Source of the DNA: Aureivirga sp. CE67
GTDB taxonomy: Bacteria; Bacteroidota; Bacteroidia; Flavobacteriales; Flavobacteriaceae
Direction: 5' to 3'
Assembly (NCBI RefSeq): GCF_015767245.1
Contig: NZ_JADOTV010000002.1
Coordinates: 62,001-126,000, forward strand
DNA length: 64,000 nucleotides
Shown: positions 1 through 64,000 of the stretch, one piece after another
Position numbering within the stretch: position 1 is the first letter of the stretch
Layout of the letters: each line of letters opens with the position of its first letter
Notes under the pieces: generated by a model
What the model saw: the letters and a program-made list of their open reading frames with translations, nothing else
Database searches by the model: none
What the model was told of the DNA's origin: nothing
Program-made: the position numbers and the translations under genes

Positions 1-834
1 AACAGAATCACATCTATTAGTTCAACTATGCAAATTACTAGTGCCATGAAAATGGTATCTGCTGCGAAGTTGAAAAAAGCTCAAGATGCAATCACAGAAA
101 TGCGCCCTTATGCTGATAAGTTAACTGAACTTTTACAAAGTTTAAGCGCAACACTAGACGAAAATGCTGGTGGTGTATATTCTGAGCAAAGAGAAGTATC
201 TAAAGTATTACTTGTTCCTGTAACTTCAAACAGAGGTTTATGTGGAGGATTCAATTCTTCTATCATCAAAGCAACGAAGAAAGTTGCTGCAGAATACGCA
301 GGAAAAGAAATTGATATTTTAACTATTGGAAAGAAAGGAAACGATCTTTTAGCAAGAGAATTTAATACTATCGAAAATAACAATGAAATTTTTGATGCTA
401 TTACTTACGAAAATGTTTCTGTAATTGCGGAAAAATTAATGAATTTATTCGCAGATGGTAGTTACGATAAAATAGAAATTGTTTACAATAGATTTAAGAA
501 TGCTGCCACGCAAATTGCTACTGTAGAACAATTTTTACCAATCAAACCAGTGGAGAAAGATTCTAATGTTGTATTAGATTATATCTTTGAGCCATCTAAA
601 GATGAAATCGTTTTAGACTTAGTTCCTAAATCGTTAAAAACACAATTATTAAAAGCTATAAGAGATTCATTCGCTGCGGAACATGGTGCTCGTATGACTG
701 CAATGCATAAAGCAACTGATAACGCAACTGAATTGAAGAATGAGTTATTATTAACTTATAACAAAGCTCGTCAGGCTGCAATTACAAACGAGATCTTAGA
801 GATCGTTGGTGGAGCGGAAGCTTTAAATAACTAA
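1..834 (+). CDS. atpG: ATP synthase F1 subunit gamma, 5' end cut by the window
   Basis: This is the central rotor-shaft subunit of F1Fo ATP synthase, which couples the membrane proton or sodium gradient to ATP synthesis. The reading frame is open from base 1. The first in-window ATG at 28 lies inside the conserved N-terminal helix (SSTMQITSAMKMVSAAKL), so it is not the start; roughly the first ten residues lie upstream. The C-terminal helix, with RMTAMHKATDNA and ARQAAITNEILEIVGGAEAL, is complete and typical of the family. A strong terminator follows at once, so atpG ends its transcription unit, presumably the atp operon upstream. No anomalies are seen. Confidence 0.97.
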   Translation, partial: NRITSISSTMQITSAMKMVSAAKLKKAQDAITEMRPYADKLTELLQSLSATLDENAGGVYSEQREVSKVLLVPVTSNRGLCGGFNSSIIKATKKVAAEYAGKEIDILTIGKKGNDLLAREFNTIENNNEIFDAITYENVSVIAEKLMNLFADGSYDKIEIVYNRFKNAATQIATVEQFLPIKPVEKDSNVVLDYIFEPSKDEIVLDLVPKSLKTQLLKAIRDSFAAEHGARMTAMHKATDNATELKNELLLTYNKARQAAITNEILEIVGGAEALNN

Positions 835-874
835 GAATTTCGAGTTGTATTAATTTATAACTTTAAAATATTAG

Positions 875-909
875 AAAACCCACAGAATATTTCTGTGGGT
901 TTTTTGTTT
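875..909 (+). terminator. Rho-independent terminator after atpG
   Basis: A perfect 13-bp stem (875-887 with 891-903) has a 3-nt loop and runs into a T tract. It closes the atpG transcription unit. Confidence 0.9.
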
Positions 910-938
910 TTAATAATAATCGTTAATTTTAAAGTTCT

Positions 939-1844
939 ATGAAAAAATCTATCTTATTATTTTGTTTTCTGATTTCTATAAAATCATTTTCTGTTCATAA
1001 AAATGTTTTGAAAAACTTTAATTATGGAAATGTTTCAGGAGTTTATATTACCGCATGGAATAATGATGGAACTATAAATGACTTTGATATTTTGGTACAG
1101 TTGACTGCAAAACTTGCTGAAAAAGTTTCTTATAAAGATTCCATATTTTTAGATTTTAGAGATGAAACAGCTACTAGTAAACCTCGATATTCTGAAATAA
1201 GAAAAAATAATATAGCTTATGATAAAAAATATGGAATTACTTTTTGTAATTATAGTTTTAAAAATATCAATATTTGGGAGACATTGAAGCTTTTAGAATT
1301 TGCAATGAAAAACGATTTTAAAGAGCAAAAAAGAAAAGTAGTTAGATATGATGATTTTTATGAAAAAACTATTGTAGAATACTTTGGAATGACAGATAAG
1401 TTGATTTCTAAAATTAAAAATTCAGAGGATTCAAGAAATTTAAAAAAGTTGCGAAAAGAAAAAATTTCCTTTTTAGATGAAAATGGAGTTCAAGCTTATT
1501 TTCAAAATGAAACGTATTATTTCACCAATCAAAAAATGACTTTCCAAACTAATTCTTTAGAATATTTATTGACTTTGAATAATGGAATTATGATTTTTGA
1601 TACAAAATCTAGTTTTGTTTATCTTAATCCGGAAATTTCAGTTATGAATAAAATTGAATTAGATTTTTATGAAGAACTTTCTGATTATCCTTTCTACCAT
1701 TATTCCTTTAATATTTATAATAAAAGGAAATTAAAAGAAGGAGTGTTTATTTATAAAGTTATGGATTCAGAGCGAAATAGTTTTGTGTTTTCAGAAGAAA
1801 AAAATGAAATAATAGATTTTTATTTTAAGCCAAAAAATCCTTAA
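939..1844 (+). CDS. Exported protein of unknown function
   Basis: I do not recognise a family for this 301-residue protein. A hydrophobic N-terminus (about residues 1-18, MKKSILLFCFLISIKSFS) looks like a Sec signal peptide, with no lipobox cysteine behind it, so the mature protein is probably periplasmic or outer-membrane associated. The rest is rich in Lys, Asn, Phe and Tyr, with no repeats, no later membrane segment and no clear catalytic motif. It follows the atpG terminator and precedes an unrelated exonuclease gene by 62 bp. Base composition resembles its neighbours. It is probably a real lineage-restricted gene, because the frame is long, starts with a signal peptide and fits the surrounding gene spacing. 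Confidence 0.75.
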   Translation: MKKSILLFCFLISIKSFSVHKNVLKNFNYGNVSGVYITAWNNDGTINDFDILVQLTAKLAEKVSYKDSIFLDFRDETATSKPRYSEIRKNNIAYDKKYGITFCNYSFKNINIWETLKLLEFAMKNDFKEQKRKVVRYDDFYEKTIVEYFGMTDKLISKIKNSEDSRNLKKLRKEKISFLDENGVQAYFQNETYYFTNQKMTFQTNSLEYLLTLNNGIMIFDTKSSFVYLNPEISVMNKIELDFYEELSDYPFYHYSFNIYNKRKLKEGVFIYKVMDSERNSFVFSEEKNEIIDFYFKPKNP

Positions 1845-1906
1845 AATTCTATGTATATTTGGTTTTGTTGAAAAGAAAAAGAATTTTAAAATTTTAAAAA
1901 AAGAGA

Positions 1907-2623
1907 ATGCAACAACCAAAAATCCACTTCGAGAATATTTTATTTTTAGATATTGAAACTGTTCCAGAAACAGAAACATTTGATGAGCTTTCAGATATTA
2001 AAAAAGAGCTTTACGCAGATAAAACTAAATACCAAAGAAAAGATGAAGAAACTCCAGAAGCGTTTTATCATAAAGCAGGAATTTGGGCAGAGTTTGGAAA
2101 AATCATTTGTATTTCTGTTGGGTTTTTTAAACAAAAAGAAGGAGATAGAAACTTTCGTGTTAAATCTTTTTACGGAGAAGAGGAGGAACTTTTAACAGAG
2201 TTTAAAAATCTTTTAGAAACGTATTTTGCACATCCTAAATATTTACTTTGCGCACACAACGGAAAAGAGTTTGATTTTCCTTACATCGCAAGACGAATGG
2301 TGATCAACGGAATTTCTTTACCTCAAAAGTTGAATTTATTTGGTAAAAAACCTTGGGAGATTCCTCATATCGATACGATGGAAATGTGGAAGTTTGGAGA
2401 TTTTAAACATTATACTTCCTTAAAACTGTTGACTACGATTTTAAATATTCCTTCACCAAAAGATGATATTGACGGAAGTCAGGTTGCTGAAGTTTTTTAT
2501 AAAGAAAAAGATATAGATCGAATAATTACTTATTGTGAAAAAGATACAATAACGGTTGCGCAGCTTTTATTGCGTTTCCAGAACCGTCCACTTTTAAAAG
2601 AACACGAGATTATTATTACATAA
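1907..2623 (+). CDS. Predicted 3'-5' exonuclease of the PolB-like DEDDy type
   Basis: This is a 238-residue cytoplasmic RNase H-fold exonuclease of the DEDD superfamily, expected to remove nucleotides from DNA or RNA 3' ends using two metal ions. The three exonuclease motifs are visible: ExoI FLDIETVPE with Asp15 and Glu17, ExoII AHNGKEFDFPYI near residues 116-127, and ExoIII YCEKD near 208-212, whose Tyr marks the DEDDy subgroup. It is the size of stand-alone members of the DNA_pol_B_exo2 family. It sits two genes upstream of an AddA-like helicase-nuclease, which makes a repair role plausible but unproven. The ATG at 1907 places the ExoI motif at the usual distance from the N-terminus. Confidence 0.85.
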   Translation: MQQPKIHFENILFLDIETVPETETFDELSDIKKELYADKTKYQRKDEETPEAFYHKAGIWAEFGKIICISVGFFKQKEGDRNFRVKSFYGEEEELLTEFKNLLETYFAHPKYLLCAHNGKEFDFPYIARRMVINGISLPQKLNLFGKKPWEIPHIDTMEMWKFGDFKHYTSLKLLTTILNIPSPKDDIDGSQVAEVFYKEKDIDRIITYCEKDTITVAQLLLRFQNRPLLKEHEIIIT

Positions 2624-2643
2624 AAAATAAATAAAAAAAAGCT

Positions 2644-3222
2644 ATGAAATATTCTTATTATAGTTTAATTACCATATTGATTTTAAGTTTATCCTCTTGT
2701 AAGTTTTATGGTCCTTTTCAAGGATTATATAGCTATCAAGAAAAAGTAGAAATTGAAAATCCTAATCTAATTCAATTTCCAAAATCTGCTATTTGTGAAT
2801 TGGAAAATAAGGAAACACCAGTAATTTATAAGATTCATGGAGAGGAATTGAAAAGTTGTTTGAACAATTATGATAAATCAATTATTTACTTATGGAGTCC
2901 AAATTGTACTAGTGATGTTTGTATTCCTTTGGATTTAGCGCAAGATTATTGTGATCAAAATAATATAGAATTATTTGTGGTTGCTGAATATTATGATGCT
3001 AAAAAGATGAAAGAGAATTATACTATCGAAAGACCAATTTTTTCCATTGATACAAAGTTTTATAAAACAGATTTGACCAATAAATATCTAAGAGCTTTTT
3101 TTGAAGATGTGACGAATCAAAAAATGAAAGATTTTGAAAAGTTTTATTTTTTTGAAAAAGATGAATTAAAATCAAGCGTTGATTATTTGGAAAAAAACGA
3201 TTATAAAAATATTTTTAACTAA
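2644..3222 (+). CDS. Lipoprotein with a probable thioredoxin-like fold
   Basis: The 192-residue protein starts with a lipoprotein signal peptide ending in LSLSSC, with the lipidated Cys at 19. A stretch near residues 78-112 (IIYLWSPNC, then FVVAEYYD) looks like the beta-alpha-beta start of a thioredoxin fold. Its two cysteines (88 and 93) have four residues between them instead of two, so a standard CxxC redox site is absent. It may be a degenerate redox protein or a structural relative. It starts 20 bp after the exonuclease gene and is followed by a UUCG-loop terminator. Lipidation is likely; the fold is inferred from pattern only. Confidence 0.7.
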   Translation: MKYSYYSLITILILSLSSCKFYGPFQGLYSYQEKVEIENPNLIQFPKSAICELENKETPVIYKIHGEELKSCLNNYDKSIIYLWSPNCTSDVCIPLDLAQDYCDQNNIELFVVAEYYDAKKMKENYTIERPIFSIDTKFYKTDLTNKYLRAFFEDVTNQKMKDFEKFYFFEKDELKSSVDYLEKNDYKNIFN

Positions 3223-3229
3223 TGAAAAG

Positions 3230-3255
3230 AGTTTAACTTCGGTTAGACTTTTTTT
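3230..3255 (+). terminator. Terminator with TTCG tetraloop
   Basis: An 8-bp stem (3230-3237 with 3242-3249, one G-T pair) is capped by TTCG and followed by a T tract. It ends the 1907-3222 transcription unit. Confidence 0.8.
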
Positions 3256-3325
3256 ATGACTTATTTTTACCTTAGAAAACAGTTTTGTGAAAAAAATTAT
3301 TAAAGAAAAAATTACTTATTAACAT

Positions 3326-6300
3326 ATGTCTGAAAAATCAACATTTATTGTTTATAACGCTTCGGCAGGAAGTGGGAAAACTTTTACATTGGTGAAAGAA
3401 ACCTTGGTATTACTGCTTTCTACGAATGATTTAATGCGATATAAGCGAATTTTGGCAATTACGTTTACTAACAAAGCAGCTGGTGAAATGAAGGAAAGAA
3501 TCATTCATTATCTGAAACTTTTTGCTGACAAACAAGAAAATGACATGTTGGATCATGTTTTTCAAATAATCAGTGAAAAAAAGCCAATATCCAAAGAGTT
3601 GATTTGTAATAGAGCTAAAACAGTTTTGGAGAACATTCTTCATAATTATGCTGCTTTTAGTGTGACGACCATTGATAGTTTGACACATCGAATTATCCGT
3701 AGTTTTTCTAAAGATCTTGGTTTGTCTCTGAATTTTGAAGTAGAGATGGATGGAGGTAAATTGATTGAAGAAGCTGTGGATATTCTGATAGCAAAAATTG
3801 GAAAAGACAAAGAAGTTACCAATTTGCTTTTGGATTTTTCGCTTCAAAAATCAGAAGAAGATAAATCTTGGGATATTTCTAGGGAGTTGAAAGAATTTTC
3901 TAGGTCTTTATTGAATGAAGATGATATTCGAGAGTTGGAAAAAGTAAAAGATAAAACGATTCAAGATTATAAAAAACTTCGAAAGTTTATCCGTTCGCAA
4001 AATGAAATTATCGAAGAACAAGCACAGAAAATAGGAAAAGAAGCTTTGGAGTTGATAGAAATGAATGGAATTGAAGTGAAAGATTTTAATCGTTCGGTGA
4101 TTCCAAAATATTTTGAAAAACTTCGAGATGCTTTTAAAGACAATGATTTTTTACCAGATGTTACGGCATTTAAACATTTTGAAAATAATACACTTTATGC
4201 AAAATCAAAACCAGAAGCTGTAAAGCAAAGTATTGATGCGATTGCACCAAAACTAGAAGAGCTTTTTGATGATTCGATGCGTTATGGTAAATATTATTAT
4301 TTAAATAAAAGATATTTGAATAGCATCGTTCCAATGGCGGTTTTGAACGCTGTTCGAAATGAGTTGGAGCAATTAAAAGAAGAAAATAATATTCGTTTAA
4401 ATGCTGAGTTTAACAAAATCATTAATGATGAAATACGAAAGCAACCTGTTCCTTTTATTTATGAAAGGATTGGGCAGCGATATTCGGATTACTTTATTGA
4501 TGAAATGCAAGATACCTCGGTACTTCAATGGGAAAATTTGATTCCACTTATCGGAAATGCTTTGCATAATGAATATGATGATAAATCGAAAGGATTTTTA
4601 CTTTTGGTAGGAGATGCAAAGCAAGCAATTTATAGTTTTCGTGGAGGAAAGGCAGAACAGTTTATTAAACTTTCAGAAGAAGAAAGTGAAGAATTTTTGG
4701 AAGTAGAAACAGAACAAAATCCATTTTACATTGAAAAATCTTTGGAGAACTTGACTACCAACTACCGCAGCCACTCTGCGATTGTGGACTTCACAAATGC
4801 ATTTTTTGTTCATGTTTCAAAATTTTTGAATAATGATTCGTATCAAAATTTATATATAGAAGGAAACCAACAGAACATAAATTCTAGTAAAGAAGGATAT
4901 GTGGAAATTTCTTTTGTAGATAAAAAAAATGCAGAAGCAGAAGAAAAAGATTTGGTTTATCCGAAGCGAGTTTTGGAAATAATTGAAAATATGGATCCGG
5001 CTTTTAATCGAAAAGATATCTGTATTTTGACCCGAAAAACAAAAGATGCAAGAGCTGTTGCTAAATATTTGAGTGAAAATGGTGTGGATATCGTTTCTTC
5101 GGAAACACTTTTAATTAATAATTCAGAGAAAGTTCAATTTATTATTCACCTTTTAAAGTTTATTCATTTTGATATGGATAAGCAAGTGAAGATTAATGCG
5201 CTTTATTTCTTGTATGATCATCTGAAAATTGAGGTGGAAAAACATCATTTCCTAGCTGCTTTTATTGATTTAAATAATAAAGAGTTTTTCGAAAAACTAG
5301 CAGAGTTTGATATCGAATTTGATTATGCAGATTTTCTACAAAAACCATTGATTAATGGAGTAGAACAAATCATAAGAGATTTTAGACTTACGGAAGAAAC
5401 AGATGCTTATTTACAATTTTTCTTGGACTTGGTGATGGAATATCAAGACTCGAAAGGAAATAGTTTATTAGGTTTTCTTTCTTTTTGGGAACAACAAAAG
5501 GAGCGAAAAACAATTATTTCTCCAGAAGGACAAGATGCAGTTCGAATCATGACCATTCATAAATCAAAAGGATTGGAGTTTCCTGTAGTTATTTTTCCAT
5601 ATGATTTAAGTATTTATGGAGAGATTACAAGAAAGTTTTGGTATCCTTTAGACCCAGAAATTTACCAAGGATTTCCGTCTTTAAAAATTGATTATAATAT
5701 CGACAAATTCAAGCTTCTTGGTGGAGCTGCTGAAGAATTGGCTACAAAAAGAGAACATGATTTAGAGTTGGATAATTATAATCTTCTTTATGTTGCTTTG
5801 ACTCGTCCGGTGGAGCAATTGTATATTATTTCTGAGAAAAATATAGATAAAAAAGGAGTTGAAAAAACAAATACGTATTCTGGTTTATTTATCAATTATC
5901 TGAAAATGTTTACGGATGAAAATGCTTGGGATGAAAATAAAGATGTGTATGGATTTGGTTCGAAAGAAAGAAAACATTTACCAGAAAAAGAAACTTCAGA
6001 AATTGATACAATTCAGCAAAAGCGATTTTTATCGACACCTTGGAAAGATCATCAGATTTCGATTGTTACAAGTGCTTCCTTGCTTTGGGATACAGAACAA
6101 GAAGAAGCGATTTCTTATGGAAATCTGATTCATGAAATTGCTTCGAAAATTCTTACAGCAGCAGATATCGAATCTGTGGTAGATACTTATGTTTTTGAAG
6201 GAGTTTTAGAAATTGAACAAAGAGAAGAAATCATCCAAAAGCTTTTTGCAATTGTAGAGCATCCGATTCTTCAACCATTTTTTGAAGAAGGAATTCAAGT

Positions 6301-6595
6301 TTTTAATGAAAGAGAAATTATGGTTCCGAAAACAAAGGAACAGATAGAATATGAAGCTGGAATGAAAGGTTTGAATGAAGATAAAATTAAAACGTACGAA
6401 ATTTTGATTCCGGATCGTATGGTTGTTTTGCCAAATAAAGAAGCTGTTATTATTGATTATAAAACTGGAAAACCTTCTTTTACATATCATAAACAATTGG
6501 AAAGATATGCCGAAGTAATTGAAAAAATGAATTATAAAGTTTCGAAGAAATATTTAGTCTATATTGATGAAGAAATTGTAGTGGAAGAAGTATAA
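3326..6595 (+). CDS. UvrD/RecB-family helicase-nuclease (AddA-like)
   Basis: This 1089-residue superfamily 1A helicase carries a C-terminal RecB-type nuclease and probably processes double-strand breaks as AddA or RecB does. Helicase motifs appear in order: Walker A NASAGSGKTF at 11-20, motif II DEMQD near 391, motif III DAKQAIYSFRGG near 430, MTIHKSKGLEF near 741 and LLYVALTRP near 821. The nuclease end has GNLIHEIA near 931 and IIDYKTGKPS near 1041, the Asp/Lys signature of PD-(D/E)XK enzymes. An AddB-like partner would be expected, but none is adjacent: upstream genes are a lipoprotein and an exonuclease, downstream is kbl. Start ATG at 3326 places Walker A at the usual N-terminal position. 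Confidence 0.92.
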   Translation: MSEKSTFIVYNASAGSGKTFTLVKETLVLLLSTNDLMRYKRILAITFTNKAAGEMKERIIHYLKLFADKQENDMLDHVFQIISEKKPISKELICNRAKTVLENILHNYAAFSVTTIDSLTHRIIRSFSKDLGLSLNFEVEMDGGKLIEEAVDILIAKIGKDKEVTNLLLDFSLQKSEEDKSWDISRELKEFSRSLLNEDDIRELEKVKDKTIQDYKKLRKFIRSQNEIIEEQAQKIGKEALELIEMNGIEVKDFNRSVIPKYFEKLRDAFKDNDFLPDVTAFKHFENNTLYAKSKPEAVKQSIDAIAPKLEELFDDSMRYGKYYYLNKRYLNSIVPMAVLNAVRNELEQLKEENNIRLNAEFNKIINDEIRKQPVPFIYERIGQRYSDYFIDEMQDTSVLQWENLIPLIGNALHNEYDDKSKGFLLLVGDAKQAIYSFRGGKAEQFIKLSEEESEEFLEVETEQNPFYIEKSLENLTTNYRSHSAIVDFTNAFFVHVSKFLNNDSYQNLYIEGNQQNINSSKEGYVEISFVDKKNAEAEEKDLVYPKRVLEIIENMDPAFNRKDICILTRKTKDARAVAKYLSENGVDIVSSETLLINNSEKVQFIIHLLKFIHFDMDKQVKINALYFLYDHLKIEVEKHHFLAAFIDLNNKEFFEKLAEFDIEFDYADFLQKPLINGVEQIIRDFRLTEETDAYLQFFLDLVMEYQDSKGNSLLGFLSFWEQQKERKTIISPEGQDAVRIMTIHKSKGLEFPVVIFPYDLSIYGEITRKFWYPLDPEIYQGFPSLKIDYNIDKFKLLGGAAEELATKREHDLELDNYNLLYVALTRPVEQLYIISEKNIDKKGVEKTNTYSGLFINYLKMFTDENAWDENKDVYGFGSKERKHLPEKETSEIDTIQQKRFLSTPWKDHQISIVTSASLLWDTEQEEAISYGNLIHEIASKILTAADIESVVDTYVFEGVLEIEQREEIIQKLFAIVEHPILQPFFEEGIQVFNEREIMVPKTKEQIEYEAGMKGLNEDKIKTYEILIPDRMVVLPNKEAVIIDYKTGKPSFTYHKQLERYAEVIEKMNYKVSKKYLVYIDEEIVVEEV

Positions 6596-6603
6596 TTATT
6601 AAT

Positions 6604-6611
6604 TACATTTG
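6604..6611 (+). promoter_or_regulatory. -7 promoter element for kbl
   Basis: TACATTTG is an exact match to the Bacteroidota -7 consensus TAnnTTTG, 74 bp before the kbl start. The nearest upstream TTG is 25 bp away, longer than usual, so only the -7 element is well supported. Confidence 0.5.
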
Positions 6612-6685
6612 TAAACATTAAGATTTTTTACAGTCGGTAATTAAACTTTTAAGCAAAAGAATTTTATCTAAAAAAATAAAAAAAT

Positions 6686-7885
6686 ATGTACGGCAAAATC
6701 AAAGAAACTTTAGAACAAGAGATTCAAGAAATAAAAGATGCAGGTTTGTTTAAAAAAGAAAGAATTATTACATCTTCTCAGGATGCAGTAATTAAGATTT
6801 CTACTGGAGAGGAAGTAATCAACTTTTGTGCAAACAACTATTTAGGATTATCAAATAACAAAGAAGTAATCCAAGCTGCAAAAGATACAATGGATACACA
6901 CGGATTTGGAATGTCATCTGTACGTTTTATCTGTGGAACACAAGATATTCACAAGAACTTAGAAGCTAAGATTGCTGAATTTTACCAAACAGAAGATACA
7001 ATTCTTTACGCAGCAGCTTTTGATGCAAATGGAGGAGTTTTTGAACCTTTATTAACAAAAGAAGATGCAATTATTTCTGATTCTTTAAACCATGCTTCAA
7101 TTATTGATGGAGTTAGACTTTGTAAAGCTGCAAGATATCGTTATGATAACAACGATATGCAAAGTTTAGAAGAGCAATTAATCAAAGCTAATGAAGAAAA
7201 CCACAGATTTAAAATCATTGTTACTGATGGTGTTTTCTCAATGGATGGAATTGTTGCAAAATTAGATGAGATTTGTGATTTAGCTGATAAATATGATGCA
7301 CTTGTGATGGTAGATGAGTGTCACGCTGCTGGATTTATCGGAAAAACAGGAAGAGGAACATTAGAGTTGAAAAACGTAATGGGACGTGTAGATATCGTAA
7401 CAGGAACTTTAGGTAAAGCACTTGGAGGAGCAATGGGAGGATATACTACAGGAAAGAAAGAAATCATCGAGATTTTACGTCAACGTTCTAGACCATATTT
7501 ATTCTCAAACTCTTTAGCACCTGCAATTGTTGGAGCTTCTTTAAAAGTATTTGATTTACTTTCTACAGATACTACTTTAAGAGATAAATTAGAGTGGAAT
7601 ACAGATTATTTCAAAAAAGGAATGATTGAAGCTGGATTTGATATTGTAGAAGGAGATTCTGCAATTGTTCCAGTAATGTTATACGATGCGAAATTATCGC
7701 AAGATATGGCTGATATGTTATTAGAAGAAGGAATTTATGTTATTGGATTCTTCTACCCAGTTGTACCTAAAGGAAAAGCTAGAATTAGAGTGCAATTATC
7801 AGCTGCTCATGAGCAAGAACACCTTGATAAAGCGATCAATGCTTTCACAAAAGTAGGTGAAAAGCTAGGTGTGCTTAAAAAATAA
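6686..7885 (+). CDS. kbl: Glycine C-acetyltransferase (2-amino-3-ketobutyrate CoA ligase)
   Basis: This PLP enzyme of the alpha-oxoamine synthase family converts 2-amino-3-oxobutyrate plus CoA to glycine and acetyl-CoA, the second step of threonine breakdown after threonine dehydrogenase. It is 399 residues long, as is usual. The PLP lysine is K244 in [34 protein letters not shown] carries the cofactor-binding Asp and His. Close relatives (8-amino-7-oxononanoate synthase, serine palmitoyltransferase) share this fold, but the N-terminus and the conserved [11 protein letters not shown] fit Kbl best. No threonine dehydrogenase gene is nearby. It has its own candidate promoter. Confidence 0.93.
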
Positions 7886-7917
7886 AAGAAACTTAATAAG
7901 AAATTAACGAAAAGCCT

Positions 7918-7947
7918 TTGAAAATAGTCTCTTACGGTTTACATTTG
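7918..7947 (+). promoter_or_regulatory. Bacteroidota-type promoter for the OmpA-family gene
   Basis: TTG at 7918-7920, 19 bp, then TACATTTG at 7940-7947 matches the -33/-7 consensus with ideal spacing. Transcription would start near 7954, leaving a short leader before the ATG at 7982. Confidence 0.75.
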
Positions 7948-7981
7948 CCAAAAAATAGTAAATTTTTTAATACACGAAAAA

Positions 7982-9349
7982 ATGAGACATTTATCGAAGG
8001 CTTTTTTAGCCTTTTTACTTTTGGTATGTGTTGGTACAACACAGGCTCAAGATTCTGATAACCCATGGTTAGTAGGAGTCGGTTACAACGCTGTTGATTT
8101 TAACTCAGCAGGAGCTACAGGAAATGGAAGATTTGATGGTTTTTTCAAATTTGACAACTACAATTTTAACGCTACAGCATTTAGATTTTCAGGAGCTCGT
8201 TACTTAGGTTCTGGGTTTAGTGTTGAAGCTGCTTTATCTTTAAACACTATTGATAGATTTGGTGAGACTAAATTAGATAAGGATCTGTCTTACTTAGCAT
8301 TTGATGCAGGAGCTAAGTATGATATCAATAATTTAGTTGGTCAAACAGGATGGTTCGATCCATATTTAGGATTAGGTCTTGGATATGTTTCTGTAGAAGA
8401 TGATGCTACTTCTTCTATTAATGGAACAGCTGGTTTTAACATCTGGTTTGCTGAAAAATTCGGATTATATGTTCAAACTATGTACAAGAGATCTATGAAA
8501 GCTGAGGATGTTGCTAGACATTTTCAACATTCAGCAGGTTTAGTTTACAGATTTGGAGCTAAAGATACTGACAATGATGGTATCGTTGATAAGAAAGATA
8601 AATGTCCAGAAGTATTCGGATTAGAAGAGTTTGACGGATGTCCTGATACAGATGGAGATGGTGTAAAAGATTCAGAAGATGCTTGTCCAGAAATCGCTGG
8701 AGAAAAAGAATTAGGAGGATGTCCTGATGCTGATAAAGATGGTATTGCTGATCAAAATGACGCTTGTCCAAATGCTAAAGGAACAGTGAAAAACGGAGGA
8801 TGTCCTGATACAGATGGAGATGGTGTTGTTGATAAAGATGATGCTTGTCCAAACAAAAAAGGAGAAAAAGGAAACAATGGATGTCCATGGGTTGATACAG
8901 ATGGTGATGGAGTATTAGATAAAGATGATGCTTATCCAAATGATCCAACAATGTGGACTAAAGAGCAATTCTTAAGAAAAGAAAGATTAAAGAATGCAAT
9001 TGCTAAAATTCAAGAGAATGCAAAAGCAATCAAGTTTGGTGTAGGTAGCGCAAGATTTACTCCAAGAAAATCTAAGCAATTAGACGAGATTGTTGCTTTA
9101 ATGAAAGAAAACAAAGATGCTAACTTCTTAATCCAAGGAAACACGGATAACACAGGTTCAGAAGAAATAAACCAAAAATTATCTGTAAGAAGAGCTGAAG
9201 GTGTAAAGAAATACTTAGTAAAAGCAGGAATTGAAGCTTCAAGAATTGAAGTTAAAGGATTAGGAGAGTCTAACCCTATTGATTCTAACGATACTTGGAA
9301 AGGTAGAGCTAAAAACCGTAGAGTTGATTTCGTTATCATTAATCTATAG
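7982..9349 (+). CDS. OmpA-family outer-membrane protein with thrombospondin type 3 repeats
   Basis: The 455-residue protein has a signal peptide (1-22, ending TQAQ), an N-terminal beta-barrel domain (about 25-190), five Asp-rich calcium-binding thrombospondin type 3 repeats (about 195-320, units such as DTDGDGVKDSEDACP) and a C-terminal OmpA domain (about 345-455). The last contains NTDNTGSEEINQKLSVRRAE and GRAKNRRVDFVI, which bind peptidoglycan diaminopimelate. It probably anchors the outer membrane to the wall and may be abundant, as it has one of the best promoters in the window and a strong terminator. Flavobacterial homologues are often major surface antigens; that is general knowledge and not shown here. 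Confidence 0.93.
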   Translation: MRHLSKAFLAFLLLVCVGTTQAQDSDNPWLVGVGYNAVDFNSAGATGNGRFDGFFKFDNYNFNATAFRFSGARYLGSGFSVEAALSLNTIDRFGETKLDKDLSYLAFDAGAKYDINNLVGQTGWFDPYLGLGLGYVSVEDDATSSINGTAGFNIWFAEKFGLYVQTMYKRSMKAEDVARHFQHSAGLVYRFGAKDTDNDGIVDKKDKCPEVFGLEEFDGCPDTDGDGVKDSEDACPEIAGEKELGGCPDADKDGIADQNDACPNAKGTVKNGGCPDTDGDGVVDKDDACPNKKGEKGNNGCPWVDTDGDGVLDKDDAYPNDPTMWTKEQFLRKERLKNAIAKIQENAKAIKFGVGSARFTPRKSKQLDEIVALMKENKDANFLIQGNTDNTGSEEINQKLSVRRAEGVKKYLVKAGIEASRIEVKGLGESNPIDSNDTWKGRAKNRRVDFVIINL

Positions 9350-9374
9350 TTAATACCTAAAAAATAAATTATAA

Positions 9375-9409
9375 AAACCGAGTTACTTTCTTAGTAATTC
9401 GGTTTTTTT
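9375..9409 (+). terminator. Terminator after the OmpA-family gene
   Basis: A 13-bp stem (9375-9387 with 9393-9405, one G-T pair) with a 5-nt loop is followed by a T tract. Confidence 0.9.
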
Positions 9410-9565
9410 ATTAGATATCGTAAATTGCTGAAAATAAAATATTAAGTAATATCTCTTAATATACGCTTAATAAAATAAATGTTTAATTTACATTTTTTTA
9501 ATAAAAATAACTTTAAAGTAAAAATTCCTTTTCATTAAATATATTCTAAGTTTAAGTTCATCTGA

Positions 9566-9573
9566 TAGGTTTG
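9566..9573 (+). promoter_or_regulatory. -7 promoter element for the PhoX-like gene
   Basis: TAGGTTTG is an exact TAnnTTTG match 49 bp before the start codon. No convincing -33 TTG is present, which would suit activator-dependent expression. The rest of 9410-9622 is A+T-rich with no further feature seen. Confidence 0.5.
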
Positions 9574-9622
9574 TAATGCAAAAAAACAAAAAGAGTTAGT
9601 AAGCATAACCAAACCAAAAACA

Positions 9623-11446
9623 ATGAAAAAAACTACTTTATTTTTAGCGTCTACTTTTTTAACGGTAGCAGGAGCTTTTGCTCAAAGTACTTTCCCAACA
9701 GAAGTTGAGCCTGATTGGGATGCAACAGAGATTGTAATGATGGACGAATCTCCAATGGAATCTCAAATCATATTTACAGGAGGAGTAGATATGGTACAGA
9801 CAAAATCTGGAGAAACGGAAGCAAAACAATGGCATGATTTCATCGGATTTACGCCAGTAACAGATGAAGATTGTGTACCAGAAGGAGCTATCGGGTGGGT
9901 TTCTGTAAACCACGAAATGATTGCTAAAGATGAAAAGATTGGTGATGGAGGAGGAATGACTTCTTTCTTAGTAAAAAGAGCAGAGGATGGAACTTTCGAA
10001 GTATTGGACCAAACTTTATCTGATGGAAGAGAAGGAAAATTCTTCAATGTAGATTTTAGTGGAGTAGGAGAAACAGGAATGAACTGTGGAGGAATCAACT
10101 CATCTATTGATGGAAGAATCTGGACTGCTGAGGAGTGGTTTAGAACAAGTAATGAGTCTATTAATGATGAAGGAGATGGAGTAAGAGATATTTCTGATTA
10201 CACAATCAAATATACAGATTTCGATTTTGCTAACTTCCAAACTATCGAGAAGTACCAAAACTTCAACTGGATGGTAGAAATTGACCCAAGAAATGCAAAA
10301 GCTATCCGTAAGCAATATAACTGGGGACGTCAAGGTTTTGAAGGTGGAGCAATAGCACCAGATAACCAAACTGTTTATTTAGGAGTGGATGCAAATCCTA
10401 CTTTCTTCACAAAATTCGTAGCAGACGAGCCAGGAGACTTTACAAAGGGATCTTTATATGTATATAAGCATGATGCTGCTGATAAATGGATCGAAATCGA
10501 TAATGAAGATTTTGACAAAATGTTAAACTACCAAGATGAGGCTATCGCTGTAAATGCTACAATGTATAACCGTATCGAGTGGGTTACTATTGACAAAAAT
10601 TCAGGAAAAGTTTACTTAACGGAAACTGGTAGAGATAACATTGGAGAGAAATGGGCTGATGAAGCTGCAGCAGGAGCAGTATTCGCACCACACCACCAAA
10701 CTAGAGCAGAATCTATGGGATTAGCTACTCCTGACGCTACTTATACAGATTACTACGGAAGAATCTTAGAGTTTGATCCAGAAACTAACGAATTTTCAGT
10801 GTATTTAGCAGGAGGACCAGAATTAGCTGAAGAAAATGTTGCAGAAGCTGATTACCCAGACAAGCACTTATCTAATCCTGATGGGTTAAACTTATTATAT
10901 TTAAATGATAAGACTTATATGTTAATCTGTGAGGATTTAAATGGAACTTCTTATGGAAGAATGCCAGCAGAATTTGCTTCAAACAGAATGTGTGAGTTAT
11001 ATATGTTAGATATGTCAGTAGAAGATCCTTCAATTGATGATTTATTACGTATCGCTCAAACTCCAGCAGGAGCAGAGATTACAGGAGTTTGTCCAACACC
11101 TGATGGAAAAACAATCATGTTTAATTCTCAACACCCAAGTTCGGATAATCCAGCTCCATACAATAACTCATTAACGATTGCATTACATGGAATGGATGAG
11201 TTAATCAATGCTTTAGAAGTTACAGATTTTGCTCCAACAAATTCTGATAGTTTCCAAATTTATCCAAACCCAGTAGAAAGAATCGTATACTTAAGCAAAA
11301 AGACTGATGTTGCTTTATATGATGTTACAGGAAAAAGAGTTGCTGTTTACAGAAACAGAAAATCTTTTGATGTGACTAACTTAAACCCTGGAGTTTACTT
11401 TGTAGTAACTAAGGATAAAGAAACTAAGAAGTTAGTAATTAAATAG
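9623..11446 (+). CDS. PhoX-like phosphatase (DUF839 family) with T9SS sorting domain
   Basis: The 607-residue protein has a Sec signal peptide (1-20, ending AGAFAQ), a body resembling the calcium/iron-dependent PhoX alkaline phosphatases, and a C-terminal type IX secretion sorting domain (about 540-607). The PhoX-type patterns are GWVSVNHEMI near 92-101, a MNCGGINSS to WTAEEW stretch near 153-168, and late acidic GMDELI and PDGKTIMFN segments. The sorting domain shows the typical IYPNPVERIVYLS start, YDVTGKRV middle and NLNPGVYFVV end. It should therefore be released or attached at the cell surface, where it could free phosphate from organic esters. Catalytic residues could not be verified one by one, so phosphatase activity is inferred. 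A di-haem peroxidase gene follows. Confidence 0.75.
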   Translation: MKKTTLFLASTFLTVAGAFAQSTFPTEVEPDWDATEIVMMDESPMESQIIFTGGVDMVQTKSGETEAKQWHDFIGFTPVTDEDCVPEGAIGWVSVNHEMIAKDEKIGDGGGMTSFLVKRAEDGTFEVLDQTLSDGREGKFFNVDFSGVGETGMNCGGINSSIDGRIWTAEEWFRTSNESINDEGDGVRDISDYTIKYTDFDFANFQTIEKYQNFNWMVEIDPRNAKAIRKQYNWGRQGFEGGAIAPDNQTVYLGVDANPTFFTKFVADEPGDFTKGSLYVYKHDAADKWIEIDNEDFDKMLNYQDEAIAVNATMYNRIEWVTIDKNSGKVYLTETGRDNIGEKWADEAAAGAVFAPHHQTRAESMGLATPDATYTDYYGRILEFDPETNEFSVYLAGGPELAEENVAEADYPDKHLSNPDGLNLLYLNDKTYMLICEDLNGTSYGRMPAEFASNRMCELYMLDMSVEDPSIDDLLRIAQTPAGAEITGVCPTPDGKTIMFNSQHPSSDNPAPYNNSLTIALHGMDELINALEVTDFAPTNSDSFQIYPNPVERIVYLSKKTDVALYDVTGKRVAVYRNRKSFDVTNLNPGVYFVVTKDKETKKLVIK

Positions 11447-11486
11447 TTTATTTTTTTTAATATATCTATTGTAGTGAGATTTTTAG

Positions 11487-11517
11487 CCAAGTACTTTCGC
11501 CAAGGTACTTGGTTTTT
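11487..11517 (+). terminator. Terminator after the PhoX-like gene
   Basis: An 8-bp stem (11487-11494 with 11505-11512) with a 10-nt loop runs into five T residues. Confidence 0.75.
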
Positions 11518-11578
11518 CCTATAAAATAACATTACATCTTCATACATAATACAATACAAACACTTAGCAAAAACGAAT

Positions 11579-13510
11579 ATGAAAGCTCTAAAGTACTTTT
11601 CCATTCTTACTATAGGTATTATTATATTTTCAACATTACTTTCCAATCAAAAAAAGAAAGGAGTTTATAGCGAAAAAAGTATTAAAGAAGTAAATACATT
11701 ATTTCAACAACAAATTTCCGATTTCGAACTTGAAATCTTAGAATTTGAAAAAGCAGTTCAGCAAAATTCGAAATCGAAAATTCAGGAATCGTATAAAAAA
11801 CTTCGTAATACTTTTAAAAAAGCAGGTTTATACATCGCATATTTAGACACGGAAGCAAATGATAGATTCATCAATGGAGCTCCTTTATTAAAAATCATGA
11901 AGAAAACTCCAGAACTTTCTATTGTACAACCAAAAGGAATGCAAGTAATAGATGAATTGATGGCAGAAGATTTAGCAAATCCTGAAATCAAGAAAGAATT
12001 AGTACAAAAAGTACAGCTTTTAAAAAGACATTATAAAGACGTAAAACTTTATATTTCTAGATTAAGTCTTACCGACAGACAAGTTTTTGAAATTATCCGA
12101 CAAGAAATTATCCGAATCACAACTTTTGGTATTACAGGTTTTGATACTCCAGGAACTTTAAATGGAATTTCAGATTCTTATTACAGTTTTCTTGAAATGA
12201 AAGAAATAATCGAAGCTTATAAAGAAGAGATGAAAAACGTCAACAGAATAGACTTATACAAAGAAACAATCAAAATTTTTGATGAAGGATTAAAACAATT
12301 AAAACATAACGATTTTGAAAAATTTGACCGCTTAATTTTTATCAAAAAAGTGATAAATCCTCTTTACGGAAATATCAAAAAAATTCATTTTGCTTTAGGT
12401 TATGAAACAATTGATGAGGTATATTTTGGTAAAAAAACTACCAATTATGAAGTAGAAAATCTTTTTGAAGAAAACTTCGTAAACAAAGAATATTTTACAA
12501 CCTATAAAAAAGAAAAGAACCACGAAAAAGTAGTAAAACTTGGAAAATTATTATTCAATGATCCAGTTCTTTCTTCTACAAAACAAATGGCTTGTGTAAG
12601 TTGCCATCAGGCGGATAAAGCTTTCACAGATGGACAAAAAACAAGTATTTCTAATGCCGGAGAATTCGTGAAAAGAAATTCTCCAACCTTGAATTATTCC
12701 ATTTTTGCTACAAAATATCTTCACGATTTAAGAGCAGATAGATTGGAAGATCAATACGAGCATGTAATCACAAATCCAGACGAATTCAACTCTTCTTACC
12801 AACAAATCATTAAAGACTTACAATCGAGTCCAACATATCAAAAAATGTTCGAAGAAGCTTTTGAAGGAAAAGAAATTTCGACAACAACAATCGATCATGC
12901 AATCACAGCTTTCATTATGGACTTGACACCTTTTGATAACGATGTAGATCTTTATTTTCAAAACAAAAAAGTGGTTTTAAAACCAGAAATTAAAAGAGGA
13001 TTCAACCTTTTTACTGGAAAAGCAGCTTGTGCTACGTGCCATTTTATTCCGCTTTATAACGGAACTGTTCCACCAAATTATGTAGATACAGAATCAGAAG
13101 TTCTTGGAGTGCCAAAGACCAAAGAAGATCAAACGGTTTTAGATGATGATTTGGGGAGATATGGAAACAAACGTCCGAAAGAACATGCGCCACACTACAA
13201 AAATTCATTCAAAACACCAACGCTTCGAAATATCGCAAATACAGCTCCATACATGCACAACGGAGTTTTTTCTACACTAGAAGAAGTGATGGAATTTTAC
13301 AACAATGGAGGTGGAGCAGGACAAGGAATGAAGCTTGATAACCAAACATTAAGCGATGCTCCTCTGGATCTTACAGAACAAGAAATTTCAGATATCATCG
13401 CATTTATGAAAGCACTTTCAGACAAAAAAACATTTGAAAACAAAGTAGAACTACCAAAAGATTTTCCAAATCAGGAATGGAATAACAGAAAAGTTAAAGT
13501 AGACTATTAA
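11579..13510 (+). CDS. Di-haem cytochrome c peroxidase/MauG-family protein with extra N-terminal domain
   Basis: The C-terminal half of this 643-residue protein is a bacterial di-haem peroxidase: haem sites CVSCH (339-343) and CATCH (484-488), with conserved KRNSPTLNYS and FKTPTLRNIANTAPYMHNG. Such periplasmic enzymes reduce H2O2 or oxidise protein or organic substrates. An N-terminal signal or anchor segment (about 6-22) is followed by about 280 largely helical residues of a kind ordinary peroxidases (about 330 residues) lack. This part contains FGITGFDTPGTLNG and resembles an imelysin-like helical domain, but I cannot confirm that. The gene follows the PhoX-like gene after a terminator, so co-transcription is doubtful. 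No promoter was recognised. Confidence 0.85.
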   Translation: MKALKYFSILTIGIIIFSTLLSNQKKKGVYSEKSIKEVNTLFQQQISDFELEILEFEKAVQQNSKSKIQESYKKLRNTFKKAGLYIAYLDTEANDRFINGAPLLKIMKKTPELSIVQPKGMQVIDELMAEDLANPEIKKELVQKVQLLKRHYKDVKLYISRLSLTDRQVFEIIRQEIIRITTFGITGFDTPGTLNGISDSYYSFLEMKEIIEAYKEEMKNVNRIDLYKETIKIFDEGLKQLKHNDFEKFDRLIFIKKVINPLYGNIKKIHFALGYETIDEVYFGKKTTNYEVENLFEENFVNKEYFTTYKKEKNHEKVVKLGKLLFNDPVLSSTKQMACVSCHQADKAFTDGQKTSISNAGEFVKRNSPTLNYSIFATKYLHDLRADRLEDQYEHVITNPDEFNSSYQQIIKDLQSSPTYQKMFEEAFEGKEISTTTIDHAITAFIMDLTPFDNDVDLYFQNKKVVLKPEIKRGFNLFTGKAACATCHFIPLYNGTVPPNYVDTESEVLGVPKTKEDQTVLDDDLGRYGNKRPKEHAPHYKNSFKTPTLRNIANTAPYMHNGVFSTLEEVMEFYNNGGGAGQGMKLDNQTLSDAPLDLTEQEISDIIAFMKALSDKKTFENKVELPKDFPNQEWNNRKVKVDY

Positions 13511-13515
13511 TAATT

Positions 13516-13658
13516 GGACGCTCCCTTTTCCTTTCGTAAAAACTACAGGAAAAGGTCAGGCTTTCCGTTCCAAGTTTTGTATTAAAAAAAAGAACTTCTA
13601 AACAATCCGGGGGCTTCCGTTGGTCGCCTCCTTTTGTCAAGAAGTTCTAATTTTTTTA
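13516..13658. repeat. G+C-rich structured intergenic element, copy A, with bidirectional terminator
   Basis: The stretch stands out by its C/G-rich blocks in an A+T-rich genome. It contains a 9-bp hairpin (13524-13532 with 13547-13555), a core GGTCAGGCTTTCCGTT (13554-13569) with a shorter echo GGCTTCCGTT (13612-13621), and a 9-bp outer hairpin (13591-13599 with 13640-13648). An A tract lies before that hairpin and a T tract after it, so it can terminate transcription from both sides, which suits its place between convergent genes. The core recurs at 52995-53010 in another intergenic region with 13 of 16 identical bases. I recall similar blocks between flavobacterial genes but cannot name the family. 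Confidence 0.6.
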
Positions 13659-13748
13659 AAAACAAAAGCTTTCCACTACAATCCTTAGCGCAAAAGCATT
13701 TGTAACAAGTTTTTCAATTTCTTTTCTTGAAAAACGAATTCTTAAAAC

Positions 13749-14420
13749 TCAAAAAATAAGCTTATACCCAAATCCTCTTACATTGATAATTTGAATTGCA
13801 GGATCCTTTTTTAGTTTCTTACGAAGCTTTGATATAAAAACATCCATACTTCTTGTAGTAAAAAAATCATCTGTCCCCCAAAGTTTGTTTAAGATTTCGC
13901 TTCTTTCTAAGATTTCATTTCGCTGAAGAAGTAAATGATAAAGTAATTCGGACTCGCGATGTGTAAGTGGAATTTCTTCTTCTTCAAATTTTAGAAGTTG
14001 TTTTTTATAATCAAAATCGAACTTTCCTAGCTTTGAAGTTTCTTTCTTTTGCGTGTTTTTTCGTAGTTGCGCATGGATTCTTACAATCAATTCTTCCATG
14101 CTAAAAGGTTTTTTCAAATAATCATTTCCACCAATCGTAAAACCTTTTACTACATCCGCTGTTTGCGACTTAGAAGTAAGGAAAATAATAGGAATTTGCT
14201 CATCCAGATTTCGGATTTCGGTCGCAAGTGTAAAACCATCTTTCAAAGGCATCATGATATCTAAAACCAAAATCTCTGGTTTTTCAGTTTTGAATTTTCG
14301 CAAAGCTTCTTCTCCATCCAAACAATGAATTACTTCAAAATCTCGAGTCTCTAAGCTTTCTTTGATAATTTGCCCTAAAGCCGTTTCGTCTTCTGCTAAA
14401 ATTACTTTTATTTTTTTCAT
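13749..14420 (-). CDS. OmpR-family response regulator
   Basis: The 223-residue protein has an N-terminal receiver domain with acidic pocket E10/D11, phospho-acceptor D54 in LVLDIMMP, and K104 in YLKKPF. A C-terminal winged-helix DNA-binding domain follows (about 130-223), ending in KLRKKLKKDPAIQIINVRGFGYKLIF, typical of OmpR/PhoB regulators. Its start overlaps the stop of the histidine kinase gene by 4 bp, so the two are co-translated partners. OmpR-type regulators bind direct repeats spaced about one helical turn; three GTTAAC boxes with a 10-bp period lie upstream of the kinase gene and are the obvious target candidate. The stimulus is unknown. Confidence 0.95.
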   Translation of the reverse strand: MKKIKVILAEDETALGQIIKESLETRDFEVIHCLDGEEALRKFKTEKPEILVLDIMMPLKDGFTLATEIRNLDEQIPIIFLTSKSQTADVVKGFTIGGNDYLKKPFSMEELIVRIHAQLRKNTQKKETSKLGKFDFDYKKQLLKFEEEEIPLTHRESELLYHLLLQRNEILERSEILNKLWGTDDFFTTRSMDVFISKLRKKLKKDPAIQIINVRGFGYKLIF

Positions 14421-15925
14421 TTGCTTTTTGGAAGTTCTATTTGAAAAATACTTTTTCCTTTTTTATAAATCACTCGAATGTTTCCGAAGTGTTTTTCTAT
14501 GATTTTTTTAGTGTAATAAAGCCCAATTCCAAAACCTTTAACATCGTGCTTATCTCCTTCTGAAATTCGATAGAATTGCTCGAAAATCTTATCTTTTTCT
14601 GTCTTTGGAATTCCGATTCCATTGTCAAAAATTTCAATAATTACTTTGTCTGATTTTTGATAAAGATTACATTCAATTTTATCTCCCCCGTATTTAATTG
14701 CGTTATCAAAAATATTATTCACTGCATTTTCAAAATGGAAACTATCAATATTTGCTTCAATATTATCCAAGCTGTTTAAAATAAACTCACGAGAAGCATA
14801 GCGTTCTTGGTATTTCTGAACACGTTTTTTGATTAATTCACTCAAATTTGATTTTTCAATATTCAAATCAATTGAATCACTTTTTAGCGTTGCAGTTTCT
14901 AGAAGTTTTTCAACCATTAAATTTAGCTTCTGTAATTGTTCTGTAGAAATATTCAGATATTTTTCTGTTCGTTTTTGATCATTTAAAACATTAAAATTCT
15001 TCATTCCTTCGATGGCAGCAAAAGTAGTTGCAATTGGTGTTTTGAACTCGTGTGTGATATTACTTATCAAATCATTTTTGATTTCAGATAATTGTTTTTG
15101 TTTGTAGATCGTTTTTAGAAGATAAATCAAACAAGCAATTACACTCAGCGTTAAAATAAGTGAGAGAAAAATACTGACATACATTTTTTTAAAAATTTCA
15201 GAATTATCTTTTTCCAAAGTCATTTCTAAATCAGTATCATTTGCAAAAAGAAGTGGACTTGCTTTAATTTTTAATTCAGATTTTAAAATAGTGTCTTTTA
15301 AATTTGAATAATAAGTATCGGAAAATTGATCATAGAAATGATTTTCTTTTAAAGACAATTTAAAATCTAAATCGATTTCTTGTTTCTTAAGCTCTTTTTT
15401 AATTTTATTTCCAAGAGTATCTACAGAAATAGAATTTTCAAAAACTGAAACAAGAATTTTTGCAAATAAACTATCAATTTTGGAATGCTCTTCTTTGTCT
15501 GAATAAAATTTTCTTTTTGGATACTCAAAACGAATTGGAAAATTCTTTTTCAAGCTATCTTCATGTAAGCTGATGGATTCTATCTCTTTTGGAATCCTCA
15601 TTTTTAAACTATCATTTTTATACTTCCCAACTAAAATTTTACGAAACTCTCTTTTCTTAGAAATTGGTGAATTTCGAAATGGTAAAATAATAGTATCAAT
15701 ACTATTTATCTTAGATTCATTATTTGAAAAAGTAAAAAATGAATTTTGTGTTTTATCTGTATAATAACTTTCAATAGAATTGTCTAATATCTTTTGAATT
15801 TGTTGTTTTAAATTATGCTTTTTAAGTACGTAATTCTTTCTGTTCCAGTAAAATTGCGTTCCAATTACAAGCAAAATTGTAATACAAATAAAGACAATTC
15901 CTGTTGTATAATTTTTTCCAATCAT
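14417..15925 (-). CDS. Sensor histidine kinase
   Basis: This 502-residue inner-membrane kinase has a first membrane helix (9-24), a large periplasmic sensor region (about 25-247, Lys/Ser/Asp-rich, no recognised sensor family), a second helix (about 249-271) and, with no HAMP domain visible, the dimerisation box NITHEFKTPIATT with phospho-acceptor H292. The ATPase domain follows: N box NNIFDNAIKYG near 403-413, G1 DNGIGIP 434-440, F box FEQFYR, and G2 GFGIGLYY 464-471. It forms an operon with the downstream regulator through a 4-bp overlap. A TACTTTTG element lies only 4 bp before the start codon, hinting at a nearly leaderless mRNA. The signal is unknown. Confidence 0.95.
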   Translation of the reverse strand: MIGKNYTTGIVFICITILLVIGTQFYWNRKNYVLKKHNLKQQIQKILDNSIESYYTDKTQNSFFTFSNNESKINSIDTIILPFRNSPISKKREFRKILVGKYKNDSLKMRIPKEIESISLHEDSLKKNFPIRFEYPKRKFYSDKEEHSKIDSLFAKILVSVFENSISVDTLGNKIKKELKKQEIDLDFKLSLKENHFYDQFSDTYYSNLKDTILKSELKIKASPLLFANDTDLEMTLEKDNSEIFKKMYVSIFLSLILTLSVIACLIYLLKTIYKQKQLSEIKNDLISNITHEFKTPIATTFAAIEGMKNFNVLNDQKRTEKYLNISTEQLQKLNLMVEKLLETATLKSDSIDLNIEKSNLSELIKKRVQKYQERYASREFILNSLDNIEANIDSFHFENAVNNIFDNAIKYGGDKIECNLYQKSDKVIIEIFDNGIGIPKTEKDKIFEQFYRISEGDKHDVKGFGIGLYYTKKIIEKHFGNIRVIYKKGKSIFQIELPKSK

Positions 15926-15929
15926 AGCT

Positions 15930-15937
15930 CAAAAGTA
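15930..15937 (-). promoter_or_regulatory. -7 promoter element for the kinase-regulator operon
   Basis: On the minus strand this reads TACTTTTG, an exact TAnnTTTG match, but its edge is only 4 bp from the ATG. A transcript would start at or next to the start codon. It is identical in sequence to the -7 element of the divergent GLPGLI operon. Confidence 0.5.
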
Positions 15938-15963
15938 GAATTAATTTTCATTCTTTTTTTATT

Positions 15964-15989
15964 GTTAACACTCGTTAACGTTTGTTAAC
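15964..15989. promoter_or_regulatory. Three GTTAAC boxes with exact 10-bp period
   Basis: GTTAAC occurs at 15964-15969, 15974-15979 and 15984-15989. The phasing puts all three on one DNA face, as expected for a multimeric OmpR-type regulator. The array lies between two divergent TACTTTTG elements, 26 bp from the kinase one and 22 bp from the GLPGLI one, so one site could serve both operons. The adjacent response regulator is the natural candidate ligand; this is inference. Confidence 0.6.
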
Positions 15990-16011
15990 CCAAATCTTAA
16001 ACGTCCCTATA

Positions 16012-16019
16012 TACTTTTG
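16012..16019 (+). promoter_or_regulatory. -7 promoter element for the GLPGLI operon
   Basis: TACTTTTG matches TAnnTTTG exactly, 20 bp before the start codon. No TTG lies at the normal -33 distance; the GTTAAC array occupies that side, as in an activator-dependent promoter. Confidence 0.6.
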
Positions 16020-16039
16020 AAAAATCAATTTAGATTATT

Positions 16040-16819
16040 ATGAAAACAAAATTAATTTTACCTATTATTCTAATTCTATTATTTATTCCAACACTAATTT
16101 TTTCTCAAAATTTTAGTGGAATAGCAGTTTATCAATCAAAGATAAATGTAGATCTAGAATTGGATAAAGATTCTACAAATGCGGCATTACAAAATCCTGA
16201 GATTAGAAAAATGCTTCAGCAACAATTAAAAAAGCAACTTGAAAAAAAATACGTTTTAAATTTCACTTCAAAAGAGGCGAATTTTATTGAAGAAGAAAAT
16301 CTAGAAATTAAAAATCCAGCAGTTCAAGTAAAAGTTTTTGGAGGAACTTCAACTAAGCAAGGAATTTTATATAAAGATATTTCTAAAAAAGATTACAAAG
16401 CAGAAAAAGAGTTTTTTGGAAAACGATTTTTAGTTGAAGATAAAATGCCTGAATACAATTGGGAAATGACAAATGAAACAAAGAAAATTGGAAATTACAC
16501 TTGTCATAAAGCAATCGCAAAAACAGAAGAATCTACAATAACAGCATGGTATACAATGGAAATCCCTTTAAGTATTGGACCAGATTTATACAGCGGACTT
16601 CCAGGAATGATTTTAGAAATTAATGATGGAAAAAGACAATTTCTTTGTACAAAAATCACTTTAAATCCTAAAAAAGAAATTAAAATTAAAATTCCAAAAA
16701 ACGGTAAAAAAGTAAAACAAGAGCAATTTGAAAAAATTGTAGAAAAGAAAATAAAAACTTTTACAGAGCAACATAAAAGCAATAGAGGAAATTCAAATGT
16801 AAAAATCATTAGACAGTAG
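16040..16819 (+). CDS. GLPGLI family protein, first of a pair
   Basis: The 259-residue exported protein carries a signal peptide (1-22, ending LIFSQ) and the family-defining motif as SGLPGMILEIND near residues 184-195. GLPGLI proteins are widespread in Bacteroidota and have no established function. Further features are a Lys/Gln-rich helical stretch near 50-75 and a conserved WEMTNETKKIGNYTCHKA region near 141-158 that is also found in the next gene. It lies 114 bp from the divergently transcribed two-component operon and is the first gene of a probable three-gene operon ending in a large outer-membrane receptor. The pair looks like a tandem duplication that has diverged. Confidence 0.88.
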   Translation: MKTKLILPIILILLFIPTLIFSQNFSGIAVYQSKINVDLELDKDSTNAALQNPEIRKMLQQQLKKQLEKKYVLNFTSKEANFIEEENLEIKNPAVQVKVFGGTSTKQGILYKDISKKDYKAEKEFFGKRFLVEDKMPEYNWEMTNETKKIGNYTCHKAIAKTEESTITAWYTMEIPLSIGPDLYSGLPGMILEINDGKRQFLCTKITLNPKKEIKIKIPKNGKKVKQEQFEKIVEKKIKTFTEQHKSNRGNSNVKIIRQ

Positions 16820-16877
16820 TTTAAACTTTGAATTTAAAAAGCGGTCTAAAACTTATAATCAAAATGAAACCTTAAAA

Positions 16878-17768
16878 ATGAAAAATATTCAGAAACTAAT
16901 ATTAGCTACACTTTTCTTAATTCCATCTATCCTTTTAGCACAACAATTTCAAGGTAGAGCGATTTATCAGACCAAAACTACTTTTGATCTTGGACAAAAA
17001 AATGATACTACAAAACAAGGACAAGTAAGAGCAGAAAGAAGAAAGGCTTTTGAAAACATGTTGAATCAAGAATTGGAAAAAAGATTCGTGTTAGATTTCA
17101 ATCAAAAAGCTGCTATTTATGAAGAAGAAGCCAAAGTAGATGTTGGAGCATCGAACCCGAATGCGGGAAGGATTAAAATGATGGCAAATGTAATGTCGGG
17201 AGGAACTGTAAGTAACGGAGTTTTATATACAGATATTCAAAACAGAACTTACATTAACAAACAAGAGCTTTTTGGAAAAAACTTTTTGATAAAAGATAAG
17301 CTTCCAAACTACGAATGGCAACTTGAAAATGAAACAAAAAAAGTTGGAAACTATACTTGCTACAAAGCTACGGCAAAAACAATGATGAGAGATTTTCAGG
17401 CAGAAGCTAAAAAAATGCGTGATAATTTCCGTAAAAAACAAAAAGCTAAAATAGAACCAATAATTAAAGAAGTACAAATAACTGTTTGGTACACGCCTCA
17501 AATTCCTATAAGTGTTGGTCCAGAAAAATTTGGTGGACTTCCAGGATTGATTTTAGAAGCAAATATTGGAAATACGCAATTGGTTTGTACGCAAATTACT
17601 TTAAACCCAAAAGAGAAAGTAGAAATCAACCCGCCAAAAGGAGGAAAAGAAATTACGCAAGAAAAATTTGATGAAACAAGACAGAAAAAAATGGAAGAAA
17701 TGTCTAAAAACTTTCGTCGTGGTGGTGGACGCGGAAGAGGAGGTTTCGGAGGTGGAAGAGGCCGTTAA
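16878..17768 (+). CDS. GLPGLI family protein with Arg-Gly-rich C-terminal tail
   Basis: This 296-residue paralogue of the preceding gene has a signal peptide (1-21, ending ILLAQ) and the motif GGLPGLILEA near 217-226. It shares the block WQLENETKKVGNYTCYKATAKT with its neighbour, but adds a charged insert (MMRDFQAEAKKMRDNFRKK) and ends in about 17 residues made almost only of Arg and Gly (RRGGGRGRGGFGGGRGR). Such RGG tails are known in nucleic-acid-binding proteins and are odd for an exported protein; here the tail may bind an anionic surface or polymer. It starts 58 bp after gene one and ends 23 bp before the receptor gene. Function is unknown. Confidence 0.88.
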   Translation: MKNIQKLILATLFLIPSILLAQQFQGRAIYQTKTTFDLGQKNDTTKQGQVRAERRKAFENMLNQELEKRFVLDFNQKAAIYEEEAKVDVGASNPNAGRIKMMANVMSGGTVSNGVLYTDIQNRTYINKQELFGKNFLIKDKLPNYEWQLENETKKVGNYTCYKATAKTMMRDFQAEAKKMRDNFRKKQKAKIEPIIKEVQITVWYTPQIPISVGPEKFGGLPGLILEANIGNTQLVCTQITLNPKEKVEINPPKGGKEITQEKFDETRQKKMEEMSKNFRRGGGRGRGGFGGGRGR

Positions 17769-17791
17769 TTGAAATATAAATACGAAGAAAG

Positions 17792-20485
17792 ATGTACCTA
17801 AAGAATATATTATTAGTTTTTTTCCTTTTTGGAACTACTATCACTTTTGCACAAAAAACTACGATTACTGGAACTGTAAAAGATAGTACGGGAGTAGCAA
17901 TGGAACTTGCAAATGTTTTGGCTGTAAATCCTGAAACGAAAGCAATCAAGAAATTTGCGATTACAGATACGCAAGGACAATTTAAATTAGTTGTACCGAA
18001 TGATGAAAAAATTGTTTTACAAGTAAGTTATCTTGGATATGCAATGAAAGAAGTTCCTGTGGATTTTACAGGAAATCCGAAGACTTTAACTTTCAATATT
18101 GTTTTGGATCAAGAAGATAATACGCTGGATGAAGTAGAAATTACTTATGAAATTCCGATTACGATTCAAGGAGATACGATTGTTTATACAACAGATGCAT
18201 TTACGAATGGTAAAGAAAAAAAACTGGAAGATGTTTTGAAAAAATTACCTGGAGTGGAAGTAAATGAAGATGGAGAAATTGAAGTAGAAGGAAAAACCGT
18301 TTCGAAAGTAATGGTGGAAGGAAAAGATTTCTTTGATGGAGATTCGAAATTGGCAACGAAAAATATTCCTGCAGATGCGATTTCTAAAATTGAAGTCTTG
18401 AAAAATCATAATGACGTTGCACCAATTCGTGGTCTGGAAGATGATTCGGATAATATCGCGATGAATATTTTATTAAAAGAAGGAAAAAAGAATTTTTGGT
18501 TTGGAGAAATAAATGCTGCTGGAGGAGTTGAAAATCGTTATTCTTTTAACCCAAAACTCTTCTATTATAGTCCGGAAAAAAGTATCAATATTATAGGTAA
18601 CATCAATAATACTGGAGAAGTTCCATTCACGTTCCGAGATTATATAAAGTTCTCGGGTGGATTTAAAAACCTAATGCGAAAAGGAGGATCGAGTATTAAT
18701 CTATCTTCAAATTTGGCTGGTTTTAATTTTTTCCAAGATACAAAAGTACAGGAAATCACTTCGAAATTTGGAGCTGCAAACTTTAGTTTTTCAACCAAAG
18801 AAAGCAAATGGGATTTTAATGGTTTTGCAATTTTCAACGAAAGTAGAACAGATAATAAAACACAAAGTCAACGAACTTTTATTGAAACAAACGAAACGGA
18901 AATTGATAGCGATAATACTTCTTTACAAAAAAGTCAATTGGGATTATTGAAATTTAGTGCAACGAATAAACCTAGTGTAGATACACATTTTGAGTATGAT
19001 GCTTTATTTAAAATAGCAAAACAAACAGAAGATGGTGGTTTAAATTCCTCGATAAAAGGAGATATTCAAACGGTTAATGAAGATTTACCAATTTCTTTTA
19101 ACCAAAATATTGGATACCATCATACGATCAATGAAAAAAATATTATTTCGCTTGCGGGGCAACATTTATACACAAAAGAAAAACCAATTTATGAAGCGAT
19201 TATTGATAGTCCAACAGGAGAATCGCCTTTTCAGTCGATTCCTTTTGTAACGCAAAATGTTTATGACATTCAGCAAAACAGAGATATTCATACAAACAAA
19301 ATTGATGCAAAAGCAGATTATTATTATGTGCTTAACAATAAAAGTAATTTGAATTTCACATTAGGAAATACAACGAACATTCAAAAACTGACTTCTGATA
19401 TTACGCAAACATTAGAAGACGGAACGAAAGTTTATTTCTCAGATGATAATTTAAACAATGATGTTTCTTATACTTTTTCTGATATCTTTTTGAGCTTACA
19501 TTATAAGGTGAAACTTGGGAAATTCTTATTACTTCCAGGAGTGAGTGTTCATCAATATTTAATTCAAAACAAACAATTGGGAATTACTCAAAATGATAAT
19601 GAAATCCGCTTCTTAGGAGATTTCTTGGCAGAATATGAATTTACAAGTTCGGAAACTTTACGTTTTAAATATAATGTGACAAATGAATTTTCAGACATAA
19701 ACAACATTGCTGAAGGATCTATTTTTACGAACTATAATAGTTTACAAAAAGGAAATAGAAACTTAGAAAGTGCGCAGTACCATAATTATAATTTGAGTTA
19801 TTCAAATATCAATATGTTTTCTTTCACAAATATTTTTGCAAATGTGAATTATTCTAGAAAAATGGATGCGATTAAAAACTTTATCGATATTTCTGGAATT
19901 GATCAAGAATCTACACCTATTAATTCTGATTTTACTGATGAAGCATTATCTGCAAGAGGAAGTATTGATAAGAATTTTGGAAAATATAAACTAGGATTCA
20001 CTGCAAACGGAAATTATTCTAAGTTCTACAATATTATTAATACACAATATCAGACTTCAGAATCGTTTACACATTCTTATCAATTAAAAGTAAATACGAA
20101 TTTTGATGAATTTCCAAATATTGAATTGGGATATAAGAAAAGTTTCTCTGATTATAATTTAGCATCGAACAAAACAACTTATATCACAGATAAACCTTTC
20201 GTTCGTATAGAATATAGTTTCTTGAAAAACTTTACGATTGATGCGAACTATGATTATTATAATTATAGAGACAAAGACGACACAATTGAAAATACATATG
20301 CTTTCTTGGATGCTAATTTGTATTATCAAAAAGAAGGAAGTAAATGGGAATTTAAGGTTTCTGCAACCAATTTGTTAGACACAAAAACTGTAGAAGACAA
20401 CTCATTTTCTCAAACTTTCCAGAGAACAACTACTTATTATGTACAACCAAGATATATCTTATTTGGTGTAAAATACCAGATTTAA
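17792..20485 (+). CDS. Outer-membrane beta-barrel receptor of the TonB-dependent type
   Basis: The 897-residue protein has a signal peptide (1-20, ending TFAQ), a CarboxypepD-reg-like/CNA-B type domain (about 25-105, TGTVKDSTGVAMELANVLAV), a plug-like region (about 115-230, including DVLKKLPGVEVNEDGEIEVEG) and a long beta-barrel. It fits the outer-membrane beta-barrel family usually annotated as TonB-dependent receptor in Flavobacteriia. A canonical TonB box was not clear, so energised transport is not certain. It is the last gene of the GLPGLI operon (23-bp gap) and is followed by a strong terminator. With the divergent two-component genes it suggests regulated uptake or sensing at the outer membrane, substrate unknown. 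Confidence 0.88.
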   Translation: MYLKNILLVFFLFGTTITFAQKTTITGTVKDSTGVAMELANVLAVNPETKAIKKFAITDTQGQFKLVVPNDEKIVLQVSYLGYAMKEVPVDFTGNPKTLTFNIVLDQEDNTLDEVEITYEIPITIQGDTIVYTTDAFTNGKEKKLEDVLKKLPGVEVNEDGEIEVEGKTVSKVMVEGKDFFDGDSKLATKNIPADAISKIEVLKNHNDVAPIRGLEDDSDNIAMNILLKEGKKNFWFGEINAAGGVENRYSFNPKLFYYSPEKSINIIGNINNTGEVPFTFRDYIKFSGGFKNLMRKGGSSINLSSNLAGFNFFQDTKVQEITSKFGAANFSFSTKESKWDFNGFAIFNESRTDNKTQSQRTFIETNETEIDSDNTSLQKSQLGLLKFSATNKPSVDTHFEYDALFKIAKQTEDGGLNSSIKGDIQTVNEDLPISFNQNIGYHHTINEKNIISLAGQHLYTKEKPIYEAIIDSPTGESPFQSIPFVTQNVYDIQQNRDIHTNKIDAKADYYYVLNNKSNLNFTLGNTTNIQKLTSDITQTLEDGTKVYFSDDNLNNDVSYTFSDIFLSLHYKVKLGKFLLLPGVSVHQYLIQNKQLGITQNDNEIRFLGDFLAEYEFTSSETLRFKYNVTNEFSDINNIAEGSIFTNYNSLQKGNRNLESAQYHNYNLSYSNINMFSFTNIFANVNYSRKMDAIKNFIDISGIDQESTPINSDFTDEALSARGSIDKNFGKYKLGFTANGNYSKFYNIINTQYQTSESFTHSYQLKVNTNFDEFPNIELGYKKSFSDYNLASNKTTYITDKPFVRIEYSFLKNFTIDANYDYYNYRDKDDTIENTYAFLDANLYYQKEGSKWEFKVSATNLLDTKTVEDNSFSQTFQRTTTYYVQPRYILFGVKYQI

Positions 20486-20516
20486 AAGGAATCCATTACT
20501 CTTTTTCCTACATATA

Positions 20517-20552
20517 AAACTGTCACTATTTAGAATTAGTGACAGTTTTTTT
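20517..20552 (+). terminator. Terminator after the GLPGLI-receptor operon
   Basis: A perfect 12-bp stem (20517-20528 with 20537-20548) with an 8-nt loop is followed by a T tract. Confidence 0.92.
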
Positions 20553-20634
20553 GTTTAAATACTTTTCCAAGAAACTAGAAAACCCTGTGTTTATGAAGGC
20601 TAAAAGCAAATGTTAGAAAAAATATAATATTTTC

Positions 20635-20659
20635 TTTATTTATATTCAGTCTAAATAAA
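20635..20659. promoter_or_regulatory. 25-bp inverted repeat, candidate metal-responsive operator
   Basis: TTTATTTA (20635-20642) and TAAATAAA (20652-20659) are perfect inverted arms around TATTCAGTC. The site ends 10 bp before a perfect -7 element and so covers the -33 region of the haem/iron uptake operon, where a Fur- or DtxR-type repressor would block RNA polymerase. Assignment to a regulator is inference. Confidence 0.5.
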
Positions 20660-20669
20660 AATAATAATA

Positions 20670-20677
20670 TATATTTG
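20670..20677 (+). promoter_or_regulatory. -7 promoter element for the haem/iron uptake operon
   Basis: TATATTTG matches TAnnTTTG exactly. Transcription would begin near 20684, downstream of an in-frame ATG at 20675, which supports the later ATG at 20705 as the true start of the first gene. Confidence 0.65.
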
Positions 20678-20704
20678 TACCATCAATGGAAAACAAATGT
20701 GGAT

Positions 20705-21058
20705 ATGAGTCATCAAATTGAATTATTAAGCAGAACGGAAAATGGAGTAATCTATAAATGTCTTGAGTGTAATCATTATCAGATTGAGTTCAAGAATTTG
20801 AATTTTACTTTTTCTATTTCAGGATTTGATCGATTTAGAAACCACATCAAAAATCTTTATAAAAAACATTTAGGAGATGGAGCTTTGTGTCATTCTTTAG
20901 GTAAAAACATTCTTTTACCAACAAATAGTGAAACATTGAAAATCTCTTTTAACATGAATGAATTAGAAGAATTGTTTTCACTTTTTTCTATGAGAAAGAC
21001 GCAAAAGAAAGAGACAGAGTTGGCAGTAGAAATGACGTATGACTTTTGTTTAAACTAG
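20705..21058 (+). CDS. Small DUF6686-like protein at the head of a haem/iron operon
   Basis: The 117-residue soluble protein begins MSHQIELLSRTENG and carries CLECNHY near residues 21-27, a pattern I associate with the DUF6686 family that often neighbours iron-uptake receptors in Flavobacteriia; this is recall, not a search. There is no signal peptide. The two close cysteines might bind a metal. An ATG ten codons earlier (20675) overlaps the -7 element and was rejected. The stop is 5 bp before the receptor start, so the two are translationally coupled. A regulatory or haem-handling role in the cytoplasm is possible but unproven. Confidence 0.75.
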   Translation: MSHQIELLSRTENGVIYKCLECNHYQIEFKNLNFTFSISGFDRFRNHIKNLYKKHLGDGALCHSLGKNILLPTNSETLKISFNMNELEELFSLFSMRKTQKKETELAVEMTYDFCLN

Positions 21059-21063
21059 AGAAA

Positions 21064-23181
21064 ATGAAAAAAATAATTGGAACTTTATTTTTTGTGTTTG
21101 CTTTTATAAATACAATTTCAGCACAGCAAACACAGAAAAAAGACACGATAAACGGCTTGGAAGAAGTCGTGGTAACAGCAACAAAGAATAAAAGACAGCT
21201 AAGTAGTATTTCTGTACCTGTGACATTATTGAAAGCTAAGGATATTGAGGCATTAGGTGTAACTAATTTAAAAGACGTTTTACAAGAAGTCACAGGTCTT
21301 GACATTGTCTATGATCATGGAGCCGGAGTACAATTACAAGGTTTAAATTCAGATTATATTTTGATACTTGTAGACGGAAATCCATTAGTAGGTAGAGTTT
21401 CAGGAACTTTTGATTTATCAAGATTGAATCTTGGAGATATTGAACAAATCGAGATTGTAAAAGGTCCAAGTTCAAGTCTATATGGTTCAGAAGCTTTAGG
21501 AGGAGTAATTAATATTATTACTAAAAAAGCAAACAGAACTTCTGCTTCAATTATCGGGCGATATGCTACGAATAATACAATAACTGGAAATGCGGAGCTG
21601 GATTTTGTAAAAGATAAATTTAAATTAAATGTTGGTTTAAATCATTATCAAACGGATGGTTATGATTTATCTCCAGAAACATTTGGAAAGACAGTTTCAC
21701 CTTTTAATAATCAAACATTTTTGACAAATATTGGTTATGATTTTACAAAAAAGCTAAAGTTTACTGTAGGTGGAAGATATTTTCAAGAAAAGCAAGATTA
21801 CGATTATTTAAGCAATGAATTAGTCATCAATTCTGAAGGAAAAGTAAAAGATTTCTTTGTAGTTCCAAAGTTTGAGTATAAACACTCGGATAAACTTCAG
21901 ACAAGTTTAAGATGGTATTATACAAGATATAAAACAGATTCAGAATCTATATATAAAGAAACTAATGAGAATTATGATTCATCATTCTTTAAAGAATCTT
22001 TTCAGCAATTAGAATCACAAACAACTTACCAATTTCACAAAGCACATACGCTAACTGTTGGATTGGGATATATTCGAGAAACTGTAAATACTTCTCGATT
22101 GGATGCAGATATTACTTTCAAGGCGAATAATGTTTTTGCTTATGCTCAATATCTGTGGGATATCAACAAAAAAGCGAACGTAACTGTGGGAGCAAGAATT
22201 GATAATCATGATGCTTTTACAACACAGTTTAACCCAAAATTTTCAGGGTTTTATCGTTTCACAGACAATTTCTCTGTTAATGCTAGTATTGGAACAGGTT
22301 TTAAAAGACCAACGTTTCAACAGCTATACTTAAACTTCTCAAATGCTTCCGTAGGATACACTGTTTTTGGTACTACATATGTTGTGGAAGGTATTGAGAA
22401 GTTATTACAAGAAGAACAAATCAAACGAAATGAAGATGGAAGTCCGATTTTGTATGATGATTATTATAAAATTAAAAACGATGATGGTAAGATAGATCCT
22501 GAAACATCTATTGGAATTAACTTCGGTTTCAATTATTCTCCAATTAAAAATGTGTTTATCAAAGGAAACCTTTTCAGAAATGATCTTGACAATTTAATTG
22601 AATCTACTGCGATTGCTTTAAAAACAAATAATCAATTCGTCTATAGTTATAAAAATATCAGTAGAGTTTACACGCAGGGAATTACACTAGATGTTTCTTA
22701 CCATCTGAATGAAAAAATCAAATTTAGTATTGGATATCAATACTTAGATGCAAAAGATAAGGATGTTGTAGAAGAAATTAAAGACGGGAAAAGATATGGA
22801 AGAGATCCTAAAACAGGAGAATCTTACAAGTTGAAATTATCTGATTATGGAGGTCTTTTCAATAGATCAAAACATTCTGGGAACTTTAAAATTACAGCAA
22901 ATAATATTTGGAAAAAAATCTCCGCTAATCTTAGAATTATCTATAAAGGACCCTATGGTTTTGCAGATGTAAATGGTTCTGGAATTCTTGATGCAGATGA
23001 AGAATATACAAAAGGATTTAGTCTTGTAAATACGAATATTTCGAGACCATTTTGGAAAGATAAATTAATCTGGAGTATTGGAGCAGAGAATCTTTTTGAT
23101 TACACATACAAAACAGAAGAATACACAATTACTTCCAATCCAGGAAGAATATTATATACGTCACTAAAATTAAATTTATAA
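21064..23181 (+). CDS. TonB-dependent receptor, probably for haem or iron chelates
   Basis: The 705-residue outer-membrane receptor has a signal peptide (1-20, ending TISAQ), a TonB-box-like LEEVVVTATKN, a plug domain (about 40-150; DYILILVDGNPLVGR and IEIVKGPSSSLYGSEALGGV are classic) and a 22-strand-type barrel ending in the C-terminal LKLNL. It imports its ligand using TonB/ExbBD energy. The neighbouring HmuY-like lipoprotein makes haem the best substrate guess. The ATG at 21064 was chosen over the upstream TTG at 21046 because the signal peptide starts with MKKIIG and the TTG overlaps the previous gene. It is the second gene of a three-gene operon. Confidence 0.93.
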   Translation: MKKIIGTLFFVFAFINTISAQQTQKKDTINGLEEVVVTATKNKRQLSSISVPVTLLKAKDIEALGVTNLKDVLQEVTGLDIVYDHGAGVQLQGLNSDYILILVDGNPLVGRVSGTFDLSRLNLGDIEQIEIVKGPSSSLYGSEALGGVINIITKKANRTSASIIGRYATNNTITGNAELDFVKDKFKLNVGLNHYQTDGYDLSPETFGKTVSPFNNQTFLTNIGYDFTKKLKFTVGGRYFQEKQDYDYLSNELVINSEGKVKDFFVVPKFEYKHSDKLQTSLRWYYTRYKTDSESIYKETNENYDSSFFKESFQQLESQTTYQFHKAHTLTVGLGYIRETVNTSRLDADITFKANNVFAYAQYLWDINKKANVTVGARIDNHDAFTTQFNPKFSGFYRFTDNFSVNASIGTGFKRPTFQQLYLNFSNASVGYTVFGTTYVVEGIEKLLQEEQIKRNEDGSPILYDDYYKIKNDDGKIDPETSIGINFGFNYSPIKNVFIKGNLFRNDLDNLIESTAIALKTNNQFVYSYKNISRVYTQGITLDVSYHLNEKIKFSIGYQYLDAKDKDVVEEIKDGKRYGRDPKTGESYKLKLSDYGGLFNRSKHSGNFKITANNIWKKISANLRIIYKGPYGFADVNGSGILDADEEYTKGFSLVNTNISRPFWKDKLIWSIGAENLFDYTYKTEEYTITSNPGRILYTSLKLNL

Positions 23182-23193
23182 ACTATAGAAACC

Positions 23194-23841
23194 ATGAAAA
23201 AAAATAATTTATTCCTTAGTTTTTTACTTATCGCTTTTATATCATTTTCATTCGTAAGTTGTTCTGATGATGATGATAATACACAAACTGTTGATCCAGT
23301 AGACCCAGCTCCAACAGAATTAGAATTAAAAAAAGTAGAAAATTTACACGCTCCTAATGATGTTATTGATTATGCTACAGGACAAGTAATCGAGGAAAAA
23401 CCTTTTAATTATTTCAGTTTTGAAGAAGGAGGATTGGTAGATGAAAGTGCAAACTGGGATATTGCTTTCAAGGGAACTACAATTATTACAAATTCAGGGA
23501 TTAGCGGAGATGGTTCTGCAATGGCTGTAGTTTTAGATGGAATTTTCAATGAAGTTTTAGAAGCTCCAGAAGATGCAGATTTTAGAGAAGATACAGAAGC
23601 TGAATTAGCTGTTCCAAAAGGAGGAGGAAATGGATGGTATAACTATAATCCACAATCTCACCAAATTACTCCAATTCCAGGAAAAGTTATTGTTATTAAA
23701 ACAGATGCTGGAAAATATGCAAAAATGGAAATCTTAAGTTATTACAAAGATAATCCTGCAACGATTGATGAAACATCAGAGTCTGCATATTACACATTTA
23801 ATTATAAATATCAAACAGGTGATTCTAAATCATTAAAATAA
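23194..23841 (+). CDS. HmuY-family haem-binding surface lipoprotein
   Basis: The 215-residue lipoprotein has a signal peptide ending SFVSC (lipidated Cys23) followed by SDDDD, which fits the Bacteroidota surface-export signal for lipoproteins. The mature part resembles HmuY: NWDIAFKGTTIITNSG, KVIVIKTDAGKYAKMEILSYY, and a C-terminal YTFNYKYQ strand. HmuY proteins bind haem outside the cell and hand it to the partner TonB receptor, which here is encoded 12 bp upstream. The axial haem ligands could not be assigned by eye. A long-loop hairpin lies downstream. Confidence 0.85.
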   Translation: MKKNNLFLSFLLIAFISFSFVSCSDDDDNTQTVDPVDPAPTELELKKVENLHAPNDVIDYATGQVIEEKPFNYFSFEEGGLVDESANWDIAFKGTTIITNSGISGDGSAMAVVLDGIFNEVLEAPEDADFREDTEAELAVPKGGGNGWYNYNPQSHQITPIPGKVIVIKTDAGKYAKMEILSYYKDNPATIDETSESAYYTFNYKYQTGDSKSLK

Positions 23842-23850
23842 GTAACCTAT

Positions 23851-23936
23851 AAATGTTGCATAGAAAATTATAACTAACCATATATTTCTGATTTTAAATT
23901 GTTCTAATTGAAACTATACTATGCAACATTTTTTAA
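23851..23936 (+). terminator. Long-loop hairpin with T tract after the HmuY-like gene
   Basis: A perfect 13-bp stem (23851-23863 with 23919-23931) encloses an unusually long 55-nt loop and is followed by a T tract. It may be a terminator or an mRNA 3' stabiliser. Confidence 0.6.
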
Positions 23937-24228
23937 AAGTTCATTCATATATCAAATTGTTTTAGTTATTGAAGTATTTAGTTTTATCAAAGTACATTAT
24001 TGGTATTGTAATACCTTTCTTCAATTTCTCGAGAAAAGGAAGAATCTTTGAATTATGAAAACTATTATCACAGGTGTAAATTGATAATGTACGACAAACA
24101 CGTTCTTTTTTCCTTCACGATAAAACTAAATATCTTCGATATATTTTAGTTATAGATTGTAGAAAATCTTAAGTTTTCTACGTTGTTTTTGGTTTGTAAG
24201 CGTTGGGGTAGTTACCAACGCTTTTTTT
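23937..24228 (+). other. Structured intergenic stretch ending in a strong terminator, possible ncRNA
   Basis: No ORF of note lies here. It holds a perfect palindrome GGTATTGTAATACC (24002-24015), an imperfect stem around CTTCG near 24124-24153, an 8-bp hairpin formed by GTAGAAAA and TTTTCTAC near 24160-24181, and a classic terminator: 9-bp stem 24198-24206 with 24215-24223 plus T tract to 24228. Since the HmuY operon already ends in a hairpin with a T tract, the second terminator may belong to a small RNA. A weak -7 match (AATCTTTG near 24049) is the only promoter hint. Confidence 0.35.
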
Positions 24229-24242
24229 ATGAAGTTTATTTT

Positions 24243-26168
24243 CTAAAACTCTTCCAATTTTGTTTGACCAGAAAGCAACATGTTTTGATATACCTGAAGA
24301 TTTGACTTAGCATAGTCAGTCATTTCTTTTACCAATTCAGGATTTTCATCTGCATAATTTTTTGGATCCGCTTGCTTGTATTTATACAATTTCGCTTCAT
24401 CATCTTTATAAATACATAAGAAGGTTGTATCTATAATCCCGATTTTATCATCGTCATTGATAATTGCAAAATCTCTTTTACTATTAATAACATCTACACC
24501 CAAACTATTATTCACATAAGGAATTTTAAGCATCCCCATTAAAGTTGGATAAATATCTACTTGACTCGCGATGTTTTTATGTATTTGTTTAATGTTTTTA
24601 TTTGGTTGATAAATCACTAACGGAGATCTAAAATAACTTAAAGGAATATCATAATTAGCTTCTAGCACCGCTCCATGATCCGCAGAAAAAATGAAAATAG
24701 TATCTTCATACCAATCTTTTTCAGAAGATAATTCTAAAAATCGTTTTAAAGACCAATCAGCATATTCTACTACCTGATCTTTGATATTTTCTGATTTAGG
24801 TTGAAAATATTCAGGAACGTAATAAGGACCATGATCACTAGTAGTCATAAAAGTGGTGAAAAAAGGCTTATCTCCTCCAGCTAAATCATCTAAAATATCC
24901 ATTGAATATCGGAACATATAATCGTCTGGAACTCCTAAAGATGTTTTTACTTCCGAAATAGGATAATCAGATTGTGTAATAATGTTTTGAAAACCATTTT
25001 CTCTTAAAAAACCTTCTACATTGTCAAACTGACCATCATGTGTTGTAAAATATGTTGTTGAATATCCATTTTTAGATAAAGTACTACTCATTCCACTATG
25101 GCTTATCATTTGCTTCATCGAATGTCTTCGGTAGATTGCCGGAAAAGAATATAAGGAACTAAAAATTCCGTTGAAAGTATGTTTACCCGATGTGTAGTAG
25201 TTTTCAAAATAGATGCTTTCATTTGATAAACTATCTAAAAAAGGAGTTAGGTTTTTTTCATTTCCATGTCGATTCATTTTAAAAGCACTCATACTTTCCA
25301 TCAAAATTAATACAACATTTGGCTTTTTTTCTGCCTTAGTATCAAATTCTACTTTTCTAGCAATCGGAGAATTATAATCGGATGATTTTATATTATAATA
25401 TCTTTTTACATTATTTAATGCTAATTCTCCTTCTATTAAATCAATTTTTTTGTTCTTCGGATTTTTACTGCTTAAATAACTTCTCAGTAAAGTATAAGAT
25501 GGATTTAATCCTAATTTATTTAAAAAAGCATTATCACAAAAATAAGCTGTTCCTACTCTAATTGGTGATTTTCTTTGTAATCTTCCTCGAATTCCTACTG
25601 CAATAATTAGTAAAGTACAAACCATCAAAGTTGCTTTTTTCCATGTTTTTAAATTTGAAATCTCTTGCTCTTTTAAAAGAATCTTTTTCAGCATAAAAAC
25701 AAAACCAACAGCTAATAATATAAAGAAAATAAAGAAAGAATAATATTGAGGTTCGCTAAAAATCATAGAAAAAACAATATCAAAATTACTCATCCACTCA
25801 AATGCTCCTACTGAGAATCTTTCATAGAACTGACTGAAATATGGAATATCTGCCGAAGAAATTGCAAAAGCAACAATAAAAAATATAGAAGTCCAATAGA
25901 AAATAAATTTCTTTACATATTTACTGTCTTTCTTTAGAAGATCCATGATACTCAATATCAGAACAGGAAGAATCAGTATATAACTTGATATAACTATATC
26001 AAATCTTACTCCCATCACAAAGGATTGGAAAATTGTTGAAATGGAAACTTTACTTAAATCTACTTTGTCTGATTCGTAAAAGAAAAGTATGAATCTAAAA
26101 AGTGTAAAAATGGAAAGAACTAATAAGTATAACTTTAAAATTAGTTTAGAGTTAGGGTTAATTTTCAT
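24243..26168 (-). CDS. LtaS-like membrane sulfatase-fold phosphotransferase
   Basis: The 641-residue protein has about five N-terminal membrane helices (within residues 1-215) followed by an extracytoplasmic sulfatase/alkaline-phosphatase-fold domain. That domain shows the PNVVLILMESMSAFKMNRHG metal site, a candidate nucleophile Thr in SGKHTFNGIF, and FSADHGAVLE with metal-binding Asp and His. This is the LtaS/MdoB architecture, which moves glycerol-phosphate or phosphoethanolamine groups onto envelope glycans or lipids. A Gram-negative flavobacterium makes no lipoteichoic acid, so an LPS, glycan or lipid modification role is more likely. It is a single-gene unit, convergent with the HmuY operon. 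Confidence 0.88.
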   Translation of the reverse strand: MKINPNSKLILKLYLLVLSIFTLFRFILFFYESDKVDLSKVSISTIFQSFVMGVRFDIVISSYILILPVLILSIMDLLKKDSKYVKKFIFYWTSIFFIVAFAISSADIPYFSQFYERFSVGAFEWMSNFDIVFSMIFSEPQYYSFFIFFILLAVGFVFMLKKILLKEQEISNLKTWKKATLMVCTLLIIAVGIRGRLQRKSPIRVGTAYFCDNAFLNKLGLNPSYTLLRSYLSSKNPKNKKIDLIEGELALNNVKRYYNIKSSDYNSPIARKVEFDTKAEKKPNVVLILMESMSAFKMNRHGNEKNLTPFLDSLSNESIYFENYYTSGKHTFNGIFSSLYSFPAIYRRHSMKQMISHSGMSSTLSKNGYSTTYFTTHDGQFDNVEGFLRENGFQNIITQSDYPISEVKTSLGVPDDYMFRYSMDILDDLAGGDKPFFTTFMTTSDHGPYYVPEYFQPKSENIKDQVVEYADWSLKRFLELSSEKDWYEDTIFIFSADHGAVLEANYDIPLSYFRSPLVIYQPNKNIKQIHKNIASQVDIYPTLMGMLKIPYVNNSLGVDVINSKRDFAIINDDDKIGIIDTTFLCIYKDDEAKLYKYKQADPKNYADENPELVKEMTDYAKSNLQVYQNMLLSGQTKLEEF

Positions 26169-26455
26169 GCTTAATGGGGTTATTTTTTTATTTCTTTTAA
26201 TTCAAGAATGTGAAAAAAAAGCACCCAAAAGTAAAAAGTATTTTATTTTTAACAAAAAATTAGCACAAAACAAGTTTATTTGATAGAATAATTATGTATA
26301 GAGAAATTTTACGCTTAATTTTTTATTGAAATCTAAAAATGCAATTAATTTAATACTTGAAAATTACATTTATATCAATAAAAAGAAGTTTTTTAAGTAT
26401 TTTTACATAAAAAAATATCCTTTTTATGAGTTATTTTTAATTGTTGGATATAAAA

Positions 26456-26493
26456 AAACACCTTATACTATTTTAAAATAATATAAGGTGTTT
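26456..26493 (-). terminator. Terminator of tRNA-Leu
   Basis: A perfect 12-bp stem (26456-26467 with 26482-26493) lies directly after the tRNA 3' end on the minus strand and is followed by a T tract on that strand. The 26169-26455 stretch beyond it is A+T-rich with nothing recognised. Confidence 0.85.
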
Positions 26494-26495
26494 AG

Positions 26496-26577
26496 TACCT
26501 TGGGTGGGAATCGAACCCACACTCCCGAAAGAACTGGATTTTGAATCCAGCGCGTCTACCAATTCCGCCACCAAGGC
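26496..26577 (-). tRNA. tRNA-Leu (anticodon CAA)
   Basis: On the minus strand a full cloverleaf can be drawn from GCCTTGG to CCAAGGT plus discriminator A. The D arm is GGCGGAATTGGTAGACGC; the anticodon loop TTCAAAA sits in a 5-bp CTGGA/TCCAG stem, giving anticodon CAA for UUG codons; a long variable arm CTTTCGGGAGT marks a class II tRNA; the T arm is GGGTTCGATTCCC. The first acceptor pair is G-T. CCA is not encoded, as is usual in this phylum. A minus-strand TAAATTTG element at 26589-26596 could serve as its -7 box. Confidence 0.95.
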
Positions 26578-26641
26578 TTAAGGTGAGGCAAATTTAATAA
26601 ATATTTTTGGTTTATTAACTACCCAATTTTCAAATAATTTC

Positions 26642-26649
26642 TAAATTTG
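26642..26649 (+). promoter_or_regulatory. -7 promoter element for prs-rplY
   Basis: TAAATTTG matches TAnnTTTG exactly, 52 bp before the prs start. No TTG lies at the proper -33 distance. Confidence 0.5.
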
Positions 26650-26701
26650 CACAACAAACAACACTATATTTTTAAGTACTTAAAACACAACTAAATAAAA
26701 A

Positions 26702-27643
26702 ATGGAAAACACAAAACTTCCACCAAAAATCTTTGCATGTTCACAAAGTGTAGAATTAGCCGCTGAAATTGCTAAAGCTTATGGAGCTGAATTAGGAAAT
26801 GTAAAATTATCTAAGTTTAGCGATGGAGAATTCCAACCTGCTTTTGAAGAGTCTGTGAGAGGACGTAGAGTTTTTATCATTGGTTCTACTTTTCCAAATG
26901 CTGATAATTTAATGGAAATGCTTTTAATGTTAGACGGAGCAAAAAGAGCTTCTGCTAGACATATTACAGCAGTAATTCCTTATTTCGGATGGGCTAGACA
27001 AGATAGAAAAGATAAACCTCGTGTGGCAATTGGAGCAAAATTAGTTGCAAACTTATTACAGTCTGCAGGTGCTACAAGAGTAATGACGATGGATTTACAT
27101 GCAGATCAAATTCAAGGATTTTTTGAAAAACCAGTGGATCATTTATTCGCATCTACAATCTTCTTACCATACATTGAAAGTTTAGGTTTAGATGATATCA
27201 CGATTGCTTCTCCAGATATGGGAGGATCAAAAAGAGCTTATGCTTATTCTAAGTATTTAAAAAGTGATGTAGTAATATGTTACAAGCAAAGAGAAAAAGC
27301 CAATGAAATCTCTACAATGGAACTTATCGGAAAGGTAGAAGGTAAGAATGTAATCTTAGTAGATGATATGGTTGATACTGCTGGAACATTAACAAAAGCT
27401 GCAGATATGATGATGGAAAAAGGAGCAAAAAGTGTAAGAGCAATCACTACACACCCTATTTTATCTGGTAATGCAGTAGAAAGAATTGAGAACTCAGCAC
27501 TTACGGAACTTATTGTTTCTGATACAATTCCGTTAAATGCTAGTAGTTCTAAAATAAAAGTTGTATCTTGCGCCCCTTTATTCGCAGAGGTGATGCATAA
27601 AGTGCATGATAACACTTCAATTAGCGATAAATTTATTATTTAA
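26702..27643 (+). CDS. prs: Ribose-phosphate pyrophosphokinase
   Basis: This 313-residue cytoplasmic enzyme makes PRPP from ribose 5-phosphate and ATP, feeding nucleotide, histidine and tryptophan synthesis. Family hallmarks are clear: the N-terminal LSKFSDGEFQPAFEESVRG, the catalytic flexible-loop region GWARQDRKDKPR with its metal- and ATP-contacting residues, MDLHADQIQGFF, and the PRPP-binding signature ILVDDMVDTAGTL near 219-231. Length is normal for class I enzymes. It is followed 18 bp later by the L25/Ctc ribosomal protein gene, an arrangement known from many bacteria where prs and ctc/rplY are neighbours. Confidence 0.97.
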   Translation: MENTKLPPKIFACSQSVELAAEIAKAYGAELGNVKLSKFSDGEFQPAFEESVRGRRVFIIGSTFPNADNLMEMLLMLDGAKRASARHITAVIPYFGWARQDRKDKPRVAIGAKLVANLLQSAGATRVMTMDLHADQIQGFFEKPVDHLFASTIFLPYIESLGLDDITIASPDMGGSKRAYAYSKYLKSDVVICYKQREKANEISTMELIGKVEGKNVILVDDMVDTAGTLTKAADMMMEKGAKSVRAITTHPILSGNAVERIENSALTELIVSDTIPLNASSSKIKVVSCAPLFAEVMHKVHDNTSISDKFII

Positions 27644-27661
27644 TTTTATATTTTATTTAAA

Positions 27662-28237
27662 ATGCAATCAATAGCAATCAAAGGATCTAAAAGAGAAAGC
27701 GTAGGTAAAAAAGCAACTAAAGCCTTACGTAATGCTGGAAAGGTACCTTGCGTATTATACGGAGGAGAGAACACTTTATCATTTTCAGCTGATGCAAAAG
27801 AATTCAAAAGTTTAGTTTATACTCCAAATGTATACACTGCAACGATTGAAATTGAAGGTGGTGAAACTTATACTGCTATCTTACAAGATATCCAATTCCA
27901 CCCAGTAACTGACGAGATTTTACACATCGATTTCTACCAATTATTTGAAGATAAAGAAATTGGTATGGATATCCCAGTAAAATTAACTGGAGCATCTCCA
28001 GGGGTTATGCGAGGAGGAGCTTTACGTCACAATATGCGTAAATTAAGAGTAAAAGCTTTACCAGCAAACTTACCAGATTTCATCACAGCTGATATTTCAG
28101 AATTAGAAATCGGAAACAAATTATATGTAACTTCATTAGCTAACGATAACTATACTATCATGCACCCAGAAAACACTGTAGTTGCACAAGTTAGAATGTC
28201 TCGTAACGCTAAGAAAGCTGAAGAAACTGCTGAATAG
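27662..28237 (+). CDS. rplY: 50S ribosomal protein L25/general stress protein Ctc
   Basis: The 191-residue protein binds 5S rRNA in the large ribosomal subunit. It has the L25 domain at the N-terminus (about 1-90, including [12 protein letters not shown] and [20 protein letters not shown]) and the longer C-terminal TL5/Ctc beta domain (about 95-180, with [19 protein letters not shown]), so it is the long Ctc-type rather than the short E. coli L25. A short acidic tail KKAEETAE ends it. It is the second gene of the prs operon, which closes at a terminator 27 bp downstream. Confidence 0.96.
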
Positions 28238-28263
28238 TAGGTTTTTAACAGATAATATACTTA

Positions 28264-28294
28264 AAAGCTCTCTTAAATTAAGAGAGCTTTTTTT
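28264..28294 (+). terminator. Terminator after rplY
   Basis: A 10-bp stem (28264-28273 with 28281-28290) with a 7-nt loop is followed by T residues. The tail overlaps the 3' end of the convergent methyltransferase gene. Confidence 0.9.
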
Positions 28295-28853
28295 ATGCTT
28301 TATTTTTTAAAACATAAGTTACTTGCTTGAAAAAAAATAAAAATTTATAATACTCAACTTTCTCGATTTCTAAGTTTAAATCTTCAAAAACATCTCGCCA
28401 ACCTTTATCATCTTTATTAGTATATGGATGTCCAATAAATTCCCAATTGACAATACTATCTACTATATGTGTTAGAATTTTCTGAAAATAACTTTCAAAA
28501 ATATCTTCCATAATAATAATTCTTTTGGCTGTCTTTTGAGCTTCTTTGATAGTATTTACAGGATCTGGAATATGATGAAGAACTGTAATGATTTGAACAG
28601 TGTCAAAACTTTTTTGTTCAAAAGGAAAATTCACTCCATTATATATTATAGGAGAAACAGATTGAAATCCACTTTTATTTTTAATATCTAAAGAAGTTAC
28701 TTCTAGATTTTCATTTTTTAAAAGATAACACAAACCTCCATTTCCGCTCCCAACATCTAGAATTTTTTCTTTTTCAGTATAAAATTTGGATAGTCTTTCT
28801 AGTTTTACATTGGCTTTTTTTAAATACCATTTTTGAATAAAATTAAACTTCAT
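28293..28853 (-). CDS. Class I SAM-dependent methyltransferase, substrate unknown
   Basis: The 186-residue protein has the Rossmann-fold methyltransferase signature: motif I ILDVGSGNGGLCYLL near 32-46, an acidic end of strand 2 (VTSLDIKN), the motif IV region FDTVQIITVLHHIPDP near 84-99, and KRIIIMEDIF near 110-119. It belongs to the broad Methyltransf_11-type group of small-molecule or lipid methyltransferases. The C-terminal half is hydrophobic and aromatic (YYKFLFFFKQVTYVL), so a membrane-lipid or quinone-like substrate is conceivable, with no direct evidence. It is a single gene, convergent with prs-rplY and divergent from icd. Confidence 0.85.
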   Translation of the reverse strand: MKFNFIQKWYLKKANVKLERLSKFYTEKEKILDVGSGNGGLCYLLKNENLEVTSLDIKNKSGFQSVSPIIYNGVNFPFEQKSFDTVQIITVLHHIPDPVNTIKEAQKTAKRIIIMEDIFESYFQKILTHIVDSIVNWEFIGHPYTNKDDKGWRDVFEDLNLEIEKVEYYKFLFFFKQVTYVLKNKA

Positions 28854-31432
<2,579 letters not shown>

Positions 31433-31458
31433 TAAAGAGTTTAAAATAACATAAATAG

Positions 31459-31491
31459 AAAAAGAGATAGATATACATCTATCTCTTTTTT
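31459..31491 (+). terminator. Terminator after icd
   Basis: A perfect 14-bp stem (31459-31472 with 31477-31490) has a 4-nt loop and ends in T residues. Confidence 0.92.
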
Positions 31492-31516
31492 GTTTTATTA
31501 AAATTGACTTATAAAA

Positions 31517-31550
31517 AAACAGGATTCAAATTAAATTTTGAATCCTGTTT
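31517..31550 (-). terminator. Terminator after the superoxide dismutase gene
   Basis: A perfect 14-bp stem (31517-31530 with 31537-31550) has a 6-nt loop. An A tract on its left is the T tract for minus-strand transcripts; T residues on the right could also stop leftover icd transcripts. Confidence 0.85.
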
Positions 31551-31603
31551 TAAATTTATACACTTAATGGTATAATAAATAATTATTATATGTCCTCTAA
31601 AAA

Positions 31604-32212
31604 TTATTTTCCTTCAGCATATCTTCTAGAAACTTCTTCCCAGTTGATTACATTAAAGAATGCATTAATGTAGTCAGGTCTTCTGTTTTGGTAGTTTAAG
31701 TAGTAAGCGTGCTCCCAAACGTCTAATCCTAAGATTGGAGTTCCTCCACACCCGATTTCTGGCATTAATGGATTATCTTGGTTTGCAGAAGAACAAACTT
31801 CTACTTTTCCACCTTTTTGTACACATAACCAAGCCCATCCTGATCCGAATCTAGTTGCAGCAGCTTTTGCAAAAGCATCTTTAAAAGCATCAAAAGAACC
31901 AAAAGCAGCATCAATTGCTTCTGCTAATTCTCCTGTTGGAGCTCCACCTCCGTTTGGAGACATGATTGTCCAGAATAAAGAGTGGTTGTAGTATCCACCT
32001 CCGTTGTTTCTTACAGCTCCGTTAGATAAGTCTAAATTAGCTAAGATATCTTCGATAGATTTTCCTTCTAAATCAGTTCCTGCAATTGCATTGTTTAAGT
32101 TATTTGTATATCCTGCATGGTGTTTACCATGGTGAATTTCCATTGTTCTAGCATCAATATTTGGTTCTAATGCGTCGTATGCGTATGGTAATTTTGGTAA
32201 TTCGAAAGCCAT
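31604..32212 (-). CDS. sodA: Superoxide dismutase, Mn/Fe family
   Basis: The 202-residue cytoplasmic enzyme converts superoxide to oxygen and H2O2. All four metal ligands are visible: H27 in [13 protein letters not shown]77 in YYNHSLFW, D164 and H168 in [14 protein letters not shown]. The surroundings ([11 protein letters not shown], and the QDNPLM loop) look more like the Mn branch than the Fe branch, though metal use cannot be fixed by eye and cambialistic enzymes occur in this phylum. There is no signal peptide. It is a single-gene unit with a minus-strand TACCTTTG -7 element at 32250-32257. Confidence 0.96.
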
Positions 32213-32249
32213 TTTGTTTCTATTTTTTTAAGTTAAACATAAACTATTT

Positions 32250-32257
32250 CAAAGGTA
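32250..32257 (-). promoter_or_regulatory. -7 promoter element for sodA
   Basis: On the minus strand this reads TACCTTTG, an exact TAnnTTTG match, 37 bp before the start codon. No clear -33 TTG was found. Confidence 0.55.
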
Positions 32258-32392
32258 ATGAACAATAATGAATAAAAGAAATTGATTGTTTTGATATTCC
32301 TATTATTTTTATTGATAATTAAAAATATAAATCTGAATTTAAGAGTTTTATGAATTATTTCTTTCAAAACTCAAGTTTTCTTGATTTATTTT

Positions 32393-33340
32393 TTATTCAA
32401 AATCTTTGTGATCATCATCGTTTTTCTTCTTACGAGGTTTTTGGTTTGCTTCACTGATTTTGTTTGCTGCAACCATACTCGTTACCAAATTATTCAACAT
32501 ATCACTTGCTGCATTTGGTGTGTTTGGTAAAAGAATCAAATTACTGTTCGTATCTTGTCCAATTGCTTGTAAAGTATCATAGTGTTGTGTAATTACAATT
32601 AGAGAAGAAGCTTCTTGAGAATTAATTCCAGCTCTGTTTAAAGTATCTACAGACTCTTCCAATCCACGAGCAATCTCACGTCTTTGGTCTGCAATACCTT
32701 GTCCTTGTAAACGTTTGCTTTCTGCTTCTGCTTTTGCTCTTTCTACAATACGGATACGTTGTGCATCTCCTTCAAACTGTGCAGCAACTTTTTCTCTTTC
32801 TGCAGCATTAATTCTATTCATCGCATTCTTTACTTGCGAATCCGGATCAATATCTGTTACAAGAGCTTTTACGATGTTGTAACCATAATTCAACATTGCT
32901 TCTTTCAATTCTCTTTCAATTGCGATGGCGATATCATCTTTCTTCTCAAAAACATCATCCAAAATCATCTTTGGAACTTCCGCACGAACTACATCAAAAA
33001 TATATGCTGTAATCTGGTCATGAGGATTTTGAAGCTTATAAAAAGCATCATAAACTTTTTCCTGAGAAATTTTAAACTGAACAGAAATTTTTAGCTGAAC
33101 GAAAACATTGTCTTTTGTTTTTGTTTCTACCATTACATCTAATTGCTGAATTTTCAACGAAACTCTACCTGCAATTCTATCGATAAAAGGAATTTTGAAT
33201 TGAAGTCCTGCTTGACGAATAGATCTAAATCTACCAAATCTTTCAATTACGGCAGTAGTTTGTTGTTTCACCATAAATAAACCTGAAACAATAATAAATA
33301 GTAAGACAATTACTACGGGTATGTACTGATAATAATCCAT
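32393..33340 (-). CDS. SPFH/Band 7 (stomatin/paraslipin-like) membrane protein
   Basis: The 315-residue protein has one N-terminal membrane helix (about 6-24), an SPFH domain (about 25-200, QQTTAVIERFGRF, then LKIQQLDVMVETKTKDNVFV) and a coiled-coil with AEREKVAAQFEGDAQRIRI and RAKAEAESKRLQGQGIADQR. That pattern is typical of paraslipins, which form ring or cage-like membrane scaffolds linked to protein quality control. The C-terminus is basic then acidic (RKKKNDDDHKDFE). No NfeD-family partner gene is adjacent, although many paraslipins have one. It lies downstream of gltX, separated by a terminator. Confidence 0.92.
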   Translation of the reverse strand: MDYYQYIPVVIVLLFIIVSGLFMVKQQTTAVIERFGRFRSIRQAGLQFKIPFIDRIAGRVSLKIQQLDVMVETKTKDNVFVQLKISVQFKISQEKVYDAFYKLQNPHDQITAYIFDVVRAEVPKMILDDVFEKKDDIAIAIERELKEAMLNYGYNIVKALVTDIDPDSQVKNAMNRINAAEREKVAAQFEGDAQRIRIVERAKAEAESKRLQGQGIADQRREIARGLEESVDTLNRAGINSQEASSLIVITQHYDTLQAIGQDTNSNLILLPNTPNAASDMLNNLVTSMVAANKISEANQKPRKKKNDDDHKDFE

Positions 33341-33370
33341 ATTATTTTATTTTTTGCTTAAAAATACAAA

Positions 33371-33398
33371 AAAAGCACTTCAAAATAGAAGTGCTTTT
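33371..33398 (-). terminator. Terminator after gltX
   Basis: A perfect 11-bp stem (33371-33381 with 33388-33398) has a 6-nt loop and a minus-strand T tract. Confidence 0.9.
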
Positions 33399-33427
33399 AG
33401 AATATTTATAGTATTTTGATTAAAAAA

Positions 33428-34945
33428 TTATCCGTTTGTTTGAATTGCATTTTGAATTCTTTCTACAGTATTTTCTTTTCCAATCATTTCAATAATATCA
33501 AATAGATGTGGTCCTTTCATTGCTCCAACTAGACTTAAACGAAGAGGCTGCATTACTTTTCCAAATCCAACTTCTTTTGTTCCAATCCATTCCTTCACGA
33601 TTGATTCTGTATTTGCTGAAGAGAAATCTTCAATTCCTTCGAGAACAGAAATTAATTCTGTCATCAATTCATTGGTTCCTTCTTTCCAGTTTTTCTTTAC
33701 TCCTTTAGCATCATATTCTGTAGGATTTACAAAGAAGAAATTGCTTAAATCCCATAAATCATTTACAAAAACAGCTCTTTCTTTAATTAATCCAACTACT
33801 TTTTCTACGAAATCTTCTGTAGCTTCGATATTATGCTCTTTTAAAATTGGCATAAATAAACCAGCTAATTCTTTATCCGATTTCTTTTGCATGTATTGTT
33901 GGTTGAACCATTTTGTTTTGTCTGGACTAAATTTTGCTCCAGCTTTGCTCACTCTTTCTAAAGAAAAAGCTTCTACTAATTCTTCTAAAGAGAAAAGCTC
34001 TTGCTCTGTTCCAGGATTCCAACCAAGGAAAGCTAACATATTGATAAAAGCTTCTGAGAAATATCCATCTTCTCTATATCCTCTAGAAACTTCTCCATTT
34101 ACTTCATTCGTATATTCTAATGGGAAAACAGGGAAACCTAATTTATCTCCATCACGTTTGCTTAATTTTCCTTTTCCAACTGGCTTTAAAATCAATGGTA
34201 AATGTGCGAATTTTGGCGCCTCCCATTCAAAAGCTTCGTATAATAAAACGTGTAATGGCATAGAAGGTAACCACTCTTCACCACGAATTACGTGTGTGAT
34301 TTCCATTAAATGATCATCTACAATATTTGCTAAATGATACGTTGGCATTCCGTCCGACTTAAATAAAACTTTATCATCTAAAGTATTTGTATCAATCGAA
34401 ATTTCTCCACGAATTTCATCTGAAAGTTTTAAAATTCTATCTGCTGGAGTTTTAAAACGAATCACATATTTTTCTCCTGCTGCAATTTTTGCTTCTACTT
34501 CCTCTTTAGAAAGTGCAAGAGAATTGTCTAATTTTTCTCTATTATGATGACTATAACTAAAAGTTTTACCTTTTTCTTCGTGTTCTTTTCTGTGTGCGTC
34601 TAAAGCTTCTGCAGAATCAAAAGCATAATAAGCTTTTCCTTCCTCGATTAATCTAAAAGCATAATCTTTATACATCGCTTTACGCTCCGATTGACGGTAA
34701 GGACCAAATTTTTCATTTTTCCCTGGACCTTCATCAAAAGGAATTTCACACCAGTTTAAAGAATCAATAATGTACTGTTCGGCATTTGCAACATATCTTG
34801 TCTGATCTGTATCTTCAATTCTCAACACAAATGTACCATTGTGCTTTTTTGCAAATAAATAATTAAATAATGCTGTTCTTACACCTCCCATATGTAATGG
34901 TCCCGTTGGACTAGGTGCAAATCGTACTCGAACGTCTGTAGTCAT
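33428..34945 (-). CDS. gltX: Glutamate-tRNA ligase
   Basis: This class I aminoacyl-tRNA synthetase of 505 residues charges tRNA-Glu. The HIGH-type motif appears as PSPTGPLHMGGVRTALF near residues 10-26, and the KMSKS-type motif as GKLSKRDGD near 265. FNYLFAKKHNGTFVLRIEDTD follows the first motif as expected. The start ATG at 34945 is chosen because MTTDVRVRFAPSPTG is the normal N-terminus. The frame stays open 19 codons further upstream, but those codons overlap the -7 element TATCTTTG (34967-34974, minus strand) and look non-coding. The gene is 107 bp downstream of the ChaN-like gene. Confidence 0.96.
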   Translation of the reverse strand: MTTDVRVRFAPSPTGPLHMGGVRTALFNYLFAKKHNGTFVLRIEDTDQTRYVANAEQYIIDSLNWCEIPFDEGPGKNEKFGPYRQSERKAMYKDYAFRLIEEGKAYYAFDSAEALDAHRKEHEEKGKTFSYSHHNREKLDNSLALSKEEVEAKIAAGEKYVIRFKTPADRILKLSDEIRGEISIDTNTLDDKVLFKSDGMPTYHLANIVDDHLMEITHVIRGEEWLPSMPLHVLLYEAFEWEAPKFAHLPLILKPVGKGKLSKRDGDKLGFPVFPLEYTNEVNGEVSRGYREDGYFSEAFINMLAFLGWNPGTEQELFSLEELVEAFSLERVSKAGAKFSPDKTKWFNQQYMQKKSDKELAGLFMPILKEHNIEATEDFVEKVVGLIKERAVFVNDLWDLSNFFFVNPTEYDAKGVKKNWKEGTNELMTELISVLEGIEDFSSANTESIVKEWIGTKEVGFGKVMQPLRLSLVGAMKGPHLFDIIEMIGKENTVERIQNAIQTNG

Positions 34946-34966
34946 GATTTTGATTTTTTTCTGTCG

Positions 34967-34974
34967 CAAAGATA
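34967..34974 (-). promoter_or_regulatory. -7 promoter element for gltX
   Basis: On the minus strand this reads TATCTTTG, an exact TAnnTTTG match 21 bp before the chosen ATG. It decides against a start further upstream. Confidence 0.6.
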
Positions 34975-35052
34975 ATGAACTTGTAGAAAGTAATTGATAC
35001 ACTCAATTAAGCTTTTATCAATATTCTATTTGCTTTGTTTTTTTATTTAAGA

Positions 35053-35907
35053 TTAATAAGATTTAGTTACATCTTCATCTACAACTAAGATAAAGTCTGC
35101 TTTTTCTTTATTTTCTTTTTTAAACTTATTTACCTCTTTTTGTTCTACAATGGAAATAGTAACAATATTCAGTTCAGGATTATGTTTTTTCAAATACCAA
35201 TAAATTCCTTCAAAATCGTCAGAATGATAAGAACCATTAAAATGAATAAAAAGTTCTCCTTCTTTTTTATTTTTCAAAATAGAATTTGCCATTGTAGCAT
35301 CTTTTAAAGCCTGTGCTTTTGGTAAGTTTTCTCCACCATGACCTCCCATCATTTTCAACATATTTTGGTATCCTGGTAAGTTTTTATCATAAGGAATCGG
35401 AAGCGGAGCAATCCATTTTTTTTCATCAACCGCTAATGTTTCCAAACCTTCAAATCCTTTTTTATAAACAATACTTGCGTATTTTCTAGGAACATTTGTA
35501 GCAATTACTGGAATATTATTTTTTTTAGAAAATTCAATTAATTGTAAATAATCTGTGTCAAAATTATTCCAAGGACGTGCTAAAGAATCAAATTCTTTTT
35601 TAGTTAATTTTTCTTCTAAAAAAGCATCCATGGTCGTTTGTGTATCTGTTTCGAACATTTCCATTCCAATAGTCACTTTATTATTTTCCGAAATGTCTTC
35701 TAAAATAGAATATTCCAGCCAGTGAGAAATCGGGTTATTGTGGAATTCTCCAACTAAAACAACATCTGCTTTTTTGATTTTTCGAAGCATTTTTTGATAA
35801 CGAACTTTCTTTCCATTTTCGTTATACAATTTATACACATCTTTTCCTTGTGCATTTCCAATAAGACTAAAAGCTAAAAAACTAACTAGAAGAAATATAT
35901 TTTTCAT
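35053..35907 (-). CDS. ChaN-family (Tiki superfamily) exported protein
   Basis: The 284-residue protein has a signal peptide (1-19, ending IGNAQ) and the ChaN/DUF399 domain: VVLVGEFHNNPISHWLEY near 50-67 with the conserved Glu and His, and VTIGMEMFETDTQ near 78-90. Campylobacter ChaN is an iron-regulated haem-binding lipoprotein; the wider Tiki superfamily also contains metalloproteases. No lipobox Cys follows the signal here, so it is probably soluble in the periplasm. Its role, haem handling or hydrolysis, is open. A small zinc-site protein gene ends 39 bp upstream in the same direction, so the two may be co-transcribed. Confidence 0.85.
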   Translation of the reverse strand: MKNIFLLVSFLAFSLIGNAQGKDVYKLYNENGKKVRYQKMLRKIKKADVVLVGEFHNNPISHWLEYSILEDISENNKVTIGMEMFETDTQTTMDAFLEEKLTKKEFDSLARPWNNFDTDYLQLIEFSKKNNIPVIATNVPRKYASIVYKKGFEGLETLAVDEKKWIAPLPIPYDKNLPGYQNMLKMMGGHGGENLPKAQALKDATMANSILKNKKEGELFIHFNGSYHSDDFEGIYWYLKKHNPELNIVTISIVEQKEVNKFKKENKEKADFILVVDEDVTKSY

Positions 35908-35946
35908 AAAATTTATCTTGGTTAAAGAGCAAATGTAAGATAAAAT

Positions 35947-36291
35947 CTATTCTCTTTTTATCAAGACAAACAAATCATTTTCAAGAGCAAGATAGCCTTG
36001 ATCATAGCAAAAATGATAAACAGTTCCTTTTTTTGTAGTATAAATGGAAGTCAAATAATCAAAGTCAAAACCTTTACTAATTAATTTATGTTTTGAAACC
36101 TTTGTTTTTCCAGAAACATTTAGTTCGGATAGAATTTTGTAGTTTTTTCGCAGGCGATTATTGATATTTCGAATGATTTTTTTTCCTTCGATATCTAATC
36201 TGTTGTTATAACTGTTTCTACAATAGTCCGAGCAGTATTTTTTATCTATTCTTCCAACAAATGTTTCTTCACAGTTTAAGCACTTTTTCAT
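35947..36291 (-). CDS. Small protein with N-terminal four-cysteine zinc site
   Basis: The 114-residue cytoplasmic protein begins MKKCLNCEETF and has cysteines at 4, 7, 20 and 24 (KKYCSDYCRNSY), a treble-clef-like or zinc-ribbon-like knuckle that probably binds one zinc. A basic central part (GKKIIRNINNRLRKNYKIL) could contact nucleic acid. The C-terminal part (FDFDYLTSIYTTKKGTVYHFCYDQGYL) looks like a compact beta domain. I recall uncharacterised flavobacterial proteins with this layout but no described function. It lies between a 42-residue membrane protein gene and the ChaN-like gene on the same strand. Confidence 0.8.
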   Translation of the reverse strand: MKKCLNCEETFVGRIDKKYCSDYCRNSYNNRLDIEGKKIIRNINNRLRKNYKILSELNVSGKTKVSKHKLISKGFDFDYLTSIYTTKKGTVYHFCYDQGYLALENDLFVLIKRE

Positions 36292-36316
36292 TCACAATTG
36301 ATTTTAAATTCTTAGT

Positions 36317-36445
36317 TTAAAACAAATCTTTAATCCATTTTCCTAAACCAAAAAATATTGCTAACCAAACCAATCCTTTGATAAAGAAAAAAAGAAAGCC
36401 TACAAGACCTATTTTTTTCAGCCAATCTTTAACTTTTTTTTGCAT
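36317..36445 (-). CDS. 42-residue membrane microprotein
   Basis: The minus strand encodes a complete ORF from ATG (36445) to TAA (36317). The start is basic (MQKKVKDWLKKIG), followed by one strongly hydrophobic helix (LVGFLFFFIKGLVWLAIFFGLG) and a short amphipathic end KWIKDLF. The charge pattern suggests a single-pass inner-membrane peptide with its N-terminus inside. Similar short KKIG-GF-FF-IKG-W proteins occur in Bacteroidota as far as I recall, always without function. It ends 25 bp before the zinc-site protein gene on the same strand, so it may be the first gene of that small operon. Confidence 0.6.
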   Translation of the reverse strand: MQKKVKDWLKKIGLVGFLFFFIKGLVWLAIFFGLGKWIKDLF

Positions 36446-36562
36446 GAGGTTGTATTATTAAGAGTCTCTAAAAATAAGAAATAATTGCTTCAAAATCATA
36501 TTTTAAAGCAATTATTTAGAATTGTTCTATTTAAAAGTTTGTTTCTTAACAATAACCATTTA

Positions 36563-37906
36563 TTATTTTACGGATGCTACGATATTGCTAACCATTCCGT
36601 CAAAATCAAAAGCATCTCTTTCTGAGTAACCTAGTCTAACAATCACCATATCTTTACTAGGAATTATGAAAATTCTTTGTCCTTGATATCCATTTGCAGA
36701 ATACATATCTCTAGGTGAGTTTGGATAGAAACCTCCTTTGTTAATCCAGAATTGTTCACTATATCTATCATCTGATTCTGGAGCTGGTTCTTGTGTATAT
36801 TTCACCCAAGACTCTTTCAAAATCTGATCTCCATCCCAATTTCCATTATGAAGATATAAAAGACCAAACTTAGCCCAATCTCTCGTTGTAGCCCAACCAT
36901 ATGAAGAAAGAACATAATTTCCGGCACAATCTGTTTCGATAATCATAGAATGCATTCCCATTTTATCGATAAAAGATTTATAAGGAAAATCCATATAATC
37001 TTGATACGAATCAAATTGTTTTCTCAAAATTCCAGAAAGAAGATTTGTGGTTCCAGAAGAATAATTGAAAAAATGATTAGGTTTATGTTTTTCACTTTTA
37101 TTGATTTGAGATTTTGTCATATTTCCAGCTTGAAAAAGCATTTTTGTCACATCAGAAATAGTATTATAATCTTCAACCCATTCCAAACCACTATTCATTT
37201 TTAGTAAATCTTTTGTGGTGATTTTTCTTCGATCATCTTTTTGCCATTCTTCTACAGGAGCAGGTTTATGAATATCAAATTTCTTTTCTTTTTGAAGAAT
37301 TCCAAACATGGTGTTTGTCAAACTTTTTGTCATCGACCAACCTAAAAGACGAGTGTCTTTGTTATATCCTTCCATGTATTTTTCTCCAATAATTTGATCT
37401 TTATAAATAACTAAAACTGCTTTTGTTTTTTTAGTTGCAGAATCTAAAGATTCGTCAAAAGCATCTGCGATTGTTTTGTTTAATTTATCATAATCGATAT
37501 TGGTAAAAGTAGTGTCCTTTGGTTCTAAATTTCCATAAGGGAAAGGCTTTTGGATTGGTGTTAAATTTCTATTCGGAGCATCATTTTTCTCACTTTTAGG
37601 AGCATTTTCAGGAAGAAGTACACAACCTAAACCTTCTCTATAAATAGCTTTTCTCTTTTTTAATCCAAAAACTGTAGAAGTAACAGATTTTTCTTTAAAA
37701 TCAATTTTATTCTTAGCCATTTTAATTGGTGAAAAACCATTGTCTTCAGATTCGATAGATTTTAATTTTCTATCGGCAACAAAAGTACACGAACAAACAT
37801 TTTTTGCTGCAAAACCTGTAATGATGTTTAATCGAGGATAATTATAGACTACAACTACAATTATTACAGCTATCAGTATGAAAAAAATCATTTTTGCAAT
37901 TTTCAT
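36563..37906 (-). CDS. Serine hydrolase of the class C beta-lactamase/esterase family
   Basis: The 447-residue protein is anchored by an N-terminal membrane helix (about 5-21) and has a penicillin-binding-protein-type catalytic domain from about 140 onwards. The nucleophile motif SMTK lies at 191-194. The second motif is Tyr282 in FNYSSGTTN, where YSSG replaces the YAN of true AmpC enzymes, as in EstB-like esterases. A third motif may lie in the SANGYQGQRIF region. A role in peptidoglycan or ester hydrolysis outside the cell is more likely than antibiotic resistance. The 35-140 region, with CSC and a GLGCVLLPE segment, is typical of this subfamily of long serine hydrolases. It is a single-gene unit. 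Confidence 0.87.
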   Translation of the reverse strand: MKIAKMIFFILIAVIIVVVVYNYPRLNIITGFAAKNVCSCTFVADRKLKSIESEDNGFSPIKMAKNKIDFKEKSVTSTVFGLKKRKAIYREGLGCVLLPENAPKSEKNDAPNRNLTPIQKPFPYGNLEPKDTTFTNIDYDKLNKTIADAFDESLDSATKKTKAVLVIYKDQIIGEKYMEGYNKDTRLLGWSMTKSLTNTMFGILQKEKKFDIHKPAPVEEWQKDDRRKITTKDLLKMNSGLEWVEDYNTISDVTKMLFQAGNMTKSQINKSEKHKPNHFFNYSSGTTNLLSGILRKQFDSYQDYMDFPYKSFIDKMGMHSMIIETDCAGNYVLSSYGWATTRDWAKFGLLYLHNGNWDGDQILKESWVKYTQEPAPESDDRYSEQFWINKGGFYPNSPRDMYSANGYQGQRIFIIPSKDMVIVRLGYSERDAFDFDGMVSNIVASVK

Positions 37907-38127
37907 ATTTTAAGAAATCTATTTTGAGTAAATAATTTGATTAATCTTTTAAGAACTGATTTTTTTAGTTCTTATTTTCTTATGTAATTTATAAAAGAAA
38001 CATAGATAAATCAAGGATAATTAATAATTTAACGGTATTACGTTATTTTATTAGGGTATTTTCTCTTTTATTATCCTCTATATGAAAAAAGTAATGATTT
38101 GTTTTATAGTAAATATTTTATGTAGTT

Positions 38128-38568
38128 TTATTCTTTTAGATACGATTTAATCTTCACAATATGCTCTTTTTTATAGCCTTCGTATCCCCAAATTAATTCT
38201 TTTCCTTTGTATAATTGAAAAATTGGATAAAAGTCATTTGGAAAAACACTGCCATCTTTTGGGTTTATGAAAAGATATTTGTCCAAATATCGTTGATGAT
38301 ATCTTTTTATAGTCATTGGGTTTCCAAATTCGGCAACAACAATATTTAATTTCGGAGATTTATCAAAAATTAAAAGGTCTTTCATCGCTTGATTACAATA
38401 ACCACAACCAACTCCAGCAGTCATTATTAGTGTAAATTCTTTTTCTTCCTTAAAGTATTCTTTAGTATTTAAAACTTCGACAGAAGAGTAATCTGGAATG
38501 TATTCAATAGTTCTACAAGATTGTAAACTGAAAGTGAAAATAGCGATGTACAATAATCTTTTTAACAT
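38128..38568 (-). CDS. Thioredoxin-like lipoprotein with CGYC motif
   Basis: The 146-residue protein has a lipoprotein signal ending SLQSC (Cys18), then a thioredoxin fold with the redox motif C55-G-Y-C58 after FTLIMTAGVG. A later PIFQLYKGKELIWGYEGY segment could supply the cis-Pro loop (FYPIF) and final strands. CGYC resembles the motif of DsbC/DsbG-type or glutaredoxin-like proteins; a periplasmic thiol-disulfide role is likely. It is separated from the upstream nuclease gene by a terminator, so it probably has its own promoter. Its 221-bp downstream gap to the serine hydrolase gene shows nothing recognisable. Confidence 0.8.
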   Translation of the reverse strand: MLKRLLYIAIFTFSLQSCRTIEYIPDYSSVEVLNTKEYFKEEKEFTLIMTAGVGCGYCNQAMKDLLIFDKSPKLNIVVAEFGNPMTIKRYHQRYLDKYLFINPKDGSVFPNDFYPIFQLYKGKELIWGYEGYKKEHIVKIKSYLKE

Positions 38569-38576
38569 AAAACAAA

Positions 38577-38618
38577 AAACCTATTAAAACGTAAAAGTAT
38601 ACTTATTTTAATAGGTTT
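38577..38618 (-). terminator. Terminator after the EEP nuclease gene
   Basis: A perfect 13-bp stem (38577-38589 with 38606-38618) has a 16-nt loop. The A tract on its left is the T tract for minus-strand transcripts. Confidence 0.8.
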
Positions 38619-38641
38619 AATAATATTTTGTTTAAAAAAGA

Positions 38642-39718
38642 TTAATCATCGTCGTCATTATCTCCTCCCATTTCTCGAATTAAATAAATATAAACAGGAT
38701 AATGATCACTATATCCACCTGTATATTGGTTATTCGAATAACTTCGGAAAGGATAACCTTTATATCTTCCTTTTGAATTTGTTAGATAACTTGGGTTAAA
38801 AATATGTGCTTCATAGAACTTATAATCATCATAATCTTTATCATCTGTTAATAATTCTCCAGAAATAATTATTTGATCAAAAAGATTGATATTATCTCTA
38901 TAACCTAAAGAGCTCATTCCTGATTCAAACATATTATAAAAAGGATTGTAAAGTTCTTCATCCTCCACATTTTTAGACCTTTTAGCATCCAAAATATCTT
39001 TGATACTTTTATTTGTAGGATCATCGTTAAAATCTCCCATAATCATAATTTTCGCATCATCATCTTCTTCAAGAATCTCATCTACAATTTTTTTGGTTAA
39101 TGCTGCAGCTTTTTCTCTTAAAGGACTACTTCTTTTTTCTCCACCTCTTCGAGATGGCCAGTGATTAACAATCACATAAACTAATTCGTCATCTAAATAT
39201 CCTTTTACCATCAATTGATCTCTGGTGTAAATTCTTCTACCATTATCACTCCAGAGTTTTAACTCATAACTTTTATAGTCTACTGGAGAGAAATATTTTT
39301 TTTGATAAAGTAGCGCAACATCTACACCTCTTTTATCTGGAGAATCAAAATGAATTATTCCGTAATTTTTTTTCTTTATTCTTTCATTATTTACTAAATC
39401 TTGTAAAACACCTTCTGTTTCTAATTCCGAAACTCCCAAGATTACTGGTCCATTTTTATCTTTATCCGTTCCGATTTCAGAAATTACTTGTGCCAGATTA
39501 TCTATTTTATCCCAATATACTTTTGATGTATATTGATCTTTTCCGGTTGGAGTTCTATCATCGTCATAAGTATCAGGATTGTTAATGGTATCAAATAGAT
39601 TTTCCAAATTATAAAAAGCTACTGTTCTTATAGAATATTTTTTTCCTGATTTTTGACCAAAAACTTGTATAGATACAAAGCTTAAAACTACACAAATGAA
39701 TAGGATTTTATTTTTCAT
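38642..39718 (-). CDS. Secreted endonuclease/exonuclease/phosphatase (EEP) family protein
   Basis: The 358-residue exported enzyme has a signal peptide (1-21, ending QVFGQ) and the complete EEP catalytic set in order: VAFYNLENLFD near 34-44, GVSELE with catalytic Glu near 94-99, VNHWPSRRGG near 182-191, IIMGDFNDDPTN near 225-236 and GGYSDHYPVYIY near 336-347. EEP enzymes cleave phosphodiesters; export favours extracellular or periplasmic DNA/RNA or a phospho-lipid as substrate. It is divergent from a TonB receptor and DUF5689 lipoprotein, a grouping that suggests nucleic-acid scavenging. The C-terminus is Asp-rich (DNDDDD). Confidence 0.9.
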   Translation of the reverse strand: MKNKILFICVVLSFVSIQVFGQKSGKKYSIRTVAFYNLENLFDTINNPDTYDDDRTPTGKDQYTSKVYWDKIDNLAQVISEIGTDKDKNGPVILGVSELETEGVLQDLVNNERIKKKNYGIIHFDSPDKRGVDVALLYQKKYFSPVDYKSYELKLWSDNGRRIYTRDQLMVKGYLDDELVYVIVNHWPSRRGGEKRSSPLREKAAALTKKIVDEILEEDDDAKIMIMGDFNDDPTNKSIKDILDAKRSKNVEDEELYNPFYNMFESGMSSLGYRDNINLFDQIIISGELLTDDKDYDDYKFYEAHIFNPSYLTNSKGRYKGYPFRSYSNNQYTGGYSDHYPVYIYLIREMGGDNDDDD

Positions 39719-39817
39719 TTTTCATTGTTTTAAATGTGTTTTAAAATTATAGATATTTTTTCAATTTTATTTTAAAAAACAATTAAAATTATCTTTTTTT
39801 AAATTTATAACAGCTTG

Positions 39818-39848
39818 TTGTTCAATTAATTATTTAAACGTACCTTTA
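39818..39848 (+). promoter_or_regulatory. Candidate promoter of the receptor-DUF5689 operon
   Basis: TTG at 39818-39820, 20 bp, then TACCTTTA at 39841-39848 matches the -33/-7 pattern with one mismatch, 55 bp before the receptor start. Confidence 0.45.
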
Positions 39849-39903
39849 ATTAGCAGTTCTATGAACTCAAGTTTAAATTTTAATTCATGTAACGTAAAAA
39901 AAG

Positions 39904-42663
39904 ATGAAAATCAAGTTTATTACATTCAGTATCTTTTTTTGTTTCATGGTATCTTTTATGCACGCCCAATCTGTAATAAGGGGTGTAATAGTAGATAATG
40001 AAACAGACTTACCATTAAAAGATGTACAGCTATCCGTTAAAGGATTTACAAAAATTTACACAACAAACGAACAAGGTGTTTTTGAAATTGACAATTTGCC
40101 AATTGGAAATCACATGTTAATTATTAATTATGAAGATTATCTGAATCAAAATATTCCCTTTGCAATAAAGGCAGATAATGAAGAGCTAGATTTTGGAATT
40201 ATCGTTTTAGAAAGAAATTTTGAAGATGATAATGATTTAAGTGTAATTACACTTACAGAAGACGATTTAGATGAAAATGGAAGTGGAGGAACGGAAAATA
40301 TTTCTGGTTTGTTACAATCATCAAGAGATGCTTTTTTACAGGCAGCAGCTTTTAATATTGGACAAGCAAGATTCCGTGTAAGAGGTTATGATTCCAATCA
40401 AGGAACGATTTTGATTAACGGAATTTCGATGAATAAACTTTATGATGGACGTCCACAATGGAATAACTGGGGAGGTTTGAATGATGTTTTTAGAAATCAA
40501 ACTTATATCAATGGATTACAACCTTCCAGTCAAATTTTCGGAGGAGTCCTTGGAGTTTCAAGTTTTGATACTCGTGCCTCATCGTATAGAAAGCAAACAA
40601 AAGTTTCGTATTCTTCTTCAAACAGTAACTATACAGGAAGGGTGATGGCTTCCTATTCTTCAGGTTTACAAAGTAATGGATGGGCTTATGCCGTTTTAGG
40701 TTCAGGACGATTTGCTAATGAAGGGTATTTCGAAGGTTCTTATTACGATGCCTGGAGTGGTTTTATTGCAATTGAAAAGAAAATATCAGATAAACATAGC
40801 TTAAACCTAACAGCTTTTATAGCGCAAAATAAAAGAGGGAAATCTTCTCCAAATACTCAAGAAGTTTATGATTTAAAAGGATATAAATACAATTCTTACT
40901 GGGGAAAACAAGCAGGGGATGATAGAAATTCTAGATATAGAGATATTAATGAACCAACATTTATCTTAAGTCATTATTGGAACTTATCAGATAAGGCTTC
41001 TTTAAATACAAATGTTGCTTATCAATTTGGGCACATAGCAAATAGTCGTTTAGGATTTTTTAATGCACCAAATCCAGATCCAACATATTATAAAAAACTA
41101 CCAAGTTATTTCCTAAGAGACGAGTCAAATCCTGATTATGCAAATGCATATTTAGCATATGAGAATTTTAGAGACTACGGACAAGTTACCTGGGAAGATT
41201 ATTATGACATCAATATGAATAGATATGATGTAAATGGTAATAGATTAGAAAATTCACTTTATTATCAATATGAAGATAGAGTGGAAGATAATCTATTTTC
41301 AGCTTCTTCTATTCTAAATGCAAGTTTAACTAATGATATCATTTTAGATGCAGGAGTTTATTATAAAAATCTAACATCGAACAATTTTGCTAAAATGGTA
41401 GACCTTTTAGGAGGTTCTTATTTTATTGATTTAGATCCTTTTGCAGATCCAGGTAAAATGCAAAATAACTTAAATGATCCTAATAGAAAAGTTTATACGG
41501 ATGATGAATTTTTATACAGTTATGATATAAATGCTTCGACTTTAAATACTTTTGCGCAACTACAATTTCAATATAGCAAAATAGACTTTAATGTTTCAGG
41601 TTCTTACACTAATACTTCTTACCAAAGAGATGGTAATTATAGAAATGGAACCTTTGCAGATAATTCTTTTGGAAAAGGAGAAAGACAAACTTTTAATGAT
41701 TTTGGTGTAAAAGCTGGAGCTACTTATAAAATTACAGGAAGACATTTAATTCTTGGAAATATTGGGTATATCACGCAAGCCCCAAGTATCAGAAATACTT
41801 TTGCAAATGCGAGAGTTAATAATACAATTATTCCAAATATTGATAGTGAAAAAATCGCTACAGGAGATATTAGTTACTATTATAGAGCTCCAAAATTTAA
41901 AGGAAGAATCACAGGTTATTATACTAAATATCAAGATGGAATAGAAACTTCTTTCTTCTTTGCTCAAGGTTTAAGAGGAGATGATTCTGATTTCGTATCT
42001 GAAATGCTTACAGGTGTTGACAGACGTCATATGGGGATGGAATTATCTTTAGAATACGATGTAACTTCTACTATTAAGCTTAAAGGAGCTGTAGCAATGG
42101 GTGAATATATCTATGATAATAATCCTAATTTATATTTACAATCTTCGAGTGCGGAACCTTTAATTAGCTATGGTCAAACTTATATTAAGGATTATAAATT
42201 AAGTAATGGACCACAAAATGCTTATTCTTTAGGTTTTGAATATAGAGATCCAGATTATTGGTGGGTAGGTGCAAATGCAAATATTGTTTCAAATAATTAT
42301 TTAGACATAGCACCAGTTTTAAGAACTGAAAACTTCTTTTTAGATTCAGAAGGACTTCCATTTAACGATATCGATGAAAATTTAGCAAAAGAACTTTTAA
42401 GACAAGAAAAATTTGATTCTGCTTTCTTAGTAAACCTTCAAGGAGGGAAATCTTGGAAAGTAAATCAATATTATATCGGATTTTTTGCAAGTGTAAATAA
42501 TGTTTTAGGAGAACTGTATAAGTCAGGAGGATTTGAGCAATCAAGAAATGCAAACTACCAAAGATTAAAAGAAGACAAAGGTAGGCAAACTCCGCTTTTC
42601 GGCCCTAAATACTGGTATGGTTACGATACAACCTATTTTTTAAATGTTTATGTAAGACTATAA
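39904..42663 (+). CDS. TonB-dependent receptor with CarboxypepD-reg-like domain
   Basis: The 919-residue outer-membrane protein has a signal peptide (1-22, ending FMHAQ), a beta-sandwich N-terminal domain (about 24-98, IRGVIVDNETDLPLKDVQLSV), a plug (about 110-225, with FRVRGYDSNQGTILINGISM) and a long barrel ending FLNVYVRL. The layout recalls SusC-like receptors, but the partner gene encodes a DUF5689 lipoprotein instead of SusD. It is followed after 10 bp by that lipoprotein gene and is divergent from a secreted EEP nuclease. This combination is consistent with import of nucleic-acid fragments or another phosphorus-rich polymer; the substrate is inferred from neighbours only. Confidence 0.9.
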   Translation: MKIKFITFSIFFCFMVSFMHAQSVIRGVIVDNETDLPLKDVQLSVKGFTKIYTTNEQGVFEIDNLPIGNHMLIINYEDYLNQNIPFAIKADNEELDFGIIVLERNFEDDNDLSVITLTEDDLDENGSGGTENISGLLQSSRDAFLQAAAFNIGQARFRVRGYDSNQGTILINGISMNKLYDGRPQWNNWGGLNDVFRNQTYINGLQPSSQIFGGVLGVSSFDTRASSYRKQTKVSYSSSNSNYTGRVMASYSSGLQSNGWAYAVLGSGRFANEGYFEGSYYDAWSGFIAIEKKISDKHSLNLTAFIAQNKRGKSSPNTQEVYDLKGYKYNSYWGKQAGDDRNSRYRDINEPTFILSHYWNLSDKASLNTNVAYQFGHIANSRLGFFNAPNPDPTYYKKLPSYFLRDESNPDYANAYLAYENFRDYGQVTWEDYYDINMNRYDVNGNRLENSLYYQYEDRVEDNLFSASSILNASLTNDIILDAGVYYKNLTSNNFAKMVDLLGGSYFIDLDPFADPGKMQNNLNDPNRKVYTDDEFLYSYDINASTLNTFAQLQFQYSKIDFNVSGSYTNTSYQRDGNYRNGTFADNSFGKGERQTFNDFGVKAGATYKITGRHLILGNIGYITQAPSIRNTFANARVNNTIIPNIDSEKIATGDISYYYRAPKFKGRITGYYTKYQDGIETSFFFAQGLRGDDSDFVSEMLTGVDRRHMGMELSLEYDVTSTIKLKGAVAMGEYIYDNNPNLYLQSSSAEPLISYGQTYIKDYKLSNGPQNAYSLGFEYRDPDYWWVGANANIVSNNYLDIAPVLRTENFFLDSEGLPFNDIDENLAKELLRQEKFDSAFLVNLQGGKSWKVNQYYIGFFASVNNVLGELYKSGGFEQSRNANYQRLKEDKGRQTPLFGPKYWYGYDTTYFLNVYVRL

Positions 42664-42673
42664 CTAAGAAATC

Positions 42674-44002
42674 ATGAAAAAATTATTTTTATTATTAAGT
42701 ATAGGATGTTTATTAGCTGTTTTCCAAACATCTTGTGTAAATGACGATGATTATTCAATTCCAAACATCGTAGATCCAAGTATTGATATTAAACCAAATA
42801 TTACGCTTGATGGAGTAAAACAAATGTATACAGGTTCTCTGATTGAATTTGGTGCAGATTCAGATTTAATTTTCGAAGCTTATGTAGTTTCAAGTGATGA
42901 AACAGGAAATATATATAAAGTAATGTATTTACAAGATGATCCTACAGATCCAACACAAGGTATTGCTATCAGTATAGATGCTACAAATACTTATGTGAAA
43001 TACAATGTAGGAAGAAAAGTATATGTGAAGTTGGCAGGATTATATATGAATGCTTTGAACGGGGTTTTAACTATTGGAGGTTTAAATGGATCAAATGTTG
43101 GAAGAATTTCTGAATTTACTTACGAAGATCATTTAGTCAGAACTCCAGAAACAATGATGGTTACGCCAAAATTGATTACAAGTGCTGATTTCTCTCCTGC
43201 AATTCATAGTATGTTAGTAAAGTTAGAAGATTACCAATTAATCGAAACACAATTAGGAGATGCTTATGCAAACTACGATAATACTTTTTCTGTAAATAGA
43301 ACTTTAGTTAGTTGTAGTGGTGGAGAAAATGTTGTGATGAGAAATAGTGGTTTTGCTACTTTCAAGTCACAAACATTCCCAGAGGGAAGAGGTTCTGTTG
43401 TAGCTGTATTTAGTGCTTATAATAGTACAAATCAATTATTCATTAGAAGTACAGAAGATGTTCAATTTGAAGGAACAAGATGTAAAGCTCTTTTTGAAGA
43501 GAATTTCAGTTCTGTAACAGATAACCAAAAAATTGAACTACCAGGTTGGATTAACTTTACACAAGCTGGAACAAGAGACTGGAATGGAGGGGAATTTAAT
43601 GATGATAAATATGCTAAATTCTCACCTTTCGGAGCAAATGAACCAGAAAATATTGGTTGGTTAATTACACCAGCAATTGATTTGAATGAAACTACAGATC
43701 CATTATTAACTTTTGAAAGTGCTACAGCATATCCTGTAGATGGATTCCAACCTCTTGAAATTTTAGTTTCAACGGATTTTGACGGTACAGAAGCAGGAAT
43801 TCCTAATGCAACATGGAATGTGTTAAATGCAACTCTAGCAGGGCCTGGAAATAGTAATTTCGAGGTAGTTCCTTCAGGAGAGGTAAGTTTAGCAAGTAAT
43901 ATTTCTGATCAAGTATATATTGCTTATCGATATACAGGTAATTCTGCTGATAATCAATCTCCTTTAATGCAGATTTATAACATCAAAGTATTTGAAAAAT
44001 AA
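42674..44002 (+). CDS. DUF5689 surface lipoprotein with C-terminal choice-of-anchor-J-like domain
   Basis: The 442-residue lipoprotein has a signal peptide ending VFQTSC (Cys21) followed by VNDDD, which fits surface export. The first half (about 45-270) is a DUF5689-type region with OB-fold-like strands (LIFEAYVVSSDETGNIYK, GIAISIDATNTYVKYNVG). The second half (about 275-440, starting ALFEENFSSVTDNQKIELPGW) matches choice-of-anchor-J/cleaved-adhesin beta-jelly-roll domains. DUF5689 is related to OB-fold modules of secreted nucleases, so binding nucleic acid at the surface and passing it to the receptor encoded 10 bp upstream is plausible. That role is inferred; the domain names are from recall. 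Confidence 0.82.
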   Translation: MKKLFLLLSIGCLLAVFQTSCVNDDDYSIPNIVDPSIDIKPNITLDGVKQMYTGSLIEFGADSDLIFEAYVVSSDETGNIYKVMYLQDDPTDPTQGIAISIDATNTYVKYNVGRKVYVKLAGLYMNALNGVLTIGGLNGSNVGRISEFTYEDHLVRTPETMMVTPKLITSADFSPAIHSMLVKLEDYQLIETQLGDAYANYDNTFSVNRTLVSCSGGENVVMRNSGFATFKSQTFPEGRGSVVAVFSAYNSTNQLFIRSTEDVQFEGTRCKALFEENFSSVTDNQKIELPGWINFTQAGTRDWNGGEFNDDKYAKFSPFGANEPENIGWLITPAIDLNETTDPLLTFESATAYPVDGFQPLEILVSTDFDGTEAGIPNATWNVLNATLAGPGNSNFEVVPSGEVSLASNISDQVYIAYRYTGNSADNQSPLMQIYNIKVFEK

Positions 44003-44026
44003 TAGTTTTTTATATTAAAGTTGAAT

Positions 44027-44057
44027 AAGCTGTTTCTTAATTGAAGCAGCTTTTTTT
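44027..44057 (+). terminator. Terminator after the DUF5689 gene
   Basis: A 10-bp stem (44027-44036 with 44043-44052, one G-T pair) with a 6-nt loop is followed by a T tract. It shows that an in-frame TTG at 44041 is not the start of the next gene. Confidence 0.85.
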
Positions 44058-44100
44058 AATTATTTTTTTATTAAATTTGAATAAAAGAAAAAGTAACATT

Positions 44101-44358
44101 ATGAAAATCAGCACAAAAACTTTAAGGATTCTTCCTGTATTTTTAATTCTTATCTATTCTGCAATTATATCTATTTTTGATTTAAGCTTTAAAGTTGAGA
44201 TGACAATTATTTGGTCATTTATTGCTTTAAGTTTAGTCTCATTAGGGTATTTATATAAAAATGTATTTTCTCAAAAAGAAAAGAAACAAAAACTGATTCA
44301 ACTTTCGTTTGCAATTGTTTCTCTAATTGGAGTTTTACTTTTTCAAGTTTATAGATAA
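44101..44358 (+). CDS. Small three-helix membrane protein of unknown function
   Basis: The 85-residue protein starts at ATG 44101 (MKISTKTLRILP) and has three hydrophobic segments: about 10-25 (VFLILIYSAIISIF), 32-50 (MTIIWSFIALSLVSLGYL) and 66-83 (LSFAIVSLIGVLLFQVY), the last two separated by a basic loop FSQKEKKQK. It is an integral inner-membrane protein that I do not recognise. The frame stays open back to 44041, but that part lies inside a terminator hairpin. It is a single gene between two terminators, convergent with the suf operon. Confidence 0.65.
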   Translation: MKISTKTLRILPVFLILIYSAIISIFDLSFKVEMTIIWSFIALSLVSLGYLYKNVFSQKEKKQKLIQLSFAIVSLIGVLLFQVYR

Positions 44359-44438
44359 TTCTATTATTTAAAGAAAATTTCATTCTATAAATAATAGATT
44401 GAAGACAGATATAACTTTAAATATTAATTTATACCATA

Positions 44439-44474
44439 AAAAAATCCAGACACCTCAAAGTATCTGGATTTTTT
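44439..44474 (-). terminator. Terminator of the suf operon
   Basis: A perfect 12-bp stem (44439-44450 with 44463-44474) lies directly after sufD on the minus strand and can also stop plus-strand transcripts. Confidence 0.88.
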
Positions 44475-44492
44475 AGATAAAATAATATAAAA

Positions 44493-45842
44493 TTATAAAT
44501 CAAATTCTAAATCCACATTTAGTTTCTTAGCAATGATTTGATTTACTTTTTGTTTTAAAGCTGGTATTTTTACATTCTGTAATGCTTCATTTGCGAAAGC
44601 ATACATCAATAAAGCCTTAGCATTTTCTTTTCCAATTCCTCTTTGTTGCATGTAGAACAATGCACTTTCGTCTAATTGTCCAATAGTACAACCGTGAGAA
44701 CATTTTACATCATCAGCAAAAATTTCTAACTGAGGTTTTGCATTAATTGTTGCAGAATCTCCAATTAAGATATTGTTGTTTTGCTGGAATGCATTTGTTT
44801 TTTGAGCTTCTTTATCTACAATTACTTTTCCGTTGAAAACTCCTGTAGCTTTATCGTCAAAAATTCCTTTGTACATTTCGTGACTCTCACAGTTTGGTTG
44901 TTTATGGTGAACCAAAGTATGATTATCTACTAATTGTTTTCCTCCAAGAATCGAAAGTCCATTTAAGTTAGAAGTAATATGCTCACCTTCGTGATAAAAC
45001 TCTAAATTATTTCTAGTTAATTTTCCTCCGAAAGAATAAGTATGCACAGAAGCAATACTATCTTGTTTTTGAGATACAAATGTGCTATCGATTAAAGTAG
45101 CATTTTCTGTATCATTTTGAAGTTTATAGAAATCTACAATTCCTCTTTTGTGAACAAAAATTTCCGTAACACTATTTGTTAAAGTAACGTTTGTCTCACT
45201 TAAATTTTGGTGACGCTCGATGATTTGAACATGAGAATTTTCACCAACAATTACAAGATTTCTTGGTTGTACTAATAATTCTTTTTCAGCTCCAGTAGTG
45301 AAGTTTAAAATCTGAATTGCTTTAGGAACAACTGTGTTTTTTGGAATATTGATAAAAGCTCCTTCTTTAGAAAAAGCAGTATTTAAATTGGCTAAGCTCT
45401 GATCTTCTTTTGCAATTGTATTAAAATAATTGTCAACGATCATTTTGTATTTAGGCTTAGAAAGTGCTGATGACATCACGCAAATATCTAAACCGTCATG
45501 TGTAGCATCAGAAAGAAAAGAGTTGAAAACTCCATCGATAAAAACTAATTTATACGATTCTATTCCGTGTACAAAATATTTTTTTACATCACTCAAATCG
45601 ATGTTTGAAGCTGCAGCTATTGGAAAAATACTATAGTCATGATTTAATACAGAACGTAAGCTTGTATATTTCCACTCTTCATCCTTTTTTGTTGGGAATC
45701 CTTGAGTTTCGAAATTGTTAAGAGCTTTTGTTCTAATATCATGAATACTAGAATCCAAGTCAATGCTTGCATTGTTTTCAAACGCCAAAAATGATGATAC
45801 TAATTTATCTTTTAATTCCATTACATCTAAATTCAAAGCCAT
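44493..45842 (-). CDS. sufD: Fe-S cluster assembly protein SufD
   Basis: The 449-residue cytoplasmic scaffold component pairs with SufB and the ATPase SufC in the SufBC2D complex, where iron and sulfur are built into clusters. Typical stretches are KKDEEWKYTSLRSVL near 37-51, the beta-helix core, and the C-terminal DVKCSHGCTIGQLDESALFYMQQRGI, with the conserved Cys and His at the interface with SufB. Either M1 or M8 could be the start (MALNLDVMEL); the first is kept. It is the last gene of the operon, 63 bp after sufC, and a terminator follows at once. Confidence 0.95.
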   Translation of the reverse strand: MALNLDVMELKDKLVSSFLAFENNASIDLDSSIHDIRTKALNNFETQGFPTKKDEEWKYTSLRSVLNHDYSIFPIAAASNIDLSDVKKYFVHGIESYKLVFIDGVFNSFLSDATHDGLDICVMSSALSKPKYKMIVDNYFNTIAKEDQSLANLNTAFSKEGAFINIPKNTVVPKAIQILNFTTGAEKELLVQPRNLVIVGENSHVQIIERHQNLSETNVTLTNSVTEIFVHKRGIVDFYKLQNDTENATLIDSTFVSQKQDSIASVHTYSFGGKLTRNNLEFYHEGEHITSNLNGLSILGGKQLVDNHTLVHHKQPNCESHEMYKGIFDDKATGVFNGKVIVDKEAQKTNAFQQNNNILIGDSATINAKPQLEIFADDVKCSHGCTIGQLDESALFYMQQRGIGKENAKALLMYAFANEALQNVKIPALKQKVNQIIAKKLNVDLEFDL

Positions 45843-45905
45843 TTTGTTTCCGAGAATTGATTTCCTTTAAAGGTAAATATCAAATCTTTAAAAAACAAAA
45901 AAGCA

Positions 45906-46649
45906 TTAACTATTTTTAATCCAATCGTATCCTTTTTCTTCTAATTCTAGAGCTAATTCTTTTCCTCCAGACTTAACGATTTTTCCATCGTGTAAAACGT
46001 GAACAAAATCAGGAACGATATAATCTAATAATCTTTGGTAGTGCGTAATTACGATTACAGCATTATCCTCAGACTTTAATTTGTTTACTCCATTTGCAAC
46101 AATACGTAATGCATCGATATCTAAACCAGAATCTGTCTCATCTAAGATTGCTAATTTAGGCTCTAACATTGCCATTTGGAAAATCTCGTTTCTTTTCTTC
46201 TCTCCTCCAGAAAATCCTTCGTTTAATGAACGAGATAAGAATTTACGATCAATTTCTAATAATTCTGATTTCTCACGAATCGTCTTTAACAAATCTTTCG
46301 CTGGCATTTCTTCCAACCCTTTTGCTTTTCTCGTTTCGTTGATTGCAGATTTGATGAAGTTTGTAACGGTTACACCTGGAATTTCAACAGGATATTGAAA
46401 TGATAAAAATATACCTTTGTGTGCTCTTTCTTCTGGAGCTAATTCGATGATATCTTCATCATCTAAGATGATTTCTCCTTCTGAAACTTCATAATCTTCT
46501 CTTCCAGCAATAACAGAAGATAAAGTACTTTTCCCAGCACCATTTGGTCCCATGATTGCGTGTACTTCTCCTGGTTTTACTTCTAAGTTAATCCCTTTTA
46601 GGATTTCTTTTTCGTTAATACTTGCGTGTAGATTGTTAATTTTTAACAT
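45906..46649 (-). CDS. sufC: Fe-S cluster assembly ATPase SufC
   Basis: This ABC-type ATPase of 247 residues powers the SufBC2D complex. Motifs are Walker [15 protein letters not shown] near 34-47, a Q-loop in [15 protein letters not shown] near 79-93, signature [15 protein letters not shown] near 150-164, Walker [18 protein letters not shown] and switch His in VITHYQRLL. The signature and the ETDSGLD Walker B are specific for SufC and exclude a transporter ATPase. It lies between sufB (12-bp gap) and sufD (63-bp gap). Confidence 0.97.
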
Positions 46650-46661
46650 CGTTATATATTT

Positions 46662-48110
46662 TTATCCTACAGATCCTTCTAAACTAATTTCTAATAATTT
46701 TTGTGCTTCTACAGCGAACTCCATTGGAAGTTTATTCAATACTTCTTTACTAAACCCGTTTACAATTAATGCAATCGCTTTTTCCGTATCGATTCCTCTT
46801 TGGTTACAATAGAATAATTGATCTTCACCAATTTTACTTGTAGTTGCCTCGTGCTCGATTTGAGCCGTTTTATTTTTTGCTTCAATATATGGGAAAGTGT
46901 GAGCTCCACATTCATTACCCATTAATAAAGAATCACATTGAGAGAAGTTACGTGCATTTTCAGCTCTTGCTCCAATTTGCACTAATCCTCTATAACTATT
47001 TTGAGATTTTCCAGCAGAAACTCCCTTAGAAATAATCGTACTCTTCGTATTTTTTCCTAAGTGAATCATTTTTGTACCTGTATCTGCTTGTTGGAAATGG
47101 TTTGTTACCGCTATTGAATAAAATTCTCCAACAGAATTATCTCCTTTTAATACACAAGAAGGGTATTTCCAAGTTACAGCTGAACCTGTTTCTACTTGTG
47201 TCCAAGAAATTTTTGCATTTTTCTCACAAAGACCTCTTTTTGTTACAAAGTTGAAAACTCCTCCGTTTCCTTCTGCGTCTCCTGGGAACCAGTTTTGTAC
47301 AGTTGAATATTTGATTTCAGCGTCATCTAAAGCAATTAATTCAACTACAGCAGCGTGTAATTGGTTTTCATCTCTTTGTGGCGCCGTACATCCTTCTAAG
47401 TAACTTACATAACTTCCTTCATCAGCAATTACTAAAGTACGCTCAAATTGTCCTGTTCCTCCTTCGTTAATTCTAAAGTATGTAGAAAGTTCCATTGGAC
47501 ATCTTACACCTTTTGGAATATAACAGAAAGAACCATCTGAGAATACTGCTGAGTTTAAAGCTGCATAGAAGTTATCTGTTTTAGGAACAATTGATCCTAT
47601 ATATTTTTTTACTAATTCTGGGTGATTTTGAATTGCTTCAGAAATAGAACAGAAGATAATACCTTTTTCAGCTAAAGTTTCTTTGAAAGTAGTTGCAACA
47701 GAAACAGAATCCATTACGATATCTACTGCTACTCCAGCTAGTTTCTTTTGCTCATCAATAGAAATCCCAAGCTTTTTGAAAGTTTCTAATAATTCTGGAT
47801 CTACTTCATCCAAACTTTCATATTTGTCTTTTTTCTTAGGCGCAGAATAATAACTTAAATCCTGAAAATTAGGTTTTTCATAAGTTACGTTGGCCCATTC
47901 AGGTTCTTCCATTTCTTGCCAAATGCGGAAAGCTTCTAAACGCCATTCCGTCATCCATTCTGGCTCGTTTTTCTTTTTAGAAATGGCCCTAACGATATCC
48001 TCATTCAGTCCTTTCGGGAAAGTCTCTGATTCGATATCGGTATAAAAACCATACTCATATTCTTTATGTTCTAACTCCTTCTTTAAGTCGTCTTCAGTAA
48101 ACTTATTCAT
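46662..48110 (-). CDS. sufB: Fe-S cluster assembly protein SufB
   Basis: The 482-residue partner of SufD carries the cluster-assembly site of the SufBC2D complex. Conserved parts include [16 protein letters not shown] near 46-61, [15 protein letters not shown] near 206-220, [20 protein letters not shown] near 246-265, and the C-terminal [20 protein letters not shown] with Glu and His used for metal or sulfur handling. Length agrees with family members. It is the second gene of the operon, 46 bp after the A-type carrier gene. Confidence 0.97.
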
Positions 48111-48156
48111 AATGTCGTATAAAAAAGATGCACAAAAGTACTAAATCTTATTTTGT

Positions 48157-48486
48157 TTATAATGAAAAACTTTCTCCACATCCACATGTTCTGCTAGCAT
48201 TCGGATTTTGGAATACAAATCCAGTTCCGTTTAAACCACCAGAATACTCTAATGTAGTTCCTACTAAGTAAAGGAAACTCTTTTTGTCTACAATGATTTT
48301 TACACCATTATCTTCAAAAACTTTATCGTCTTCACTTTTCGTATTATCAAATTTCAAATCATAGGAAAGTCCGGAGCAACCACCACTTTTCACACCAACT
48401 CTTACGTAGTCTGTTTCGGGGTTGAAACCGTCATCAGTCATCAATTCAATGACTTTCTTTTTAGCTGTATCTGAAACTTTTATCAT
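48157..48486 (-). CDS. A-type Fe-S carrier (IscA/SufA/ErpA family)
   Basis: This 109-residue HesB-fold protein receives clusters from the SUF scaffold and delivers them to apoproteins. The three ligand cysteines are visible: one in KSGGCSGLSY near residue 37 and two in the C-terminal SRTCGCGESF. It leads the suf operon, so SufA is a suitable name by position, but family members cannot be separated reliably by eye. Its minus-strand promoter has an exact TACCTTTG -7 box overlapped by a perfect palindrome. Confidence 0.95.
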   Translation of the reverse strand: MIKVSDTAKKKVIELMTDDGFNPETDYVRVGVKSGGCSGLSYDLKFDNTKSEDDKVFEDNGVKIIVDKKSFLYLVGTTLEYSGGLNGTGFVFQNPNASRTCGCGESFSL

Positions 48487-48519
48487 AATTTATATGTAGA
48501 TTAAATCTAATTTTCTTTG

Positions 48520-48543
48520 CAAAGGTATCATATTTATATGATA
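48520..48543 (-). promoter_or_regulatory. suf promoter -7 element with overlapping 18-bp palindrome
   Basis: On the minus strand TACCTTTG (48520-48527) matches TAnnTTTG, 33 bp before the first suf gene. Overlapping it, TATCATAT-TT-ATATGATA (48526-48543) is a perfect palindrome placed where a repressor would block promoter access. An iron or Fe-S sensing regulator is the obvious but unproven ligand. Confidence 0.55.
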
Positions 48544-48588
48544 TTTATCATGTTTAATATATTAATATAATTAATATTGCGATAGTTA

Positions 48589-48611
48589 TCATCTATGAAA
48601 GTGTATCTTTG
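48589..48611 (+). promoter_or_regulatory. capA promoter -7 element with adjacent short palindrome
   Basis: TATCTTTG (48604-48611) matches TAnnTTTG, 25 bp before capA. Just upstream lies TCAT-CT-ATGA (48589-48598), a shorter form of the palindrome at the divergent suf promoter. Confidence 0.5.
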
Positions 48612-48636
48612 CAAAGTAAATCAATAACAAATTATT

Positions 48637-49719
48637 ATGAAAAGACTCTTACCTTTTATTTTGTTTTTAAGCGTAATTTTAACAAATGCGCAGGAAAGTT
48701 CCGATCGAATTTCTCTTTTATTCATTGGGGATTTTATGGGACATATGGATCAAATAAATGCTGCTTATAATAAACAGACAAAAACTTATGATTACACAGA
48801 TTGTTTCAAATACATCAAAGAAACTTTATCTGAGCCAGACTTGGCTATCGGAAATCTGGAAGTAACTCTTGGAGTAACGCCTTATTCTGGATATCCACAA
48901 TTTAGTTCTCCAGCTTCTTATGCTTCGGCCATTAAAGAATCGGGAGTTGATGTATTAATGACTGCTAACAATCATTCTTGTGATAAAAGAAAAAAAGGAG
49001 TAGAAAGAACCATTTCTATCCTAGATTCTTTAGAAATTCCACATACAGGAACTTTTATCAATAATGAAGTAAAGAAAAAAACTTCTCCTTTAATTATTGA
49101 GAAAAATGGATTCAAAATTGCCATTATCAACTTTACTTATGGAACAAATGGAATTCCTCCAACAAAACCAAATGTGGTAAATTATTTAGACCAAAAAACA
49201 GTAAAAGCAGATATTGCAAAAGCTAAAGAAGCAAACGCAGATCAGATCATTGCTTTTGTTCACTGGGGGATTCAATATAAAGACATGCCTTCTAAAAATC
49301 AGAAAGAATGGTATGATTTATTTAAAAGAGAAGGAATTAACATGGTGATCGGTGCGCATCCGCATGTTTTACAACCTATGGTTTTTGATAAAGAAAGTGG
49401 TAACTTTGTAGCCTATTCTTTAGGTAACTTTGTCTCGCATCAAAGAACTTTTCCTAGAGATGGTGGAGCAGTTTTAAAAATAGATTTAGTAAAAAAAGAC
49501 AACAAAACAGTTATAGATAAAGCTGAATATAAGCTAACTTGGGTGTATGAGCCAATAGAAAATGGACAAAAACAATATTATATTTTACCAGTTTCTGATT
49601 TTGAAGAAAAACCAAAATTCTTTAAAAGAAAAACAGATTATGATAAAATGATACGTTTTACAAAACATGCAAGAACTTTATTGGGTGAGAATAACAAAAA
49701 TGTTGAGGAATATAAATAA
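48637..49719 (+). CDS. CapA-family exported metallophosphatase-like protein
   Basis: The 360-residue protein has a signal peptide (1-18, ending LTNAQ) and the CapA/PgsA domain related to calcineurin-like phosphoesterases: LLFIGDFMGHMDQINAA near 28-44, LAIGNLEVTLG near 70-80, VLMTANNHSCDKRKKG near 106-121, FVHWGIQY near 207-214 and IGAHPHVLQPM near 239-249, with the expected Asp, Asn and His metal ligands. In Gram-positive bacteria relatives make poly-gamma-glutamate capsule. No other capsule genes are here, so an envelope phosphoesterase role is as likely. It is in operon with thiL (12-bp gap). Confidence 0.87.
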   Translation: MKRLLPFILFLSVILTNAQESSDRISLLFIGDFMGHMDQINAAYNKQTKTYDYTDCFKYIKETLSEPDLAIGNLEVTLGVTPYSGYPQFSSPASYASAIKESGVDVLMTANNHSCDKRKKGVERTISILDSLEIPHTGTFINNEVKKKTSPLIIEKNGFKIAIINFTYGTNGIPPTKPNVVNYLDQKTVKADIAKAKEANADQIIAFVHWGIQYKDMPSKNQKEWYDLFKREGINMVIGAHPHVLQPMVFDKESGNFVAYSLGNFVSHQRTFPRDGGAVLKIDLVKKDNKTVIDKAEYKLTWVYEPIENGQKQYYILPVSDFEEKPKFFKRKTDYDKMIRFTKHARTLLGENNKNVEEYK

Positions 49720-49731
49720 ACGAATTAAATA

Positions 49732-50787
49732 ATGATAGAAGATAAAAATCCTAAAAAAACAAGTATCGGAGAGTTGGGAGAATTTGGTTTGATTGATTAC
49801 TTGACAAAAAATATTAAAATTTCACATTCTTCTACCATAAAAGGTATTGGTGATGATGCTGCAGTTTTAGATTTTAAAAATAAAAAAGCTGTAGTTTCAA
49901 CAGATTTATTAGTAGAAGGAGTGCATTTTGACTTGGCTTATATGCCGATAAAACATCTTGGATATAAAGCCGTGATGGTAAATTTATCGGATGTTTATGC
50001 AATGAATGCAGAAGCTACACATATTACGGTTTCTATTGCTATTTCAAATAGATTTCCATTAGAAGCTGTGGAAGAATTATACAAAGGAATTCGTTTAGCT
50101 TGTGAAAAATATAATATTGATTTAATCGGTGGAGATACGACTTCTTCTACAAAAGGAATGTTGATTTCTGTAACTGCTTTTGGAGAAGCAAATCAAGAAG
50201 ATATCGTTTACAGAAATGGTGCAAATGCAGGAGATTTACTAGTGGTAACTGGTGATATCGGTGGAGCTTATTTAGGATTACAAGTATTGGAAAGAGAAAA
50301 GCAAGTTTTCCAAGTAAACCCGAACATGCAGCCTGATTTAGATATGTATTCATACATTATCGAAAGACAACTGAAACCAGAAGCTCGTCAAGATATTCCA
50401 GGATTATTAAAAGCTTTAGATATCAAACCTACGAGTATGATTGATGTTTCTGATGGATTATCTTCTGAGATTCTTCATATTTGTAAACAATCAAAAGTTG
50501 GTTGTAATCTATTTGAAGAAAAAATTCCTTTAGATCCACAAGTGATTTCAACTTGTGAGGAGTTTAAAGTAGATAGTACAACAATGGCTTTAAGTGGAGG
50601 TGAAGATTATGAATTACTTTTCACAATTAAGCAAGATGATTATCCAAAAATCAAAGCGAATCCAAACTTTACAATTATTGGACACATGACGCAAGAAAGC
50701 GAAGGAGTTCATTTAATTACTAGAGCAAACCAAAAAGTAGAAATGGTTGCTAAAGGTTGGAATCCTTTGAAGAAGGAGGAAGAATAG
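49732..50787 (+). CDS. thiL: Thiamine-monophosphate kinase
   Basis: This 351-residue cytoplasmic enzyme phosphorylates thiamine monophosphate to thiamine diphosphate, the cofactor needed for example by SucA encoded downstream in this window. It is an AIR-synthase-fold kinase: GELGEFGLIDYL near 12-23, the metal site KGIGDDAAVLDF near 38-49, STDLLVEGVHFD near 56-67, DLIGGDTTSS near 131-140, and SMIDVSDGLSSEI near 237-249. Length is typical. It follows capA by 12 bp; the functional reason for that pairing is unclear. A terminator lies about 70 bp downstream. Confidence 0.95.
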   Translation: MIEDKNPKKTSIGELGEFGLIDYLTKNIKISHSSTIKGIGDDAAVLDFKNKKAVVSTDLLVEGVHFDLAYMPIKHLGYKAVMVNLSDVYAMNAEATHITVSIAISNRFPLEAVEELYKGIRLACEKYNIDLIGGDTTSSTKGMLISVTAFGEANQEDIVYRNGANAGDLLVVTGDIGGAYLGLQVLEREKQVFQVNPNMQPDLDMYSYIIERQLKPEARQDIPGLLKALDIKPTSMIDVSDGLSSEILHICKQSKVGCNLFEEKIPLDPQVISTCEEFKVDSTTMALSGGEDYELLFTIKQDDYPKIKANPNFTIIGHMTQESEGVHLITRANQKVEMVAKGWNPLKKEEE

Positions 50788-50815
50788 AATTTAGACAAAA
50801 TTTCAAATATAAGAA

Positions 50816-50890
50816 CCTGTTTAGCTTTTTTTGATATAAATTTAAACAGGCTCTAAATCCATTTAAGATTTTTCTTGAATGGATTTTTTT
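50816..50890 (+). terminator. Double hairpin terminator after thiL
   Basis: An 8-bp stem (50816-50823 with 50843-50850) is followed by a 14-bp stem (50855-50868 with 50873-50886, one G-T pair) with a TTTT loop and a T tract. Confidence 0.85.
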
Positions 50891-51007
50891 ATTTCTAAAA
50901 CTTTCTAGGCTAGAAAAAGAAAAAATCTCAAACTTCTTTTACAATCAAAACACCTACAGTTTTTTTATATATTTACGCAAATACCAATTAATCAAGAACA
51001 AAACTAC

Positions 51008-52822
51008 ATGATCTCATTACACACGATAGACTATGTCTTTATTTTCACCTTTTTTGCAATCACTTTAGGAATTGGATTTTATATCTCAAAAAAATCTGGA
51101 AAAAACACCGATGAATTTTTCTTATCTGGGAAAAATATGCCTTGGTGGCTTTTAGGATTTTCTATGGTTGCAACCACTTTTGCTACAGATACTCCAAATT
51201 TAGTAACACAATTAGTTCGTGAAGATGGAGTTTCAGGAAACTGGGCTTGGTGGATTTTTCTTATCACTGGTTTATTAACTGTTTTCGTTTATGCAAAACT
51301 CTGGCGAAAATCCAATGTACATACAGATATTGAGTTCTATTCTCTTCGATATGGAGGAAAACCCGCAAATTTTCTAAGAGGTTTTCGTTCGCTCTACCTT
51401 GGAGTTGTATTTAATGTTCTTGCAATGTCTGGTGTAACTTTGGCCGCCATAAAGATTGGACAAGTGATGCTCGGATTGTCTCCAATTCAAACAATTGGAA
51501 TAGCCTCTGTCGTTACAGTTCTTTTTAGTATGCTTGGAGGTTTTAAAGGTGTAGTTTATACAGATTTTTTATTGTTTTTCGTGGCGATGGTTGGTTCTAT
51601 CGGAGCTGCATATTATTGTGTAAATCTTCCAGAAGTTGGTGGAATTTCAAATCTGATTTCACACCCAAATGTAGTTGGTAAAATTGATATTCTTCCAGAA
51701 ATTGATAACACAGAAGCATTTATCGGATTACTGATTATTCCACTAGCCGTTCAGTGGTGGAGTGCCTGGTATCCAGGATCTGAACCTGGAGGTGGAGGAT
51801 ATATTGCACAGAGAATGTTGGCTGCAAAAAATGAAAATCATGCGATTGGAGCAACTTTCTTTTTCAATATTTTACATTATGCTCTTCGTCCTTGGCCATG
51901 GATTTTAGTTGCTTTAGCTTCTTTGGTTATTTTCCCAGATGTACAAAGTATTCATGAAGCTTTTCCGAATGTTGCTGATGATAAATTAGGACACGATTTA
52001 GCTTATTCTGCAATGCTAACAAAGCTTCCTTATGGGTTGATGGGGGTAGTTTTAACTTCTTTGATTGCTGCTTATATGAGTACTATTTCTACGCATTTAA
52101 ACTGGGGGTCTTCGTATATTGTTTATGATTTTTATAAAGAAACTATCAAACCAAATGCTAGCGAAAAAGAATTAGTTTTTATTGGTCGTATTTCAACCTT
52201 AATTTTAATGATTTTAAGCGCAGGAATTGCTTTGCTTCTAAATCATGCAGATCAGATTTTTGATTTCATTATCATGTTTGGAGCCGGAACAGGATTGATT
52301 TTTATTCTTCGTTGGTTTTGGTGGAGAATCAATGCTTGGAGTGAAATTACAGCAATGTTCGCTTCAGGAATTATTTCTATCTTATTTCATATTGATAGTG
52401 TACAACAATTTCTTTTCTCTGCAGAACATGGAATTTTACCAACATGGAGCTCAATGCCAATAGCAGTGTTTACAACGACATTTTTATGGGTTTTGGTTAC
52501 TTTTCTAACAAAACCAGAATCAGACAAAGTACTTTTTGATTTCTATGAAAAAATTCAACCAGGAGGAAATGGTTGGAAAACCATTATAGATAAAGCAAGA
52601 TTACAGAATAGAGAAATTAAAAATCCGAATGAGAAATGGACAGTTCCTTCTGGAGTTTTAGCGATGTTTTTAGGTTGTTTGGTAATTTACGGAAGCTTAT
52701 TCGCAACTGGATACTGGATTTACGGAGAAACAATGCTAGCAAGCATCTTGACTATTTTAGTACTAATTTTTACTTTCTTTTTGGTCAAAGTTTGGCAAAA
52801 AATAAAAGTACATATTTTATAA
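51008..52822 (+). CDS. Sodium:solute symporter (SSS family)
   Basis: The 604-residue inner-membrane transporter has about 14 hydrophobic helices and the family signatures: GFYISKKSGKNTDEFFLSGKN near 23-43, GFSMVATTFATDTPNLVTQL near 50-69 where sodium and substrate sites form, WWSAWYPGSEPGGGGYIAQR near 249-268, and a late GRISTLILMILSAGIAL. It couples sodium entry to uptake of a sugar, amino acid or other organic solute; the substrate cannot be read from the sequence. It is a single-gene unit between the thiL terminator and an intergenic repeat. Confidence 0.92.
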   Translation: MISLHTIDYVFIFTFFAITLGIGFYISKKSGKNTDEFFLSGKNMPWWLLGFSMVATTFATDTPNLVTQLVREDGVSGNWAWWIFLITGLLTVFVYAKLWRKSNVHTDIEFYSLRYGGKPANFLRGFRSLYLGVVFNVLAMSGVTLAAIKIGQVMLGLSPIQTIGIASVVTVLFSMLGGFKGVVYTDFLLFFVAMVGSIGAAYYCVNLPEVGGISNLISHPNVVGKIDILPEIDNTEAFIGLLIIPLAVQWWSAWYPGSEPGGGGYIAQRMLAAKNENHAIGATFFFNILHYALRPWPWILVALASLVIFPDVQSIHEAFPNVADDKLGHDLAYSAMLTKLPYGLMGVVLTSLIAAYMSTISTHLNWGSSYIVYDFYKETIKPNASEKELVFIGRISTLILMILSAGIALLLNHADQIFDFIIMFGAGTGLIFILRWFWWRINAWSEITAMFASGIISILFHIDSVQQFLFSAEHGILPTWSSMPIAVFTTTFLWVLVTFLTKPESDKVLFDFYEKIQPGGNGWKTIIDKARLQNREIKNPNEKWTVPSGVLAMFLGCLVIYGSLFATGYWIYGETMLASILTILVLIFTFFLVKVWQKIKVHIL

Positions 52823-52944
52823 AAGTATAATAGTGAAATTATAAGATTAGTAGATTAGAAGTAATTTTTAATCTACTAATTTTTTGAAAAAACATAAGTG
52901 AAAATATATTAGAAAGTAAGGTTTTTATTACTCGGTAAATTATC

Positions 52945-53077
52945 AGGAGCTTCCCCTATATTCTTCGACTCCGTTCCACTTCGCTCAGAATTCGGGTCGG
53001 GCTATCCGCTATATCTTTTTTGCTAAAGCAGCATTATGAAGAAAAACAAAAAAGGATGCCGCTACTATCCCTAAGCC
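52945..53077. repeat. G+C-rich structured intergenic element, copy B
   Basis: This stretch differs sharply in composition from the A+T-rich flanks. It has a TTCGACTCCG...TTCGCTCAGAA block (52962-52990), the core GGTCGGGCTATCCGCT (52995-53010) and a distal GGATGCCGCTACTATCCC (53054-53071). Complementary tracts CTTTTTTG and CAAAAAAG near 53014-53021 and 53047-53054 can fold it into a hairpin. The core matches 13 of 16 bases of the one at 13554-13569. From memory, such core-plus-distal-arm elements are scattered between flavobacterial genes; no name or function is known to me. No ORF overlaps it. Confidence 0.6.
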
Positions 53078-53107
53078 AAAAAAAATAAAGGAAATGTATA
53101 GAAACAA

Positions 53108-53136
53108 AAAAGCCGTTCAATTATTGAACGGCTTTT
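53108..53136 (-). terminator. Terminator of tRNA-Asn
   Basis: A perfect 13-bp stem (53108-53120 with 53124-53136) with a 3-nt loop lies just downstream of the tRNA on the minus strand, with T residues on that strand. Confidence 0.9.
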
Positions 53137-53142
53137 GTTTTG

Positions 53143-53216
53143 CTCCCCCTCTTGGGCTCGAACCAAGGACCCTCTGATTAACAGTCAGATGCTCTAACCA
53201 ACTGAGCTAAGGAGGA
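53143..53216 (-). tRNA. tRNA-Asn (anticodon GTT)
   Basis: The minus strand folds into a complete 74-nt cloverleaf. The acceptor TCCTCCT pairs with AGGGGGA (one T-G pair), discriminator G; the D arm is AGCTCAGTTGGTTAGAGC; the anticodon stem TCTGA/TCAGA encloses CTGTTAA with anticodon GTT; the T arm is CTTGGTTCGAGCCCAAG. CCA is not encoded. Its promoter and terminator are both recognisable, so it is a single-gene transcription unit. Confidence 0.97.
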
Positions 53217-53238
53217 ATTTATTTCTCTTTTGCGGTTG

Positions 53239-53267
53239 CAAATATATACGTTTTTTTTATTCTGCAA
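53239..53267 (-). promoter_or_regulatory. Promoter of tRNA-Asn
   Basis: On the minus strand TTG (53265-53267), 18 bp, then TATATTTG (53239-53246) fits the -33/-7 consensus, about 22 bp from the tRNA 5' end. Confidence 0.7.
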
Positions 53268-53679
53268 AAACTTTTTTCGAAAAAAAATGAAAAAAAATCA
53301 TGTGGAATCTGTAATTGATTGATTTGTAAAATCTTATTAATTGAAAAAATTTTAAACTTTTTTTCATGTTTTTTAAAACAACCAAAATGGAGTTATATCC
53401 GCTTGGATAATGATATTTTTAAAAAGATGATAATTGTTTTGATAATTTAATATTTTTTATTCTCAATTGATTAAAAAATAATCATTGATATTGATTTTTT
53501 ATTGTTTAAAATGTAAAAAATAGTTAAAATTATGTATTTTATTAGAAAATAAATAAAATATTTATGAAAAATTATAAATAAAATAAAATTGTAAAATAGA
53601 CGAGTTTATCACGGTTTTGTTATCAAAAATTGTATTTTTGCTCTTAGTTTTATCTAAAACACTGAGCATTAAACAAACT
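53268..53679. other. Long A+T-rich leader region before sucA
   Basis: More than 400 bp hold no gene and very little G+C. The only item supported is TATTTTTG (53633-53640), an exact -7 match 39 bp before the sucA start; the region upstream may contain A+T-rich promoter-enhancing sequence. Nothing else was recognised. Confidence 0.45.
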
Positions 53680-56421
53680 ATGGACAAATTTTCGTTCTTA
53701 AACGCAGCACATACTGGTTATATAGCTGATTTATACGAGCAGTATTTACAAAACCCCGATGCGATAGAGCCTAGTTGGAGAAGTTTTTTTCAAGGTTATG
53801 ATTTAGCCAATGAGAATTATTCTTTAACTGACGATACTGAAACTGAAGTAAAAGTACCTGAAAATGTACAAAAAGAATTCAAGGTTTTAGATCTTATTCA
53901 CGGTTACAGAACCAGAGGGCATTTATTTACAAAAACAAACCCTGTAAGAGAAAGAAGAAATTATTCTCCTACTTTAGATATTGAAACCTTTGGACTTTCT
54001 AAAGAAGATTTAGACAAAGAGTTCAAAGCTGGAAAAACACTAGGAATAGGTACAACAACTTTAAGAAACATTATAGATCATTTACAAAAGATGTTCTGTA
54101 ACTCTATCGGAGTTGAATACATGTACATTCGTAATCCAGAAGAAATCAAATGGTGGAACGAGCGCTTAAACCAAAACGCAAACCTACCGAACTTTTCTAC
54201 AGAAGCTAAGAAATACATTCTTACAAAATTAAACCAAGCGGTATCTTTCGAGCAATTTTTACAAACTAAATATGTTGGACAAAAACGTTTCTCTTTAGAA
54301 GGAGGAGAGTCTTTAGTTCCTGCATTAAGTTCTGCTATTAGAGATGCAGCTGAGCAATATGATGTAGACGAGTTTGTATTAGGTATGGCACACAGAGGTC
54401 GTTTGAATACATTGACAAATATCTTTAGAAAACCAATTCGTGAGTTATTCAACGAATTTGAAGGAAAAGATTTTGAAGATGAATCAATTGATGGAGATGT
54501 AAAATATCACTTAGGTTCTACTACAACAAAAACGCTTAAAAACGACAAGACAGTTAAGATGAATTTGGTTCCAAATCCATCGCACTTAGAAACTGTTGGT
54601 GCAGTTGTAGAAGGAATCGCAAGAGCTAAAACGGACAGAGATTACAATGAGGATTCTTCGAAAGTTTTACCAATTATTGTTCATGGAGATGCTGCAGTTG
54701 CAGGACAAGGTTTAGTGTATGAGATTATCCAAATGAGCAAATTGAACGGATATAAAACAGGAGGAACTTTACATTTAGTTGTAAACAATCAAGTTGGATT
54801 TACAACGAACTACTTAGATGCACGTTCTAGTACTTATTGTACGGATATTGCTAAAGTAACTCTTTCTCCAGTTTTACACGTAAATGCGGATGATGTTGAG
54901 GCTGTGGTGCACGCAATCGGAATAGCGATTGATTTTAGAATGAAGTTTGGAAGAGACGTATTTATCGATTTATTAGGATATCGTAAATATGGTCACAATG
55001 AGGGGGATGAGCCAACGTTTACACAACCAAAATTATACAAAGCAATTAAGAAGCATGATAATCCAAGAGATATTTATGCGGATAAATTAAAGAGTGAAGG
55101 AGTAATCGATGATGCTTATTTAAAAGCGATTTCTGCGGAATTCAAAAATAAATTAGAGGAAGAATACCAAAAATCAAAACAAGATGAGGTTTCAGTTATT
55201 AAACCTTTCATGAATGATATTTGGGATGACTTTACTCGTAGAGGACTTGAAGCAATGTTATCTTCAGAGGATACATCTTATCCAGAAGAGAACTTAAAGA
55301 ATATTGCTAAAGTTGCTTCTACAACTCCAGAAGGTGTGAAATTTGTTAGAAAAGCACAACGTATCTTAGACGGAAGAGCGAAAATGGTTTTTGAAACAGA
55401 CAAGATCGACTGGGGAATGGGAGAAACTCTTGCTTACGGAAGTTTATTAGAAGAAGGATTTAATGTTCGTATCTCTGGACAAGATGTAGAAAGAGGAACA
55501 TTTAGTCACCGTCACGCTGTATTAAGAGATGAGGTTTCTGAAGAGAGAATCAATCTTTTAAACACAATCAGTGATAAGCAAGGAAAAATGTATATCTATA
55601 ACTCATTATTATCAGAATACGGAGTTTTAGGTTTCGACTATGGATATGCAATGGCAAGCCCAAATACATTAACAATCTGGGAAGCACAATTTGGAGATTT
55701 CAGTAATGGAGCACAAATTATGTTTGACCAATATATTTCGGCTGCAGAGGATAAATGGAAATTACAAAACGGAATTGTAGTTTTACTTCCTCACGGATAT
55801 GAAGGTCAAGGAGCAGAGCACTCTTCTGCAAGAATGGAGCGTTATTTACAGCTTTGTGCGGAAGACAACATGATTGTTACAGACTGTACAACTCCAGCGA
55901 ACTTCTTCCACTTGTTACGTCGTCAAATGAAACGTGACTTTAGAAAACCATTAGTAGTATTTACACCAAAGAGTTTATTACGTCATCCAGAAGCAGTTTC
56001 GTCAATCAAAGATTTCTCTGAAGGAGCATTCCAAGAAATAATTGATGATACAATTGCGAAGGATAAAGTGAAAAAAGTAGTTCTTTGTACTGGTAAATTC
56101 TATTATGATTTATTAAAAGAAAGAAGAGAATTAGAAAGAGAAGATGTTGCTTTAGTAAGAATTGAGCAATTATTCCCTCTTCATACAGATAGAATAAAAG
56201 AGATTTTAGAAAGTTATCCAAATGCAACTGAATATGTTTGGGCACAAGAAGAGCCAAAGAACATGGGAGCATGGAGCTTCATGATGCAACGTTTAGATTT
56301 CCTAAACTTAAAAGTAGCATCAAGACCTTATTTAGCTGTACCAGCAGCAGGATCAGGTTCAAGATTTAAGAAAAGACATCAAAAAGTAATCGATAGTGTT
56401 TTTAATACTATCCAAGAATAA
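53680..56421 (+). CDS. sucA: 2-oxoglutarate dehydrogenase E1 component
   Basis: This 913-residue thiamine-diphosphate enzyme decarboxylates 2-oxoglutarate and passes the succinyl group to the SucB lipoyl arm in the TCA cycle. The N-terminus DKFSFLNAAHTGYIADLYEQYL is the E2-binding segment of the family. Further landmarks are GMAHRGRLNTL, the thiamine-diphosphate region VIVHGDAAVAGQG, YRKYGHNEGDEP, and the C-terminal LPHGYEGQGAEHSSARMERYL. The ATG at 53680 is chosen; the 21 codons upstream from a TTG overlap the -7 promoter element. It is in operon with sucB (28-bp gap). Confidence 0.97.
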   Translation: MDKFSFLNAAHTGYIADLYEQYLQNPDAIEPSWRSFFQGYDLANENYSLTDDTETEVKVPENVQKEFKVLDLIHGYRTRGHLFTKTNPVRERRNYSPTLDIETFGLSKEDLDKEFKAGKTLGIGTTTLRNIIDHLQKMFCNSIGVEYMYIRNPEEIKWWNERLNQNANLPNFSTEAKKYILTKLNQAVSFEQFLQTKYVGQKRFSLEGGESLVPALSSAIRDAAEQYDVDEFVLGMAHRGRLNTLTNIFRKPIRELFNEFEGKDFEDESIDGDVKYHLGSTTTKTLKNDKTVKMNLVPNPSHLETVGAVVEGIARAKTDRDYNEDSSKVLPIIVHGDAAVAGQGLVYEIIQMSKLNGYKTGGTLHLVVNNQVGFTTNYLDARSSTYCTDIAKVTLSPVLHVNADDVEAVVHAIGIAIDFRMKFGRDVFIDLLGYRKYGHNEGDEPTFTQPKLYKAIKKHDNPRDIYADKLKSEGVIDDAYLKAISAEFKNKLEEEYQKSKQDEVSVIKPFMNDIWDDFTRRGLEAMLSSEDTSYPEENLKNIAKVASTTPEGVKFVRKAQRILDGRAKMVFETDKIDWGMGETLAYGSLLEEGFNVRISGQDVERGTFSHRHAVLRDEVSEERINLLNTISDKQGKMYIYNSLLSEYGVLGFDYGYAMASPNTLTIWEAQFGDFSNGAQIMFDQYISAAEDKWKLQNGIVVLLPHGYEGQGAEHSSARMERYLQLCAEDNMIVTDCTTPANFFHLLRRQMKRDFRKPLVVFTPKSLLRHPEAVSSIKDFSEGAFQEIIDDTIAKDKVKKVVLCTGKFYYDLLKERRELEREDVALVRIEQLFPLHTDRIKEILESYPNATEYVWAQEEPKNMGAWSFMMQRLDFLNLKVASRPYLAVPAAGSGSRFKKRHQKVIDSVFNTIQE

Positions 56422-56449
56422 CAAAACAGCATAATTAAAATTAGTAACA

Positions 56450-57661
56450 ATGATTTTAGAAATGAAAGTTCCCTCTCCGGGAGAATCAATAACTGAAGTA
56501 GAAATCGCAACTTGGTTGGTAGAAGATGGTGATTATGTAGAGAAAGATCAACCAATTGCTGAGGTAGATTCTGACAAAGCAACACTTGAATTACCAGCTG
56601 AAGAGAGCGGAATTATCACCTTAAAAGCTGAAGAAGGTGATGCTGTAGCCGTAGGTGAAGTAGTTTGTCTAATTGATATGGACGCTGCAAAACCAGAAGG
56701 AAGTGCAAAAGAAGAAGCTCCTGCTAAGAAAGAGGAAGCTGCTGCACCAGCTCCTGCTGCAACAGAAACTAAGACTGCAACATATGCAACTGGTACTCCA
56801 TCACCAGCTGCTAAGAAAATTTTAGATGAGAAAGGAATTTCTTCTTCAGAAGTTTCTGGATCTGGAGTTGACGGAAGAATCACAAAAGAAGATGCAATAA
56901 AAGCGGTTCCATCTATGGGAACTCCAACAGGAGGAGCAAGAGGAAGCGAGCGTAAAAAATTATCAATGCTTCGTAGAAAAGTAGCACAACGTTTAGTTTC
57001 TGTGAAAAATGAAACTGCAATGTTAACTACTTTCAATGAAGTGGATATGAAGCCAATTTTCGACTTAAGAAATGAGTTCAAAGAAGAATTCAAAGCAAAG
57101 CACGGAGTTGGTTTAGGATTCATGAGTTTCTTTACATTAGCTTGTACAAGAGCTTTACAAATGTATCCTGATGTAAATGCAATGATCGATGGTGATTACA
57201 AAATCACACACGATTTCCAAGACATTTCAATTGCTGTTTCTGGACCAAAAGGATTAATGGTACCAGTAATCAGAAATGCAGAGAATTTATCTTTCCGTGG
57301 AGTAGAAGCTGAGGTTAAGCGTTTAGCTTTAAGAGCACGTGATGGACAAATTACTGTTGATGAAATGACAGGAGGAACATTTACAATTACAAATGGAGGA
57401 GTATTTGGATCAATGTTATCAACACCAATTATCAATCCACCTCAGAGCGCTATTTTAGGAATGCACAACATCGTTGAGCGTCCAGTTGTAGTAAACGGAG
57501 GAATTGCTGTAAGACCAATTATGTATGTTGCTCTTTCTTATGATCACAGAATCATTGATGGAAGAGAATCAGTTGGATTCTTAGTAGCAGTTAAAGAAGC
57601 TTTAGAAAACCCAGCAGAAATCTTAATGGGAGGAAATCCAAGAAAAGCTTTAGAATTATAA
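56450..57661 (+). CDS. sucB: Dihydrolipoyllysine succinyltransferase (E2 of 2-oxoglutarate dehydrogenase)
   Basis: The 403-residue core subunit transfers the succinyl group to CoA. It has an N-terminal lipoyl domain (about 1-76) with lipoylated K43 in VDSDKATLELP, an Ala/Pro/Glu-rich linker (about 80-115), a peripheral subunit-binding domain (about 118-152, SPAAKKILDEKGISSSEVSG) and a catalytic domain (about 170-403) with SYDHRIIDGRESVGFL carrying the active-site His. The single lipoyl domain and MILEMKVPSPGESITEVEIA fit SucB better than pyruvate E2. E3 (lpd) is not in the window. A strong terminator follows. Confidence 0.96.
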   Translation: MILEMKVPSPGESITEVEIATWLVEDGDYVEKDQPIAEVDSDKATLELPAEESGIITLKAEEGDAVAVGEVVCLIDMDAAKPEGSAKEEAPAKKEEAAAPAPAATETKTATYATGTPSPAAKKILDEKGISSSEVSGSGVDGRITKEDAIKAVPSMGTPTGGARGSERKKLSMLRRKVAQRLVSVKNETAMLTTFNEVDMKPIFDLRNEFKEEFKAKHGVGLGFMSFFTLACTRALQMYPDVNAMIDGDYKITHDFQDISIAVSGPKGLMVPVIRNAENLSFRGVEAEVKRLALRARDGQITVDEMTGGTFTITNGGVFGSMLSTPIINPPQSAILGMHNIVERPVVVNGGIAVRPIMYVALSYDHRIIDGRESVGFLVAVKEALENPAEILMGGNPRKALEL

Positions 57662-57686
57662 GATAATTTTTATCAAATAATATTTT

Positions 57687-57720
57687 AAAAAATCCAGAGG
57701 TGTTTATCTCTGGATTTTTT
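57687..57720 (+). terminator. Terminator after sucB
   Basis: A perfect 13-bp stem (57687-57699 with 57708-57720) with an 8-nt loop ends in T residues. Confidence 0.92.
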
Positions 57721-57792
57721 CGTTTAGAACAAATTTTCAATAATGTTTTGGTACAATTTAATTTTACTAGCTTTGTAAAAAATTAGATTATT

Positions 57793-59652
57793 GTGAATTA
57801 TCTTTCAGTAGAAAATATATCCAAAGCATTCGGAGAACGAGTTTTATTTGAAAACTTATCATTCGGAATAAATAAAGATCAAAAAGTAGCATTTGTAGCA
57901 AAAAATGGAAGTGGAAAAACTTCGATTTTAAATATTATTGCTGGAAATGATACGCCAGATTCAGGACAAATTATTACAAGAAAAGGAATTAATATTGCTT
58001 TTTTAGAACAAACAGATACTTTCAATCCTGAATTAACAATAGAAGAAGCAATTTTTCATACAGAAAATCAATCGTTGAAAGTTATTCAACAATATGAAAG
58101 AGCTTTAAAAAATCCAGAAAATGAAGAAGCTTACCAAAAAGCTTTCGAATTAATGGAGCAACACAATGCTTGGGATTTTGAAACACAATACAAACAAATC
58201 CTTTCTAAACTTAAATTAGAAAATATCAATGTAAAAATCAGTGGATTATCAGGAGGACAAAGAAAACGTCTTTCTCTTGCTATCGCTTTGATTAATAAGC
58301 CTGATTTATTAATTCTTGATGAGCCAACCAACCATTTAGATTTAGAAATGATTGAGTGGTTAGAGAAGTATTTTGCAAAAGAAAAAATGACTCTTTTTAT
58401 GGTGACGCACGATCGCTACTTTTTAGAGAGAGTTTGTAATGAAATCATCGAATTAGATCACGGAAAATTATACCGTTATAAAGGAAACTATTCTTATTAT
58501 TTAGAGAAAAAAGAAGAGCGAATTGCTATAGAACAACTTTCTGTAGAAAAAGCAAAAAACCTTTTCAATAAAGAGTTAGATTGGATGCGTAGACAGCCAA
58601 AGGCAAGAACTACAAAATCGAAATCTAGAATTGATGATTTTTTTGAAATCAAGAAAAAAGCACACCAAAGAAGAAAAGATCATGTGGTTCAGTTGGAAAT
58701 CAACATGGAACGTATGGGAAGTAAGATTTTGGAATTGCATAAAATTGGAAAATCTTATGATGATTTAAAGATTTTAGATCAGTTTGAATATGTTTTCAAA
58801 AAAGGTGAAAGAATTGGAATCATTGGAAAAAATGGTACTGGAAAATCTACTTTTTTAAACGTAATTACTGGAAAAGAATCTGTAGATGCTGGAAAAGTAG
58901 TTCCTGGAGAAACGATCAAATTTGGTTATTATTCTCAAAAAGGAATTAAAGTCAAAGAAGGACAAAAGGTAATTGAAGTTATCAAAGAATTTGGAGAATA
59001 TATTCCTTTAACAAAAGGAAGAAAAATCTCTGCAGCACAACTTTTAGAACGTTTTCTTTTTGACAGAAAAAAACAATACGATTATGTAGAGAAACTAAGT
59101 GGAGGAGAACAAAAACGACTTTATTTATGTGCTGTTTTAATCCAGAATCCAAACTTCTTGATTTTGGATGAGCCTACGAATGATTTAGATATCGTTACCT
59201 TGAATGTTCTTGAAAGTTTCTTATTGGATTATCCTGGGAATTTAATGGTAGTTTCGCACGACCGTTATTTTATGGATAAAATTGTAGATCATTTATTTGT
59301 TTTCAGAGGAGATGGAGTGATTGAAGATTTCCCTGGAAATTACTCAGATTTCCGAGCTTATGAAGATTCTACACCAAAAGAAGATTCTGTAAAGAAAGAA
59401 AAAACAGAAAAAACTGTCAAAGAAAAAACAACGAAGGTTAAACTTAGTTATAAAGAAAAACTTGAATTTGACAATTTAGAAAAAGACATTGCTACCTTAG
59501 AGAAAAAGAAAATAGAAATTGAAGCATTATTTGCGAATGGAGAAGTAGAAGATATTCAGAAAACTTCTCAAGAACTTCAGACTATTTTGGATTCTATAGA
59601 TGAAAAAGAAGAACGCTGGTTCGAGCTTTCTTCAAAAATGGAAGGAGAATAA
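57793..59652 (+). CDS. ABC-F family ATPase (Uup/EttA type)
   Basis: The 619-residue cytoplasmic protein has two ABC domains and no membrane segment. Domain one shows Walker A KNGSGKTSIL near 38-47, signature LSGGQRKRLSLA near 153-164 and Walker B LLILDEPTNHLD near 171-182. Domain two shows KNGTGKSTFL near 347-356, LSGGEQKRLYL near 435-445 and FLILDEPTNDLD near 454-465. A charged linker joins them, and a C-terminal coiled coil (about 550-619) follows, as in Uup. ABC-F proteins act on ribosomes or, for Uup, in DNA-repair-linked processes; no resistance role is suggested. The start codon is GTG. Confidence 0.93.
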   Translation: MNYLSVENISKAFGERVLFENLSFGINKDQKVAFVAKNGSGKTSILNIIAGNDTPDSGQIITRKGINIAFLEQTDTFNPELTIEEAIFHTENQSLKVIQQYERALKNPENEEAYQKAFELMEQHNAWDFETQYKQILSKLKLENINVKISGLSGGQRKRLSLAIALINKPDLLILDEPTNHLDLEMIEWLEKYFAKEKMTLFMVTHDRYFLERVCNEIIELDHGKLYRYKGNYSYYLEKKEERIAIEQLSVEKAKNLFNKELDWMRRQPKARTTKSKSRIDDFFEIKKKAHQRRKDHVVQLEINMERMGSKILELHKIGKSYDDLKILDQFEYVFKKGERIGIIGKNGTGKSTFLNVITGKESVDAGKVVPGETIKFGYYSQKGIKVKEGQKVIEVIKEFGEYIPLTKGRKISAAQLLERFLFDRKKQYDYVEKLSGGEQKRLYLCAVLIQNPNFLILDEPTNDLDIVTLNVLESFLLDYPGNLMVVSHDRYFMDKIVDHLFVFRGDGVIEDFPGNYSDFRAYEDSTPKEDSVKKEKTEKTVKEKTTKVKLSYKEKLEFDNLEKDIATLEKKKIEIEALFANGEVEDIQKTSQELQTILDSIDEKEERWFELSSKMEGE

Positions 59653-59686
59653 ATCGAGTTTTTTTATCGAAAAAACATATTTTTTT

Positions 59687-59734
59687 AATTGAACTGATGG
59701 AATTTTATTGAAATCAGTTCAATTTCTTTTATTT
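59687..59734 (+). terminator. Hairpin after the ABC-F gene
   Basis: A perfect 12-bp stem (59687-59698 with 59713-59724) with a 14-nt loop is followed by a T-rich stretch. It is a likely terminator before radA. Confidence 0.7.
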
Positions 59735-59765
59735 TTACCTAAAAACAAAAACTATTTTAATAAAA

Positions 59766-61127
59766 ATGGCTAAAGTTAAAACTGCTTTTTTCTGTCAAAA
59801 TTGTGGGACACAGTTTGCAAAATGGTTAGGACAATGTACGGCTTGTAATCAGTGGAATACGATTGTAGAAGAAGTTATTCAAAAAGAAGAGAAAAAAACG
59901 TGGAATGTAGCTTCGGAAAAACCAAAAGTAAAAAAGATCAAAGCTTATAAGGTAAGTGAGATTTCTTATGACAAATCGGAGCGAATTACTACTAATAACA
60001 ACGAATTTAATAATGTTTTAGGTAATGGAATTGTTCGTGGTTCTATGGTTTTACTAGGAGGCGAACCAGGAATTGGTAAATCTACTTTACTGCTTCAGGT
60101 AGCGCTTTCTATTGATAAAAAAGTATTATACATTTCTGGAGAAGAAAGTAAGGAACAAATCAAAATGCGTGCGGACAGATTGGAAAATGTCAATACGGAT
60201 TGTATGATTTTGACCGAAACTAAAACACAAAATATATTTAAAGTAATCGATGAAGTAGAGCCAGATGTGGTGATAATTGACTCGATTCAGACATTGCATA
60301 CAGATTATATTGAAGCTTCTGCTGGAACAATTTCTCAAATTCGAGAAACTACTACAGAGTTTACCAAATTTGCAAAAGAAACTGCGACACCAGTTATTAT
60401 TATTGGACATATTACAAAAGATGGAAATATTGCAGGACCAAAAATTTTAGAACATATGGTGGATGTTGTACTTCAGTTTGAAGGAGACAGAAATCATACC
60501 TATAGAATTTTGAGAGCAAAGAAAAATCGTTTTGGTTCTACTTCGGAGTTAGGAATTTTTGAAATGCAAAGTTTTGGATTACGAGAAGTTTCCAATCCTT
60601 CGGAGATTTTAATTTCTCAAAAAGATGATTCTTTAAGTGGAACTGCAATTGCTGCAACTTTGGAAGGTGCAAGACCTTTGATGATCGAAATTCAGGCATT
60701 GGTGAGTACAGCAGTTTATGGAACACCACAACGTTCTTCCACAGGATATGATTTGAAAAGACTGAACATGCTTTTGGCTGTTTTGGAAAAAAGAGCAGGA
60801 TTTAGACTAGGAGCAAAAGATGTCTTTTTAAATATTGCAGGAGGAATAAAAGTTGATGATCCAGCAATTGATTTGGCAGTAATTGCTGCTATTTTATCTT
60901 CCAATGAAGATGATCCGATTCCACATGACTATTGTTTTGCTGCGGAAATCGGACTTTCGGGAGAGGTTCGTCCTGTTCCGAGAGTGAATCAACGAATTTT
61001 AGAAGCAGAAAAATTAGGATTCAATAGAATTTTTGTTTCAAGATTTAGCAAATTGACTGTGAAAAATACAGGAATCCAGATTATTCAAGTTTCAAAAATT
61101 GAAGATATTTATAACGCTTTATTCTAG
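59766..61127 (+). CDS. radA: DNA repair protein RadA
   Basis: This 453-residue RecA-like branch-migration helicase acts in recombinational repair. An N-terminal zinc finger uses C10, C13, C24 and C27 (CQNCGTQFAKWLGQCTAC). Walker A GGEPGIGKSTLL lies near 98-109, the RadA-specific KNRFG motif in AKKNRFGSTSELG near 252, and a C-terminal Lon-protease-like domain (about 300-453, including DVFLNIAGGIKVDDPAIDLAV) lacks protease function in this family. Length is typical. It is followed 30 bp later by a CvpA-family gene, likely co-transcribed. Confidence 0.97.
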   Translation: MAKVKTAFFCQNCGTQFAKWLGQCTACNQWNTIVEEVIQKEEKKTWNVASEKPKVKKIKAYKVSEISYDKSERITTNNNEFNNVLGNGIVRGSMVLLGGEPGIGKSTLLLQVALSIDKKVLYISGEESKEQIKMRADRLENVNTDCMILTETKTQNIFKVIDEVEPDVVIIDSIQTLHTDYIEASAGTISQIRETTTEFTKFAKETATPVIIIGHITKDGNIAGPKILEHMVDVVLQFEGDRNHTYRILRAKKNRFGSTSELGIFEMQSFGLREVSNPSEILISQKDDSLSGTAIAATLEGARPLMIEIQALVSTAVYGTPQRSSTGYDLKRLNMLLAVLEKRAGFRLGAKDVFLNIAGGIKVDDPAIDLAVIAAILSSNEDDPIPHDYCFAAEIGLSGEVRPVPRVNQRILEAEKLGFNRIFVSRFSKLTVKNTGIQIIQVSKIEDIYNALF

Positions 61128-61157
61128 AAAATATTAACAAAAACTAAAAAACATAAG

Positions 61158-61685
61158 ATGAATACATTTGATATTATAGCTATTGTTTTAATGACAACGG
61201 GTTTTATCCGTGGAAATCTTAATGGACTTTTTGAAGAAGTTGCTTCGCTTGCCTCCTTAGTTGGAGGAGTTTTAGGAGCTGTACTTTTTTCAAGTATTGT
61301 AGAAAGTATTTTAGGATTTTTGGAATGGGAACAAAAATATATTACAGCTTTGGCCTATATTGTAACTTTTGCTTTAATTGTTGCTCTAATTATGGTTGTT
61401 GGTAAATTGTTTACTAAATTAGCCGATAAATTAGAACTTGGAACCATAAACAGTATTTTAGGAGGGATTTTTGGTGTTTTAAAAATTGCAGTGATTATTA
61501 GTGGAGTTCTTTTTATTTTTAATAAAGTAAACTCAGCTATTCCGTTTATTTCAAATAAAGATTTAGAAGATTCCGTTTTGTATAAACCTATTAAAAGTAT
61601 AGCACCAGCCATTTTTCCAACAATAGAATCAGAGTTTAAAAAACAGATGGAAAAGCATGTTGAAAAGCCAGGGAAATTAATTTAA
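61158..61685 (+). CDS. CvpA-family inner-membrane protein
   Basis: The 175-residue protein has four hydrophobic segments: about 4-20, 28-47, 62-85 and 99-120. It begins MNTFDIIAIVLMTTGFIRG and carries the family's Gly-rich GNLNGLFEEVASLASLVGGV and INSILGGIFGVLKI. CvpA proteins are linked to colicin V export and to envelope stress or solute tolerance in enterobacteria; their mechanism is unknown. The C-terminal tail (about 125-175) is charged and probably cytoplasmic. It lies 30 bp after radA. Confidence 0.85.
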   Translation: MNTFDIIAIVLMTTGFIRGNLNGLFEEVASLASLVGGVLGAVLFSSIVESILGFLEWEQKYITALAYIVTFALIVALIMVVGKLFTKLADKLELGTINSILGGIFGVLKIAVIISGVLFIFNKVNSAIPFISNKDLEDSVLYKPIKSIAPAIFPTIESEFKKQMEKHVEKPGKLI

Positions 61686-61709
61686 CATAAGATTCCTCTG
61701 TTAAATCAC

Positions 61710-61739
61710 TTGACAAACAGAATATTGTTTATATTTTTG
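61710..61739 (+). promoter_or_regulatory. Bacteroidota-type promoter before the coiled-coil membrane protein gene
   Basis: TTG (61710-61712), 19 bp, then TATTTTTG (61732-61739) matches the -33/-7 consensus with ideal spacing. It shows that upstream in-frame TTG codons are not translated, and fixes the start at ATG 61770. Confidence 0.75.
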
Positions 61740-61769
61740 CGAAAAGAAAATAAATTAATAGCCTCAATA

Positions 61770-62381
61770 ATGAAATTATCGAAATATTTTTTCACACTAG
61801 TAGTAATACTATTAACTACTGTAAATTTAGCAGCGCAGGAGACACCGTCAGCAGAAGGATTATCGCTAAATAAAGGACCTATCAAGAATCAATTTGATTA
61901 CGTTATTCAAAAATCGAACAACTACAAGCAATTCAAGGTAGTGGAAAGAACATGGTTGAATCAATTAAAAGGTCATGTATTAGATAGTTTAAAGTTATCA
62001 CAAGAGAAATTAAATAAAGTAAATACAATTGTTGATAAACAAAAGAATGAAATTTCTTCTTTAAAATCTAAATTAGAGAATACAAATGGAGAATTATCTT
62101 CAATCAACCAAGAGAAAGATAGTATCACATTTGTAGGAATGCAGATGACAAAAAGTTCTTATAAGACTTTTATGTGGTCAATTGTTGCAGTATTAGTAAT
62201 TCTTTTAGTTTTCTTCATTTCTAAGTTTAAAAGAAGTAACGTTGTTACAGTGCAAGCGAAGAAAGATTTAGAAGAAATTCAAGAAGAATTTGATGCACAC
62301 AGAAAAAGAGCTTTAGAACGTGAGCAAAAAATCATGAGAAAACTGCAAGACGAAATTAACAAGCAGAAAGCAGTTTCTTAA
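61770..62381 (+). CDS. Signal-peptide, coiled-coil, single-helix membrane protein of unknown function
   Basis: The 203-residue protein has a signal peptide (1-22, ending NLAAQ), a conserved GLSLNKGPIKNQFDYVIQKS segment (about 30-49), a coiled coil (about 75-120, with SLKLSQEKLNKVNTIVDKQK), one membrane helix (about 134-154, MWSIVAVLVILLVFFI) and a basic, helical cytoplasmic tail ending REQKIMRKLQDEINKQKA. I recall flavobacterial homologues labelled tRNA (guanine-N1)-methyltransferase in databases; nothing here resembles a SPOUT or Rossmann methyltransferase, so that label looks wrong. The layout suggests a structural or signalling link from periplasm to cytoplasm. A strong own promoter and a terminator make it a single-gene unit. 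Confidence 0.8.
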   Translation: MKLSKYFFTLVVILLTTVNLAAQETPSAEGLSLNKGPIKNQFDYVIQKSNNYKQFKVVERTWLNQLKGHVLDSLKLSQEKLNKVNTIVDKQKNEISSLKSKLENTNGELSSINQEKDSITFVGMQMTKSSYKTFMWSIVAVLVILLVFFISKFKRSNVVTVQAKKDLEEIQEEFDAHRKRALEREQKIMRKLQDEINKQKAVS

Positions 62382-62401
62382 TTCAATAAAAAAACTAGGA
62401 A

Positions 62402-62429
62402 AAAGGTCTCTAAAAAGAGGCCTTTTTTT
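62402..62429 (+). terminator. Terminator after the coiled-coil protein gene
   Basis: A 10-bp stem (62402-62411 with 62416-62425, one G-T pair) with an AAAA loop is followed by a T tract. Confidence 0.88.
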
Positions 62430-62592
62430 GTTTGTCAGATTTAATAAGAATAATGTTTTTAATACAACTATTATTTACATAATTCTTTTTAATTTTGACC
62501 TTCGTTTAAAATGAAAGAAAATAAAAGTTTTCTGGAGAATGTTTTTTCTAGAAAATTTAGTGTTAAATCATAATACCTAAAATCTTTGCTAT

Positions 62593-64000
62593 ATGGCAAA
62601 ACAAGAAGATCAATTCAAAAAAGTTATTTCGCATGCGAAGGAGTACGGATATGTATTTCAGTCAAGTGAAATTTACGATGGTTTAAGTGCAGTTTATGAC
62701 TATGCTCAAAACGGAATCGAGTTAAAGAAAAACATTAGAGATTATTGGTGGAAAGCAATGGTGCAATTAAATGAAAATATTGTAGGATTAGATTCTGCGA
62801 TTTTTATGCATCCAACAACTTGGAAAGCTTCGGGCCACGTAGATGCTTTCAACGATCCGATGATTGATAATAAAGATTCGAAAAAACGTTACAGAGCGGA
62901 TGTTTTGGTTGAAGATTATGTAGGCAAGATTGACACAAAAATTGAGAAAGAAATCAAAAAAGCGGCTAAGCGTTTTGGAGAAGCTTTCAATGAAGAGGAA
63001 TTTGTTGCTACAAACAAAAGAGTTTTAGATTATAAAGCAAAGCAAGAGCAAATCTTAAAAAGATTAGGAGAGTCTTTGACTAATGAAGATTTAGAAGATG
63101 TAAAAGCTTTAATCGAAGAGTTAGGAATTGCTTGTCCACTTTCTGGATCTAAAAACTGGACAGAAGTAAAGCAATTTAACTTAATGTTCGGTACGAAACT
63201 AGGAGCTTCTGCTGATTCTGCAATGGATTTATATTTAAGACCAGAAACAGCACAAGGTATTTTTGTGAACTTCTTAAATGTGCAAAAAACAAGTAGAATG
63301 AAGATTCCTTTTGGAATTGCACAAACAGGAAAAGCTTTCAGAAATGAGATTGTAGCTCGTCAGTTTATTTTCCGTATGCGTGAGTTCGAACAAATGGAAA
63401 TGCAATTTTTCGTTCGTCCAGGAGAGCAAAAGAAATGGTATGATACATGGAAAGAAAATAGATTAAATTGGCATTTATCTTTAGGTTTAGGTAAAGAAAA
63501 TTATCGTTTCCATGATCATGAGAAATTAGCACATTATGCGGATGCAGCAGCAGATATCGAGTTTAAATTCCCATTCGGATTTAAAGAATTAGAAGGAATT
63601 CACTCAAGAACTGATTTCGATTTAAAAGCACATGAAGAGCATTCTGGAAAGAAACTTCAGTATTTTGATAATGAAATCAATGAGAAATATACTCCTTATG
63701 TAGTAGAAACTTCTGTTGGATTGGATCGTTTATTCTTAGCTATTTTCTCAAATTCTTTACAAGAAGAAACTTTAGAAGATGGTTCAGAAAGAACAGTTTT
63801 ACGTTTACCAGCAGTAATTGCTCCTTACAAAGCAGCAGTTTTACCATTGGTAAAGAAAGATGGTTTACCAGAAATTGCACACAAAATTATCGATGACTTG
63901 AAATTTGATTTCAATGTGATGTATGATGAGAAAGATGCAATTGGTAGAAGATATAGAAGGCAAGATGCAAATGGAACACCTTTCTGTATTACAGTAGATC
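62593..64000 (+). CDS. glyS: Glycine-tRNA ligase, 3' end cut by the window
   Basis: This class II synthetase of the homodimeric type charges tRNA-Gly. The 469 codons present start MAKQEDQFKKVISHAKEYGY, with the family stretches FQSSEIYDGLSAVYDYAQNG and DSAIFMHPTTWKASGHVDAF, motif 2 (GKAFRNEIVARQFIFRMREF, followed by EQMEMQFF) and motif 3 beginning VVETSVGLDRLFLAI. The anticodon-binding domain has begun (APYKAAVLPLVKK), so only about 40-50 codons are missing past base 64000. An insert near 100-165 (helical, Lys/Glu-rich) is normal for this type. The reading frame is intact to the edge. Confidence 0.96.
   Translation, partial: MAKQEDQFKKVISHAKEYGYVFQSSEIYDGLSAVYDYAQNGIELKKNIRDYWWKAMVQLNENIVGLDSAIFMHPTTWKASGHVDAFNDPMIDNKDSKKRYRADVLVEDYVGKIDTKIEKEIKKAAKRFGEAFNEEEFVATNKRVLDYKAKQEQILKRLGESLTNEDLEDVKALIEELGIACPLSGSKNWTEVKQFNLMFGTKLGASADSAMDLYLRPETAQGIFVNFLNVQKTSRMKIPFGIAQTGKAFRNEIVARQFIFRMREFEQMEMQFFVRPGEQKKWYDTWKENRLNWHLSLGLGKENYRFHDHEKLAHYADAAADIEFKFPFGFKELEGIHSRTDFDLKAHEEHSGKKLQYFDNEINEKYTPYVVETSVGLDRLFLAIFSNSLQEETLEDGSERTVLRLPAVIAPYKAAVLPLVKKDGLPEIAHKIIDDLKFDFNVMYDEKDAIGRRYRRQDANGTPFCITVD

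Follow-up and report, generated by a model that had tools for sequence, protein, structure and literature searches.

The window, that is, the whole 64,000-nucleotide stretch of Aureivirga sp. CE67 DNA that was analyzed, contains three GTTAAC boxes between a two-component operon and a divergent operon that begins with GLPGLI family genes (Table 1). Direct reading of the sequence bore out the initial annotation, which had placed the boxes in exact 10-bp phase between these operons, with identical TACTTTTG -7 elements on the minus and plus strands, at 26 and 22 bp from the nearest box.

The three-box array and its flanking genes

Table 1. Positions of the boxes, promoter elements, and flanking genes in the window
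Feature	Positions	Strand	Basis
OmpR/PhoB-type response regulator, 223 aa, proposed array binder	13749..14420	-	Response_reg + Trans_reg_C
Sensor histidine kinase, 502 aa, HisKA + HATPase_c	14417..15925	-	Pfam
-7 element TACTTTTG, promoter of the kinase-regulator operon	15930..15937	-	26 bp from box 1
Box 1, GTTAAC, kinase-proximal	15964..15969	+	direct sequence reading
Box 2, GTTAAC	15974..15979	+	direct sequence reading
Box 3, GTTAAC, GLPGLI-proximal	15984..15989	+	direct sequence reading
-7 element TACTTTTG, promoter of the GLPGLI operon	16012..16019	+	22 bp between box 3 and element
GLPGLI family protein, gene 1 of the proposed target operon	16040..16819	+	TIGR01200, 184.7 bits
Second GLPGLI family protein	16878..17768	+	TIGR01200, 175 bits; Pfam match consistent with PNGase F-II N-terminal part
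Outer-membrane beta-barrel protein, CarboxypepD_reg + OMP_b-brl_3, gene 3 of the proposed target operon	17792..20485	+	Pfam

The kinase and regulator genes are transcribed away from the array. The GTTAAC core, which is the HpaI sequence, is palindromic, and by itself the core is therefore without direction; the conserved flanks, AATCGGTTAACAC[A/T]CGTTAACACTNGTTAAC, orient the array towards the GLPGLI gene. A scan for sigma-70-type promoters was uninformative because the phylum uses other elements. The sigma-A box of Flavobacterium is TAnnTTTG, which was mapped at -12 to -5 in F. psychrophilum; the main text of that transcriptome paper gives the -7 consensus, and the TTAAC motif is absent from it (PMC9723704). 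With TAnnTTTG placed at -12 to -5, the start of the GLPGLI operon is predicted to lie about 5 bases past the TACTTTTG box at 16012-16019. Relative to this start the boxes cover about -59 to -34, and the array overlies the -33 region of the GLPGLI promoter.

The regulator was confirmed to be of the OmpR type as annotated: it carries a receiver domain (Response_reg, 8.5e-27) and a winged-helix Trans_reg_C domain (2e-21), the domain pair of OmpR/PhoB-type regulators. Its best NCBIfam model was RprY (NF051850), at 255.7 bits, and its score against the Bacteroidota PhoB model (NF053854) was 179.8 bits, under the 270-bit cut-off. Both GLPGLI genes scored above the TIGR01200 cut-off of 50 bits. We know of no role for GLPGLI proteins, and mentions of them were few in the literature searched. 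A GLPGLI sequence search of the PDB gave no convincing relative, whereas a Foldseek search with the AlphaFold model of the second protein (pLDDT 83) did give matches. The top ones were to PNGase F-II, over its N-terminal part (7zgn/4r4x, E 3e-7 to 7e-7), followed at lower rank by ependymin-related proteins and, weakly, by LprF and LolA/LolB-like folds. These model-based matches hint at an envelope ligand- or lipid-binding role for this protein, which we treat as a lead only. In the AlphaFold model of the kinase, pLDDT was about 30 near residues 65-160, the sensor region, which was too poor for a ligand-fold search. Two further features of the window were observed: a gene for a di-haem cytochrome c peroxidase/MauG-like protein (11579-13510) adjoins the two-component operon, and at 21046-23841 there is a TonB-dependent receptor gene, followed by one for an HmuY-like haem-binding protein.

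Conservation and distribution of the array

A genome-wide scan, which the initial annotation had suggested as a check, found the phased triple only once in the whole 4.8-Mb window genome, even with up to 3 mismatches allowed, and none of 100 dinucleotide shuffles of the window contained two boxes in phase. Three two-box near-matches in this genome were not counted as targets; the third box is absent from each. The one at C34:70064 overlaps an ORF, the one at C24:36132 is followed by a large ORF starting about 260 bp downstream, and the one at C43:25745 (L201:4001-4016, G000:C43; GTTAACTAATGTTAAA) has a PhoB/PhoR-like pair on one side and an outer-membrane receptor gene on the other. No box pairs were found near the other GLPGLI genes of the window genome, and the regulator therefore appears to be local, not global, in this genome.

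Homologous loci were collected by a regulator-based scan of genome contigs, which yielded 80 loci, many of them from Winogradskyella and the rest from Tenacibaculum, Allomuricauda, Psychroserpens, Lutibacter, Croceivirga, and others; the 86 loci counted below are those with enough upstream sequence. In nearly all loci the kinase-regulator pair is divergent from GLPGLI and outer-membrane genes, and an OMP_b-brl_3 gene follows the GLPGLI gene in many loci besides that of the window. Homologous loci with this gene order had been named as the place where the proposal could fail by lacking the boxes, and it did not: three TTAAC boxes in exact 10-bp phase lie between the kinase gene and the divergent gene in 83/86, and the remaining loci have two boxes or a degenerate box. 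Alignment of 81 three-box loci revealed the consensus AATCGGTTAACAC(A/T)CGTTAACACTNGTTAACT. TTAAC is invariant in box 1, where CGG/CGC is conserved before it, and is likewise 100% conserved in boxes 2 and 3; the G of box 2 is present in 96%, and box 3 reads ATAAC at some loci outside this set. Exactly 22 bp separate box 3 from the GLPGLI-side -7 element in 79 of the 86 loci, and on the kinase side box 1 and the -7 element are 26-28 bp apart in 84 of them. In the aligned homologous loci, no conserved -33 element other than box 3 was seen at the GLPGLI promoter. The array thus consists of tandem direct repeats in helical phase near a promoter, as in operators of the OmpR/PhoB type, here with three boxes and a 10-bp phase.

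Many loci have room for a short extra gene beside the array. In many Winogradskyella and Psychroserpens loci, a short gene often comes directly after the array and precedes the GLPGLI gene; one such gene (L194:453-806) encodes 117 aa with no Pfam or NCBIfam match. At one locus (G112) a repeat-like insertion splits the array, leaving the full triple on the GLPGLI side, 22 bp from CATATTTG, and two boxes on the kinase side. The palindromic, repeat-like insert (L204:360-425; ATTCCCACGAAAGTGGGAAT) has similar copies twice more in that genome.

The distribution of the array was examined in a family sample of 301 genomes from 237 genera, with a kinase orthologue threshold of E <= 1e-55 and the relaxed triple pattern TTAACANNNGTTAACN5TTAAC. 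Kinase orthologues were present in 93 of the 301 genomes, so that the system occurs in about a third of the sample. The relaxed triple was found in 83/93 kinase-positive and 0/208 kinase-negative genomes (Fisher 1.6e-63, uncorrected for phylogeny); co-inheritance of one locus accounts for part of these counts. The exact triple occurs once per genome. All 80 arrays that were on the kinase contig and near the kinase gene were upstream of it and pointed away from it. Among the ten kinase-positive genomes that do not match the strict pattern, three carry a set of three TTAAC boxes that miss the G of the pattern, and most others keep a phased pair with ATAAC often in the third place. One (G017) has a degenerate array only, and another (G275), whose kinase match is the weakest, has no array. 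Two genomes from a different family of the same class (L252, L253) also have the arrangement of kinase, array, GLPGLI, and outer-membrane gene. Three further pattern matches in the class sample (L255-L257) are without such neighbors and look like background.

These comparisons, namely the 83/86 loci and the tracking of the kinase, support the original proposal that the array is the DNA target of the adjacent regulator. The array is a control site that is deeply conserved across Flavobacteria together with this regulator, and it very probably is the regulator's own target.

Secondary arrays and the RprXY-like paralogue

Eleven pattern matches in the family set lie away from the kinase. Two of them (L191 and L194) represent the main locus, truncated at contig ends, and the remaining nine, together with a second array inside the G221 operon, make up ten secondary arrays, all in kinase-positive genomes. 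All are intergenic, 20-111 bp upstream of the gene they face. Three of these genes are for aspartyl proteases, two for AhpC/TSA thioredoxin-like proteins, two for OMP_b-brl_3 proteins, two for members of a 187-aa family, and one for a second GLPGLI protein; the products are mostly envelope or secreted proteins, and the predicted regulon points to an envelope response. In 7/10 secondary arrays a -7-like match stands at offset 22, six of these scoring 5 or 6/6 and the one at L185 being within one base. The mean -7-like score was 4.1/6 at offset 22, a sharp peak compared to about 1.8 elsewhere.

The two members of the 187-aa family (L188:4077-4637 and L192:4069-4632) are 52% identical and have signal-like N-termini, and a triple array stands ahead of both; the L188 protein has no Pfam match. 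At L184:3459-5292 and L187:3447-5237, a gene for a small Trans_reg_C protein is divergent from the aspartyl protease gene, with a 10-bp triple between them; the L187 protein has a membrane-like segment. This protein could instead be the regulator of the adjoining secondary arrays, and so a second regulator of such sites.

A second kinase-regulator pair, RprX/RprY-like, was found in 59/61 genomes; in the window genome it lies at L198:2179-4490 (G000:C1), with the regulator gene at L198:2179-2877, and the other loci are L212-L241. About 40 bp upstream of its kinase start there is a conserved TTAAC array of two boxes, TTTAACCTTACATTAACAAAAATGTTAAAA. The boxes are 11 bp apart in 24 of 30 loci and 10 bp apart in five, the window genome among them. 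The recognition helices of the two regulators are nearly identical. In the response regulator tree, several forks are open and one row is long; the three paralogue rows sampled are strongly separated, and only this separation was relied on.

The DAP-seq motif of Riemerella anatipestifer PhoP (RAYM_RS09740) has the core TTTAACA, and GLPGLI genes are in its direct regulon (PMC9603813); published qPCR primers for this gene encode GEEGLK and GYQLGAD (PMC5399024). In these short receiver segments, the window regulator reads GFTIGGND, so it does not share the GYQLGAD segment of Riemerella PhoP, and the paralogue at L198 reads GYQAGADD. On this comparison, Riemerella PhoP is most likely an orthologue of the paralogue, not of the window regulator. 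Since the primer segments match the paralogue, the published TTTAACA motif most likely belongs to it as well. The motif independently supports the view that regulators of this branch have TTAAC as their half-site.

The two paralogous systems thus appear to share the TTAAC half-site and most of the recognition helix. They may be insulated chiefly by repeat geometry, although we regard this as a doubtful, minority reading. It would not hold in full generality: the paralogue boxes are 10 bp apart in the window genome and four others, so that box number and flanks must also count. If the geometry reading is true, three boxes at 10 bp would mark the window regulator and two at 11 bp the paralogue, and dimer geometry, rather than base reading, would confer specificity. 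The pair would provide a clean test of how near-identical recognition helices avoid each other's sites.

The proposed operator and its relation to known systems

We consider it likely, with good confidence, that the array is the operator of the adjacent regulator, through which the GLPGLI operon is activated and the kinase-regulator genes are autoregulated. The partner kinase would phosphorylate the regulator, which would then bind the three 10-bp-phased half-sites head to tail. From a class-II-like position, the bound protein would activate the divergent GLPGLI/outer-membrane operon, with box 3 in the role of the -33 element of its promoter, and the same array would also autoregulate the kinase-regulator operon. 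Binding by the window regulator, its dependence on phosphorylation, activation rather than repression, and oligomerization on three sites are the parts of this scheme that we infer.

The adjacent regulator might instead bind the array as a repressor that blocks both divergent promoters until its release induces them. A protein bound over the -33 region of the GLPGLI promoter could exclude polymerase. However, repression would not require a fixed helical spacing, and the exact 22-bp distance, the fixed direction, and the lack of any other conserved -33 element are typical of activators that take the place of this element; the same 22-bp layout recurs at seven of the ten secondary targets. Repression is thus unlikely, though it deserves some weight. 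Binding by the ubiquitous RprY-like paralogue, alone or alongside the adjacent regulator, is less probable still. The paralogue largely agrees with the window regulator in its recognition helix (RSMDV-[FY]-I-[SA]-KLRK), and its own operon carries TTAAC boxes at a like distance from the kinase. Riemerella PhoP bears the GYQ-GAD signature of the paralogue; in vitro it binds TTTAACA sites, and its targets include GLPGLI genes (PMC9603813, PMC5399024). Yet nearly every genome examined for the paralogue has it, while the 10-bp triple is absent from all sampled family genomes without the window-type kinase; moreover, the paralogue's own boxes differ in their flanks and, mostly, in spacing.

Explanations without a regulator fare far worse. 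A perfect palindrome such as GTTAAC is of the kind preferred by DNA methyltransferases and restriction enzymes, but a methylation site would need neither a 10-bp phase nor conserved flanks, a fixed distance to a -7 element, or one place per genome, and some boxes read CTTAAC or ATAAC, which are not palindromic and yet stay in phase; we consider this highly improbable. Chance phasing of TTAAC, a common word in AT-rich DNA, is refuted for this intergenic region and has practically no probability left, given 0 triples in 17,200 shuffles of the homologous upstream regions against 81/86 real ones over the same interval, and no match to a reversed control pattern in all 301 family genomes.

In the literature searched, there was no match for GTTAAC with Bacteroidetes response regulators and no description of the window operator or the window system. 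To our knowledge, few Bacteroidota regulators have known DNA targets. The array provides a precise putative operator with its promoter geometry and a small predicted set of target genes.

The B. subtilis PhoP box, at which an OmpR-type regulator of the phosphate response acts, consists of repeated TTAACA-type half-sites at about 11-bp spacing, and serves here as a lead only. The closest NCBIfam model is that of Bacteroides RprY, and both the window regulator and the paralogue regulator (279 bits) fall below its equivalog cut-off of 370. The RprY-like paralogue and the window array have TTAAC boxes in common, whereas the paralogue has two boxes, mostly at 11 bp, with the flanks in TTTAACCTTACATTAACAAAAATGTTAAAA. 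Riemerella PhoP resembles the window system as a flavobacterial OmpR-type regulator in a kinase-regulator operon, with GLPGLI targets and binding upstream of its own operon (PMC9603813, PMC5399024), and differs from the window regulator in the receiver segment (GYQLGAD versus GFTIGGND). Its motif has been likened to that of ArcA (PMC9603813).

In ArcA and PhoB, sites of the OmpR/PhoB family are mostly spaced 11 bp from center to center, and three to five repeats are present in over half of the ArcA sites (PMC3798270). The expectation of the initial annotation that OmpR-type regulators bind phased direct repeats is in line with the three tandem boxes, although their spacing is 10 bp in 83/86 loci rather than the usual 11. 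E. coli ArcA, a member of the same family, has a TGTTAA-like half-site in tandem direct repeats, as the array does, but its 11-bp repeats vary in location and orientation, whereas the array keeps 10 bp, a fixed promoter distance, and a fixed orientation. Tandem half-sites are thus known, as are at least three repeats in ArcA; the three boxes in strict 10-bp phase at a fixed distance and direction are new. Because the ArcA repeats are unfixed and spaced at 11 bp, and because the window regulator falls below the RprY and PhoB cut-offs, the array is a new variant of the OmpR/PhoB operator, a strict 10-bp triple, and not a new kind of system.

Follow-up and report, generated by a model that had tools for sequence, protein, structure and literature searches.

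The window analysed here, a stretch of 64,000 nucleotides from Aureivirga sp. CE67, contains a gene for an EEP nuclease that is divergent from a gene pair for a receptor and a lipoprotein (Table 1). The original prediction of this arrangement holds: a check of the open reading frames finds all three genes as intact frames. The lipoprotein frame starts 10 bases after the receptor stop codon, and the promoters of both the nuclease and the receptor presumably lie inside the region between these two genes. Pfam detects no pilus or secretin gene in any of the eight frames that were scanned here (35053-44358). A thioredoxin-like lipoprotein gene (38128-38568, minus strand) was considered as a further member of the system and rejected, its counterpart being present in only 1 of 60 loci (L076, from G033, a genome of the same genus).

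Table 1. Features of the nuclease-receptor-lipoprotein locus (positions in the window).
Feature	Position	Strand	Details
EEP nuclease (Exo_endo_phos_3)	38642-39718	-	358 aa; EEP domain ~38678-39625; PF19580
Divergent nuclease/receptor intergenic region	39719-39903		185 bases, by coordinates
TonB-dependent transporter (receptor)	39904-42663	+	N-terminal carboxypeptidase-regulatory-like domain ~39976-40194
DUF5689 lipoprotein	42674-44002	+	DUF5689 ~42794-43462; jelly-roll C-terminus ~43475-43999

The nuclease matches PF19580 over residues 32-347 (E-value of 1.9e-117, 392.2 bits, cut-off 27), and its N-terminus is a signal-peptide-like stretch, as read from the sequence, from which export is predicted. 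In an alignment of 17 sequences, the residues N37, E39, E98, E100, H186, D229, N231, D281, D338 and H339 are invariant; these positions (E, H, D/N, D and D-H) we take to correspond to the catalytic residues of DNase I. The best NCBIfam match is the ExeM/NucH DNase family NF033681 (7.3e-07, 28.4 bits), far under the cut-off of 300, and sequence and profile searches yield no solved relative. The protein, which is acidic (pI 4.8), is a probable DNA-cutting enzyme.

In the receptor, CarbopepD_reg_2 is recognised at 40.3 bits (cut-off 32.2) and Plug at 22.4, just short of its cut-off of 23.9. The AlphaFold model of the receptor, of moderate quality (mean pLDDT 61.8, low in the plug region), includes a beta barrel. 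All 50 PDB matches listed for this model are TonB-dependent transporters, and searching by sequence and by profile recovers solved relatives for the N-terminal domain only. The description of the receptor as SusC-like can be retained in the broad sense of a TonB-dependent transporter but not in the narrow one, given that no NCBIfam model, including those of the SusC type, matches it at E≤0.1. The protein is acidic (pI 4.9); of 51 candidates in its genome, 4 were scored, and no other of these matches at E≤1e-120.

The lipoprotein starts with a lipobox-like stretch followed by C-V-N-D-D-D-Y and consists of DUF5689 (1.3e-64) and a DUF5017/choice-of-anchor-J C-terminus; the one other Pfam match is weak and unrelated. 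Its score against NF052645 is 242.8 bits, compared with a cut-off of 475 that is passed by none of the 199 Flavobacteriaceae and by 35 of the 395 genomes of the order (family f5). The structural model is nearly all-beta. Apart from short helices, this applies also to the DUF5689 part, read as OB-fold-like in the original prediction, where two groups of strands (residues 66-135 and 154-267) are hardly covered by the fold matches, which fall on residues 268-442; the C-terminal fold resembles the Kgp cleaved-adhesin, carbohydrate-binding and MAM jelly rolls. Sequence and profile searches find no solved relative, the viral structure library gives nothing useful, and hhalign detects no profile match to the N-terminal region of ExeM, the profile being built from two sequences only. 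In one of the orthologous lipoproteins (L110), a lamin-tail domain follows DUF5689. The lipoproteins are mostly acidic (pI 4.1-7.2, median 4.94, 160 loci; the counts for the pI comparisons, 160, 160 and 156 loci, include some genomes twice), a property that speaks against DNA binding by a simple basic surface.

The biological context of these genes can be deduced from Riemerella anatipestifer, in which deletion of either RA0C_RS04915 or RA0C_RS04920 brings transformation below detection (PMC8459023, Table 2). The receptor-lipoprotein pair in the window shares domains, gene order and position with this pair and belongs to the R. anatipestifer type of module; the receptor is 35% identical to its counterpart over nearly the full length and the lipoprotein 30% identical, so that, by sequence and synteny, they are the counterparts of RA0C_RS04915 and RA0C_RS04920, respectively. 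The R. anatipestifer locus (L146) consists of ComEC (PF03772, 1.9e-57), two genes, the nuclease, the receptor and the lipoprotein. Because this order fits the spacing of the published tags (RS04895-RS04920), the nuclease should be RA0C_RS04910, and the window enzyme, 41% identical to the gene at the matching place, is probably its counterpart. RA0C_RS04910 appears in PMC8459023 only as a qPCR neighbour and falls outside the set of 16 markerless mutants. In the open-access literature, the three locus tags occur in PMC8459023 only, and no report of a deletion or assay of the nuclease was found; neither is there a paper on it, by title and opening of the abstract, among the matches listed by broader searches. 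No open-access paper was found that joins Flavobacteria, extracellular DNA, TonB, nuclease and phosphorus. The uptake model of PMC8459023, self-described as speculative, does not include this nuclease and leaves the enzyme that processes double-stranded DNA and degrades one strand unidentified. Transformation of R. anatipestifer is reduced in tonBA and tonBB mutants; for tonBA, testing with streptonigrin shows no iron defect (PMC8383284). The window genome itself encodes one ComEC (1.6e-55), one DprA (2.4e-63), a ComF-like protein below the curated cut-off (3.1e-29) and a frame of 301 aa that matches HHH_3 twice.

A check of conservation shows that the three genes stay together across genomes. 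The arrangement is not due to chance, the strict trio being found in 79 of the 80 loci of the named collection. This collection overlaps with the other genome set, several contigs being equal in length (e.g. L145/G472 and L150/G502). A PF19580 match is present in all 179 receptor-bearing genomes of Flavobacteriaceae (the weakest best E-value is 1.6e-57, in G127), and all 11 genomes that have no such match also have neither the receptor nor the lipoprotein. The nuclease adjoins the receptor in 76 of 95 Flavobacteriaceae (including the window, with genomes fetched twice counted once), all 11 Weeksellaceae and, in other families, 8 of 10 genomes; these counts leave out four loci with no receptor in the stretch (L118, L264, L269 and L273). 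L118 is a further DUF5689 site in G176, whose receptor lies in L139, and L264 comes from a genome with no receptor match (G004). Several of the misses have specific explanations: in L124 (G108), the receptor next to the nuclease spans two frames, and a paralogue was scored instead; L131 is truncated at the end of its contig; L134 and L137 have one gene between the nuclease and the receptor; and in L263 (G032), a paralogue was scored in a genome with no receptor match.

In 12 of the 14 genomes of g127 (probably Flavobacterium), the nuclease does not adjoin the receptor. Flavobacterium johnsoniae has yielded no transformants (PMC7965970), and loss of the nuclease in g127 was considered as the cause; this explanation is rejected given that all 14 genomes have a full-length PF19580 match, elsewhere or beside the receptor (in 13 of them as two stretches that jointly span the model). 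The receptor is sparsely distributed beyond the order: of 247 genomes sampled from the phylum, 39 have a match, 29 of them within the order, and among the 10 that lie outside it, two have no adjacent nuclease. In both f25 genomes, the nuclease, receptor and lipoprotein genes all point the same way and are preceded by a second nuclease gene, which in one locus (L252) is a PF01223 member (1.6e-41) and in the other (L256) is assigned from length, position and the DRGH motif only.

The trio and the competence genes do not track each other perfectly. With absences of ComEC and DprA called by one family model each, 7 of the 199 genomes encode ComEC and DprA but no receptor or lipoprotein, and in 6 of the 199 the trio is present with ComEC and DprA undetected. 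In five of these six loci (L125-L128 and L130), the three genes lie side by side as open frames, and the sixth is L131. In the receptor tree, the six genomes belong to three clades, two of them falling inside one nine-member group. Five are drafts listed as 78-87% complete; G142, in contrast, is a single-contig genome of 3.1 Mb listed as 99% complete.

Import of nucleic acid is the best reading of the locus because the receptor and the lipoprotein match R. anatipestifer genes that are essential for natural transformation (PMC8459023) and because the trio is conserved as a unit; a lack of such conservation was the first condition that the original prediction named for its refutation. The original prediction, which had proposed a surface system that takes up nucleic acid for phosphorus, nucleosides or genetic uptake, is largely right in this respect. 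The last of these purposes is the one that has support from genetics; support for use as phosphorus or nucleosides is indirect and comes from the six genomes that keep the trio with ComEC and DprA undetected. We consider it likely that the trio is an outer-membrane DNA importer of Bacteroidota that feeds ComEC and DprA. Under this scheme, the lipoprotein, located on the cell surface beside the TonB-dependent transporter, would contact extracellular DNA and help to capture or admit it; the transporter would move the DNA into the periplasm using TonB energy; the exported nuclease would cut it, either by a nick that creates ends for entry or by removal of one strand; and ComEC would then bring the single strand into the cytoplasm, to be processed by DprA and RecA. 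We infer the passage of DNA through the receptor, the contact with the lipoprotein, and both the action and the cutting mode of the nuclease. A more specific proposal, offered tentatively and with less than even confidence, is that the nuclease is the missing entry or strand-degrading enzyme of a TonB-energised, pilus-independent importer, present in nearly all Flavobacteriaceae and Weeksellaceae and sporadically elsewhere in the phylum, a stand-alone module that would feed ComEC in competent lineages and be kept for DNA feeding where ComEC and DprA are lost. Counting against an importer are its imperfect tracking with the competence genes, the acidic character of all three proteins, the lack of transformants in F. 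johnsoniae, the separate location of the nuclease in most g127 genomes, the sparse occurrence of the receptor beyond the order and a surface-related role reported for M949_1556 (see below).

The alternative that survives best, although we regard it as rather unlikely, is that the system is in the first place a nutritional scavenger, in which the nuclease shortens environmental DNA, the imported pieces serve as a source of phosphorus and nucleosides, and DNA in the periplasm is only secondarily used for ComEC-dependent transformation. The six genomes with the trio but no detectable ComEC or DprA, spread over three clades and including the nearly complete G142, fit this possibility, as does the PF01223 nuclease in the f25 operon; however, the other five of these genomes are incomplete drafts, and, apart from the EEP enzyme, none of the eight frames at 35053-44358 is identified by Pfam as a phosphatase, a nucleotidase or a transporter of nucleosides. 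Furthermore, removal of phosphate lowers transformation in R. anatipestifer (PMC8383284), so there is no sign of control by phosphate starvation in that bacterium. It is improbable that the receptor and lipoprotein instead serve in the upkeep of the cell surface, such as the presentation of LPS or capsule, with DNA uptake blocked indirectly in the mutants and the nuclease a mere neighbour. The NCBIfam family of the lipoprotein is named after R. anatipestifer M949_1556, which is tied to LPS, antigenicity and pathogenicity in papers that cite work on it, so that loss of transformation could be an indirect surface defect; the acidic lipoprotein and its adhesin-like jelly roll also agree with a surface role. 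Against this stand the presence of a nuclease of this family in all 179 receptor-bearing genomes, the co-directional f25 operons with two nuclease types, and the R. anatipestifer deletion mutants, which are below detection and not merely reduced in transformation. Least probable by far is a reading in which the EEP enzyme acts as a phosphodiesterase on lipids or sugars and the ligand of the receptor is a phospho-compound that is not nucleic acid: the EEP superfamily does include lipid-cleaving enzymes and the nuclease has no solved relative by sequence, but its best NCBIfam match, albeit a weak one, is a DNase family, the receptor and lipoprotein have transformation genes as their counterparts, and the f25 operon holds a DNA/RNA endonuclease.

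As judged from homology, the window locus is a further member of a known system, that of the R. anatipestifer transformation pair, with a conserved nuclease partner. The trio offers a concrete clue to the route that DNA takes across the outer membrane in this bacterial group, and the nuclease, whose family is present in all 179 receptor-bearing genomes, mostly beside the receptor where this was examined, and which is outside the published mutant set, is a direct and cheap candidate for testing. If the reading is correct, TonB-dependent transporters can move DNA, and a single module joins gene transfer and DNA feeding.

Among the known systems, the RA0C_RS04915/RA0C_RS04920 pair (PMC8459023) is the closest; the nuclease is also present at the R. 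anatipestifer locus, although the window proteins are only 30-41% identical to those of that species. The extracellular nucleases ExeM, NucH and Xds (PMC6085458) resemble the window enzyme, predicted here to be exported, in being exported EEP enzymes, and ExeM, which combines the EEP domain with two putative OB folds and a lamin-tail domain (PMC6085458), finds a likeness in the lamin-tail domain of the L110 lipoprotein; in contrast to ExeM, the trio has separate genes with the transporter between them, and the curated ExeM cut-off is not reached. The SusCD-type systems for glycan uptake likewise have a TonB-dependent transporter that carries an N-terminal carboxypeptidase-like domain and whose gene precedes that of a surface lipoprotein. 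However, the window lipoprotein, DUF5689 plus a jelly roll, is nearly all beta and not helical like SusD, and the receptor resembles SusC in the TonB-transporter fold only. In type IV pilus/secretin uptake of other Gram-negatives, as with pneumococcal EndA, DNA also reaches ComEC, with an exported nuclease involved in some cases, whereas in the trio, the proposed route across the outer membrane is the TonB-dependent transporter.

The exported EEP nuclease, the receptor and the DUF5689 lipoprotein are encoded by intact frames in the window, and the observation of this trio is sound. The original prediction, that the three proteins could bind, cut and import nucleic acid for phosphorus, nucleosides or genetic uptake, is largely right in its nucleic-acid reading, but its genetic-uptake branch had been published before for two of the genes, whose counterparts function in transformation. 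What the present analysis contributes is a third conserved member, the nuclease, and the finding that some lineages keep the trio although neither ComEC nor DprA is detected in them. The gene downstream of the nuclease has no Pfam match, and a counterpart is present in only one of 60 loci, in the same-genus genome G033.

Features of the locus, its variants and further elements
Locus	Position	Strand	Feature	Remark
Window	38128-38568	-	thioredoxin-like lipoprotein, by sequence reading	73 bases downstream of nuclease, same strand
Window	38642-39718	-	exported EEP enzyme (nuclease)	PF19580, E 1.9e-117
Window	39904-42663	+	receptor, carboxypeptidase-regulatory-like N-terminus	Plug match sub-threshold
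Window	42674-44002	+	lipoprotein, DUF5689 and DUF5017/choice-of-anchor-J end	DUF5689 1.3e-64
Window	52991-53081	-	Flavo-1 sRNA family match, 62.1 bits	beside tRNA-Asn gene
L110	9871-11250		lipoprotein	C-terminus is lamin-tail domain
L125	7315-9279		lipoprotein	duplicated DUF5689
L253	3681-5867		lipoprotein	duplicated DUF5689
L252	11755-14787		longer operon of family f25	DRGH-motif endonuclease, further large gene
L256	11351-15290		longer operon of family f25	DRGH-motif endonuclease, further large gene
L079	11348-12316		second PF19580-type nuclease	far side of lipoprotein gene
L115	11243-12193		second PF19580-type nuclease	far side of lipoprotein gene
L123	11088-12056		second PF19580-type nuclease	far side of lipoprotein gene
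L002 (window genome)	4-3033		large exported DUF5689 paralogue	
L003 (window genome)	592-3603		large exported DUF5689 paralogue	
L247 (genome G347)	8292-11112		interrupted receptor gene	lipoprotein kept
L144 (genome G021)	10600-13373		interrupted receptor gene	lipoprotein kept

Among the literature searched, DUF5689 is named in one paper only, a natural-transformation transposon screen in Riemerella anatipestifer (PMC8459023). According to the available text of that paper, two genes are essential for transformation: RA0C_RS04915, whose product is an outer-membrane protein carrying a carboxypeptidase-like domain, and RA0C_RS04920, which encodes a DUF5689 and DUF5017 protein. Clean deletion of either left zero transformants above detection. 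The authors propose binding by RS04920 at the surface and passage via RS04915, state that many Flavobacteriaceae have homologues of both, mostly side by side, and have not identified the enzyme that converts dsDNA to ssDNA. The gene order in R. anatipestifer CCUG25054 (L146) is ComEC (PF03772, 1.9e-57), a 145-aa gene, carboxyltransferase, nuclease, receptor and lipoprotein, the last three showing 41, 35 and 30% identity, respectively, to the window proteins. Counting in fives from RS04895, the published tag of ComEC, gives RS04910 as the expected tag of the nuclease, although the tags belong to a different strain, ATCC 11845. In the accessible portion of PMC8459023, RS04910 is mentioned a single time, in a polarity test where it serves as the upstream gene, and is absent from the 16 markerless mutants. 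Riemerella columbina, reported in the available part of PMC7965970 to be competent as well, carries the same trio. In the sections available from PMC8383284, transformation is lowered in tonBA and tonBB mutants, and the effect of tonBA, a mutant without an iron defect, is ascribed to transport of some unknown nutrient.

The three genes are conserved together. The lipoprotein, receptor (E<=1e-120) and nuclease families are represented in 181, 179 and 188 of the 199 Flavobacteriaceae genomes, respectively. A nuclease-family match is present in all 179 receptor-bearing genomes (weakest best E 1.6e-57), and the 11 genomes without the family also lack the receptor and the lipoprotein (Fisher 4.6e-13, relatedness ignored), these counts reflecting family presence rather than orthology. 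The receptor start and the nuclease are no more than 600 bases apart in 76 of 95 Flavobacteriaceae, in all 11 Weeksellaceae (which include Riemerella, Kaistella and Chryseobacterium) and in 8 of the 10 genomes from other families; 12 of the 19 Flavobacteriaceae misses belong to a single genus (g127), with the nuclease elsewhere in the genome. The strict trio is found in 79 of the 80 loci of the named collection, which overlaps with the Weeksellaceae set, and the sequence of the sole miss (L169) starts 1128 bases upstream of the receptor. The locus sets are not random samples because the first 60 loci were chosen from the better lipoprotein matches. As a control for gene-order inertia, the next commonest neighbour family occurs in 41 of 61 loci but in only 2 of the 11 Weeksellaceae loci, compared with 11 of 11 for each trio member. 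In a phylum-wide draw, 39 of 247 genomes carry the receptor (E<=1e-60), 29 of them within Flavobacteriales, so the module is sparse outside this order.

In the two genomes of f25, a family outside the order, the nuclease is flipped, co-directional with the receptor and lipoprotein, and preceded by another nuclease gene. In L252 this extra gene matches PF01223 (1.6e-41); in L256 it is assigned from length, position and the DRGH motif only. Because the association is retained despite the changed orientation, it points to a functional link. The further large gene of this operon has a weak BACON match in L252. The second PF19580-type nucleases of L079 (the one checked against Pfam), L115 and L123 are ~320 aa long, with no obvious signal peptide. 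The lipoprotein C-terminus is exchangeable, with the variants of L110, L125 and L253 as examples. One DUF5689 paralogue in the window genome carries a type IX secretion tail and the other a choice-of-anchor-I domain; their starts look lamin-tail-like by eye, with no lamin-tail match in Pfam. The interruptions of the receptor gene may mean that DNA uptake was lost recently, or may be errors of sequencing.

The window genome has one match each to DprA and ComEC. It also encodes a ComF-like protein that scores under the curated cut-off, and a frame of 301 aa in which helix-hairpin-helix is matched twice. Across the 199 genomes, receptor presence is associated with DprA (Fisher 1.2e-06) and ComEC (9.7e-07), but not tightly: seven genomes carry ComEC and DprA while lacking both receptor and lipoprotein, and six have the trio with neither ComEC nor DprA detected. 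These six lie in three receptor-tree clades, two of them inside one nine-member group; G142 is a single contig listed as 99% complete, and the other five are drafts listed as 78–87% complete. The three genes lie side by side as open frames in five of the six, the sixth being cut by a contig end. This retention is the chief hint of a use beyond transformation, e.g. DNA feeding.

By the fold of its model, which is only moderate in quality (mean pLDDT 61.8), the receptor is a TonB-dependent transporter: the 50 PDB matches listed are all such transporters. The lipoprotein model is good (87.4), with a mostly beta DUF5689 part and a predicted jelly roll in the C-terminal 175 residues. This jelly roll resembles the cleaved-adhesin domain of Kgp (4itc; Z 15.5, 2.8 A over 151) and also a carbohydrate-binding domain of a chondroitinase (8jiy; Z 16.7, 3.0 A over 165).

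Several observations count against DNA uptake. The lipoproteins are mostly acidic (pI 4.1–7.2, median 4.94; 160 loci), as are the window receptor (4.9) and nuclease (4.8), the latter unlike nucleases overall (median 8.75; 156 loci). The L146 lipoprotein scores 590.8 against the cut-off of 475 for the lipoprotein family named after R. anatipestifer M949_1556, which is linked to LPS and antigenicity in other work, as cited in PMC4976936 and PMC12566107. As far as the available texts report, phosphate removal lowers rather than raises transformation in R. anatipestifer (PMC8383284). In PMC7965970, Flavobacterium johnsoniae is reported to have yielded zero transformants under the same conditions.

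Most likely, the lipoprotein would aid DNA capture at the cell surface, the DNA would pass through the receptor powered by TonB, the exported nuclease would cut it either outside the cell or once it is in the periplasm, and import by ComEC would follow; all that is shown, in another species, R. anatipestifer, is that transformation needs the receptor, the lipoprotein and TonB. In a comparable enzyme, ExeM, an EEP domain is joined to a lamin-tail domain and to two putative OB folds, and activity is lost when the OB-like region is missing, according to the available text of PMC6085458. A single test found no homology between the lipoprotein and this region. Whereas ExeM unites EEP, lamin-tail and OB-like parts in one protein, at this locus the nuclease and the DUF5689 lipoprotein have a gene each, one on either side of the transporter gene; the lamin-tail domain of the L110 lipoprotein is a further likeness to ExeM.
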